Positions 1 to 37,281 of a stretch of DNA of 37,281 nt are shown here, one piece after another (position 1 is the stretch's first letter; each line of letters starts with the position of its first letter). The position numbers and the translations under genes were made by a program. Under the pieces are notes generated by a model. It saw only the letters and a program-made list of their open reading frames with translations, was not told where the DNA came from and made no database searches. Source of the DNA: a virus; the IMG/VR virus record IMGVR_UViG_3300047202_000046, positions 1 to 37,281 of that record; one strand, given 5' to 3'.

Positions 1-166
1 CGTTAAAGCGAAACGCTGGCAAGGCGGTCGCGATTGTTGCGACGAGTGCGCGATAAATAGCGATGCTAAAGAAGTCGATTTAGAAGATAACTTTCCGTCT
101 GGCGATAGCGAGCCGCCCGCGCATCCGAATTGTCTTTGTTATGTAAGTCCGGTTATTAAAGAATAG
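1..166 (+). CDS. C-terminal end of portal-minor head fusion protein (continues from the right edge)
   Basis: This is the tail of the gene that starts at 35525 and runs off the right edge. Base 1 completes the codon begun by the last two bases of the window, and the frame starting at base 2 stays open to a TAG at 164-166. The translated end carries CCDEC, then PPAHPNCLCY. This is the Cys/His-rich ending typical of SPP1 gp7 / Mu gpF minor head proteins (CxxC followed by HPNCRC-like). Joined, the gene is 1923 nt (640 residues). The protease gene follows 11 nt later. The function is inferred from family resemblance; the frame continuity is seen directly. Confidence 0.9.
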   Translation, partial: VKAKRWQGGRDCCDECAINSDAKEVDLEDNFPSGDSEPPAHPNCLCYVSPVIKE

Positions 167-177
167 GGAGTAATTAA

Positions 178-1377
178 ATGGACAATATCTTTACCGAGAA
201 AGCTACGAGACCGTCGAGAAATCCAGACCGCTATCTATACTCGACAAAATACCAATTCAGCGATAGCGACGAGAACATTCTCGACGTTATAGCGTCTAGC
301 GGATTAATTAATCGCTTAGACGAAATTGTCGATGTACGAGGCGGTCGTTACGAGAACTATCTTAAGAATCCCGTCGTACTTTGGTCGCACGACTGGGACG
401 GCTTACCGATAGCTCGTACTATCGAGCATATCGTCGGAGACGATTTACGCCATCGTATCGAGTTCTCGCCAACGGAAGAAGCGCAAAAGATAAAGACGCT
501 TTATAAGCTTGGCTTCTTAAATGCTTGGTCAATCGGTTTTATTATCTTTGATTATAAGAACGAAGACTTCGAGGGTAAACGTATAAGACGCGTTACCGAT
601 TGGGAAGAACTTGAACTATCCGGCGTCGTAATACCTGCCGACGCTAACGCGCTAACGGCGACGCTTTCACTTCCGAGAAGTATTGAACTACCTATTGAAC
701 TTCGTGGCGCTATCTCTTATAAGAAGACACCGCTCGCTGATGAGGGCGAAGACTGGAACGCGGCAAGAGAAGTAGCGGGCGTGAGCGTCGAAGACCTAAA
801 GATTATGTGCGCTTGGTATGACGCTGAATATCCGAATGTAAAGAGTAGCTATAAGTTACCACATCATAAAGCTGACGGCGAACACGCTTGCGTCTGGCGA
901 GCCGTCGCTACGGCTGGCGCGGTCTTAATGGGTGGTCGTGGCGGGATCGATATTCCAGACTCCGACGTTGCGGGCGTTAAAGCGCATATTGAGAAGCATT
1001 ATCACGACTTTGATAAAGTCGCGCCCTGGGAGAGCGACGCTTCCATCGACGAGGATTGGCACGCGATCGCGAAGCGTATGCGTAACCTTACAAGCGAGAT
1101 ATACAAGCCGAGAACTATCGGCGACACCGAGTTAGCGATGCTAGACGAGTTAGCAAGACACGCGATAACGCTTATGGCAACGGGTACGGAAGACGTAGCA
1201 CTCGCCGCGAACTTCTTTATCGACGCTCTTAAATATGAGAATAACGAGAAAGTATGGCGCGACTTCATACGAGAGTTCGGAGCAAAACACAATATATGGC
1301 ATTCAGAAGACGAACGCTTTAAGTCTCTAATAGCGACATTAGAGAACGTTAAGAGTCGCGTTTTACGTACGTCCTAG
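178..1377 (+). CDS. HK97-type prohead protease with extra C-terminal domain
   Basis: The N-terminal ~170 residues match the S78/HK97 gp4 prohead protease, which cleaves the capsid delta domain during head maturation. The likely catalytic His is in WSHDWDG (H71) and the Ser in LNAWSIGF (S118), with the usual order and spacing. The position between portal and capsid gene agrees. Residues ~190-290 form a second conserved block (AREVAGVSVEDLKIMCAWYD, then YKLPHH and GGRGGIDIPDSD, ending EKHYHDFDK) seen fused to proteases in other phages but of unknown role. Residues 290-399 are predicted helical and unassigned. At 399 residues it is about twice the length of HK97 gp4. The start ATG has a GGGAG site 8-12 nt upstream. 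Confidence 0.88.
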   Translation: MDNIFTEKATRPSRNPDRYLYSTKYQFSDSDENILDVIASSGLINRLDEIVDVRGGRYENYLKNPVVLWSHDWDGLPIARTIEHIVGDDLRHRIEFSPTEEAQKIKTLYKLGFLNAWSIGFIIFDYKNEDFEGKRIRRVTDWEELELSGVVIPADANALTATLSLPRSIELPIELRGAISYKKTPLADEGEDWNAAREVAGVSVEDLKIMCAWYDAEYPNVKSSYKLPHHKADGEHACVWRAVATAGAVLMGGRGGIDIPDSDVAGVKAHIEKHYHDFDKVAPWESDASIDEDWHAIAKRMRNLTSEIYKPRTIGDTELAMLDELARHAITLMATGTEDVALAANFFIDALKYENNEKVWRDFIREFGAKHNIWHSEDERFKSLIATLENVKSRVLRTS

Positions 1378-1444
1378 ACGAACTAGGCGACGTAAGGCGC
1401 GTACTCCAACGCTCAACGTATAGACTAAGACGAACTTAGCACCG

Positions 1445-1473
1445 TTGACATAGTAACGTCATTTTAATAAATA
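1445..1473 (+). promoter_or_regulatory. Candidate promoter for the capsid gene
   Basis: A perfect TTGACA (1445-1450) is followed after 17 nt by TAAATA (1468-1473), in an AT-rich stretch just before the capsid ribosome site AGAGGTAAC. The -10 match is only partial, so this is a candidate. A small hairpin (CCTAG, loop ACGAA, CTAGG at 1373-1387) lies upstream at the end of the protease gene. A dedicated promoter would suit the high copy number of the capsid protein. Confidence 0.4.
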
Positions 1474-1490
1474 AACAAAAAGAGGTAACA

Positions 1491-2768
1491 ATGGACTTAA
1501 ATGAAGCCGTAAGATCGGCACAAGAAATCCAAGTCGAGCTTAATAAACTCGATCTAAAAGACGCTAAGGTAGCTGAGCTACTTAAGGCGCAAAGCGAGTT
1601 AAATTCTAAAATTGAAATACTCGCGAAACCGGAAGCGCACGAGCGTAAGATACGATTCGAGGGCGCGGCAGATACAGCGAAAGTTGATCTTGTCGTACTA
1701 TCGATGTTGAATCATCTTGCGAATTCTCGCGACGCGAAAGGTCAACCGACCGGTATTCTACGCGACTATATTGGCGCGCAGTTACGTACTATGACAACTG
1801 GCGGTACAGCGACCGGCGCAGAGCTTATCGATACCGTTATGGTCCCGCGTCTTTGGGAGGACATCCATCTCGGAGCTAAAGTCGCAGGACTCTTCACGCA
1901 GATCGATATGCCATCGAAAGCTATCGAGCTACCCGTCGGTCTCGGCGACGTAACATTCTATAAGCCCTCCGGAGAGGGTGTCGCGGTTACAGCGACCGAT
2001 GCCGCGACTGCGAAACGAACGCTCACCGCTTATCCGCTAAAAGCACAGGTCGATATTTCCGACGAGTTAGATCAAGATTCGGTTATCGCTCTTATGCCAG
2101 CGTTCCGCGCAAGTTTAATTCGTAACGCGAGCGAGACTATCGACGACGTTCTTCTAAACGGCGATACCGACGCCGGTGCGACTAATATCAACTACGAAGG
2201 GACTGCGTTAGCGGCAAGCTCTCGATTCTTGATCGGTTTCGACGGTCTACTTCACTACTGTCTACACGAAGTAACCGGGCAGAAGAAGGACTTAGCCGCC
2301 GCGCCGAGCGTCGCCCTAATGAATACCGTACTTAATCTACTCGGTAAATACGGCGTTAATCCTGAACGCGTCGCTTTTATTAGCGACCTCTGGATTTGGG
2401 GCGTACTTCGTGGCGTCGCAGAGTTCTTAACAATCGACAAGGCGGGCGCTCAAGCGACCTTAAAGACGGGTCAGGTGCCGACTCCATTCGGTTCACCGAT
2501 GGTTATATCCGCGCAGTTACTAAAAGCTGACGCGACCGGGCTTGTCGACGATACTTCAGGCGATAACGTTAAAGGACGCTTCTTAGCCGTTAATCGCGAT
2601 ATGTGGTTATTCGGCGTTCGAAAGCCTATTACTATCGCTACCGAGCGAAGCGAGAGTAAAGGCTTAACCTCGATCGTCGTAACAATGCGTATCGCTCTCC
2701 AATGCTTCGGCGATAGATCGAGTGCCGCGTACTGCCATACCGCGCTTGGCTACAACGGAACTATCTAG
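1491..2768 (+). CDS. HK97-fold major capsid protein
   Basis: A 425-residue protein with the typical two-part layout. Residues 1-60 are charged and helical (delta-domain-like coiled coil with repeated Leu/Lys/Glu), followed by the HK97-fold body with TGGTATGAEL, AELP-like strands (SKAIELPVGLGDVTFYKP) and DVLLNGDTD. The upstream prohead protease would remove the N-terminal scaffold segment at roughly residue 60-100; the exact cleavage point cannot be read. Length and gene order (protease then capsid) are standard for Siphoviridae-type heads. A strong ribosome site (AAAGAGGTAAC) precedes the ATG. The last ~30 residues are Cys- and Tyr-containing and end in YNGTI. Confidence 0.92.
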   Translation: MDLNEAVRSAQEIQVELNKLDLKDAKVAELLKAQSELNSKIEILAKPEAHERKIRFEGAADTAKVDLVVLSMLNHLANSRDAKGQPTGILRDYIGAQLRTMTTGGTATGAELIDTVMVPRLWEDIHLGAKVAGLFTQIDMPSKAIELPVGLGDVTFYKPSGEGVAVTATDAATAKRTLTAYPLKAQVDISDELDQDSVIALMPAFRASLIRNASETIDDVLLNGDTDAGATNINYEGTALAASSRFLIGFDGLLHYCLHEVTGQKKDLAAAPSVALMNTVLNLLGKYGVNPERVAFISDLWIWGVLRGVAEFLTIDKAGAQATLKTGQVPTPFGSPMVISAQLLKADATGLVDDTSGDNVKGRFLAVNRDMWLFGVRKPITIATERSESKGLTSIVVTMRIALQCFGDRSSAAYCHTALGYNGTI

Positions 2769-2773
2769 TCTTG

Positions 2774-2815
2774 AGCGAGCTACGCGAAGCGCTTTTGCGT
2801 AACGCGTAGCTCGCT
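2774..2815. repeat. 13-bp perfect inverted repeat (hairpin) after the capsid gene
   Basis: AGCGAGCTACGCG (2774-2786) is exactly complementary to 2803-2815, with a 16-nt loop. It starts 5 nt after the capsid stop. No U-run follows, so it is not a classical terminator. It may protect the capsid mRNA 3' end or partly attenuate read-through into the next gene. Confidence 0.7.
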
Positions 2816-2841
2816 ACTAAATAAATCGGAGGTAACGAAAC

Positions 2842-3540
2842 TTGAAAAGAATCCTAACAATTCTTCTCGTCGCTATAATGCTTATTTCGAGCGTATTAGC
2901 TCTCGTTAGCAATACGCTACCGACGGAAACGCTTGTAGCGACTACCGCCGTAAGTGCAACGGCGCTTGTCTTTGTCATACATAAGCAAGTAATAAGATAC
3001 GCTAAAATAGCGTTCTTATCTCCGCTTGCACTTGTCGGTATGGCGATAACAGACGGAACAGTTAAGCAAGATTTATCAATCTCACAACAACTACTCGCTA
3101 TCTTTAAGTATGGGCTTGGTAAATACTTACCACTTCTCGCTTTTACTGCCGCGACTATCGATGTCTCCGGGCAGACAACCGAAGTTAAACACGTTGTATT
3201 TGTCGGTATAACGAAATGCTATGCCAAGAAAGCGTATCTAATTAGCGACGCCGCATTAGCGGCAAGCGATACGAACTATATAACTATCGTACTTAAGAAT
3301 ACAACCGATTCGCATACGCTTGTCGTAACTGGGAAGACAACGAAAGCAACCGGCGGAGCCGCGATAGTCGCTAAGACACCTTGGGAGATTACGCTTGACC
3401 AGTATCTTACAGTACACCCGCTCGACGTAATCGAGCTGAGCGTTACGCCAGCGACAAATAGTGTGGCTAACGATCTAACGAACGTAAAAGTTTTGTTAGG
3501 ACTTAGTTACGACGAGGACGACGCGAGCGCAACCGAGTAA
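2842..3540 (+). CDS. Unknown head-region protein with two N-terminal hydrophobic segments
   Basis: Starts at a TTG with GGAGGT 8 nt upstream (2828-2833). Residues ~3-25 (ILTILLVAIMLISSVLALV) form a signal/transmembrane-like helix and ~30-65 contain further hydrophobic stretches. The remainder (residues ~75-232) is Thr/Val-rich, beta-type sequence ending in an acidic tail (DEDDASATE). It sits where many phages encode a head decoration or head-fibre protein, between capsid and connector. A membrane-type N-terminus is unexpected for such a protein. No family was recognised. It could be a decoration protein with an unusual N-terminal arm or a secreted accessory protein. Confidence 0.7.
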   Translation: MKRILTILLVAIMLISSVLALVSNTLPTETLVATTAVSATALVFVIHKQVIRYAKIAFLSPLALVGMAITDGTVKQDLSISQQLLAIFKYGLGKYLPLLAFTAATIDVSGQTTEVKHVVFVGITKCYAKKAYLISDAALAASDTNYITIVLKNTTDSHTLVVTGKTTKATGGAAIVAKTPWEITLDQYLTVHPLDVIELSVTPATNSVANDLTNVKVLLGLSYDEDDASATE

Positions 3541-3557
3541 TACTGAACGTCGAGAGA

Positions 3558-3639
3558 CGCTATAACATAGCGCCTTTAGCGACGAGGCGACGGTAGGCGA
3601 TACTTACAAAGTCTCGCTTATCGTCGCTAATCAAGCGAG
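3558..3639. promoter_or_regulatory. Structured intergenic region before the connector gene
   Basis: Three inverted repeats lie in this gap: CGCTAT/ATAGCG with a 3-nt loop (3558-3572), AGCGACGA/TCGTCGCT (3578-3585 and 3621-3628), and CTCGCTT/AAGCGAG (3613-3619 and 3633-3639). The last right arm overlaps the ribosome site GCGAGG of the gene at 3646, so that hairpin could reduce its translation. The second and third pairings overlap in the spacer and might alternate. Confidence 0.45.
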
Positions 3640-3645
3640 GTTTAG

Positions 3646-4422
3646 ATGGATATAAATAATAATATCTACGTCGATTTAACTACGTTGAAAGGACTTATCG
3701 GTCGTACGGATACAAACGAAGACGCGAGAATACTTTTACTTGCGCGCCGCGCTTCACGTCTTATCGACGAGTATTGCGGTAATAATTTCTACGTTACGAC
3801 TACGACTAAGAACTTTCGCTCTCGCGGTGGTTATGTCTTATTTCTCCCCGCTTTAATATCGATAACGACGGTTACGATCGGCGGCGTCGAGCTTTTAAGT
3901 ACGGACTACGAGCTTGAACCGCTTAACGAATATCCTAAGACGTGCTTACGTCTTCTTAATACGAGCTTCGCTGAACGAGAACTCGTTGCGATAACAGGTA
4001 AGTGGGGATATAGCGAGATAAGCGAGAATAGCGGAGACGCGGTCGCTGATACCGGCGGTATATCTGCCGAAGCGACAGCGTTAACCGTTGCAGATGGTAG
4101 TCGTTTTAGTATCGGAGAGATGCTTCTTATCGAGAGCGAACAAGTTTACGTTAGTAATATCGTAACGAATACGCTTACTATCGTACGCGCGCAGAATGGT
4201 ACGACTGCCGCGACGCACGCTAAAGATAAACCGATTTATATAATGCGAGCGCCAGACGCGATTATTCAAGCTTGTATTATGCAAGCGATACGTTTCTATC
4301 GCGGGCGCGACGCGGCTTTCTCTAATACTTCTGGCGGAGAAGCGACGCTACAATTTCGCGAGCCCGCATTAGAAATTCGAGTTCTTTTGAATCCGTATAA
4401 GAGGTTTAGTTTCGGTGAGTGA
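3646..4422 (+). CDS. Head-tail connector (adaptor) protein
   Basis: A 258-residue protein whose N-terminus (DLTTLKGLIG then ARILLLARRASRLIDEYCG) and C-terminus (APDAIIQACIMQAIRFYRGRD) match gp6/gp15-type connector proteins that dock on the portal: paired helices with a beta insertion. Residues ~135-200 (ALTVADGSRFSIGEMLLIESEQ..., IVRAQNGTTAATHAKD) look like a beta-sandwich insert common in related phage adaptors. Its position right after the head genes and before the gp10-like protein supports the call. The stop overlaps the next gene by 8 nt. Confidence 0.8.
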   Translation: MDINNNIYVDLTTLKGLIGRTDTNEDARILLLARRASRLIDEYCGNNFYVTTTTKNFRSRGGYVLFLPALISITTVTIGGVELLSTDYELEPLNEYPKTCLRLLNTSFAERELVAITGKWGYSEISENSGDAVADTGGISAEATALTVADGSRFSIGEMLLIESEQVYVSNIVTNTLTIVRAQNGTTAATHAKDKPIYIMRAPDAIIQACIMQAIRFYRGRDAAFSNTSGGEATLQFREPALEIRVLLNPYKRFSFGE

Positions 4423-4834
4423 TATAGAGATAACGTTTGACGAGAAGCTCTCGAAAGCTATCGAGAACGCTATTAAGAAGAATCCTAGTCGAGTTATCGA
4501 GACGCTTTGGAAGTCAGCTTATCTTATCGAATCTAAAGCTAAAGTGAACGCGCAAGCGAACTTCGAGCATCCGACGGGTAATCTTCCGTCGTCGCTACAT
4601 AGCGAAGTCGATATTCACGCGTTTAGCGCTGAAATCGGAACTAATCTCGAATATGCGCGTCTTCGAGAATTCGGTGGCGTAGTTCGTAACGCGTGGGGTC
4701 GTGGTATCGTTGCGATACATATCGGACGCCCATACTTAACGAAAGCGCTCGAAAGCGAGAAGAACGAGGTTATCGAGAAGTTCCGAAAGCTCTGCGACGA
4801 TATAGTAAATGATATTTCGAGGGAAGCGAAATGA
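4415..4834 (+). CDS. HK97 gp10-like head closure / tail completion protein
   Basis: A 139-residue protein starting at a GTG inside the previous gene, with GAGG about 10 nt upstream. The sequence LEYARLREFGG followed by a Gly/Arg stretch and GRPYLTKALE is the hallmark of the HK97-gp10 family of neck/tail completion proteins. It follows the connector and precedes the tail terminator candidate, the standard order. The coding end overlaps the next ATG (ATGA). Confidence 0.83.
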   Translation: MSDIEITFDEKLSKAIENAIKKNPSRVIETLWKSAYLIESKAKVNAQANFEHPTGNLPSSLHSEVDIHAFSAEIGTNLEYARLREFGGVVRNAWGRGIVAIHIGRPYLTKALESEKNEVIEKFRKLCDDIVNDISREAK

Positions 4835-5256
4835 GTTATTCGACTATTATCGATAAAGTCGTCGAAATAAACAAGACGATAAGCGGAATAAATCAGTCTC
4901 TTGATTACGAGCCTGCGGGACAAACGCTAATAAACTCGCCTTGTATCTACGCGAAGTTCGAAACTATGAACGTTACGCCAGAGCCTTGCGTAGAAGCGAA
5001 CGAGTACGATATAAAGCTTATCGTTCTTATACGCTATACCGACGCAGAAGAAGCGGAGAGACTCGTTAAATCTTTAATCGATAACGTTAAAGCGACGTAT
5101 CGTGATAGCGTTAAACTCGACGGCGTACTCGTTAATGGTAGCGCCCGTATAAGTGGTGGCGAGGGTAAGTACGTTCTAATCTCGGATATTATTTATCGCG
5201 TAATCGAATTCAATTTACGCGTTTATGATAAGGAAACAGTAACATTCTCAGAATGA
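4831..5256 (+). CDS. Tail terminator-like protein
   Basis: A 141-residue alpha/beta protein. It is translationally coupled to the preceding gene by a 4-nt ATGA overlap and sits immediately before the tail tube gene, where lambda gpU-like tail terminators lie. It has the expected pattern of N-terminal helix, strands (SPCIYAKFETMNV), a helix (DAEEAERLVKSLIDNVKATY) and strands. The assignment rests on size, position and predicted fold, without a diagnostic motif. Confidence 0.6.
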   Translation: MSYSTIIDKVVEINKTISGINQSLDYEPAGQTLINSPCIYAKFETMNVTPEPCVEANEYDIKLIVLIRYTDAEEAERLVKSLIDNVKATYRDSVKLDGVLVNGSARISGGEGKYVLISDIIYRVIEFNLRVYDKETVTFSE

Positions 5257-5262
5257 CGGAAA

Positions 5263-5297
5263 GTGTAGCGTCCTGAAACGCTACAACAACGCTACAC
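5263..5297. repeat. Alternative hairpins before the tail tube gene
   Basis: GTGTAGCGT (5263-5271) can pair with ACGCTACA at 5278-5285 (loop 6 nt) or with ACGCTACAC at 5289-5297. The two right arms are direct repeats, so the hairpins are mutually exclusive. No U-tract follows. The tail tube ribosome site GGAGGA is at 5329-5334, downstream of both. Confidence 0.6.
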
Positions 5298-5343
5298 CGA
5301 TTTCGCTTCTAATATAAAAAGAATGATGGAGGAAATATAACCT

Positions 5344-6324
5344 ATGGCTGGATTAGCGACACTTCGTAAAATTCAAATCGGAAAAGAAGTAATCACAACA
5401 AAAGGAACGCCCGTTGCCGCAACCGCAATTCTTCTAGGCTCGATAGAAATGCGCGAGAATCCGACAATCTATCGACCTAAAGAAATGAGAGGAACGCTTG
5501 CCTCGAATGTTCGAAGCGTTAAGGTCGATAATATCGCTTCACTCTCGTTTAAGGGCGATGCTTCGTTCGAGCAGATTCTACACTGGCTTCACGCGAGTAT
5601 ACTCGGCGGCATAACTCCGACGGGCGCTGGCGCGGCAAAGACCTGGACATTTACGCCAACTCTTAGTGGCGCGGGTACGTTTGACGCTTTTACTATCGAG
5701 TATGGCGATAACGTTCAGGCGTGGGAGACTGAGTATTGTATGGTTAAGAAGCTCGAAATCTCTGGCGTAATGGGAGAGCCTCTTAAGTTAAAAGCTGATA
5801 TATTTGGTCGTCAGATGACGCCTACGACTTTTACACCCACGTTACCTGTACCGTCGTTCGAATCAGCGCTTATGCAGAAGACGAAGCTTTATATTGGCAA
5901 CGATAATGACTTCACGCAGGAAAAGTCGGCGACGTTACTCGGTTTTACGTTTACGATTAATACCGGACTCGTACCAGTACGCTACGGCGACGGTACGCAA
6001 CTATTCTCAAGCTACTTCGAGCAAGAGAAAAGCGTCGAATTGAAAGTAACCGCCGCGTTTAGCTCATCAATAGAGACGGAGCGTACAAAATACGATGGCT
6101 CGACAATTCGTTGTATTCGTCTTGAGAATAAAGGCTCGTTAATCTCTGGCGAAGACTATAAGAAGCTTACTCTCGATGTCTCCGGCGTCTATACCGACTT
6201 CGCGTCTCTCGACGCGCAAGACGGTGTAAGTATCGTCGAGTTTACGTTATCATCTCAACTGGCAACGACCTACACGAAGCTTTTCGAGGTCGTAGTAGTA
6301 AATATACTAGGGACGTTACCGTAA
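5344..6324 (+). CDS. Major tail tube protein
   Basis: A 326-residue beta-rich protein with the pattern of phage tail tube proteins: an N-terminal strand-rich segment (ATLRKIQIGKEV, then GTLASNVRSVKV), a middle segment for inter-ring contacts and a C-terminal strand pair (VSIVEFTLSSQLATTYTKLFEVVVVN). It has its own strong ribosome site (GGAGGA, 9-nt spacing). It lies between the tail terminator candidate and the tail assembly chaperone. Each ring would hold six copies, by family precedent. Confidence 0.82.
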   Translation: MAGLATLRKIQIGKEVITTKGTPVAATAILLGSIEMRENPTIYRPKEMRGTLASNVRSVKVDNIASLSFKGDASFEQILHWLHASILGGITPTGAGAAKTWTFTPTLSGAGTFDAFTIEYGDNVQAWETEYCMVKKLEISGVMGEPLKLKADIFGRQMTPTTFTPTLPVPSFESALMQKTKLYIGNDNDFTQEKSATLLGFTFTINTGLVPVRYGDGTQLFSSYFEQEKSVELKVTAAFSSSIETERTKYDGSTIRCIRLENKGSLISGEDYKKLTLDVSGVYTDFASLDAQDGVSIVEFTLSSQLATTYTKLFEVVVVNILGTLP

Positions 6325-6325
6325 C

Positions 6326-6349
6326 GCGCCTTTACTAATCCTAGCAAGG
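6326..6349 (+). repeat. Copy 1 of the GCGCCTTT..TCCTAGCAAG element
   Basis: GCGCCTTT-ACTAA-TCCTAGCAAG starts 1 nt after the tail tube stop. Related copies lie at 12285-12308, 16342-16365 and, inverted, 29803-29826. The location at a gene end suggests a 3'-end or processing element. Confidence 0.55.
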
Positions 6350-6384
6350 TAGGGAATAGTTCTATAAGAAAGCGAGGGTTAAAG

Positions 6385-6729
6385 ATGCCAAGACTAATTC
6401 GTAGTGTAGAGACCGATGATATAGTCTTCGACGACGGCGTTACTATCAAAATCAAGAAGACTATGACTGTTCTCGACGCCGCAGAGATAAGGAAACTTGT
6501 CGATAAAGACGACGAGGATATAGTTATCGCGACCGTCTTCCGTAATATCGTCTCGTGGGACTTAAAAGAAGACGATAAGATAGTACCCGTTACGCTTGAG
6601 AGCGTAAAACTACTCGATAACGCAACAGTCGTCGTATTATTCTCTGCGGTTGGCGAGCGAAATACTCTACTAAAAAAAGATTTGATGAACAAGTATACGC
6701 CTGTCTTATCGCGTGGTCAAACGGACTAA
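6385..6729 (+). CDS. Tail assembly chaperone, short (G-type) form
   Basis: A 114-residue acidic protein between tail tube and tape measure genes, the fixed position of lambda gpG-type tail assembly chaperones. It has its own GAGGG ribosome site. An A-run near its end (6672-6678) permits a -1 frameshift into a downstream frame that carries no start of its own but continues to the tape measure start. Its predicted role is to coat the tape measure during tail assembly, by analogy with lambda gpG. Confidence 0.82.
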   Translation: MPRLIRSVETDDIVFDDGVTIKIKKTMTVLDAAEIRKLVDKDDEDIVIATVFRNIVSWDLKEDDKIVPVTLESVKLLDNATVVVLFSAVGERNTLLKKDLMNKYTPVLSRGQTD

Positions 6730-6887
6730 ATAAGAACGCCCCCGAAGAATACGAGCGCTACTTAGTAATGCGTCATATGAAGTGGTCGGAGTCAGAGCTT
6801 AATGCTTGTTCATTCGCTACATATCGAGATATATTACGCTTCATAAACACGGAGTCTAAATTCGACCAACAGAGGCAAAAACAATGA
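6385..6887 (+). CDS. Tail assembly chaperone, frameshifted (GT-type) form
   Basis: In the zero frame, codons CTA AAA AAA GAT contain the slippery heptamer A AAA AAA (6672-6678). A -1 slip makes the next codon AGA at 6678, and the new frame stays open to TGA at 6885-6887, adding 69 residues (RFDEQVYACLIAWS at its start, then NKNAPEEYERYLVMRH). The product would be 167 residues. The extension ends just inside the tape measure ATG (6884), the normal arrangement for GT proteins. A 200-nt open frame with protein-like composition and no ribosome site supports programmed frameshifting. The efficiency cannot be judged. Confidence 0.78.
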
Positions 6888-8389
6888 GCGATGCAACGCT
6901 TACCGTAAAGATTAGAGCAAACGATACGGCGTCAAAGACGCTGGAACAATTCAAAGCGCAACTTGAAAGCGTGCATACGACCGCGCGTAATCTCGGTGTC
7001 GGTATGCTCGCGATGGGTGGCGCGATTCTCGCGGGCTTTGGATTAGCGACGAAAGCGTACGCGGAAGAAGAAGCTGGCATAATGCGTCTCTCGACCGCGA
7101 TGCGTAATATGGGTTTATCGTACGACGATACTAAAGCCAGCCTCGAAGCTTGGATTGACGCCGAGCAACAAAAGACGGCTTTCGCAGACGACGAACAACG
7201 AGAATCGCTAGCAACGTTAATCTTAATGACGGGTAATCTCGCTTCCGCGCAAGACTATTTATCTCTTGCGATGGATATATCGGCGGGTACGGGTCGCGAT
7301 CTCGCTGGAGCAACGCAACTTATTCAATACGCTCTCGCGGGTAACTGGGGTATGTTAGAGCGTTATATACCCGCTCTAAAGGACGTACAGTCAGAAGAAG
7401 CAAAGTGGTATAAGCTTCGAGAGTTATTCACCGGACAAGCGCAAGTCTATGGCGCAACGCTCGCGGGTCAGATGCAGTTAATGAAGAATAACATCGAGGA
7501 TATTAAAGAGACTCTTGGCTCGACCGTCGCTGAAGCGTTACTACCGATGATACAAGGTATTAATAGTCTAACACAACAGATTAAGAACACTAATCCTGAG
7601 TTCTTAAAACTCGTTACGATGATCGGCGTTGGTGCGGGCGCGGGTTTAACATTAACTGGCGGACTCTTAATTCTAATATCGCAAATACCTGCTATTATAA
7701 CGGGTTTTCAAGCTATGCAAGGACTCGTTGTCGCGCTCGGCTTTAGCGTCAAAGTGTTAGCCGGAGAACTCGCGTTACTTACAGCGGGCTTCGCGATGAT
7801 AGGCTTCGGTATTTACGCCTTACAGAAGAACGCGGAGATTACAAAACTTAATACCGAGCTAACTAAAGGATACGAACTCGCATTAAAGGGTTATGACGCC
7901 GAATACGTCAAAGCGTTAGAGCATAAAGAAGCTATGGGATACGCGCTAAACGCGGAAACGAAAGCGTATATCGAGAGCGTTAAGGCGGTTAAAGCTTACT
8001 ACGACGCGATTAAAGCTCAAGCGAAAGCGCAAGAAGAAGCTAATCAGAAGTTACGAGAAGCGCTCGCGCTTATGAAGGAACAGAGTCGTCAACAAAATAT
8101 GTACAACTTAGGTATGGTTTATATGGGTTATTTGAATCCCGCTACCGGTGAGACGACGATGACGCCGGGACAAGCTAAAGAATTAGCAGATATGGTTAAA
8201 GGCGAACTACCTGGCTATCAACACGGTGGAGTAGTCGAACATACAGGACTCGCATACGTACATCAAGGCGAGACGGTATTACCACGTAACGCGAATCTTG
8301 TTATTGACTTGATACTTGATGGTGAAGTAATTAGTCGTAAAGTCGTAGACAATATAATGAACAAAGTAACTACACAAGGCGGTCGTTAA
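6884..8389 (+). CDS. Tape measure protein
   Basis: A 501-residue protein with an N-terminal amphipathic helix region (KIRANDTASKTLEQFKAQ), Ala/Gly-rich hydrophobic segments (residues ~40-60 and ~240-320) and long charged helices (residues ~330-410). The C-terminus (YQHGGVVEHTGLAYVHQGE then VLPRNA) is the usual tape measure ending. By the family rule of about 1.5 angstrom per residue the tail would be roughly 75 nm, short for a siphovirus. The start overlaps the end of the frameshifted chaperone and the stop overlaps the next ATG by one base. Confidence 0.9.
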   Translation: MSDATLTVKIRANDTASKTLEQFKAQLESVHTTARNLGVGMLAMGGAILAGFGLATKAYAEEEAGIMRLSTAMRNMGLSYDDTKASLEAWIDAEQQKTAFADDEQRESLATLILMTGNLASAQDYLSLAMDISAGTGRDLAGATQLIQYALAGNWGMLERYIPALKDVQSEEAKWYKLRELFTGQAQVYGATLAGQMQLMKNNIEDIKETLGSTVAEALLPMIQGINSLTQQIKNTNPEFLKLVTMIGVGAGAGLTLTGGLLILISQIPAIITGFQAMQGLVVALGFSVKVLAGELALLTAGFAMIGFGIYALQKNAEITKLNTELTKGYELALKGYDAEYVKALEHKEAMGYALNAETKAYIESVKAVKAYYDAIKAQAKAQEEANQKLREALALMKEQSRQQNMYNLGMVYMGYLNPATGETTMTPGQAKELADMVKGELPGYQHGGVVEHTGLAYVHQGETVLPRNANLVIDLILDGEVISRKVVDNIMNKVTTQGGR

Positions 8390-8787
8390 TGGATATATCA
8401 GGCGTATTTATCTTTAATAGCAAACCGCAAAACGGCGCAACGGCGAAGCTCTGGAAGTCTAGCGCGTTTCCGACGACGCCGCCAGCGCAAGACGACGACG
8501 AGCCAAACGTCTCGTATCAAGTCGGAAGCACTTTAACGACTAGCGTTCAATATGGAAGCGATGGCGCGTTTCGCTGGAATAGCGTCGCGAGCGATTCGTA
8601 CTACGTCTCGGTCGAATACGATAATCATCGCGCCTGGTTATTCGTTGGACACGTCGATGTAAGTCAAATATTAACAACGCAAGGCGATATGCTCATTAGA
8701 GGTTCTAGCGGACTCGAACGAAAAGCAAAGGGTACAGCCGATGGTCAGAAATTTCGTATGATAAGCGGCGTACCGACGTGGGGGTAA
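8389..8787 (+). CDS. Tail-tip/fibre-like protein, paralogue A
   Basis: A 132-residue protein with beta-rich N-terminus (GVFIFNSKPQNGATAKLW). Residues ~95-132 (ILTTQGDMLIRGSSGLERKAKG then GVPTWG) resemble a short motif common in phage fibre proteins (TTKGDLLV..., ending GxPxW). It is clearly homologous along its length to the N-terminal half of the next gene, so the pair arose by duplication. It directly follows the tape measure, in the distal-tail position. The receptor or partner is unknown. Confidence 0.72.
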   Translation: MDISGVFIFNSKPQNGATAKLWKSSAFPTTPPAQDDDEPNVSYQVGSTLTTSVQYGSDGAFRWNSVASDSYYVSVEYDNHRAWLFVGHVDVSQILTTQGDMLIRGSSGLERKAKGTADGQKFRMISGVPTWG

Positions 8788-8791
8788 AGAA

Positions 8792-9604
8792 ATGAGCGGA
8801 CAAGTAAACGGTACTTTTATCTATGACGGTCAACCGCGTAATGGCGCGACCGCGAAGTTATGGCAAGCGACAGGGTTCGGTTCTCCGCCAGCGTTTGACG
8901 CCGCCGAGCCGTCGGGCGGTTATCAGGTCGGTTCAACGCTTACGACCGGTACAGACTATGGCGGAGACGGTTCATATCGCTGGACTAGCGTACCAGACGG
9001 CGACTATTATGTCTCTTGCTATTATAATACGCATCGCGTCTGGCAACATTACCACGTCGAGGATATAGCGTCGATACTTACGACGCAAGGCGACTTACTC
9101 GTTCGCGGCGCGAGCGCGCCAGAGCGACTCGCGAAAGGTTCGGATGCTCAGGTCTTAACGATGGTTAGCGGTTCACCCGCGTGGGCGACGTTCTCTCCCG
9201 ACGGTTATGCGTCGTACGAGTATTTACAGAATAGTAACGATACGGAAAAGTCTACGGTAGCCGGGGGCTATACAAAAGTTAAAGAAATAAAATTTAATGA
9301 GACGTATAGTGGCGCGAACGGCGGTATGCGTATTAAGTTCGAATTGCACGCAAGCGGCGCGACTTCATACGGAAGAATTTATAAAAACGGCGTAGCAATT
9401 GGGGCGGAGCATTACACATCCTTGACGGATTATCAATTATATAGTGAAGACTTAGCTTTTGATTTAGTCGTAAACGATTTATTACAAATATATGCTTATA
9501 CGAGTAGCGGTAGTTATCCGACCTATATAAAGAACTTTCGTCTTTATTACGCCGCCGCGCTAACTGCTGGTTACGCAAGGTCGGTAACGAATCAAGATCC
9601 ATAA
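8792..9604 (+). CDS. Tail-tip/fibre-like protein, paralogue B with C-terminal extension
   Basis: A 270-residue protein. Residues 1-135 repeat the preceding gene: NGATAKLW, YQVGSTLTT, a YG-DG-RW strand, and ILTTQGDLLVRG ending in SPAW. Residues ~140-270 add a beta-sandwich-like domain (YTKVKEIKFNETYSGANGG, ATSYGRIYKNGVAIG) of the kind found in adhesion or carbohydrate-binding fibre tips. The added domain is slightly less CpG-rich than its surroundings. It is probably a minor tail or receptor-contact protein. Confidence 0.72.
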   Translation: MSGQVNGTFIYDGQPRNGATAKLWQATGFGSPPAFDAAEPSGGYQVGSTLTTGTDYGGDGSYRWTSVPDGDYYVSCYYNTHRVWQHYHVEDIASILTTQGDLLVRGASAPERLAKGSDAQVLTMVSGSPAWATFSPDGYASYEYLQNSNDTEKSTVAGGYTKVKEIKFNETYSGANGGMRIKFELHASGATSYGRIYKNGVAIGAEHYTSLTDYQLYSEDLAFDLVVNDLLQIYAYTSSGSYPTYIKNFRLYYAAALTAGYARSVTNQDP

Positions 9605-9617
9605 AGCGAGATAAATA

Positions 9618-9947
9618 ATGAAGAAGACTTATAGATTACCAATTTACGGCAAGTTACTTTCGAAGAAACCGCCAAGAGGCGATAATAATAAACCCGTTCA
9701 ACCAATCTCACTTTTCGACTTACCCGACCCACCACAAGCCGTTAAAGATGGTAAGTTTACCGATATACCTATTCTTTATAACTTTGACAAAGATTGGTGC
9801 GACGTTGAGGTTGACGCTAATTTAACAGTCCACGACTGGCTTACGAAGTGCTTAACAGTACAAGAGGGTAAGCCGAGCGCGCTTGCTGTCCTCATTGAAA
9901 GCAAAAAGTTAATACTAGATAAGTCGGCTTGTAAAGATGAGATTTGA
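9618..9947 (+). CDS. Small tail-region protein of unknown function
   Basis: A 109-residue protein (MKKTYRLPIYGKLL start; contains ISLFDLPDPPQAVKDGKF and VHDWLTKCLTV). No family recognised. It overlaps the start of the tail hub gene by 11 nt, so it is translated together with tail genes and is probably structural or an assembly factor. Confidence 0.6.
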   Translation: MKKTYRLPIYGKLLSKKPPRGDNNKPVQPISLFDLPDPPQAVKDGKFTDIPILYNFDKDWCDVEVDANLTVHDWLTKCLTVQEGKPSALAVLIESKKLILDKSACKDEI

Positions 9948-11049
9948 AGTAACTATAAATAACTCGATAATGAAAGTCGTCGAGAACTCGCTTACTCTCT
10001 CGTCGAATATATCGGAACGCGCGTCGACGGCTAGCGTAACGCTAGAAGGCGAGCAGTACAATGAAACACCGTCTCTCGCTATCGCGCTTATACCTGCTCT
10101 CGGCGGATATACGCGTATAAATACTGAAGACGAAATTAAGATAAATAGAGGCGCCGCGCCCTTCGTTAATTGCGCGATTACGCCTTCACCGGCGTATCAA
10201 GGGAGTAGTACGTATCTTAATAAATACTTTAGCGGTTATATACGTATTCTCGACCGGAGAATAGACGGCTTGAGACGGAACTATCGTTGCACGTGCCAGG
10301 ATTATAGCGGTCATTGTGCGAGTATACTCGTTAATAAGACGTATACGAGTAAGACGGAAGCATATATGCTTAACGACTTATTTACAACTTACTGGTCGGA
10401 GATAAACGCAACGACGTACGTAAGCGGAAGTACGACTATCGCTTCAATCGACTTTACGAATATCTATCTCGACGAAGCGATAAATAAACTAGCTGATCTA
10501 TGTACAAAAGAATGGCGTATTGACTACGACAAATACCTACACTACTTCGTACCGAATACGACTGATGCTCCGTTTACGTTAAGCGACCAACCGACGTCCT
10601 CGCAATTGATCGGTCATAAGATAAACGAATACGCGGAAGATACATCGAGACTTATGAATCGCGTTCTCGTAGTCGGTAACGGCGTAAGCGTTACGCGTAT
10701 CGATTCCGCGTCGTACACAAAGTACGGTAAATATTTCGATGGTAAGCTTATCGATTATGCAATTAATACTACGGCGTGGGCAAATCTAGCCGGAGACGCA
10801 GAACTCGCGAAGTACGCTAACGCGCTTATACGCGGTCGTGCGACGCTATGGCAAGAGGGACTCGTAGTCGGTCAGAAAGTACATATTACGAATCGTCAAT
10901 ATAATCTCGACGACTATTATTTAATACGTACGCTCGCTTTACGCGTAGTCGGCGGATTACAAGAAGAAGTCGTTATCGACTTTGGCGACTACGCTCGCGA
11001 TCTCGTTAAACTTCTCGTCGCTATTACTAAGTTGGAGCAGACAATATGA
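9937..11049 (+). CDS. Tail hub / baseplate-like protein
   Basis: A 370-residue protein with the look of tail hub proteins (gp27-like / late-control family): an N-terminal strand segment (TINNSIMKVVENSLTLSS then RASTASVTLEG), a phrase describing a tilted barrel (FSGYIRILDRRI), and a C-terminal segment with GRATLWQEGLVVGQKVHITN and YLIRTLALRV. It lies after the tape measure and fibre-like genes. It contains an unusual number of Cys in one stretch (RCTCQDYSGHC). The stop overlaps the next start (ATGA). Confidence 0.65.
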   Translation: MRFEVTINNSIMKVVENSLTLSSNISERASTASVTLEGEQYNETPSLAIALIPALGGYTRINTEDEIKINRGAAPFVNCAITPSPAYQGSSTYLNKYFSGYIRILDRRIDGLRRNYRCTCQDYSGHCASILVNKTYTSKTEAYMLNDLFTTYWSEINATTYVSGSTTIASIDFTNIYLDEAINKLADLCTKEWRIDYDKYLHYFVPNTTDAPFTLSDQPTSSQLIGHKINEYAEDTSRLMNRVLVVGNGVSVTRIDSASYTKYGKYFDGKLIDYAINTTAWANLAGDAELAKYANALIRGRATLWQEGLVVGQKVHITNRQYNLDDYYLIRTLALRVVGGLQEEVVIDFGDYARDLVKLLVAITKLEQTI

Positions 11050-11558
11050 TAAGAGAAATTTCGTTAAGTGAGGCGAGACGCGGCGATATTCTCGTACATA
11101 AAGGCGAGGGTATCGTCTTCGAAATACTCTCGCGCTTCTTACGATTATTTGAATCGTGGTGGGATAGATGGGGCTGGCATATGTCGTTCGTCGTTTTGCG
11201 CGTAATGAATCAGCTTACGATCGCCGAAGCGAGAGAACTATTCACCGGATGTCGAGAGATTACTACGCAGACGAGTAATATACGATGCTATCGTTATTTC
11301 GACGAAGTACCAGACTTAGAAGCAACGAGCGTTTATTTAACGAATAGTATGGGAAAGCGTTACGACGTAGCCGTTTACTTCTTTACGATGATTCAATATC
11401 TCGTCTTACACTTTCGAAATAAGTCGTTACCGCGAATACTCGACGACCGCTATACGTGCTGGGAGTTAGTCTTCGATTACTGTACAGAGATGGGTAAGCC
11501 TATAACGACTATACGCAAGTATCCGATTCTAACCGACTTCTTAAAAGAGATTAAATGA
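11046..11558 (+). CDS. Permuted NlpC/P60-like (YiiX/papain-fold) protein, lysis or tail hydrolase candidate
   Basis: A 170-residue protein. The order GDILV (residues 13-17), then WHMSFVV with His45, then YTCWELV with Cys138, matches the permuted papain-like fold (YiiX/LRAT group) in which His precedes the catalytic Cys. Related proteins cleave peptidoglycan amide bonds or acyl links. It lies between tail hub and holin candidate, so it could be the endolysin or a tail-tip hydrolase. No other lysin is obvious in the genome. There is no signal peptide. The family call rests on three motifs. Confidence 0.55.
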   Translation: MIREISLSEARRGDILVHKGEGIVFEILSRFLRLFESWWDRWGWHMSFVVLRVMNQLTIAEARELFTGCREITTQTSNIRCYRYFDEVPDLEATSVYLTNSMGKRYDVAVYFFTMIQYLVLHFRNKSLPRILDDRYTCWELVFDYCTEMGKPITTIRKYPILTDFLKEIK

Positions 11559-12331
11559 ATAAATTATTTAATCATACGAGCGAGGATATGCGAGAACTCG
11601 AAAGCGGAAGCGTTAATCTCGTAATTACGTCTCCACCGTATAACGTAGGTAAAGAATATGAGACGACGCAAGAAATATACGACTACTTATCGTTTCTTCG
11701 TCGCGTTTGGAGTGAGTGTTATCGCGTACTCGCTTCCGATGGTCGAATCTGTGTTAACGTAGCAAATACTTTTCGACGTCCGTACGTATCATTATCAACA
11801 TACGTAGCAAAGGCGTTAAACGATACTGGCTTTCATATGCGAGGTGAGATAATCTGGAATAAGGGAGCGAGTGTCGGAGTCTCGACCGCGTGGGGAAGTT
11901 GGCTATCGGCAAGTAATCCGACTTTACGCGACGTTCACGAATATATACTAATATTCTCAAAGGAAACGTATAATCGTCAAAGAAAAGGCGAATCGACAAT
12001 TACGCGAGACGAATTTCTCGAATATACGAAAAGTATCTGGACATTCAGCGCGGAATCAGCGAAACGTATCGGGCATCCCGCACCATTCCCGATTGAGTTA
12101 CCTCGTCGTTTAATTCAATTATATAGTTATAAAGACGATTTAATACTTGACCCGTTTCTCGGTAGTGGTACGACGGCTCTCGCGTGTTTACTAACTAATA
12201 GACAGTACGTCGGTTATGATACAAGTGCTGAATATCTCGAATTAGCAAAACGACGTATAAAACAACTACTCGACGAACGAGATAGCGCCTTTTCGCGTCC
12301 TAGCAAGCCGAGTAATACTTCTACGGAGTAG
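11555..12331 (+). CDS. DNA methyltransferase, N4-cytosine/N6-adenine beta class
   Basis: A 258-residue AdoMet-dependent DNA methyltransferase. Motif IV is TSPPY (residues 25-29), typical of N4-cytosine enzymes but also found in some N6-adenine enzymes. The FxGxG motif I appears late as DPFLGSGTTALAC, giving the beta (circularly permuted) order. IWNKGASV and GHPAPFPIELPRRLI are further conserved segments. No restriction partner is present, so it is an orphan that probably protects phage DNA. Its place inside the lysis block, ATGA-coupled to the hydrolase gene, suggests late expression. The target sequence cannot be read. Confidence 0.88.
   Translation: MNKLFNHTSEDMRELESGSVNLVITSPPYNVGKEYETTQEIYDYLSFLRRVWSECYRVLASDGRICVNVANTFRRPYVSLSTYVAKALNDTGFHMRGEIIWNKGASVGVSTAWGSWLSASNPTLRDVHEYILIFSKETYNRQRKGESTITRDEFLEYTKSIWTFSAESAKRIGHPAPFPIELPRRLIQLYSYKDDLILDPFLGSGTTALACLLTNRQYVGYDTSAEYLELAKRRIKQLLDERDSAFSRPSKPSNTSTE
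12285..12308 (+). repeat. Copy 2 of the GCGCCTTTTCG..TCCTAGCAAG element
   Basis: GCGCCTTTTCG-CG-TCCTAGCAAG lies within the last codons of the methyltransferase gene. It is one base different over 20 positions from the copy after the integrase gene (16342-16361). It encodes part of the Ser/Pro-rich C-terminus, which may therefore be an addition. Confidence 0.55.
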
Positions 12332-12338
12332 CGAACCA

Positions 12339-12671
12339 ATGGAAAACGAAGAACTCAAACAGATAATAAAAGAAGCGCTCGCACCTATTAACGATCGTCT
12401 CGATTCGGTCGATGGAAGTCTCGACGACTTTAATACGACGCTTAATAATCATATGGTAAGCTACAACGACCGACTCGCAACCGTACGTACGGACTTCGTG
12501 AAGCTCAAGCAGATCGTCTCTGTAAGTATACGCAATTTGACTCGTATGTTTAACTGGGGCTTCGGAGTCGTTATCGCGCTTCTCGTCGTATTACTCGGTA
12601 CGCTTGGCGCGGTAGCTGTAATGCTCCTTCAAAAACTACTCGATATGATGTCGAGCGGAGTAACACCCTAA
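12339..12671 (+). CDS. XhlA-like holin or holin-associated membrane protein
   Basis: A 110-residue protein with an N-terminal coiled coil (residues ~1-65, LKQIIKEALAPINDRLDSVDG onward) and one C-terminal transmembrane helix (GFGVVIALLVVLLGTLGAVAVMLL, residues ~73-97). This coiled coil-plus-single-helix layout is that of haemolysin XhlA-type proteins, which pair with holins in Bacillus phages. It follows the hydrolase and methyltransferase genes, the expected lysis position. Confidence 0.6.
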   Translation: MENEELKQIIKEALAPINDRLDSVDGSLDDFNTTLNNHMVSYNDRLATVRTDFVKLKQIVSVSIRNLTRMFNWGFGVVIALLVVLLGTLGAVAVMLLQKLLDMMSSGVTP

Positions 12672-12685
12672 AGGGGGAAAGAGAA

Positions 12686-12952
12686 ATGCCGTATATTAAA
12701 CCAGAAGCGAGAGAGAAATATGATAAGCTCATTAAGACGTTAGCACAAGAATTAACGCGTCCGGTCGGGGGAGTCGTTGACGGCGAAGTTAATTACGTTA
12801 TCTCTCGTCTTATTAATTTATCGTACGAGCGTCGATATGCCTCGTTAAATCGTGCTATTGGCGTTCTTGAATGTATAAAGCAAGAATACTATCGTCGCGT
12901 CGTTGCACCATATGAAGATGAAAAGATTAAAGAGAACGGAGACGTGTATTAG
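12686..12952 (+). CDS. DUF6899-like small protein
   Basis: An 88-residue protein with conserved phrases MPYIKPEAR, GEVNYVISRL, GVLECIKQEYYRR and APYEDEKIKENGDVY, which I recognise as a widespread phage/bacterial family of unknown function (DUF6899 as I recall it). Strong ribosome site GGGGGAAAGAG. The stop TAG overlaps the GTG start of the next gene by one base. Confidence 0.75.
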   Translation: MPYIKPEAREKYDKLIKTLAQELTRPVGGVVDGEVNYVISRLINLSYERRYASLNRAIGVLECIKQEYYRRVVAPYEDEKIKENGDVY

Positions 12953-13155
12953 TGACAAGTACGAATATGCGTAGTTTCGTTAAGGCTTTAACTTGGCGCG
13001 TAAGCTCGACATTCTTAACAATAAGCTTCGTCTATCTTATTACGTACCGCGTTAGTATTACGCTTTGTCTCCTAGCTTTCGATTGTTCGGTATTAACGCT
13101 TTGGTATTATCTTCACGAACGCTTATGGAAGCGTAGTAAGTGGGGTAAGTATTAA
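12952..13155 (+). CDS. DUF2061-like small membrane protein
   Basis: A 67-residue protein starting at GTG (TAGTG overlap). It has the signature KALTWRVSSTFLT, a hydrophobic core with two short membrane segments, and the ending YYLHERLWKRSKWG, which match the DUF2061 family of small inner-membrane proteins. Function unknown; in a phage it might affect the envelope or lysis. Confident of the family, not of any role. Confidence 0.72.
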   Translation: MTSTNMRSFVKALTWRVSSTFLTISFVYLITYRVSITLCLLAFDCSVLTLWYYLHERLWKRSKWGKY

Positions 13156-13551
13156 GTGAAAGTCTATCTCGCTGGCGGTATGAAGACGAACTGGCGTAAA
13201 GTTGTTAAAGACATTCTCGGCGAAGAATGTTGTCTCGACCCTTGCGACCACGATTTACGGACGCCTAAACTATTCACCGGAGCAGACCTTTATCTCGTAC
13301 GAATCTCGACAATCGTACTCGGTTACTGCGAACACGATAATCCGTCAGCGCTAGGTTTAACTGCCGAGCTTGCTTATGGCAAAGCGCTCGATAAGCTAAC
13401 GATTCTCGTTGACGAACGAACGCCGATAGAGCCTAGCGATAGTCCGTTTATTCGTCACTTCGCTTTCGTTCATTCGTTCGTCGATATTGAATTAACAACG
13501 CTTGACGAGGCAATCGAATTCTTACTCTGTCTTAAGAGGGCGTGTAAATAA
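13156..13551 (+). CDS. Nucleoside 2-deoxyribosyltransferase-like protein
   Basis: A 131-residue protein with GTG start. MKVYLAGGM at the N-terminus, an Asp in the LDPCDHD segment, and GLTAELAYGKA with the likely nucleophilic Glu match nucleoside 2-deoxyribosyltransferases, which exchange bases on deoxynucleosides. Related phage proteins are also described as hydrolases of modified nucleotides. It may serve nucleotide salvage or recycling of host DNA. It ends the lysis-side operon; a terminator follows. Confidence 0.72.
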   Translation: MKVYLAGGMKTNWRKVVKDILGEECCLDPCDHDLRTPKLFTGADLYLVRISTIVLGYCEHDNPSALGLTAELAYGKALDKLTILVDERTPIEPSDSPFIRHFAFVHSFVDIELTTLDEAIEFLLCLKRACK

Positions 13552-13576
13552 GCGTCAATCTCGTTAGACTTGTAGC
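13552..13576 (+). promoter_or_regulatory. Bipartite site, copy 1 (plus orientation)
   Basis: GCGTCAATCT, nine bases, TGTAGC. The same two boxes with identical spacing occur inverted at 13623-13647 and direct at 29911-29935 (there with TGTCGC). All three copies are outside genes. The box starts are 19 bp apart, close to two helical turns, which suits a protein contacting one face of DNA. Confidence 0.6.
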
Positions 13577-13582
13577 ATAGAG

Positions 13583-13612
13583 GCGAAGCGTTTAGCTTCG
13601 CTTTCTTTGTTT
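13583..13612 (+). terminator. Intrinsic terminator
   Basis: GCGAAGC, loop GTTTA, GCTTCGC (13583-13601), followed by TTTCTTTGTTT. It lies 31 nt after the last gene of the tail/lysis block and would end the late transcript. It sits between two facing copies of the bipartite site. Confidence 0.8.
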
Positions 13613-13622
13613 CTACGGATAG

Positions 13623-13647
13623 GCGACAGTCCTGATAAGATTGACGC
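13623..13647 (-). promoter_or_regulatory. Bipartite site, copy 2 (inverted)
   Basis: Read on the minus strand: GCGTCAATCT, nine bases, TGTCGC. Its first box is the exact reverse complement of 13552-13561, so copies 1 and 2 form a 10-bp inverted repeat around the terminator. The variable part contains CCTGATAAGA, which also occurs in the tRNA anticodon arm. Confidence 0.6.
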
Positions 13648-13668
13648 ATAATTATCCGCTATAATATT
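13641..13668 (+). promoter_or_regulatory. Promoter-like region upstream of the HTH gene
   Basis: A perfect TATAAT (13660-13665) follows a TTGACG (13641-13646), but only 13 bp separate them, shorter than a standard spacer. The TTGACG overlaps the inverted bipartite site, so a protein bound there could block or replace -35 contacts. It would drive the genes from 13776. Confidence 0.4.
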
Positions 13669-13775
13669 TGCTTTACGGTGCTTGTCGGGGCAATAAAAGG
13701 CGTAGTTAATCACGACTAGACAAGCGCGTCGGATTACTTTATTATCAATAGAAGTATGATAAAAGGAGTGCGTAA

Positions 13776-14210
13776 ATGAAGCGCGTTATATTCGACGAGA
13801 CAATCGTTAAGCATTTTATCTTAGCTGGTAAGAACGACCACGAGATCGCGACTGAGCTTAAAGTATCTCACGACCGGATATATCGCTTTCGACGTAAGCT
13901 TGAGCGACGCGGAGAGATTCCGGCGCGAGACGGCGCACGCGTTACGAAGACCAACTATGTAGGCGCACGCTTTCCGATACCGTCTAAAGAGCCAACGAGA
14001 TTAAAGCCTCACGAAGTCGATGCAATTTATAATCTACTTAACGCCGCGCAACGTGTTGACGCTTTAGAGCTTGAGAACAGTAACTTACGTAAAGAGCTAG
14101 GCGTACTAAAAGAGCGCTACGCTTCACTCGAACTACGCTATAACGATATTAATAAACGTTATCAATACGAGATAACGACACGCAAGAATCCACCAGTAGA
14201 TAACGACTAA
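13776..14210 (+). CDS. HTH DNA-binding protein with coiled-coil tail
   Basis: A 144-residue protein. Residues ~10-45 (KNDHEIATELKVSHDRIYRFRRKLERR) form a helix-turn-helix of the small-terminase/transposase-like type. Residues ~85-130 are a heptad-rich coiled coil for oligomerisation (LELENSNLRKELGVLKERY). It heads a new transcription unit after the terminator and promoter-like region, so it may be the phage regulator. There is no LexA-type protease domain and no similarity to cI-type repressors. Ribosome site AAAGGAG. Confidence 0.68.
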   Translation: MKRVIFDETIVKHFILAGKNDHEIATELKVSHDRIYRFRRKLERRGEIPARDGARVTKTNYVGARFPIPSKEPTRLKPHEVDAIYNLLNAAQRVDALELENSNLRKELGVLKERYASLELRYNDINKRYQYEITTRKNPPVDND

Positions 14211-14224
14211 TCGGAGGTGTTATA

Positions 14225-14371
14225 ATGTTTACCGGATGGTTTCTCTTTTATCTATTTATAGGAATACTTTTACTTGCTTACTGGATATTCTTACTTGTTA
14301 CGATTATTGATATACGAAGCTATCTTAAATTACTCGTTAAGCTCGAACGAGAGCGTATAAGCAAAAACTAA
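14225..14371 (+). CDS. Small membrane protein
   Basis: A 48-residue open frame with ATG at 14225 and ribosome site CGGAGG 6 nt upstream. Residues ~4-32 are strongly hydrophobic (WFLFYLFIGILLLAYWIFLL), followed by a basic tail (KLERERISKN). It lies 14 nt after the HTH gene and ends 4 nt before the tRNA. Function unknown; an envelope or exclusion role is possible. Confidence 0.6.
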   Translation: MFTGWFLFYLFIGILLLAYWIFLLVTIIDIRSYLKLLVKLERERISKN

Positions 14372-14375
14372 TAAC

Positions 14376-14450
14376 GGGTCGTTAGCTCAGTTCGGTTAGA
14401 GCACTATCCTGATAAGATAGGGGTCGATAGTTCGAATCTATCACGACCCA
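14376..14450 (+). tRNA. tRNA-Ile (anticodon GAT)
   Basis: A full cloverleaf: 7-bp acceptor stem GGGTCGT/ACGACCC, D-arm GCTC/GAGC, anticodon stem CTATC/GATAG with loop CTGATAA (anticodon GAT), variable GGGTC, T-arm GATAG/CTATC with TTCGAAT loop, discriminator A. All stems pair perfectly. The 3' CCA is not encoded. It would read ATC and ATT codons; the phage also uses ATA heavily, which this tRNA should not decode. Confidence 0.95.
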
Positions 14451-14652
14451 CTTAGACGTGCGACTAGCGAAATACCTTGAAAACGGCTGAACGGCGTTGC
14501 TTTTTTATGTACCTTAATACTGCGTTTTAACGCTAGTTCTACGCAAATATACGTCTATTGAATCGACGTATAACGCGCTTTTGTTTTAAGATAAGAGACT
14601 CGATTACTCGTCGAGAATAAAAAACGGAAATAATAAAACGGAGGTAAAACAA
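14451..14652. other. Non-coding leader before the zinc-ribbon gene
   Basis: 202 bp without a gene. It holds a T-run (TTGCTTTTTTATG near 14498-14510) that may end the tRNA transcript, an 8-bp inverted repeat TATACGTC/GACGTATA (14548-14555 and 14565-14572) suited to a dimeric operator, a second small palindrome CTCGA/TCGAG around 14599-14615, and an 11-mer CGATTACTCGT (14601-14611) that recurs at 29940-29950. The region probably contains the promoter for the 14653 gene. Confidence 0.45.
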
Positions 14653-15201
14653 ATGGCAAGCTACAACAAGTTCACGAAACAAGTAAAGGAACGTATCGCC
14701 GAGACGTTTCCGGATGCTACACTAGCGGCAATTGACGACGCTCTTAAAGGAAAGCGCGCCAACCACGACGACTTCTTCAAAGCTGTTACGGACGCGAGAA
14801 GCGTTATCGAGAACGCGGAACGCGAAGCGACTACAGCTACACTGGAAGTAAAGGGCGAGTCAACCGTCGCTCATTTTGACGCGGGTAAAGTCGTCGATGG
14901 TCCCGTTACGCCGGAAGTAGTCAAAGAGAGCGCGAAGAAAGCGAAAGCTCGTAAAGCGGAGACGAAGAAAGCGCCTAAAGTACAGAAGCGAGCGAAGAAA
15001 TCGAACTTCACGCTCGTCGCCGCAGGTACTTGCCCGCACGACGACGCAAAGCTAAAGCAGTCTCGCGTCGCTAAGGGTAAAGGAATTTACCAGCTCTGCA
15101 CGAAATGCCAGCACGAGTGGTACTACTACCAGGATAAAGAGACGAGCAAACAGGGTTGCGTCTGTATTACTTGTCGCGGAGAGAAGAATAAGAAAGCTTA
15201 G
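14653..15201 (+). CDS. Lys-rich protein with C-terminal zinc ribbon
   Basis: A 182-residue protein with a helical N-terminal domain (residues 1-75), a Lys/Ala-rich linker (residues ~90-120, KKAKARKAETKKAPKVQKRA) like nucleoid proteins, and a C-terminal Cys cluster (TCPHD, CTKC, CVCITC) likely to bind zinc. No family recognised. The composition suggests nucleic-acid binding. It is the first gene after the tRNA with a strong CGGAGG site and could be an early, highly expressed protein. Confidence 0.65.
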   Translation: MASYNKFTKQVKERIAETFPDATLAAIDDALKGKRANHDDFFKAVTDARSVIENAEREATTATLEVKGESTVAHFDAGKVVDGPVTPEVVKESAKKAKARKAETKKAPKVQKRAKKSNFTLVAAGTCPHDDAKLKQSRVAKGKGIYQLCTKCQHEWYYYQDKETSKQGCVCITCRGEKNKKA

Positions 15202-15212
15202 ATTTACGTCGA

Positions 15213-15265
15213 GGCGCTAAGTAGCCGCGCGAGCTTAGCGCCTTAGGTAAGTCTAAGAAGACTTA
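15213..15265. repeat. Two hairpins before the integrase gene
   Basis: GGCGCTAAG/CTTAGCGCC (15213-15221 and 15234-15242, loop 12) is followed by TAAGTCT/AGACTTA (15248-15254 and 15259-15265, loop AAGA). The second ends 1 nt before the integrase ribosome region ACGGAGG. They may limit integrase expression. Confidence 0.6.
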
Positions 15266-15280
15266 ACGGAGGCGAACGAA

Positions 15281-16315
15281 ATGGTTAACGAAACAGTACA
15301 TCAGCTTTACGATCAAATCTCACCGGCAAATCAAGAAGTCGTCGCGATGCTTATTCGCAATCTCGCGGAAAAAGAGGGTATCGAAGCGGTCGACTCTGCA
15401 TCGCTACATACGCCGCGCGAGGGCGTCGAACTCTGGGCAAGCGACTTAGAGCTTCAAGGCTTAACTCGCGGGACCGCGAAAAGCTATACGCAGAAAGTCG
15501 AAGCGTTACTCGACAAATACGCGAATCCGACAGAGGTCGATATTCGAACGTTTCTAACGAATCTAATGAAGACTGAGAAGAAAGGAACTGCCGCGAACTA
15601 TATCAAGGCGTTTCGTAGCTTCTTCCGCTATCTCTACGAAAACAAGCTTTGGAACTCGAATCCTGCGTTGCGACTCAAGCTACCGAAGAACGCTTACGTC
15701 GCACGTCGTAGTCCGACGGAAGACGAGATACGGAAGCTCGCGAGCGTTGTCGACGACTCGTATGACGCTTTTATTATCGAATTCTTATCGAATACCGGAT
15801 TACGCGTAAGCGAGTTTAATCATCTTAAGCCGAACGACGCGGACTTAGATCAACACCGGATAAGCGTTATCGGCAAAGGGCATAAACAGCGCTATATACC
15901 GATCGCGTCGGGTTTCTTTCCTCTATTTCAAGCTTACGTCGAGAAAGCGCGAGAGAATAATCAAATCTGGCTATTCCCTGCGGCGCGCTCGGATACGAAA
16001 CAAGGCTTTATAAATCGCGGAAGCGTAGCGCATATGCTTCGACGCTACTGTAGGAAAGCTAGTATCGAGAATATCAGTCCGCATCAGCTACGCCACTTCT
16101 TCGCGACTTATCTACTCTCGCGTGGCGGAGACGTCAAAGCGGTTAGCGAATTACTCGGACACGCGGACGTTACGATTACCCTTAAGATTTATCATCATAT
16201 CGGCGAGCGTAATATACGCGACGTCGTTGAGCGTCTCTCGCCAGCGTCGCAAGAGCCAAAACGTCTACAACCAGGTAAAATAATTGAAGGCGAGTTCCGA
16301 GAAGTCGAGCAGTAG
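15281..16315 (+). CDS. Tyrosine recombinase / integrase
   Basis: A 344-residue XerC/D-like tyrosine recombinase. It has an N-terminal SAM-like core-binding domain (residues ~45-130, LTRGTAKSYTQKVEALL) and a catalytic domain with the full set: R175 (TGLRVSEF), K199 (GKGHKQR), H268 and R271 (SPHQLRHFF), H294 (LLGHADVTIT), Y304 (KIYHH). Residues 1-40 are an additional helical arm. It could integrate the phage into a host chromosome or resolve genome multimers. It lies on the same strand as everything else. The attachment site is not identified. Confidence 0.92.
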   Translation: MVNETVHQLYDQISPANQEVVAMLIRNLAEKEGIEAVDSASLHTPREGVELWASDLELQGLTRGTAKSYTQKVEALLDKYANPTEVDIRTFLTNLMKTEKKGTAANYIKAFRSFFRYLYENKLWNSNPALRLKLPKNAYVARRSPTEDEIRKLASVVDDSYDAFIIEFLSNTGLRVSEFNHLKPNDADLDQHRISVIGKGHKQRYIPIASGFFPLFQAYVEKARENNQIWLFPAARSDTKQGFINRGSVAHMLRRYCRKASIENISPHQLRHFFATYLLSRGGDVKAVSELLGHADVTITLKIYHHIGERNIRDVVERLSPASQEPKRLQPGKIIEGEFREVEQ

Positions 16316-16490
16316 TTCACTATTACTAACGCGCTAGGCTAGCGCCTTTTCGAGTCCTAGCGCGTTCTGCTTTAGCTAGAAATACCGCGTTACGACGCGA
16401 AGTGGAGGGACAAATATAAGATAAACACGACAGTATACGACCACGTTCGACAAGACAACACTAAACAAATCAAAACGAGAGGAGTAAAGA
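16316..16490. other. Non-coding region after the integrase, with nested inverted repeats
   Basis: Contains an 11-bp perfect inverted repeat, AACGCGCTAGG (16328-16338) with 16356-16366, enclosing a second one, GCGCTAG-G-CTAGCGC (16331-16345), which is followed by CTTTT. It also holds a GCGCCTTTTCG..TCCTAGC element (16342-16365). The alternatives are competing RNA hairpins that terminate transcription, or recombinase binding arms. The remaining ~120 nt contains AT-rich DNA and the ribosome site GAGGAG of the next gene. Confidence 0.6.
16342..16365 (+). repeat. Copy 3 of the GCGCCTTTTCG..TCCTAGC element
   Basis: GCGCCTTTTCG-AG-TCCTAGCGCG, 27 nt after the integrase stop. Here the element is half of an 11-bp inverted repeat, so it can fold into a hairpin. 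See the copies at 6326, 12285 and 29803. Confidence 0.55.
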
Positions 16491-17045
16491 ATGTACAAGG
16501 TTAAAGTTCAACTTAAAGGAATCGTACCACTCGCAATGGATAAACTCGACCCAGAACAGATATTAAATCCGCCCTCGCATCCTGCACGTCCTACCGAAGA
16601 ACAACTTCAAGAAATAGCCGAGCGCGCTATATATCGAAACGGAAGCGGACTATATCTACCGCGACGCGCTATTAAGAAGTGTCTACTCGATGGCTCGGAT
16701 AAAGCGAATCTTAAAGTTGGGAGGATAAAGCTTTCAAAATTTCTCGAAGCGACTCTGTTTATCGAAGAACGCGAGCCGTTATTCAACGTAAAAGCGCCGG
16801 ACGCATATGAGCAATTCGTTATGCGTAGAAAAGACGGTAACTGTATTATCAAACGCCGACCACTTCTAAACGCCGGTTGGTTATTAGCTTTTACGATTGC
16901 CGTCGATAGCGCGCGAGATTCGGAACAGATAAAAGAGGCACTCGAAACAGGCGGAACACTTATTGGACTCGGTAACGGACGACCAGAATACGGTCGATTT
17001 ATAGTAACGAAATGGGAGGTAATAAAAGATGGTAAACGAAACTAA
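16491..17045 (+). CDS. RAMP-like (Cas5/Cas7-fold-like) phage protein, unknown role
   Basis: A 184-residue protein. It starts with KVKVQLKGIVPLAMDKL, a first strand like that of RAMP domains, and ends with a Gly-rich stretch (GGTLIGLGNGRPEYGRF) then VTKWEV, resembling the conserved ending of a common phage family (GLLDFRP-type, GRFxVxxW) that I associate with RRM/RAMP folds. AERAIYRNGSGLYLPRRAIKK is the second conserved block. In CRISPR systems such folds bind RNA; no CRISPR genes or array are near. It leads the replication block and overlaps the next gene by 17 nt. The fold is inferred. Confidence 0.5.
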   Translation: MYKVKVQLKGIVPLAMDKLDPEQILNPPSHPARPTEEQLQEIAERAIYRNGSGLYLPRRAIKKCLLDGSDKANLKVGRIKLSKFLEATLFIEEREPLFNVKAPDAYEQFVMRRKDGNCIIKRRPLLNAGWLLAFTIAVDSARDSEQIKEALETGGTLIGLGNGRPEYGRFIVTKWEVIKDGKRN

Positions 17046-17316
17046 CTTCGACGCACTCGCAGAAGAATCGGTCGAGACGCTAAGAGACTTTCTATCAATG
17101 GGAAATCCAGATGAAAACGCGATAACGAAAGCCGGAATAGCAAAGAGTAGTCTTAGCGCCTGGACACGCTTCAAGCAGACGCAAAGCTCGTTAATCACGA
17201 CAAAGGCAATTCTTATTCGAGACCTCGCCGAGAATAAGAGCGAGCTTCTTCGGTATCTTCGCGTCTCCGCCCCTGAGCTTAATATCGTTAAAGCTTTATC
17301 GAAAGGTAAGAAATAG
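17029..17316 (+). CDS. Small conserved phage protein
   Basis: A 95-residue helical protein (SSLSAWTRFKQTQSS in the middle, then LAENKSELLRYLRVSAPEL) of a type often next to the RAMP-like gene in phages. It starts inside that gene with GGGAGG upstream. No motif indicates a function. It may act together with its neighbour. Confidence 0.6.
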   Translation: MVNETNFDALAEESVETLRDFLSMGNPDENAITKAGIAKSSLSAWTRFKQTQSSLITTKAILIRDLAENKSELLRYLRVSAPELNIVKALSKGKK

Positions 17317-17386
17317 TCATACGACTCTACGTCACAATACAGAACTAGACTCGACGCGTTCGCGCGACTCATTACAGCTTTACGAC

Positions 17387-17416
17387 GAAGCGCTAAACTT
17401 TAGAGCTTAGCGCTTC
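17387..17416. repeat. 10-bp inverted repeat before the zinc-finger gene
   Basis: GAAGCGCTAA (17387-17396) pairs with TTAGCGCTTC (17407-17416), and the 10-nt interior can add a CT/AG pair. It shares the GCGCTAA core with the hairpin at 15213. It lies in the 130-nt gap 17317-17446, which holds no gene. Confidence 0.6.
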
Positions 17417-17446
17417 TCGTAAGTCTATAACGAACGGAGAATGTAA

Positions 17447-17626
17447 ATGAAGAAGACGAAATACGAGCAGATAGCTTTCGAGTGTAGTGAGTGTCACCAA
17501 CCAATTATCGGTATAGCCGGACTCGTTAATCGAAAGCTCTATTGTCTTAAGCACTATCGAAAGTATCGGAGAATTGAAGATGAAAAGAAAAGCGCTAACA
17601 CCGGAACAGAAAGCGCGAGCGAATAA
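17447..17626 (+). CDS. Small zinc-finger-like protein
   Basis: A 59-residue open frame with ATG at 17447 and ribosome site ACGGAG. ECSECHQPI and LYCLKHYRKYRR suggest a CxxC-H/C zinc site. Its end overlaps the start of the HNH-like gene by 47 nt in another frame, with the downstream start inside it. Function unknown. Confidence 0.5.
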   Translation: MKKTKYEQIAFECSECHQPIIGIAGLVNRKLYCLKHYRKYRRIEDEKKSANTGTESASE

Positions 17627-17912
17627 GAAGCGACAAGCTACGTTAAAGCGTCCTATTCGAACTTGCTGGCTATGCTTCAAGCAGAAGCGAAAGTATATGC
17701 ACGAACACCACGTTTTCCTACGTGAGAACGATCTTGAGACGACGCTTTGGTTATGCGCTGGCTGTCATTATCTAATCGGACTTCTCGCGAGACGGAAGTT
17801 CTTAAATAATGCGCAAACGCTCGAAGACTTAATTACACTCGCTCGCTTTCAAGCAGGACTCGAAGACGCGAAGACAATCATTAAGTTCGAATACACCGGA
17901 GGGAAGAAATGA
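17580..17912 (+). CDS. HNH-like endonuclease protein
   Basis: The ATG at 17580 (GGAGA 7 nt upstream) is preferred over the TTG at 17574; the product is 110 residues. Basic N-terminus (KALTPEQKARANKKRQATL), then CWLC, HEHHVF and CAGCHYLI: two CxxC pairs that flank a His-rich turn, as in zinc-bound HNH nucleases. The HNH motif is incomplete (no clear third N/H motif), so it could be a structural zinc protein. The stop overlaps the next ATG. Confidence 0.58.
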   Translation: MKRKALTPEQKARANKKRQATLKRPIRTCWLCFKQKRKYMHEHHVFLRENDLETTLWLCAGCHYLIGLLARRKFLNNAQTLEDLITLARFQAGLEDAKTIIKFEYTGGKK

Positions 17913-18433
17913 AAGCGAGATGGTATAAATATATCAAGATCGCCGAACGCATATCAAGAAAAGTTACAAAACAAGAGCGCGAGGATATGAGGAACGATAT
18001 TATTGTCGCTTTAGCGCAAGCGGAAATTGACTCTAAGAAAAGACTAAAGAATAATAATTTAGAGACGATCGCTTATAGAACTAAAACGCGTTACGACTTC
18101 GCTCGACGTGAACGTGGGTCTTTGTCTAGTCTTGATTTAATGCTTGAGAGAAATCCGCTTTTAGAAGCTACTCTTGGACACGAAGATGATACAACGCTAG
18201 AACTAATAGAAGAAGAAGACGAAAACGAACAGAATGAGATATTTGAGAAAGCTCTTGAAAAGTTAAGCGAACGAGAGCAACAAGTCATAAGATTATATCT
18301 CGGTTTCAATGAGCAAAGAGTTAAAATGAACTTTCGTCAAATCGCGAAAGAGCTTGGTATATCTCATATGACGGCACAAAGAGACATCGTAGTCGCTCTC
18401 AAAAAATTCAAGAATGTTACAAGCAAACGATAG
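17909..18433 (+). CDS. Sigma-70-like RNA polymerase factor
   Basis: A 174-residue protein. Residues ~20-70 resemble region 2 of small sigma factors (DMRNDIIVALAQAEID, AYRTKTRYDFARRERG). Residues ~118-170 form a region-4-like HTH (LSEREQQVIRLYLGF then NFRQIAKELGISHMTAQRDI). An acidic linker joins them (EEEDENEQNE). It could redirect host RNA polymerase to phage genes. The late genes show no conserved -10/-35 that I can assign to it. Coupled to the previous gene by ATGA. Confidence 0.7.
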   Translation: MKARWYKYIKIAERISRKVTKQEREDMRNDIIVALAQAEIDSKKRLKNNNLETIAYRTKTRYDFARRERGSLSSLDLMLERNPLLEATLGHEDDTTLELIEEEDENEQNEIFEKALEKLSEREQQVIRLYLGFNEQRVKMNFRQIAKELGISHMTAQRDIVVALKKFKNVTSKR

Positions 18434-18483
18434 TATATAGAGGGTATAAACGTCCACTTTTTATTTTGTCTTGGAGTATCGCG

Positions 18484-18717
18484 ATGAACGCGAAATCTAT
18501 TAACGCACTTTATCCACCACACGTGCTCTGGGAGAGTACGGGCTATTATAGACACAAGTTTTATTGTTCAAGAATTGATATAAGCGAAGCCGAGCTTGAA
18601 TGTAAAGCATACGATTATTTAGAAAGCGAATTGCTACACGACGATTTTATTATAAAAAAGATTCTTCGCGTAGAAAACGCGCCTTGGGACTGTTGGATAA
18701 TTTACGAGTTACTTTAA
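18484..18717 (+). CDS. Small unknown protein
   Basis: 77 residues from the ATG at 18484 (TTGGAG 8 nt upstream); a TTG at 18466 is possible but less well placed. Contains WESTGYYRHKFYCSRIDISEAELE and a C-terminal WDCWIIYELL. No family recognised. It lies between the sigma-like gene and a run of small replication-region genes. Confidence 0.5.
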   Translation: MNAKSINALYPPHVLWESTGYYRHKFYCSRIDISEAELECKAYDYLESELLHDDFIIKKILRVENAPWDCWIIYELL

Positions 18718-18720
18718 TCA

Positions 18721-18930
18721 ATGACAAACTGGCAAAGCGATCGACCGACCGAGCGCCAGATACGCGCAATCGCTAAACTCTGTATCGCGAATCGAATACG
18801 TGAGCCAATAGAAGAACTTGTCAGAAATAAAGCGGAAGCGCGCTACGCGCAATACGCCTTAATAACACAATTGAGAGCGAACAATGTCGATAGAACTAAG
18901 AACGTTCGAACAATCAGACGCTTCGAGTGA
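18721..18930 (+). CDS. Small basic helical protein
   Basis: 69 residues. PTERQIRAIAKLC followed by REPIEELVRNKAEARYAQYAL suggests two helices; no family is certain. The ribosome site is weak, and translation may be coupled to the gene ending 3 nt upstream. It overlaps the next gene by 47 nt. Confidence 0.5.
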   Translation: MTNWQSDRPTERQIRAIAKLCIANRIREPIEELVRNKAEARYAQYALITQLRANNVDRTKNVRTIRRFE

Positions 18931-19315
18931 AACTAGAGAACTTCATATATCCGCTCAAGAAGCGCTTATTATTGACGCTTGCTTAAAGAATGGCGACTTC
19001 TCCGATCTGAACGACTTCTTTATGATGCTCGCTAGAATTATTACGAAGAACGAACAAGACGTCGTTATTAACGTTACTAAAGATGAACTTCTATTTCTTC
19101 GTAACTTTATAATACCGTTTATTAGCATCGGTAATACTAACGGACTCGATATTATTATCAAAATTTACGGACTTCTTAATGAGATGGAACTTGATAATTT
19201 ATTTAAATCCGTCGGTCTTGATAGAAAGAAATTAAATACTCTAGTGGAGATAAAAGATGACAACAAGGACAATACCCAGAATAGTACCGCGAGTAAGTCC
19301 GACTCCGGAGATTGA
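18884..19315 (+). CDS. Unknown replication-region protein
   Basis: A 143-residue acidic protein. It contains ISAQEALIIDACLKNGDFSDLNDFF and a hydrophobic segment (FLRNFIIPFISIGNTNGLDIIIKIYGLL, which is amphipathic rather than membrane-spanning), with a low-complexity tail (DDNKDNTQNSTASKSDSGD). The start overlaps the previous gene. No recognised family. Confidence 0.55.
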   Translation: MSIELRTFEQSDASSETRELHISAQEALIIDACLKNGDFSDLNDFFMMLARIITKNEQDVVINVTKDELLFLRNFIIPFISIGNTNGLDIIIKIYGLLNEMELDNLFKSVGLDRKKLNTLVEIKDDNKDNTQNSTASKSDSGD

Positions 19316-19388
19316 CCCCGATACGAGACTTAATCCGGATAGACTTTGTCCGCATCAAAAAGAAAAGGTAGTTCGAGCGATACCGTGA
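19257..19388 (+). CDS. Possible 43-residue overlapping gene
   Basis: An ATG at 19257 has GGAG 7 nt upstream and opens a frame to TGA 19386-19388 (MTTRTIPRIVPRVSPTPEID...). It overlaps the ends of both neighbours and contains LNPDRLCPHQKEKVVRAIP. Pro- and Arg-rich. The good ribosome site is the main support. It may be real or simply couple translation into 19346. Confidence 0.35.
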   Translation: MTTRTIPRIVPRVSPTPEIDPDTRLNPDRLCPHQKEKVVRAIP

Positions 19389-19837
19389 CCGATATGTTTG
19401 CGTGGTTCGTTGGAGACATTCAAGAAGTTATAGCTATACTCGAAGACTGGTTTCTAGCAATAGAGAATGGTACGGCGTCTAAGCGTCTCCCTGACCCGTT
19501 AGGCAAGCGTTACGACAAAGACGCCGTTAATATCTTTATTGAGTCAATCGAGGGCGTTTTTACGTTTGAACTCGCGCATCACGCGAGCTATCACGACGAA
19601 ATCGGTATAAGAACGCGCGGTAAAGGAATGACGAATCCGCCAGATTTTAACCGTCTTATTGGAGCATCGAGAGAAGCTTTTATGCAAGCCATAATTGCGA
19701 AGCGAGACGAAGTTCAAAAGAGAGTAAATACTAGATATAACGCGCGTTCAGACGAATTAGAAGACGAGACGGAGAGTTATCCCAACGATTATACAGAAAT
19801 AGACGAGGATAATAGCTTCGATCCGGAGGAAGGATAG
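19346..19837 (+). CDS. Unknown acidic protein before the Cas4-like nuclease
   Basis: The frame opens at a TTG at 19346; a GTG at 19385 or ATG at 19394 are alternatives and the true start is unclear. Residues include WFVGDIQEVIAILEDWFLAIENG and FTFELAHHASYHDEIGIRTRG, with an acidic tail (DYTEIDEDNSFDPEEG). No family recognised. It ends with a strong ribosome site for the next gene (GGAGGAAGG) inside its last codons. Confidence 0.55.
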   Translation: MSASKRKGSSSDTVTDMFAWFVGDIQEVIAILEDWFLAIENGTASKRLPDPLGKRYDKDAVNIFIESIEGVFTFELAHHASYHDEIGIRTRGKGMTNPPDFNRLIGASREAFMQAIIAKRDEVQKRVNTRYNARSDELEDETESYPNDYTEIDEDNSFDPEEG

Positions 19838-20623
19838 ATGCCACAAGTCGGATGGTTATGTTCGCTTAATAAAAAGCTTGTAAGCTTTGACGATTGTATC
19901 GACTGCGCAAGACAGATTAATCCGCGCGGTCGTTGCGACTTTACGCCGGAGATACTAATAGGTATTCGTAACAGTATCTACCCGAAATCTCCGGAGCAGA
20001 TTCTTAAATCTAAGTCGCTAGGACTGACAACATTAATCGGGGAGACGCGCCAGCGTATTCTCGAACTTTTTTGTACTTACTACGCCGAGCCAAGCTGGTC
20101 AATGTATCGTGGTACTCTCGCACATAGTCTAATCGAGAACGTAACACGTAGCGACGCGTGGCACGAAGTAGCTTATAAGCGAACGCTTACTATAGACGGT
20201 GAGACGTGGTACGTAAGCGGACGTGCCGATGTTATCATTCCGTACAAACCAATTACTATTATCGACTATAAGACTACCGTCGCCGTACCGCGATACGAGA
20301 AGACTTATGGAAATCACAAAGAACAGCTTAACGCTTATCGCTGGCTATTCGAGCCTCTTTTTATTGCCGAGAAACTTCGCGTTGAGTATATGGATATGAA
20401 ACGTATACGCCGTATGGATGTAGAAATTGAAAACATCGCAGAAGTCGGAGAGCGCTTAAAAGAAAGCGCGGAGTTATACGTAAAGCATCTTAAAGCGAAG
20501 ACGGCTCCGCCAGGCGAATACGCTAAGAAGTATCCGTGTTCTTATTGTAGCGTGATAGAAGAATGCAAGAAATACAAAACGAATCAAAAACTCAACGGAG
20601 GAAGTAATGCCAAAAGAAGCTAA
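19838..20623 (+). CDS. Cas4/RecB-like PD-(D/E)XK nuclease
   Basis: A 261-residue single-strand-type nuclease. MYRGTLAHSLIE carries the conserved His, SGRADVI the first Asp, IIDYKTT the D-x-K pair, and the QLNAYRWL helix the Gln-Tyr motif. A C-terminal CSYCSVIEEC plus an N-terminal Cys (GRCDFTP) could hold a 4Fe-4S cluster, as in Cas4. Phage Cas4-like exonucleases process DNA ends in replication or recombination. No CRISPR locus is present. It precedes the possible OB-fold protein and the replicase. Confidence 0.83.
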   Translation: MPQVGWLCSLNKKLVSFDDCIDCARQINPRGRCDFTPEILIGIRNSIYPKSPEQILKSKSLGLTTLIGETRQRILELFCTYYAEPSWSMYRGTLAHSLIENVTRSDAWHEVAYKRTLTIDGETWYVSGRADVIIPYKPITIIDYKTTVAVPRYEKTYGNHKEQLNAYRWLFEPLFIAEKLRVEYMDMKRIRRMDVEIENIAEVGERLKESAELYVKHLKAKTAPPGEYAKKYPCSYCSVIEECKKYKTNQKLNGGSNAKRS

Positions 20624-20987
20624 AGTAAAGACACCGGAGCAAAGCGCAAAAGAGAGCGACCGAATTGTAAGTCGAGCGGGCGGCGGTTCGCCATACGGCG
20701 ATATTGAGAAAGTCAAGCTCGAAGACATTGTTGGCGAGGACGTTCGCGTACTCGACTTCGAAATCGCGACGACTGATATGTTCAAAGATGAAAAGGGTAA
20801 TCCTAAGCCGGTTGCCGAAGCAAAGCTTGAACTTATCGAGCGTAATAACAAAGTCGTACGTATCGTAATCTGGGCAACGACTGTTATCGGCGCGTTACGC
20901 GGGATCGACAAAGCGACTTTACCGCGCGTTACAAAGATCGACCGTGCGCGAAGTAAGAACGGGCGAAATATCTACGTATTAAGCTAG
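20607..20987 (+). CDS. Possible OB-fold (single-strand DNA-binding) protein
   Basis: A 126-residue protein overlapping the nuclease gene by 17 nt with CGGAGG upstream. VKLEDIVGEDVRVLDFEIATTD, PVAEAKLELIERNNKVVRIVIWA and an alternating strand pattern to the end (GRNIYVLS) resemble an OB-fold, and the position between nuclease and replicase fits a single-strand DNA-binding protein. No diagnostic motif is present and the C-terminus lacks the acidic tip of bacterial SSB. Confidence 0.4.
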   Translation: MPKEAKVKTPEQSAKESDRIVSRAGGGSPYGDIEKVKLEDIVGEDVRVLDFEIATTDMFKDEKGNPKPVAEAKLELIERNNKVVRIVIWATTVIGALRGIDKATLPRVTKIDRARSKNGRNIYVLS

Positions 20988-20995
20988 AGGCTATC

Positions 20996-23900
20996 TTGAA
21001 TCTTCCGAAGACAAAACGAGACTATATCGATCTATACGTATCTCTCGGCTTTACGCCTATTCCTATCTACGCCGGCGAGAAGAAACCGTCGGTACATTGG
21101 GAAGAATGGCAGACGAAGCGACCGAGTAAAGATAAGATACGTAGCTGGTTCGATTATACCGACCGAGACGTAGCGACGATTTGCGGAAACGTAAGCGATG
21201 GCTTAGTTGTGATTGACTGCGATAATCAAGCGACGTTCGATCTTATAACGAAGAATATTGAACTCGTTAAAAAGACGATTATCGTTAAGTCGCCACACGG
21301 CTGGCATATCTATCTACGAACGGATAACGTTCCGACGCCGAGACACTATCGCTTAGACGACATTAAGCTCGATATTCTCGGCGAGGGTAGTATCGTCGTT
21401 TTACCGCCGTCAACGTCTAGCGCCGGCGTCTATGCTTTCGACGCGTCTCTCTCGACCGATGATTATACAATTCTGCGGATGGATAACGTGATTGGAACGG
21501 TCGAAGACGCGTTACGCATAGTCGGAATTGATGTTGCTAAAGCAACGTCGCTACGCTCGGATAATGAACGTCTCGGAGACGAGGGCTTTCGAGAGCTTCT
21601 CGCTAACGTAAAAGAGGGCAATCGACACGATGTAGTTCTTCGAGCGACAAACTATCTCAAGCAAAAGTCGTCGCTGAGTCTCGAAGCTATATACGACTAT
21701 CTCGCGCCATACGTTCTTAACTGTCCTGCGGAACATTCTTGGACGGATAAAGAGCTTCGCGCGGAGATTCTCAAAGCTTTTAACTATAAGAGCAACGAAC
21801 AGCGCTACTTCGAAAAGAATAATCCGCAACCGCTAAAGATGAAGAATCCTGACGATATTAAAGAAGCTCAGCTCGGAGAATCTTTAATTGACGGAGTTTT
21901 ACATCGTTCCGATGTAATTCTATTATATGCTCCATCCGGAGAGGGTAAGTCTATCTATGCAACGAATATCTGCGCGGCACTTATAAATGGAACTCGTGCA
22001 CTCGAATTATGGAATACGCGTAAATGTCGCGTTGGATTCGCTGATTACGAGATGCCTGTCGGCGAGTTAAAGCTTCGCTTTCACGAGATACTAGGGAACA
22101 CGCTCGGATATTCGAATTTCTTTACGGAGAGCTTTCAAGGGCGTCGTTTAATCAACGAAGCGCATATAGACGAACTTGAAGCGAATATAAAAGAACTAAA
22201 ACTCGACGTACTAATTATCGATAATCTAAGCTCAGCAAGCGGAACGGTTAAAGACGAGAATACCGGAGTACAGCGCGACGTTATGGACACGATTCGAGGA
22301 CTCGCTAAGAGAACTAACTGCGCGATTATCGTCATTCATCATACGGGAAAGCCTAAGTACGACCCCGACGGTAATTCCGTTCGTATGACGCCACGCGGTC
22401 ATTCGTCTATAAGCGACGCTTCCGACGTAGAACTTCAAATATTAAAGACCGAGCGAGAGAACGTTACCTCGCTATTATGTACAAAGTCTCGCGGCGTTCG
22501 TAATACGATACGTAAAGAATGGCGTCGCGACTTTTATTATGACTCGGATTCGTTTACGATTACGCCGTTAAACGAAGAAGACTCGACGAAGACGACTACC
22601 GTTGCGCGATTAAAGAGCGCTAAAGAAGCGCTTAAAATAGGCGACCGCGAGCTAGGCGATTTATTAAGTGTTAATTTCTCAACCGTCGCTCGCTGGCTAA
22701 GAGGCGAAAACTTACCGAGCGAGACACGACTTTCTAAAATACGCGAAATAATCGAGAATCTTGAAAATCGACTTGGAAAAAGCGTGTCGTCCGAAAACGC
22801 AACACTAGCGCAACGCCTTGAAGGAAATGAGCGCGCTCCTTATATAAATAAAAAGAATGATGTATCACAAACGGAGACGAAAACTTCGAGCGTTAAGCAT
22901 AATAGCGCTAAAGCGAAGAAGACTACTATCGACTTAAATAATCCGTGCGCGTCTTGCCCGGCGTGTAAAGAGAAGACGACAAGATTCGTTGACGGCGAGG
23001 GTACGTGTTCGAACGGGATAATGTTTATCGCCCAGTGTCCGGGCGAAGTCGAAATGACTACAACTCCGCGACGACCGCTTATCGGTCCCGCCGGTCAAGA
23101 GTTTAATCGATTACTAAAAGTCGCTTATATAAAACGAGAAGAATGTCGGATAACGAATCTCGTTAAATGTGGTCATATTAAACCGCCGGATCCGCTTAAA
23201 AAAGAGGTCGATTGTTGCTCGATACTTCTACAAAGAGAAATCGAGAAGTATAAACCGAAGCTCATTATTCCGCTAGGGTCGTACGCGTGGAGTTTCTTCG
23301 GTTTTAATACAACGATTAGCTCGTCTCACGGAAAGCTATTTAAGCGCGAGACGTTTAACCGACCGTACGACTTACTTCCGATGTATCACCCGTCGGCAGT
23401 TCTTCATAATCCCGGATTAAAAAAGATATTAAATCACGACTTCGACGATCTACACTTTAAGACAAGCGCTATCGTAACGCTACCCCGCGGTAAATACGAA
23501 AAGGCGCTATCGTTCGATAGTCGAGATACTACCGCGTTTGACTTCGAAACCGAGAGTCTAGATTCTTATTCTAGCGTCTTAGGCACGTCTTACAGCGATC
23601 GAGACGGTCAAGCGGTTTACGTCGTCGGAGAGCCTAAAGAGATTCTTATTAAGCGAGCGATCGCGCATAATGCTAAGTTCGAGCTTAAGCGTCTTAAGAC
23701 TCGCGGTATAAAGTATAACTTCGATCGCTTAGACGACTCATATCTACTAGCGAAAGTTCTCTGTTTAGAACACGGCGGATTAAAAGAGTTAGCGCTTAGC
23801 GAACTAGGCGTTATAATGACGCGCTTTGAAGATATTGCAGTTAATAACTCACTCGTCGAAGCGAATCTCGACGAGGTCGTTAAGTACGCTTGCGCGGATA

Positions 23901-25129
23901 GCGATATGACCCGTCAGCTATTTAATAAGCTCGAACTCGTCGCGAAGCGAGACTTTCCTAAACTCTGGAAGCTATACGACGAAATTGAGCGTCTCGTTAC
24001 GCCCGTTATCGTCGATATGGAATTAATCGGACTTCGTATCGACGTAGACTATCTAAACGAGGTCGGTAAAGAGCTTGATAAAGAACTAAAAGAAATCGCG
24101 AAGAAAGCTGAGCGAGACTTCGAATTAACAGAGACGATTATTAACTCTCCGAAACAACTTGGCGAGTATCTTAAAGCGCACAACGTACCAATATGGAAGA
24201 AGACAAGTACCGGACAGTTAAGTACAGAAGCCGACGTTCTCGAAGCGCTAGCACACGACTATCCGTTTATACAAGCCGTACTCGAATATCGAAAGCCCGC
24301 GAAGCTTAAGAGTACGTACGTTGACGGTTGGTTGAAGCTTATCGACTCTAATAATTACGTCTATCCGGAATATACGCAGATTATAAACTCTGGTCGTTTA
24401 TCGAGTAACGAGCCTAACGCTCAGAATTTACCGGTCGGGGACAAGATACGACGAGCGATTATAGCACCGGAGGGTAAGAAGCTTGCCGCGTTCGATTATT
24501 CTCAAGCGCATATCGTTATCGTCGCATATCTCGCTGAAGACGACGAAATACTCGAATCGTTTAGAAATGGTATCGACTTTCATACGCAGACCGCGAACGA
24601 TTTAGGCGTAAAAGCGGTTGGTGATATGCCGGCGCGACAGATAGCGAAGCATCTTAATTACGCGATGATTAAAGGCGCTTCCGCGCAGAGACTAGCGACC
24701 GACGCGGGCGTATCTAAAGAAGAAGCGGAAGAATTTATAGCGCTTTGGTATAAGAGACACCCAAAAGTTAAGCGCTATCTCGACGAGACGACCGCTTTCG
24801 CTAAAGCTCACGGCTATACGGATTCGTTTTACGGGCGTCGTCGTTATAGCGACAAAGTCTTCGCGAGCGACTTTCGTACGATTAACGAGGGCGTACGCGA
24901 GCTAGTCGATATGCCGATGCAAGGAACGGAAGCAGATATTATGAAGAAAGCAATGATAGCTTGTTACGGATTAGCGCCGATCTGTATGCAAGTACACGAC
25001 GAGCTAGTCTTTATCGTTAATCAAAAAGATAAAGCGCTTCTCGACGAGATTAAACGACGTATGACGAGCGTAACCGATATTCCTATTCAGGTCGAATGTA
25101 AAGTTGCCGATAATTTCGGAGACGTGTAA
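20996..25129 (+). CDS. Single-chain replicase: Prim-Pol, helicase, HTH, uracil-DNA glycosylase, 3'-5' exonuclease, family A polymerase
   Basis: A 1377-residue protein starting at TTG (GAGG 5 nt upstream). Domains by residue: Prim-Pol 1-170 (VVIDCDN D74/D76, SPHGWHIYL, VVLPPS). RepA-like RecA-type ATPase ~285-510 (Walker A APSGEGKS 312-319, Walker B VLIIDN, IHHTG). HTH ~541-590 (GDRELGDLLSVNFSTVARWLRG). Uracil-DNA glycosylase ~648-822 with Cys pairs for a cluster (CPAC, NLVKC, then CC after a 14-residue gap), PLIGPAG, LIIPLGSYAW and HPSAVL. Exonuclease ~845-990 (FDFETE, HNAKFE, YACADSD). Polymerase ~1000-1377 (FDYSQ 1166-1170, RQIAKHLNYAMIKG, QVHDE). All parts appear intact and in frame. Such a fusion would prime, unwind, proofread and synthesise in one molecule. 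Confidence 0.93.
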   Translation: MNLPKTKRDYIDLYVSLGFTPIPIYAGEKKPSVHWEEWQTKRPSKDKIRSWFDYTDRDVATICGNVSDGLVVIDCDNQATFDLITKNIELVKKTIIVKSPHGWHIYLRTDNVPTPRHYRLDDIKLDILGEGSIVVLPPSTSSAGVYAFDASLSTDDYTILRMDNVIGTVEDALRIVGIDVAKATSLRSDNERLGDEGFRELLANVKEGNRHDVVLRATNYLKQKSSLSLEAIYDYLAPYVLNCPAEHSWTDKELRAEILKAFNYKSNEQRYFEKNNPQPLKMKNPDDIKEAQLGESLIDGVLHRSDVILLYAPSGEGKSIYATNICAALINGTRALELWNTRKCRVGFADYEMPVGELKLRFHEILGNTLGYSNFFTESFQGRRLINEAHIDELEANIKELKLDVLIIDNLSSASGTVKDENTGVQRDVMDTIRGLAKRTNCAIIVIHHTGKPKYDPDGNSVRMTPRGHSSISDASDVELQILKTERENVTSLLCTKSRGVRNTIRKEWRRDFYYDSDSFTITPLNEEDSTKTTTVARLKSAKEALKIGDRELGDLLSVNFSTVARWLRGENLPSETRLSKIREIIENLENRLGKSVSSENATLAQRLEGNERAPYINKKNDVSQTETKTSSVKHNSAKAKKTTIDLNNPCASCPACKEKTTRFVDGEGTCSNGIMFIAQCPGEVEMTTTPRRPLIGPAGQEFNRLLKVAYIKREECRITNLVKCGHIKPPDPLKKEVDCCSILLQREIEKYKPKLIIPLGSYAWSFFGFNTTISSSHGKLFKRETFNRPYDLLPMYHPSAVLHNPGLKKILNHDFDDLHFKTSAIVTLPRGKYEKALSFDSRDTTAFDFETESLDSYSSVLGTSYSDRDGQAVYVVGEPKEILIKRAIAHNAKFELKRLKTRGIKYNFDRLDDSYLLAKVLCLEHGGLKELALSELGVIMTRFEDIAVNNSLVEANLDEVVKYACADSDMTRQLFNKLELVAKRDFPKLWKLYDEIERLVTPVIVDMELIGLRIDVDYLNEVGKELDKELKEIAKKAERDFELTETIINSPKQLGEYLKAHNVPIWKKTSTGQLSTEADVLEALAHDYPFIQAVLEYRKPAKLKSTYVDGWLKLIDSNNYVYPEYTQIINSGRLSSNEPNAQNLPVGDKIRRAIIAPEGKKLAAFDYSQAHIVIVAYLAEDDEILESFRNGIDFHTQTANDLGVKAVGDMPARQIAKHLNYAMIKGASAQRLATDAGVSKEEAEEFIALWYKRHPKVKRYLDETTAFAKAHGYTDSFYGRRRYSDKVFASDFRTINEGVRELVDMPMQGTEADIMKKAMIACYGLAPICMQVHDELVFIVNQKDKALLDEIKRRMTSVTDIPIQVECKVADNFGDV

Positions 25130-26221
25130 ATGAATAAATTAGTCGTATCTAAAGGTAAGTCGATTCTCGACTGCGGAGACGCTATACTTGACCAGTTTCG
25201 TAAAGACTTCTTAGATCCGACGCTCGGTATTGGTGAGCTTGCGCAGAAATATAATCGTGCGTCGAGTACGATTTATAACTGGGGTAATATCGAACTCGGT
25301 TTACATCGACCTAAACTCAAGGTTGATAATCGGACAACGTATCGCGACTTACTCGCGTCGGTTAGTAAGATGGCGCTCGCGATACCGGAAGTTAAAGTTC
25401 CTTATACTCCGGCTAGTTATGCGGATAATGCCTCACTAATTGCTAAAATCTCCGACGCGCACTTCGGACGCTTAACGAATTCCTTTAATCGAGATATTGC
25501 GATAAAGCGTATTGCGAGACTCGGTAAGGAAATCGATACTCTCGCGATCGGAAGTCAATATTATGCGAAAACGCTCGAAGTATTCTTTGAGGGCGATTTA
25601 GTTCTCGGAGAGCGAATCGGTATACAGGTTAACGTCGAAGAAATCGAGCGCTTAATTATGTCACAAATTTTTGAACTCTCGGTTCCATATCTCTCACAAT
25701 TTCTACTTGATAGACTCCAGAGCTTTGAAACGATTAACGTTCACGGAGTACGTGGCAATCACGGCGACTTAGGTAAGTTCCAGTCGAAGTCCGCGAATTG
25801 GGACACATTCGTCTATAAGATAATCGAGCAACGTCTTATTAATCAACCGCGAATTAAATTTGATATTGAAGTACAAAACTTCTATAAATATGCGAGAGTT
25901 CAAGACTTAGACTTTCTTATCGTACACGGCGATCAGTTCAAAGCGTCAAACGGTATTCCATATAACAATATAATCTCGAAGACGATGCGCTGGCAAAGCT
26001 CTATGCCGCGACACTTCGATGTACTAAGCTTCGCGCACTTCCATTCCGCGTCGAAATTTATGATAGGGAACGTTCGCGCTTACGGTAACGGAACAATTTT
26101 AAGCGACGATGAGTGGGTACGCGAAGTTCTCGGCTTAAGCGGAACAACGTCTCAAGTAGCGCTCGTCGTCTCTGGCAAAGATATTATTCTTGAGCGCGAA
26201 ATAAATCTATCGGAGTGTTAG
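25130..26221 (+). CDS. Calcineurin-like metallophosphatase with N-terminal HTH
   Basis: 363 residues. Residues ~30-60 (GIGELAQKYNRASSTIYNWG) form a helix-turn-helix. The phosphatase domain has the full metal set: SDAHFG (D109, H111), EGDLVLG, RGNHGD, VHGDQF, and AHFHSA. Related proteins include SbcD/Mre11 nucleases and phage phosphoesterases. It follows the replicase directly (ATG right after the stop), so a DNA end-processing role is likely. Confidence 0.82.
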   Translation: MNKLVVSKGKSILDCGDAILDQFRKDFLDPTLGIGELAQKYNRASSTIYNWGNIELGLHRPKLKVDNRTTYRDLLASVSKMALAIPEVKVPYTPASYADNASLIAKISDAHFGRLTNSFNRDIAIKRIARLGKEIDTLAIGSQYYAKTLEVFFEGDLVLGERIGIQVNVEEIERLIMSQIFELSVPYLSQFLLDRLQSFETINVHGVRGNHGDLGKFQSKSANWDTFVYKIIEQRLINQPRIKFDIEVQNFYKYARVQDLDFLIVHGDQFKASNGIPYNNIISKTMRWQSSMPRHFDVLSFAHFHSASKFMIGNVRAYGNGTILSDDEWVREVLGLSGTTSQVALVVSGKDIILEREINLSEC

Positions 26222-26223
26222 TC

Positions 26224-26481
26224 TTGGAATACTTATTTCATATCTTTAATAATAAGACGAATACGTTTATCGGGATCGTTAATACTAATACTGTTCCGAA
26301 GCCAAAAGACTATATTAACTATTGCGATACAGTATATCGTATTGCTGAAGTAAGCATAGGTAAGCATCTTCTCGATCAGATACGCGTCATTCCGAGAAAT
26401 AAGTATGATAGACGCTCCGTCGATATAGCGATTATCGACGAGACGAACGGAGTTATATGGTCAAATCGAGTGAGAAGCTAA
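26224..26481 (+). CDS. Small unknown protein
   Basis: 85 residues from a TTG at 26224 with CGGAG 8 nt upstream; a GTG at 26215 lies inside that site and is less likely. EYLFHIFNNKTNTFIGIVN then KYDRRSVDIAIIDETNG suggests a small beta fold. No family. It precedes a gap of 46 nt containing a GNRA-type hairpin (GCTC-GCAA-GAGC, 26482-26493). Confidence 0.5.
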   Translation: MEYLFHIFNNKTNTFIGIVNTNTVPKPKDYINYCDTVYRIAEVSIGKHLLDQIRVIPRNKYDRRSVDIAIIDETNGVIWSNRVRS

Positions 26482-26527
26482 GCTCGCAAGAGCAGATGAT
26501 AATAGTATTCAAAAAGGGAGATAAGAA

Positions 26528-27064
26528 GTGGACAAAAAACTCAAAGGGTTTCTGGAACAAATGCAAATCGGCGGTAAGCACGAGCACGATGCGCTTGCGG
26601 TACTTACTAACGAAGTAACCGGACGAAAGCGCTATATCTGGGGGCGTAATATCGTAACCGACGCGGGCGACGTATATTATGCGCAGAAAGCCTGCGGAGA
26701 GTCAGCGACGAATACGTTCGCGAATCTTTATCTAGCGACCGGTGGTCCCTCGACACCCGGTAAGACGGATAACTACGGTTCGTTTACTGGCGTTACGGGC
26801 GAGAAAGCGAAGTCGAGCGGTTATCCGAAGACGAATGACGACGATAGCGATAATACCGGTAAGACAACGGATACCGTCTCGTGGAAGTTCGAATATATAA
26901 CGAGCGATGGTCCCTATACGTCTATAACGCATTCGTTTATCGCGAAAGCGTCAGCGACCGGAACAGACCCAATTCTTAACTCGTATAAGTGGGGGGCGTC
27001 TTGGTCAAAAGACACCTCGACTTCTTGTAAAGTATTCGCTAATCATACAATGAACGGAACGTAA
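26528..27064 (+). CDS. Structural protein candidate of the second tail block
   Basis: 178 residues, GTG start with GGGAG upstream. The phrase RNIVTDAGDVYYAQ and the Gly/Ser/Thr-rich, beta-type sequence (GKTTDTVSWKFEYITSDG, ITHSFIAKASATG) resemble phage fibre-associated or minor structural proteins. It opens the block 26528-29377, separate from the main tail genes. No certain family. Confidence 0.55.
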   Translation: MDKKLKGFLEQMQIGGKHEHDALAVLTNEVTGRKRYIWGRNIVTDAGDVYYAQKACGESATNTFANLYLATGGPSTPGKTDNYGSFTGVTGEKAKSSGYPKTNDDDSDNTGKTTDTVSWKFEYITSDGPYTSITHSFIAKASATGTDPILNSYKWGASWSKDTSTSCKVFANHTMNGT

Positions 27065-27065
27065 A

Positions 27066-27194
27066 ATGCCGAGAGCAAATTATGTTCCACCTACCGCAAC
27101 TAAAATTCAAGACAATCTCTTTGAAATCTATCGACTGGCGAGGACGACTTTACAATCCGGTATGCTCACGGTTCTTAATAAAACGGAGTCTTAA
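27066..27194 (+). CDS. Small protein in the tail-fibre block
   Basis: A 42-residue open frame beginning just after the preceding stop (MPRANYVPPTATKIQDNLFE then IYRLARTTLQSGMLTVLN). It is tightly packed between two structural genes. Its bases mark the start of the transition to CpG-poor DNA. Confidence 0.45.
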   Translation: MPRANYVPPTATKIQDNLFEIYRLARTTLQSGMLTVLNKTES

Positions 27195-27197
27195 ATT

Positions 27198-29066
27198 ATG
27201 CCGCTTATTGACTTAGGAAATAGAACTTGGAAACTACCTCACATATCGGGTGAGGATATTCTGCTTGGTAGTGGTAAAGCAGGTAACTTTGAGCCTAAAT
27301 TGACTTTGCCCTGTTTTCTAGGGGAGTCTAAATTAAACTTCATTCCTCAAGTCTTGGCTCTGAATGCCGAAGTGCGGGGCGATGAACTGGTAGCAGGGAA
27401 CTCTAACTATCAATTTAAGTGGAAAGCTACGAGTGTAAATCCTCTATTCAATGAACGTGGTGGTATGGATATAATCATCACGCTAAATAAAAAGCCACCT
27501 AGAAACTACATTGAGTTTGGATATGATGCCACAAAATTAGTGGCTTACCATCAGCCTGAACTAACCGCTAAAGAGATAGCAGAAGGATGTTTCAGACCAG
27601 ACCATGTTATTAATTCAATAGCATGGTATCACAACACTAAGGGCGGGCTGGTAACACCTTCTGACGTAAAGAGATTTATTACGACAGGTAAAGCGTTTCA
27701 TACCTATAGACTGTTAGTTACCGATGCTCTGGGGAATAAAACGTGGGCTGACTGGACTCTGGAACTGGACAATATAGTCAGGCTCACGGTAGACCAAGTA
27801 TTTCTCAATACGTGTGTTTATCCAGTAGTCATAGCACCAGTGGGGGATACGTTCGGATATACAGGTTTTGGTGGTGGAGGTTCTGCGGTAGGTTTTTACG
27901 GTCCCTACAGAACGATTCTTACCACTACTAAGGGCGGAACAGTTATTGATATAAATGCCTATGTTTTCAATGACCCAAGTAATGGTAACAAATATGCCAA
28001 AATGGCTATTTATAGTGGAAATAACATTATCTCTAATGGTGTTTCCCCGCAAATAACAGTTCCAGAAGGCACAACTGGATGGGTTGCATCTACTTATGTG
28101 AGTTCACCAACAATAAGTGCCATTACACCTTATGGGTTAGCTTTAATGATGGAGGATGCTTATCCGTATTATACTCTCCAGTATTATGATTCTGCTACAG
28201 GGGGAGTTCATGGTTGGGACACCACAACTTATGGAACATTCCCTGACCCTTGGTCAGACGATGGTTCTGGAACTCGTCGATGTTCCATCTACTGCGAATT
28301 CACACCAAGCGGGGGCGGACTCGTCGAGTTTTGTTCAGATACGGAAGCGTTGAGTGACTCTCTGATAAGACGCGGGCGTACGAATCGCTTCTCTGCGGAG
28401 ACGATTACGCTCGGAGAGTCTAGCGTACGTCGACTCCGTTCAACACGATTCGTTATAGAGACAATGAGTCTTATCGACTTATTAATAAGACGCGCGTACT
28501 CAAATAGATTTATCTCCGAGACGATAAGTATCGTCGATAGCTTCGTAAAAGCATTTCCGGGCTTACCGATCGTTAAAATACTCGACGAGACTCTTAGTAT
28601 TGGCGAGAGTCTAATGCGTCGTCTACGCGGTATCTACTATACGAATAATGACGAGAGTATCTCCGACTCTCCGATAAGACGCGGACGCGTCGTTAAATTA
28701 TTCGGAGAGACGCTTACGAATATCGAGAGCGTACTACGTCGAGGGCGTATTATATTACTCGAAAGTACGTCAGAGAGTCTAAGCGAGATAGAGATACGAC
28801 GCTTACGCGGTATCTACGCGCTAAGCGAGCCGGAGACGCTTACAGAGACTTCCGTTAGACGCGGGCGGTCGGTACGTCTACTCACCGAGATGCAATCGCT
28901 TATCGACTCATTACTATACTCGATGCCCGGACTTCGACGTATTCTTAACTGGATAGTAAATCTATTCTCGCGTGATAAGACATCCTCGCTACGCGCGTAC
29001 GATATTGAAGCGGATATAAACGAGCGCGATATAACGCTTACTGCGCAAACGGAGGAACAAGAATGA
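27198..29066 (+). CDS. Mosaic tail fibre protein with foreign N-terminal half and about ten 20-residue repeats
   Basis: 622 residues. Residues ~1-370 are beta-rich (Gly-rich turn YTGFGGGGSAVGFYG; YGTFPDPWSDDGSG) and encoded by DNA with a quite different base pattern: I count 7 CpG in 27301-27600 versus 35 in 28321-28620. Residues ~379-570 are about ten imperfect repeats around an ETLSIGESLMRRLRG-like unit (ETITLGESSVRRLRS, ETLTNIESVLRRGR, and others). The tail ~570-622 is basic then acidic. It probably acts as a receptor-binding or adhesive fibre in which an imported head was joined to a resident repeat stalk. Confidence 0.72.
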   Translation: MPLIDLGNRTWKLPHISGEDILLGSGKAGNFEPKLTLPCFLGESKLNFIPQVLALNAEVRGDELVAGNSNYQFKWKATSVNPLFNERGGMDIIITLNKKPPRNYIEFGYDATKLVAYHQPELTAKEIAEGCFRPDHVINSIAWYHNTKGGLVTPSDVKRFITTGKAFHTYRLLVTDALGNKTWADWTLELDNIVRLTVDQVFLNTCVYPVVIAPVGDTFGYTGFGGGGSAVGFYGPYRTILTTTKGGTVIDINAYVFNDPSNGNKYAKMAIYSGNNIISNGVSPQITVPEGTTGWVASTYVSSPTISAITPYGLALMMEDAYPYYTLQYYDSATGGVHGWDTTTYGTFPDPWSDDGSGTRRCSIYCEFTPSGGGLVEFCSDTEALSDSLIRRGRTNRFSAETITLGESSVRRLRSTRFVIETMSLIDLLIRRAYSNRFISETISIVDSFVKAFPGLPIVKILDETLSIGESLMRRLRGIYYTNNDESISDSPIRRGRVVKLFGETLTNIESVLRRGRIILLESTSESLSEIEIRRLRGIYALSEPETLTETSVRRGRSVRLLTEMQSLIDSLLYSMPGLRRILNWIVNLFSRDKTSSLRAYDIEADINERDITLTAQTEEQE

Positions 29067-29377
29067 GCCAATTAACGATTCCGCAAGGCGACTTCGGCTT
29101 CTATCTTAACTTCACAATTAAGAAAGCTGACGGCACTGTCTACAACTTAACCGGATATACGATTACGTTCAACGTTTGGCGGAAAGGCGATAAGACTAGT
29201 AAATACGTTACCGGCGCTTGTACGATTGTACAAGCAGACGGAGGTACTTGTCGCTACCTCGTCGTCGCTAATGACTTTGCGACTGCGGGTAAGTATCGAA
29301 GCGAGTTACAGCTAACGAAGTCCGGAGTACAAGAGAGTACGGAAGCCTTCGATATTGTCGTAAGCGAATCGGCGTAG
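29063..29377 (+). CDS. BppU-N-like baseplate protein
   Basis: 104 residues, ATGA-coupled to the fibre gene. LTIPQGDFGFYLNFTIKKADG, YNLTGYTITFNVWRKGDK and AGKYRSELQLTKSGVQESTEAFDIVVS follow the pattern of the Ig-like N-terminal domain of phage upper baseplate proteins (BppU_N/DUF2479): strand, insertion, strand, ending in a V-containing strand. It probably links fibre to tail. Confidence 0.72.
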   Translation: MSQLTIPQGDFGFYLNFTIKKADGTVYNLTGYTITFNVWRKGDKTSKYVTGACTIVQADGGTCRYLVVANDFATAGKYRSELQLTKSGVQESTEAFDIVVSESA

Positions 29378-29387
29378 CGAGGTAAGT

Positions 29388-29471
29388 ATGAAGAAACGAA
29401 TTAGAGAACTAATTAACGCAATACGCTTCGCTTACGAGGCGTATAAAGTCTATCGAAGTATAAAGAAGTGA
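29388..29471 (+). CDS. Very small basic protein (27 residues)
   Basis: ATG at 29388 with CGAGGTAAG upstream; the sequence MKKRIRELINAIRFAYEAYK is an amphipathic helix, ending VYRSIKK. Its TGA overlaps the GTG start of the next gene (GTGA). It could be a coupling leader or a small helical protein. Confidence 0.4.
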   Translation: MKKRIRELINAIRFAYEAYKVYRSIKK

Positions 29472-29713
29472 ATAACAAACACTTTCGTAGAAACGAGAGA
29501 CTCGTTATATGTAGCGTCTGCGGCGCTGGCGCTATAAGCGAGACGGGCGGTAATCTCGTTAAGATCGATGAGAGTAAGTATCGCCACGCGTCTGGAAGTA
29601 TCTGCAATCGTCTTAAGCTTACGCGAGAGGTCGACTTGTGTAAGAGAGCGAGTATAGCAGGACTCGTACTCGCCAGACCGCGACTCGCGATAGCGACTCG
29701 ACGCATTCCGTAG
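29468..29713 (+). CDS. Small zinc-binding-like protein
   Basis: 81 residues starting at GTG within a GTGA overlap. CSVCGAG near the N-terminus plus later single Cys residues (SICNRL, VDLCKRAS) could form a zinc site. Basic. No family. It is the last gene before the 319-bp gap. Confidence 0.45.
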   Translation: MNNKHFRRNERLVICSVCGAGAISETGGNLVKIDESKYRHASGSICNRLKLTREVDLCKRASIAGLVLARPRLAIATRRIP

Positions 29714-29802
29714 GAGTATCGCCTTACTTGCTAGGATTAGAAACGGTACGGTCTACCGTCTGGAGTAGTAGTTGGATATAGCTCGAAACCGTTTAGCGCT
29801 AG

Positions 29803-29826
29803 GCTTACCAGGATACGAAAAGGCGT
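29803..29826 (-). repeat. Copy 4 of the GCGCCTTTTCG..TCCT element (inverted)
   Basis: On the minus strand: ACGCCTTTTCG-TA-TCCTGGTAAG. It matches the other copies in the CGCCTTTTCG core and TCCT box. It lies in the large non-coding gap. A partial relative (TCCTAGCAAGTAAGGCG on the minus strand) is also present near 29721-29737. Confidence 0.5.
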
Positions 29827-29910
29827 TAGCGTCTAGCGGTAGTAGCTGGGACGTCTTTACGCCTACCTATAGAGCATACCGTAGTAAACCGAGAGCGCGC
29901 GCTCGAATAG

Positions 29911-29935
29911 GCGTCAATCTAAGATAAAATGTCGC
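29911..29935 (+). promoter_or_regulatory. Bipartite site, copy 3
   Basis: GCGTCAATCT, nine bases, TGTCGC followed by ATAAC. Spacing is identical to the two copies at 13.6 kb. It lies about 100 bp upstream of the first gene of the modification block. Confidence 0.6.
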
Positions 29936-30032
29936 ATAACGATTACTCGTAAAGCTCGGTTTTTAATTAGCGCGCTCGGACGCGGTATATATAACGCTCG
30001 CGAACGCGGAGAGCGTGGAGGTTAGTTTCGAA

Positions 30033-30254
30033 ATGACTACTAAAGAGAAAAGAACGTCGTGGAAGCTTAGCGAATGGAACGCGCGCGCTTTACCGTCTAT
30101 GACGCTAGACGAGGTACGACAAGCGCGAGCGTATCTACGAGATAACAACTATCCGAAGCCCGAAGACTGCGAGAACGAAGCGTGTCCTGGCTTTCGACCC
30201 GCGTGTATTGTTGGTATCTGCTATATCGCGACTCGTATGTGCGGAGACTTCTAA
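30033..30254 (+). CDS. Small Cys-rich protein
   Basis: 73 residues from the ATG at 30033 (GGAGG 11 nt upstream; a GTG at 30015 overlaps that site). N-terminal basic helix (KEKRTSWKLSEWNARALPS), then DCENEACPGFRPACIVGICY near the C-terminus, suggesting metal binding. First gene after the non-coding gap. No family. Confidence 0.5.
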   Translation: MTTKEKRTSWKLSEWNARALPSMTLDEVRQARAYLRDNNYPKPEDCENEACPGFRPACIVGICYIATRMCGDF

Positions 30255-30583
30255 TGAAACATAAGCTCGAACTTTATACTCCTAAACTACGTTATGGCGT
30301 AAACGTAACCGTTCGACGCGGTATCGACTGGTACGAGCGCGCGAAAGTCGGAGACGAGATCGAGATATATCGAACAGACGACGAAGCGCCAATCGCTAAA
30401 GGACTTATTAAAGCGATCGACGTAAAGCCATTCCGTAAAGTTACGATACAAGAGCTATTCGACGAACACGACGACGAATGCCATACGCCGCACGGTCTAG
30501 CGTGTTCGCTCTTACGTACTTATCCTGGCTTTACGCTCGACGATATAGTAACCGTAATTCAATTCGAGATTAAATATAAATGA
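30254..30583 (+). CDS. ASCH-domain-like protein
   Basis: 109 residues from the ATG at 30254 (TAATG overlap); an upstream TTG at 30182 would extend it in the wrong context. RAKVGDEIEIYRTDDEAPIA then KVTIQELFDEHDDEC, and VTVIQFEIK at the end, follow the PUA-like ASCH pattern (a small beta barrel that binds RNA or modified bases). Its place beside DNA-modification genes may be meaningful. Confidence 0.6.
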   Translation: MKHKLELYTPKLRYGVNVTVRRGIDWYERAKVGDEIEIYRTDDEAPIAKGLIKAIDVKPFRKVTIQELFDEHDDECHTPHGLACSLLRTYPGFTLDDIVTVIQFEIKYK

Positions 30584-30708
30584 AGTATCAGCGACAATTA
30601 TTTACGATTCAATTCAGCATCTATAACGCGCTCGCTTACAGTTTTATTACAAGTAAGTATCTACTACTTATCGACTTCTTATGGTTCGAATTATATATAG
30701 CGTGGTAA
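30580..30708 (+). CDS. Small hydrophobic protein
   Basis: A 42-residue open frame coupled by ATGA to the ASCH gene. MKYQRQLFTIQF then SKYLLLIDFLWFELYIAW is hydrophobic at the C-terminus. It ends 4 nt before the methyltransferase start. Its function, if any, is unknown. Confidence 0.4.
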   Translation: MKYQRQLFTIQFSIYNALAYSFITSKYLLLIDFLWFELYIAW

Positions 30709-30712
30709 CGGA

Positions 30713-31444
30713 ATGAAGGTTAGCGATTCAAGATTAGTTCAACGGAATCAAATTAGACAATATCTTATCTTAAGTCTATTTCCAGGTATCGATTTACTCG
30801 GTTTCGCTTTCGAGTTAGTTGGCTTCTGCGTTGTGCGTGGACCCGACGTTATCGTTGGTCAAGATATTCGCGACTGGCACGCAACGAAGAAAGTCTTCGA
30901 CGGTATTATCGGAGGCGCGCCTTGTCAGGAATTCAGTGTCGCGAAGAATAGCTTTAATGACTCTAAATTCGGCAATTTATTACCGGAATTCGAGCGCGCA
31001 ATAAGAGAAGCTCAACCGTATTGGTATTTAGCCGAGAATGTTCCGAAAGCGCCATATCCGAATATCGAGGGCTATCACGTTACAACGTATGACTTAGACG
31101 CGGCAGACTTTGGTTCTTGGCAGATGCGACATAGACGCTTCGCTTTCGGTTGTCGCGACGATAAGAAGCTCGATATTAAGCCGTTCGTAGCACGTCGCGA
31201 CGATATTATTCATTGCGTCACCGCGACTAAGTATAAAGGAACTGCAAATGATTCCCGTCGCGCTAGTCGAGACTTTGGAAGACGAATGACTCTCGACGAA
31301 ATTAAAGAAGCTTTCGGACTCGACAAGTCTTGGGATGCTACTGCATTTACAGTCGCAGAGAAATATAGAGCGCTCGGTAATGGTGTTCCGCTTCATTTAG
31401 GTTACGCTATCGCCGATGCTATAAGACGAGCATTATTACTATGA
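30713..31444 (+). CDS. C5-cytosine DNA methyltransferase (Dcm-like)
   Basis: A 243-residue enzyme with motif I SLFPGIDLLGFAFE, catalytic motif IV GAPCQEFS (Cys nucleophile), motif VI ENVPKAP, motif VIII QMRHRRFAFG and motif X ALGNGVPLHLGYAI. The target-recognition region is very short, as in many phage enzymes. It would put 5-methylcytosine in a short sequence I cannot read. No restriction partner is present. ATGA-coupled to the GNAT-ABC gene, so both are translated together. Confidence 0.9.
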   Translation: MKVSDSRLVQRNQIRQYLILSLFPGIDLLGFAFELVGFCVVRGPDVIVGQDIRDWHATKKVFDGIIGGAPCQEFSVAKNSFNDSKFGNLLPEFERAIREAQPYWYLAENVPKAPYPNIEGYHVTTYDLDAADFGSWQMRHRRFAFGCRDDKKLDIKPFVARRDDIIHCVTATKYKGTANDSRRASRDFGRRMTLDEIKEAFGLDKSWDATAFTVAEKYRALGNGVPLHLGYAIADAIRRALLL

Positions 31445-33120
31445 AAGTAAAAACGATTAAACGCCTAGCGAATATGAAGCTCGTAACGTTCGACACCGGA
31501 GAAACGCTTGAGGTTGCGACGTCCGCGCGTGTAAGTAAAGAAGACGAGATCGTTAAGCGCGATCACGGATACTTTGTCATTTGCGATAATGGTGAAGCGC
31601 AAATATCACCAACGTATAGCGTCAAGAAGCTAATGGTGATAGGCGGTTTAATGCTACCTGTCGAGATTAAAGAGCCAACTACCGAGCAAGAGTTTGACGA
31701 TATTGAGTGGCTTCAGAAATTCCACTATCTTGGCGAGCAATGTCTTAAGCTTTCGACGCTTATCGTAACAACGTCTTTACCGAATCTACCGCATACGCTC
31801 GGTTTTATTATTCTAGCGACCGCGCTTAATGCGTGTAAACCAAGAACGCCAGTAGTTAAGATGCTTTGCGAAGACGCTCATTTCGCGCCCGCGTGGTTCG
31901 CGGTACGCTTCGTTCGTGTCGTCGTACACCCGGAGTTTAGAGGTACGGGCGTCGCGAAGCTTCTAATCGAGCAGGCTATCGAATACTCGAAGAAGCGCTT
32001 CGCGATTACAAAACATAAGCCGATTATCGCAGAAATAGTCGCGGCGATGTTACGATACTCGCCGTTCGTCAATCGCTATATGTATTATCTTGGAGATACC
32101 GCCGATGCGAAGACAGCGTTTAATTTAAGCGAACGAGGACTTACACATCAAATAAGTAATAAAGGGAGTAAGTCCTCCGGAGCCAAAAGCTATTATGAGA
32201 ATTATCTAAAGAAAGCGAGAGAGATAGCCGGGAATTTAGATGTATCGATTGATGCGGTCTTCAATATGGTTAAAGACGTGGAGAATCTCGATATAGAGAA
32301 GCGCGTTGATATACAGAAGCTTCTACACTCGCCGAAGCCGTTTTATGCAGTCGGGCTTAATGACGAAGCGAATAAAGTCGTAAAGAGTCTTGCTAAACCA
32401 TCTCCGATCGGCTATCGATCGCGACATCATAGTATATGTACACCAATTATCTTTAAGAGCGTCGAGGTTACGTTCGAAGAAAGCGCAAAAGCGACTGAAC
32501 GTACTCTCGCAGTTCAAGAGGCGTTCGGCGTATCGCCTCGCGGTTGGAAGCAGACCGTCTTAAAAGACTTTACTCTCGAAATAAAGCCCGGTGAGATCGT
32601 TCTCTTAACTGGTATAAGCGGAAGCGGTAAGTCAATCGTCCTTAGAGCGATACAGAATAGACTTCAACTTACGCGAGGGTGGATTATATTTCCTAAAGAC
32701 GCTAAGGTCGCGACGCTCGAAGAAATAAAGAGCGACGAGCCACTAATCGACTTAGTCGGAGAGACGATCGAAGAAGCGTTTTATACGCTTAATAAAGTCG
32801 GACTCGGCGAAGCTAAGCTCTATATGAAACCGTATAAGACACTATCGACTGGACAGAAGTATCGCGCTTGTATCGCGAAGCTTATCGATAGTGACGCGAA
32901 TATCTGGATTGCCGACGAGTTCGGTTCAACGCTCGATATTATAACGGCGAACGTTGTCGCATCTAGCGTTCAGCGCCATTGTCGAAGTACAGGAATTACA
33001 TTTATTGCCGCTTGCGCTAATCCCGAAAGTTATCTTAACTCGCTTAAGCCTGACTATATTATCGACTTGAGCGCTGGTCGAACACGAATAACTAGAATGG
33101 AGCAGACAAATGAAGTCTAA
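31441..33120 (+). CDS. GNAT acetyltransferase fused to ABC-type ATPase (COG2401-like)
   Basis: 559 residues. N-terminal ~1-70 is a small beta domain. ~80-210 is a GNAT-like fold (EWLQKFHYLGEQ; acetyl-CoA loop VVHPEFRGTGVAKLLIEQA). ~335-545 is an ABC ATPase: Walker A GISGSGKS (391-398), signature LSTGQ (468-472), Walker B WIADEFG, D-loop STLD. The H-loop His is absent (AACANPE). I recognise this fusion as COG2401-like, of unknown reaction. GNAT enzymes of phage DNA modification (such as Mom) suggest a role on DNA. No membrane domain, so not a transporter. Confidence 0.8.
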   Translation: MKVKTIKRLANMKLVTFDTGETLEVATSARVSKEDEIVKRDHGYFVICDNGEAQISPTYSVKKLMVIGGLMLPVEIKEPTTEQEFDDIEWLQKFHYLGEQCLKLSTLIVTTSLPNLPHTLGFIILATALNACKPRTPVVKMLCEDAHFAPAWFAVRFVRVVVHPEFRGTGVAKLLIEQAIEYSKKRFAITKHKPIIAEIVAAMLRYSPFVNRYMYYLGDTADAKTAFNLSERGLTHQISNKGSKSSGAKSYYENYLKKAREIAGNLDVSIDAVFNMVKDVENLDIEKRVDIQKLLHSPKPFYAVGLNDEANKVVKSLAKPSPIGYRSRHHSICTPIIFKSVEVTFEESAKATERTLAVQEAFGVSPRGWKQTVLKDFTLEIKPGEIVLLTGISGSGKSIVLRAIQNRLQLTRGWIIFPKDAKVATLEEIKSDEPLIDLVGETIEEAFYTLNKVGLGEAKLYMKPYKTLSTGQKYRACIAKLIDSDANIWIADEFGSTLDIITANVVASSVQRHCRSTGITFIAACANPESYLNSLKPDYIIDLSAGRTRITRMEQTNEV

Positions 33121-33646
33121 AGTAGTACGGATTGCTATCTCCGGTAAGATGTGTAGCGGGAAGTCGACGCTTACGAAGTATCTTATCGAGAAGTACGGCT
33201 TCGACGAATACTGCTTTGCCGCGAAGCTTAAAGAGATTGTTAAAGACTTATTCGGCGTCGAAACGAAGAATCGAAAACTCTTACAGCTCGTTGGCGAAAA
33301 GATGCGTCAAGTTGACTCATACGTCTGGATTAAATATCTCTTTAATAAGCTTCCGAAGACTAAGAACGTAATCGTCTCCGACGTACGCTATCTTAACGAG
33401 ATCGTAACGCTAAAGAACGCTAACTTTAAGACGATACGACTCGAAGTAAGTGAAGACGTACAGCGAGAGCGTATTAAGAAGACGTACGGCGACTTACCGC
33501 AAGAAGCGCTTGAGCATATGAGCGAGATCGCGTTAGACGACTATGACGGATTCGATTATATTCTCGACTCAAATCAATCTAAAGAAATACTCTTTGAAGC
33601 CGTTGACGAGATAATTGGCTCGTTAGAGTTCGAGGAGGAAGTCTAA
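33110..33646 (+). CDS. Deoxynucleoside monophosphate kinase
   Basis: 178 residues with the P-loop GKMCSGKST (residues 12-20) and a helical lid, matching T4 gp1-like dNMP kinases and related phage enzymes. VIVSDVRYLNEIV is a further family-like segment. It would phosphorylate dNMPs, possibly including modified ones, to feed the polymerase. It overlaps the GNAT-ABC gene by 11 nt and the small terminase by 1 nt. Confidence 0.82.
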   Translation: MKSKVVRIAISGKMCSGKSTLTKYLIEKYGFDEYCFAAKLKEIVKDLFGVETKNRKLLQLVGEKMRQVDSYVWIKYLFNKLPKTKNVIVSDVRYLNEIVTLKNANFKTIRLEVSEDVQRERIKKTYGDLPQEALEHMSEIALDDYDGFDYILDSNQSKEILFEAVDEIIGSLEFEEEV

Positions 33647-34107
33647 TGACCGAAAACGATAATAACAAGATCGAGAAACGAGGACGACCTGCAACTCACG
33701 GCGCGTATGTCGCTGGCAGACTCGACGCGCTTACCGAGCAGAAGACGCAAGAAATTCACGACTTAATAAGCGGTGCGAGAACGGTTATCGCGAATACGGA
33801 TAGAATCGCAATCGAATTACTCGCGCGTAATCTCGCGAAGCTTCAGTTATTCGACGAGTATCTTTTCGATCACGGCTTATTTATTACCGACGCTCAAGGA
33901 CAGCCAGGTATTCAACCGCTTCTTAAAGTCTACTGGCAAGCGCTTAACTCAGCGACACGTCTTTGTAGCGCGCTAGGATTGACGACCGAGTCGCGGTTGC
34001 GACTAGGCTTAGAGTTAGCTCGTAGTCAAGATACCTTAGAGCGTATTCAAGACGAGAAGAAGAAACAAGCGAAACAGGATAAAGATGATAACTCAGAAAC
34101 AGATTGA
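33646..34107 (+). CDS. Small terminase subunit (P27-like)
   Basis: 153 residues. RGRPATHG near the N-terminus, a helical middle (IAIELLARNLAKLQLFDEYL then GLFITDAQGQPGIQPLLKVY) and a charged C-terminal helix match P27-type small terminases that recognise phage DNA for packaging. It immediately precedes the large subunit, whose start lies 23 nt inside this gene. Confidence 0.82.
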   Translation: MTENDNNKIEKRGRPATHGAYVAGRLDALTEQKTQEIHDLISGARTVIANTDRIAIELLARNLAKLQLFDEYLFDHGLFITDAQGQPGIQPLLKVYWQALNSATRLCSALGLTTESRLRLGLELARSQDTLERIQDEKKKQAKQDKDDNSETD

Positions 34108-35512
34108 GCGCTACGCGTCCGGTGATATAATCGCTTTTCTCGAAGAACAGTATTACGTACAAGATAAGAAAGGGACGCATCCGATTGTACTCGAAGACTG
34201 GCAGATAAACCAGATAATAAAGCCTTTATTCTACGACTTAGACGAGAACGGTCAACGTAAGTACGATATAGCGCTGATCGGTATGCCAAAGAAGAACGGC
34301 AAGAGCGCTTTCGGCGCAGGCGTCGGTATGTACTTTCTTATCTGCGACGAGCCGATGGGCGAAGTCGTCGTTGCCGCGAACGATAAAGATCAAGCGGCAA
34401 TGATTATCTATAATCGTATTCGTCAATCGATTAAACAGAATCGAGACTTACAACGACTCTGTAAACTCTATAAGTCTAATATCGAAACGACTCAAGGCTC
34501 AAAGTGTTTCGCGGTCGCGCATAACTACGATACCGTCGCAGGACTTAATCCGAATTGTACGCTATTCGACGAGCTTTGGGCGTTCTCCGGTCGCGAGTTC
34601 TTCGACGAATTAACGACTGTTCCGACAAGACTTAATCCGCTAACCGTTATCGTAACGTACGCTGGTTACGAGCAGAACGGTTTACTTTGGGACTTATATC
34701 AAGACGGAATGGCGGGACCAACGCTTCTCGAAGTTCCGAGTAAAGAGATTTATATTAAACGCGGTTATAACGACCCTCGTATGTTCTTCTACTGGTCGCA
34801 CGAGAATCAAGCGTCGTGGGTTAGTAAACAATATCTCGCGTCACAAAGAGCGAGACTTCCGAACGCTACGTATATGCGTCTTCACGAGAATCGCTGGGTC
34901 GCTGACGTCGGACAGTTTATTACCCAGCAAGACATAGAGAGAATTACGAATAATCTCTGGAAGTATCAACAAGTTCCGATGCTCGATAAAGGGTATAAGT
35001 ACGTACTAGCTACCGACTTAGGACTCTCGAACGATAGAACGGCGGTTGCGGTAGTTCATTTCGATATGGAAGATAAGCGAGCTTATTTAGATAATCTTAG
35101 ACTATGGCAAGGGAGTACGGACGAACACGTTCCGATTGACGCGGTTGAAGCGTATATGCTCGAAATGGCTGATAAGTTTCATATTCGCGAGATCGTCGTT
35201 GACCCGTGGCAGTTAGAACATACGATACAGCGAACGCGCGGATTATATCCGGTATACGAGTTTAACTTTGCTACAGAAATGACGCGCTTGTCGCAAGCGC
35301 TCTTTAACGCGATACGTACAGGAACGCTTCAAAGCTACGCGGAAGCTAACGAGTTCTTTACCGAGCTTAAAGCTTCTATCGTAAGACAGACTCCGCGAGG
35401 TTGGAAGTTAGAACACACCGCAAAGTCGAAGAACGATTGTATCGTCGCTGTCGGAATGGCGCTTTTACGTGCATTCCATTTAGCGCAATACTCTCCAATG
35501 ATTTACTCTTAG
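34085..35512 (+). CDS. Large terminase subunit
   Basis: 475 residues, HK97/Terminase_1-like. The ATPase domain has Walker A GMPKKNGKS (66-74), Walker B TLFDELWAF and a coupling region (PTRLNPLTVIVTYAG). The C-terminal nuclease domain has an Asp-rich strand (YVLATDLGLSNDRTAVAVV) and DPWQLEH, the RNase H-like metal-binding pattern. It pumps DNA into the prohead through the portal and cuts it. Confidence 0.94.
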   Translation: MITQKQIERYASGDIIAFLEEQYYVQDKKGTHPIVLEDWQINQIIKPLFYDLDENGQRKYDIALIGMPKKNGKSAFGAGVGMYFLICDEPMGEVVVAANDKDQAAMIIYNRIRQSIKQNRDLQRLCKLYKSNIETTQGSKCFAVAHNYDTVAGLNPNCTLFDELWAFSGREFFDELTTVPTRLNPLTVIVTYAGYEQNGLLWDLYQDGMAGPTLLEVPSKEIYIKRGYNDPRMFFYWSHENQASWVSKQYLASQRARLPNATYMRLHENRWVADVGQFITQQDIERITNNLWKYQQVPMLDKGYKYVLATDLGLSNDRTAVAVVHFDMEDKRAYLDNLRLWQGSTDEHVPIDAVEAYMLEMADKFHIREIVVDPWQLEHTIQRTRGLYPVYEFNFATEMTRLSQALFNAIRTGTLQSYAEANEFFTELKASIVRQTPRGWKLEHTAKSKNDCIVAVGMALLRAFHLAQYSPMIYS

Positions 35513-35524
35513 CGAGGTAACGAT

Positions 35525-37281
35525 ATGACTTTAGTCGATAGAATTAAGTTAGCTCTTAGAGCGTTTCGCGCTTCTCCGGCGATCTTTAACGTTCAGAATG
35601 CATTATATGAAGACGCGAGTATCGGACAAGAAAGTAAGACGATACTCGGCGCGTCTCAAGAGAACTTCTATAAGAATAGTAGCTTCGTTTACGCCTGTAT
35701 TCGTCGTAGAATGGATGCGGTCGCGCGACCTCCGCTTTACGTCTTTAAGCGAGGGGAGTCGTCTCCGCAATTAGAACACCCGTTACAGAAGTTATTAAAT
35801 AAACCGACTCCGTTTCATACTCGCTCAACGCTTCAACGCCGTGTCGAGTTAGCGCTTTGTACTTGGGGTAACGCGCTAGTCGGAATCGAACGCGATAAGC
35901 TCGGTAAACCGTACGAGGCTTGGTGGATGCGTCCTGATGGTATTACGGTCGTGCCAAGTAAGAAGAACTTTATTGACCACTATGAGTATAACGTCGGTGG
36001 CGAGGTATCGAACTGGAATATCGACGAGATATTACATTTTAAGTACGACGACCCGTTTAATCAGACCTGGGGTTTAACTCCGCTTAACGCGGCACGCTTA
36101 ACCGCCGAGTTTGGTATCGACGCTATTACGTCGAATCGTTACTTCTTCCATAACTACGCTATGCCCGCTATTGGCTTAGTAACTAAAGAGCCGGTCACGG
36201 CGACGCAAGCAAAAGAGATACTCGATCGCTGGAATGCTTCGCTCGCGGGCGCGACGAAACAACATAAAACGATGGTACTCGGAGCCGTTGACCCGAAACC
36301 GCTAACGGTTACGCCTAAAGATGCAGAATGGCTCGCGGGTATGAAGTTCGCTCTCGACGATATAGCTCGAATCTTCGGCGTTCCGTCTCCGCTCGTCGGA
36401 GAAGAAAAGGCGGTTTATCGTAATATAAGCGAAGCGGAAGCGTCATTCTGGCGCGAGACGATAATACCAGAGTTACTATACTTCGAAGAAATCTTTAACG
36501 AAGGACTTGTTCCGCTTTATAAAGAAGCAGGTATATACGTTGCGTACGATATAACAGTCGTCGAAGCTTTACGAGAAGACGCTAATACGACCGCGACGCG
36601 ACACGGGCTTTACGTCGATAAGGGTATTAAGACAATCAACGAAGTACGAGAAGAACTCGGTAAGCCACCCGTCGCTTGGGGTAGCGTCTGGTATATGCCG
36701 ATGAATCTATTCCCAGTCGGTAGTTCTAGCGATGCGAAGAACATTACGCCGCCGAGCGAGACGACGAAGACGCAATCGCTTAGTCTAAGAGCGCTCGATA
36801 TTAACGAACAGACGCATTTATTCTTCGACTTCTTTGAGAGCGAGAAGAACGTTATTGCAGAAGCTTATACGGATAATCTAAGAGCGCTAAATAGCTATGA
36901 CTGGTCAAGATGGTATAAGACGCTTGGCGTATCGTATGCGAAGCAAGCGCAAGGCGTTTACAGACGAGCAATTAACGATACTACCGCGCAAACGAAAGTT
37001 ACTATTAGCTTTGAGTTAGCCAATAAACGCGCAGAAGAATGGGCTAATCGATACGTGCTCGAACTTCTTGGCGAGAGTAAGCGCTATCCGCAGTCGATAA
37101 CCGAAGAAACGAGACGAACGCTTGAGCGTCTTATTGATACGAGCCTTAAAGCCGGTGAATCAGTAAACGATATACGCGCTAAGATTCTTGAGAATCCGAT
37201 ATTCAGCGAAGCAAGAGCGGAGATGATAGCACGTACCGAGACTCAGCGAGCTTATAACAAGGGTAATATCGAGGGTTATAA
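35525..37281 (+). CDS. Portal protein fused to MuF-like minor head domain (5' part, continues at base 1)
   Basis: ATG at 35525 with GCGAGG upstream; open to the right edge (585 codons plus 2 bases) and completed by 1-166. Residues ~1-410 are an HK97-type portal (NSSFVYACIRRRMDAVARPP, WGLTPLNAARLT, DIARIFGVPSPLVG). From ~430 the sequence changes to long helices with ARTETQRAYNKGN near the end, which is the start of the SPP1 gp7/MuF minor head domain whose Cys-rich end lies at 1-166. Total 640 residues. Portal and MuF are separate genes in many phages; here they are fused. Confidence 0.92.
   Translation, partial: MTLVDRIKLALRAFRASPAIFNVQNALYEDASIGQESKTILGASQENFYKNSSFVYACIRRRMDAVARPPLYVFKRGESSPQLEHPLQKLLNKPTPFHTRSTLQRRVELALCTWGNALVGIERDKLGKPYEAWWMRPDGITVVPSKKNFIDHYEYNVGGEVSNWNIDEILHFKYDDPFNQTWGLTPLNAARLTAEFGIDAITSNRYFFHNYAMPAIGLVTKEPVTATQAKEILDRWNASLAGATKQHKTMVLGAVDPKPLTVTPKDAEWLAGMKFALDDIARIFGVPSPLVGEEKAVYRNISEAEASFWRETIIPELLYFEEIFNEGLVPLYKEAGIYVAYDITVVEALREDANTTATRHGLYVDKGIKTINEVREELGKPPVAWGSVWYMPMNLFPVGSSSDAKNITPPSETTKTQSLSLRALDINEQTHLFFDFFESEKNVIAEAYTDNLRALNSYDWSRWYKTLGVSYAKQAQGVYRRAINDTTAQTKVTISFELANKRAEEWANRYVLELLGESKRYPQSITEETRRTLERLIDTSLKAGESVNDIRAKILENPIFSEARAEMIARTETQRAYNKGNIEGY

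Follow-up and report, generated by a model that had tools for sequence, protein, structure and literature searches.

In the viral DNA analysed here (IMG/VR record IMGVR_UViG_3300047202_000046; its whole stretch of 37,281 nucleotides is called the window), one long gene probably encodes the phage's own self-contained replisome in a single polypeptide. Judged by its sequence, the gene is a head-to-tail fusion of a Prim-Pol-ATPase-HTH protein (~650 aa) and a UDG-exonuclease-PolA polymerase (~800 aa), joined by a linker of ~50 residues. The order of the domains is Prim-Pol, helix bundle, RepA-type RecA-fold ATPase, probable HTH, family-4-like uracil-DNA glycosylase (UDG), 3'-5' exonuclease and family A polymerase (Table 1). 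As far as the compared sequences tell, it is the full combination in one chain that is new, the UDG-exonuclease-PolA fusion alone being already known. The source is a microbial virus for which environmental DNA is the only record. The replisome reading is supported by the intact gene, the five Pfam domains, the retained catalytic residues, the structural models, the fusion boundaries, the even codon usage and the neighbouring nucleases, and additionally by split neighbour genes in two phages and by the in vitro activity of the comparable protein GP55 (PMC12205980).

Table 1. Positions in the window of the replicase gene, its domains and motifs, and the adjacent genes.
Feature	Positions	Strand	Basis
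PD-(D/E)XK nuclease, Cas4/RecB-like	19838..20623	+	Pfam PDDEXK_1 E 4e-10; PHROG exonuclease and CRISPR-associated families
126-aa protein just upstream of the replicase	20607..20987	+	no Pfam or PHROG match
Whole gene, 1377-aa multi-domain replicase, TTG start	20996..25129	+	open frame and translation
Prim-Pol (AEP) primase-polymerase domain, residues 4-186	21005..21553	+	Pfam PF09250; alignments; model match to 1rni
Helix-bundle (PriCT-like) region, residues 195-263, conserved G208/R210	21578..21784	+	four helices in model; alignment
RepA-type RecA-fold ATPase/helicase, residues 292-522	21869..22561	+	Pfam AAA_25; match to RSF1010 RepA 1olo
Probable HTH, residues 537-586	22604..22753	+	Pfam HTH_3 (below cut-off); HTH-like end of relatives
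Linker between the halves, residues 593-642, predicted disordered	22772..22921	+	pLDDT below 50; covered by neither Prim-Pol-type nor UDG-PolA-type relatives
Family-4-like uracil-DNA glycosylase	22946..23452	+	Pfam UDG; TIGR00758; PDB 4zbx, 1ui0; column counts
3'-5' exonuclease (DEDDy): D849, E851, E896, Y964, D968	23528..23950	+	Pfam exo1; alignment columns
Family A DNA polymerase, residues 1018-1375	24047..25120	+	Pfam PF00476; Klenow match
Polymerase motif A FDYSQAHIV; steric-gate H1172 replaces E710	24491..24517	+	alignment columns; DNA reading
Polymerase motif B RQIAKHLNYAMIKG; Y1222 (F762), K1226 (Y766)	24635..24676	+	alignment columns
Phage exonuclease-type metallophosphoesterase, begins at the base next to the replicase stop	25130..26221	+	phrog_284 E 1e-31; Metallophos E 0.003

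The initial annotation had placed the whole replication set in a single open frame, and the frame is indeed open over 1377 codons with zero stops, with a Shine-Dalgarno-like AGAGG upstream of the TTG. The domain search that it had proposed for the 1377-residue protein brought five domains above the curated Pfam cut-offs (Prim-Pol, AAA_25, UDG, DNA_pol_A_exo1 and DNA_pol_A), and only the HTH and the helix bundle did not reach them. The UDG and helicase regions, on whose profile support the initial annotation had made itself dependent, both scored above their cut-offs: PF03167 at residues 673-810 (E 3e-21, 76.5 against 24.3 bits), which places the former in the UDG superfamily, and AAA_25 at residues 295-453 (E 3e-23). 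Structure prediction, also proposed there, supported the primase, ATPase, exonuclease and polymerase folds through AlphaFold models and PDB matches; the model of the N-terminal half was middling (pLDDT 63.8, pTM 0.38), that of residues 641-1377 was good (pLDDT 91.3, pTM 0.79).

In the N-terminal half the Prim-Pol domain matched PF09250 at residues 14-148 (E 4e-14), and its D74xD76, H104 and D126 are present here and invariant in the alignment of relatives. Its model could be aligned with pRN1 ORF904 (1rni; Z 16.5, 173 residues aligned, 2.9 A), and the Pfam match, the motifs DxD/E, sxH and hD and the ORF904 fold together place it among the Prim-Pol (AEP) proteins. Between primase and ATPase lies a helix-bundle, PriCT-like region (about 195-263), which the initial annotation had not listed; no Pfam PriCT match was obtained in the 1377-aa protein, and separate-gene relatives have PriCT_1 at this position. 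The ATPase model matched RSF1010 RepA (1olo; Z 17.3, 152 aligned, 2.4 A), and Walker A SGEGKS, E352, D409 and HH448-449 could be recognized; the AAA_25/RepA fold with Walker A and B is that of the RepA-type hexameric helicases, from which we infer that the domain would be hexameric and unwind DNA. The HTH assigned to the middle of the protein agrees in position with the HTH-like C-terminus of the stand-alone relatives, after which these proteins stop, while its HTH_3 match (540-584, E 0.002, 18.3 bits) is below the Pfam cut-off of 23; its identity is probable and derives mainly from position, and by its place a role as origin binder is plausible. Origin-like iterons were not found near the replicase gene, and the GC skew had no turning point.

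Both halves are common as separate phage proteins, and the fusion point falls between the boundaries of the two. The members of 80 Prim-Pol loci, most of them ~640-690 aa long and carrying the ATPase and an HTH-like end, finish at the linker, and the UDG-PolA relatives of ~800 aa begin there. It had been supposed that primase-helicase and UDG-polymerase fusions exist separately, and both kinds are widespread: Prim-Pol-ATPase-HTH proteins are common in phages, and the UDG-exonuclease-PolA fusion occurs in SPO1-like phages, in Pseudomonas phage Lebethron, in MW202455 and in about 44 of the 80 IMG/VR loci listed for a partly UDG-based pattern. Split versions were also recognized: each of two other phages has a PrimPol-helicase gene directly before an exonuclease-PolA gene, and in one of them the two genes overlap by ATGA. 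The further supposition that the full set had not been described together was borne out in IMG/VR, INPHARED, PLSDB, GTDB and the literature searched, and the suggested search for the same order in other phage genomes yielded no full-length relative. IMG/VR was queried, always through short motifs, with the single protein, a UDG-Pol alignment, a Prim-Pol alignment and a full-length-first alignment; the single-protein and Prim-Pol-alignment scans gave no full-length match, and the other two gave none among the matches listed. Six loci with joined matches to both ends (L228, L237, L246, L251, L263, L286) were rejected, no single ORF in them holding Prim-Pol/ATPase and polymerase. INPHARED and PLSDB had 0 records covering 80% of the protein, and 0 of 50 Prim-Pol loci in GTDB species genomes were fused. 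Because the IMG/VR scans relied on short motifs and on listed matches, they do not prove the absence of the fusion elsewhere.

The initial annotation had recognized key residues in every domain. This holds for Prim-Pol, the Walker ATPase and the polymerase carboxylates, whereas substitutions lie near the catalytic sites of UDG, exonuclease and polymerase. The UDG domain scored 116.1 bits (E 1e-33) against the family 4 (UDGa) model TIGR00758, below its cut-off of 125.3, therefore we call it family-4-like and do not file it as family 4; against the UdgX model TIGR03914 it reached 73.9 bits of the required 189.95. In the PDB it matched 4zbx (E 1e-25) and 1ui0 (E 2e-24), and C651, C654, C725 and C741, putative iron-sulphur ligands, align with the cluster cysteines conserved in other UDGs. 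H155 (H798 here), N80 and E47 are retained. In the alignment F54 is replaced by L, and N89 is lost with its loop rearranged. Motif 1 reads AQCPG in place of GE[AG]PG (E41Q, G42C), which makes the activity uncertain: uracil excision may be weak or absent, and, given this motif, weak excision or a non-excising DNA contact appears about as likely as efficient excision. The exonuclease (DNA_pol_A_exo1, residues 847-981, E 5e-7) keeps four of the DEDDy residues D355, E357, D424, Y497 and D501; D424 is E896 here, and in this column 35 of the 36 other sequences having a residue carry D.

The polymerase matched PF00476 at residues 1018-1375 well above cut-off (E 2e-87, 294 bits), and the exonuclease-polymerase model could be aligned with Klenow 1kfs (Z 39.7, 534 residues, 3.6 A). 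The family A carboxylates D1167, D1335 and E1336 (D705, D882/E883) are kept together with R1214 and K1218 (R754, K758) and the equivalent of R668. DYSQxELR with E710 and Y766 is typical of family A and is not required for membership in the fold; here motif A is DYSQAHIV, with E710H and R712V (V1174), and the steric-gate pair E710/Y766 has become H/K; E710 is invariant in 39 of 39 compared polymerases. Five of 20 near-invariant columns deviate, compared with at most two in any of the 39 others. Searching IMG/VR for FDYSQAHI gave only two antisense matches, in terminase regions. In the polymerase tree the protein stands near bacterial-type PolAs without UDG (98/64 with L010) and apart from most UDG-PolA phages. 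With a long branch and a fork that is not starred, this is no more than a hint that the UDG may have been acquired separately.

In the working that we propose, the HTH and the ATPase would bring the protein onto single-stranded DNA or onto the phage origin, and the RepA/DnaB-like ATPase would, by its fold, form a ring and unwind. Prim-Pol, whose motifs are intact, would make the primer together with the helix bundle and pass it in cis over the flexible linker; the PolA tethered there would extend the primer and proofread through the DEDDy sites, while the UDG would travel with the polymerase and bind or remove uracil near the primer-template. A more far-reaching form, in which the origin-binding, unwinding and priming ring hands its primers in cis to a uracil-surveying polymerase whose rebuilt sugar gate (E710H with Y766K) would treat modified nucleotides or ribonucleotides as no characterised family A enzyme does, is in our judgement improbable.

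Several observations speak against the replisome reading: the junction is known from one assembly, the HTH and the model of the N-terminal half are as described above, the substitutions E41Q, G42C, F54L, N89 loss, D424E, E710H, R712V and Y766K could lower activity, and so long a chain could be processed by a protease, as in a related Plasmodium polyprotein (PMC7689252). That two adjacent genes read as one frame owing to a missed stop or a chimeric contig would agree with the wide occurrence of the halves as separate proteins, with the existence of adjacent PrimPol-helicase and PolA genes and with the lack of a second contig across the junction; an exact 30-base linker probe retrieved no other contig from IMG/VR, in a search that may pass over records belonging to the genome of the window itself. 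Such an artefact is nevertheless very unlikely, since a single missed stop also needs the same frame and the right spacing of both genes, the linker is open without stops, and codon usage is equal on both sides of the junction and resembles that of other genes of the window. For a frameshift or assembly join, by which the initial annotation had said it would be refuted, no sign was obtained: within the linker DNA no start codon follows a good ribosome site, and reading of the motif A DNA revealed nothing suggestive of compensating frameshifts. That the assembly is generally sound follows from an independent contig (L172), whose match to another part of the window, 6.8 kb long, is at 100%. A chain translated in one piece might still be split at the linker, giving a primase-helicase and a UDG-polymerase that act separately, like Plasmodium PREX. 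A predicted disordered segment between two independently common proteins would suit this, and the related thermophilic virus polymerase OS3173 was described as a polyprotein, with a Plasmodium relative that is proteolytically processed (PMC7689252); however, neither a protease gene nor a cleavage motif is known for such cutting and GP55 works uncut in vitro (PMC12205980), so we regard processing as unlikely.

The altered residues bear on two other explanations. The UDG may be a DNA-binding or processivity module and not a repair enzyme, and we give this serious weight, somewhat short of an even chance. Besides AQCPG, F54L and the rearranged N89 loop it is favoured by the finding that E41Q alone lowers k2/Km of T. 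thermophilus UDGa ~900-fold (PMC5387724) and by vaccinia D4, a UDG inside the processivity factor of the pox polymerase (PMC5682278). Nevertheless the domain retains H155, N80 and E47 as well as its four cluster cysteines, and most fused UDGs keep GEAPG by column counts. With E41Q, binding of the T. thermophilus enzyme to uracil DNA was no longer detectable either, and a partner change at G42 made good most of the E41Q loss (PMC5387724); the Cys that stands at G42 here may act either way. The other explanation takes H1172, V1174, Y1222 and K1226 as signs of a decaying or non-synthesising polymerase, Prim-Pol being the real replicase. The excess of deviating columns would fit, as would the ability of the ORF904 Prim-Pol to extend primers over kilobases (PMC4538821); we consider it improbable, since the metal-binding D705 and D882 are kept, as are E883 and the equivalents of R754, K758 and R668, the model shows an intact fold at high confidence, and the changes are grouped on the sugar-selecting side instead of being scattered.

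The replicase is flanked on the same strand by replication/recombination nucleases, of which the Cas4/RecB-like one likely belongs to its replication module. If the replisome reading is true, no natural fusion of a family A replisome would be more complete, as far as the searches extend: one chain would unite priming, unwinding and proofreading synthesis with a base-surveillance domain. Such a protein would offer a testable system for in-cis primer hand-off, for the question why so many phage polymerases have a UDG, and for nucleotide selection by a PolA whose steric gate is not glutamate. A single enzyme copying DNA without added primers would also be of practical interest for isothermal amplification.

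Among known systems, the SPO1-like, Lebethron and MW202455 polymerases share the order UDG, exonuclease, PolA, but they have about 800-925 aa, are without primase/helicase and carry motif A DYSQxELR. Stand-alone phage proteins (e.g. L104, L125) and the CRP-810 primase WOZ07716.1 share the order Prim-Pol, helix bundle, RepA-like ATPase, and the IMG/VR members have the HTH-like segment as their C-terminal end; in contrast to our protein they finish at about 640-690 aa without UDG or polymerase. The primase and ATPase folds are those of pRN1 ORF904 and RSF1010 RepA, which are separate plasmid proteins without PolA or UDG. Pas55 of phiAsp2, a long PolA obtained by structure search, is a 1415-aa phage protein with C-terminal PolA, but it was set aside since its N-terminus differs, with DUF3854 near it and no Prim-Pol, AAA_25 or UDG match. 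The OS3173/Pyrovirus PolA polyprotein and Plasmodium PREX also join a helicase/primase-like N-terminus to a 3'-5' exonuclease-PolA, a Cas4-RecB-like nuclease lies in the same replication block, and one virus group has both fused and split forms; their N-terminus is however DUF927/COG5519 and not Prim-Pol with RepA-type ATPase, a UDG is not reported, and PREX is known to be processed (PMC7689252). Pfam found no DUF927 in the 1377-aa protein. A parallel in design is GP55 of lactococcal phage 1706, a PolB four-in-one replicase of similar size (1317 aa), which likewise holds helicase, AEP-type primase, 3'-5' exonuclease and polymerase and serves as the phage's replicase; its order is Helicase-PriS-aHD-PolB, with the helicase first, a PriS-like primase having aHD in place of the helix bundle, a family B polymerase and no reported UDG or HTH (PMC12205980), whereas in the window Prim-Pol comes first and the polymerase is PolA. 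Since the polymerase domains are not homologous, the architecture in the window was built independently of that of GP55.

The claim of the initial annotation that a whole replication system lies in one polypeptide was confirmed and was not explained away: the frame is uninterrupted, and its Prim-Pol, AAA_25, uracil-DNA glycosylase (UDG), 3'-5' exonuclease and family A polymerase (PolA) domains each score above the curated Pfam cut-off, so that both the UDG and the helicase regions have profile support. The helix-turn-helix (HTH) match stayed below the Pfam cut-off, and the helix bundle following the Prim-Pol domain was not matched by the Pfam PriCT models. Structure prediction with AlphaFold2 agreed with the assignment: the model of the C-terminal half (pLDDT 91, pTM 0.79) matched the Klenow fragment (Z 39.7, 534 residues), and in the N-terminal half, where the model was of middling overall quality, the primase part matched pRN1 ORF904 (Z 16.5, 173 residues) and the ATPase part RSF1010 RepA (Z 17.3, 152 residues). 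Residues 593-642, between the two halves, had pLDDT below 50.

The gene stands in a viral IMG/VR record of 37,281 bases, in a replication region where the large genes are all on the + strand. An independent contig of 6,781 bases (L172) runs at 100% identity from the window end to its start, bridging positions 37281 and 1 with 12 bases between them (L172:4975-4986); this is thus a nearly complete genome, and it is either circular or circularly permuted. Elsewhere the window encodes two DNA methyltransferases, of N4/N6 and cytosine-C5 type (11555-12331, 30713-31444), a short protein that carries sigma-70 region 4 and may be a phage sigma factor (17909-18433), and a 622-residue protein (27198-29066) whose sequence looks like a string of similar units of about 60 residues, within which repeats spaced by about 180 bases were seen (28356-28870).

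Replicase gene of the window and its neighbours
Feature	Position	Strand	Remark
Cas4/RecB-like nuclease, replicase flank	19838-20623	+	
126-residue protein, no known family, replicase flank	20607-20987	+	
Fused replicase	20996-25129	+	open over 1377 codons; TTG start after AGAGG
Phage-type metallophosphoesterase exonuclease	25130-26221	+	begins at the base directly after the replicase stop

The replicase is a fusion of two known protein kinds, joined at the linker. Relatives of the first half were found in 80 IMG/VR loci, mostly as proteins of 640-690 residues with the order Prim-Pol, helix bundle, RepA-like ATPase and HTH-like end, where they terminate. Relatives of the second half are UDG-exonuclease-PolA proteins of about 800 residues, present in about 44 of 80 loci among the matches listed, in a search where the UDG motif was among the patterns used, and in several named phages. 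As to a frameshift or assembly join inside the gene, codon usage is equal on either side of the linker, and within it no start codon is preceded by a good ribosome site, but the junction is seen in a single assembly only, and this is the chief weakness of the fusion finding. Adjacent or overlapping genes represent a plausible forerunner of such fusions: at L228:5953-9959 a Prim-Pol-PriCT-D5 helicase gene overlaps an exonuclease-PolA gene by ATGA, a natural half-way stage, and in locus L263 an exonuclease-PolA gene lies 245 bases beyond a Prim-Pol-DnaB gene. In L027 and its kin a Prim-Pol/P-loop ATPase protein and a separate exonuclease-PolA lie several kilobases apart, near a similar nuclease type.

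Other arrangements were also observed. A 1061-residue frame (stop to stop) at L237:5018-8200 holds Prim-Pol and AAA_25 with a long middle region; PolA is encoded separately but close by, on that same strand (L237:2431-4359). The DUF6899 protein of the window (12686-12952, ending ...APYEDEKIKENGDVY) has a counterpart at L027:3579-3851, in a phage with split Prim-Pol and PolA genes. At L022:2989-6891 (IMGVR_UViG_3300009529_001106) an ABC-type ATPase, a GNAT acetyltransferase, UDG, exonuclease and PolA share one 1300-aa frame; ABC plus GNAT forms a protein of its own in the window (31441-33120).

The earlier statement that key residues are recognisable in every domain held only in part. The UDG, whose nearest sequence matches are family 4 enzymes of archaea and Thermus (4zbx, E 1e-25; 1ui0, E 2e-24), retains H155, N80 and E47 (H798, N721 and E686) and all four iron-sulphur cluster cysteines (C651, C654, C725, C741). 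Its motif 1 is altered to AQCPG (among the 26 other aligned UDGs, position 41 is E in 22 and position 42 is A in 22), Leu replaces F54, and the N89 loop is rearranged in the alignment. In T. thermophilus UDGa a k2/Km of 2.4e5 fell to 2.7e2 with E41Q and rose again to 4.5e4 when G42D was present as well (PMC5387724); the window has Cys, not Asp, at 42. The domain may serve uracil excision, uracil sensing alone or a clamp-like contact, the last by analogy with vaccinia UDG D4, which acts within the processivity factor of its polymerase (PMC5682278).

In the exonuclease, E896 occupies the position of D424 (E. coli Pol I numbering). E710 and Y766 touch each other in family A polymerases. In the window, where motif A is DYSQAHIV, the steric-gate E710, Glu in 39/39 compared polymerases, is His, and Y766, Tyr or Phe in every other one, is Lys; the joint change suggests, from sequence, an altered nucleotide check. 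R712 is replaced by Val and F762 by Tyr, and five of 20 near-invariant columns deviate, a number that does not exceed two for any of the other polymerases. Ribonucleotide exclusion in E. coli Pol I is due to E710 with help from F762 (PMC13228545). A tRNA-Ile (14376-14451) and a tyrosine recombinase (15281-16315) suggest a temperate phage, contrary to which a survey ties Tyr762 to lytic phages. In the polymerase tree the window stands beside bacterial-type PolAs without UDG, a position which hints, with limited support and a long window branch, that UDG and PolA were joined more than once.

In the most likely working scheme, the RepA-like ring would assemble on phage DNA with assistance of the HTH, Prim-Pol would synthesise primers, and the flexible linker would hand each of them to the tethered PolA for extension and proofreading, and the UDG would touch the same DNA.

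The full set is not known to have been described together, and it was likewise absent from our searches: no INPHARED or PLSDB record spans 80% of the replicase, and it was found neither in GTDB species genomes among 50 Prim-Pol matches nor in the IMG/VR loci examined, among the matches listed. Since the scans relied on short motifs and two of them cover only the matches listed, this absence applies to the searched material and does not prove uniqueness. Multi-activity fused phage replicases are already known as a kind, with a characterised precedent of a different polymerase family, and both halves are common alone; what makes this one noteworthy is the complete set together with a UDG and a rebuilt steric gate. 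The nearest system in the open-access literature searched is a helicase-AEP-PolB protein, GP55 of lactococcal phage 1706; its authors describe the union of four activities in a single protein as unprecedented (PMC12205980). Next comes a DUF927-exonuclease-PolA polyprotein of hot-spring viruses (PMC7689252).
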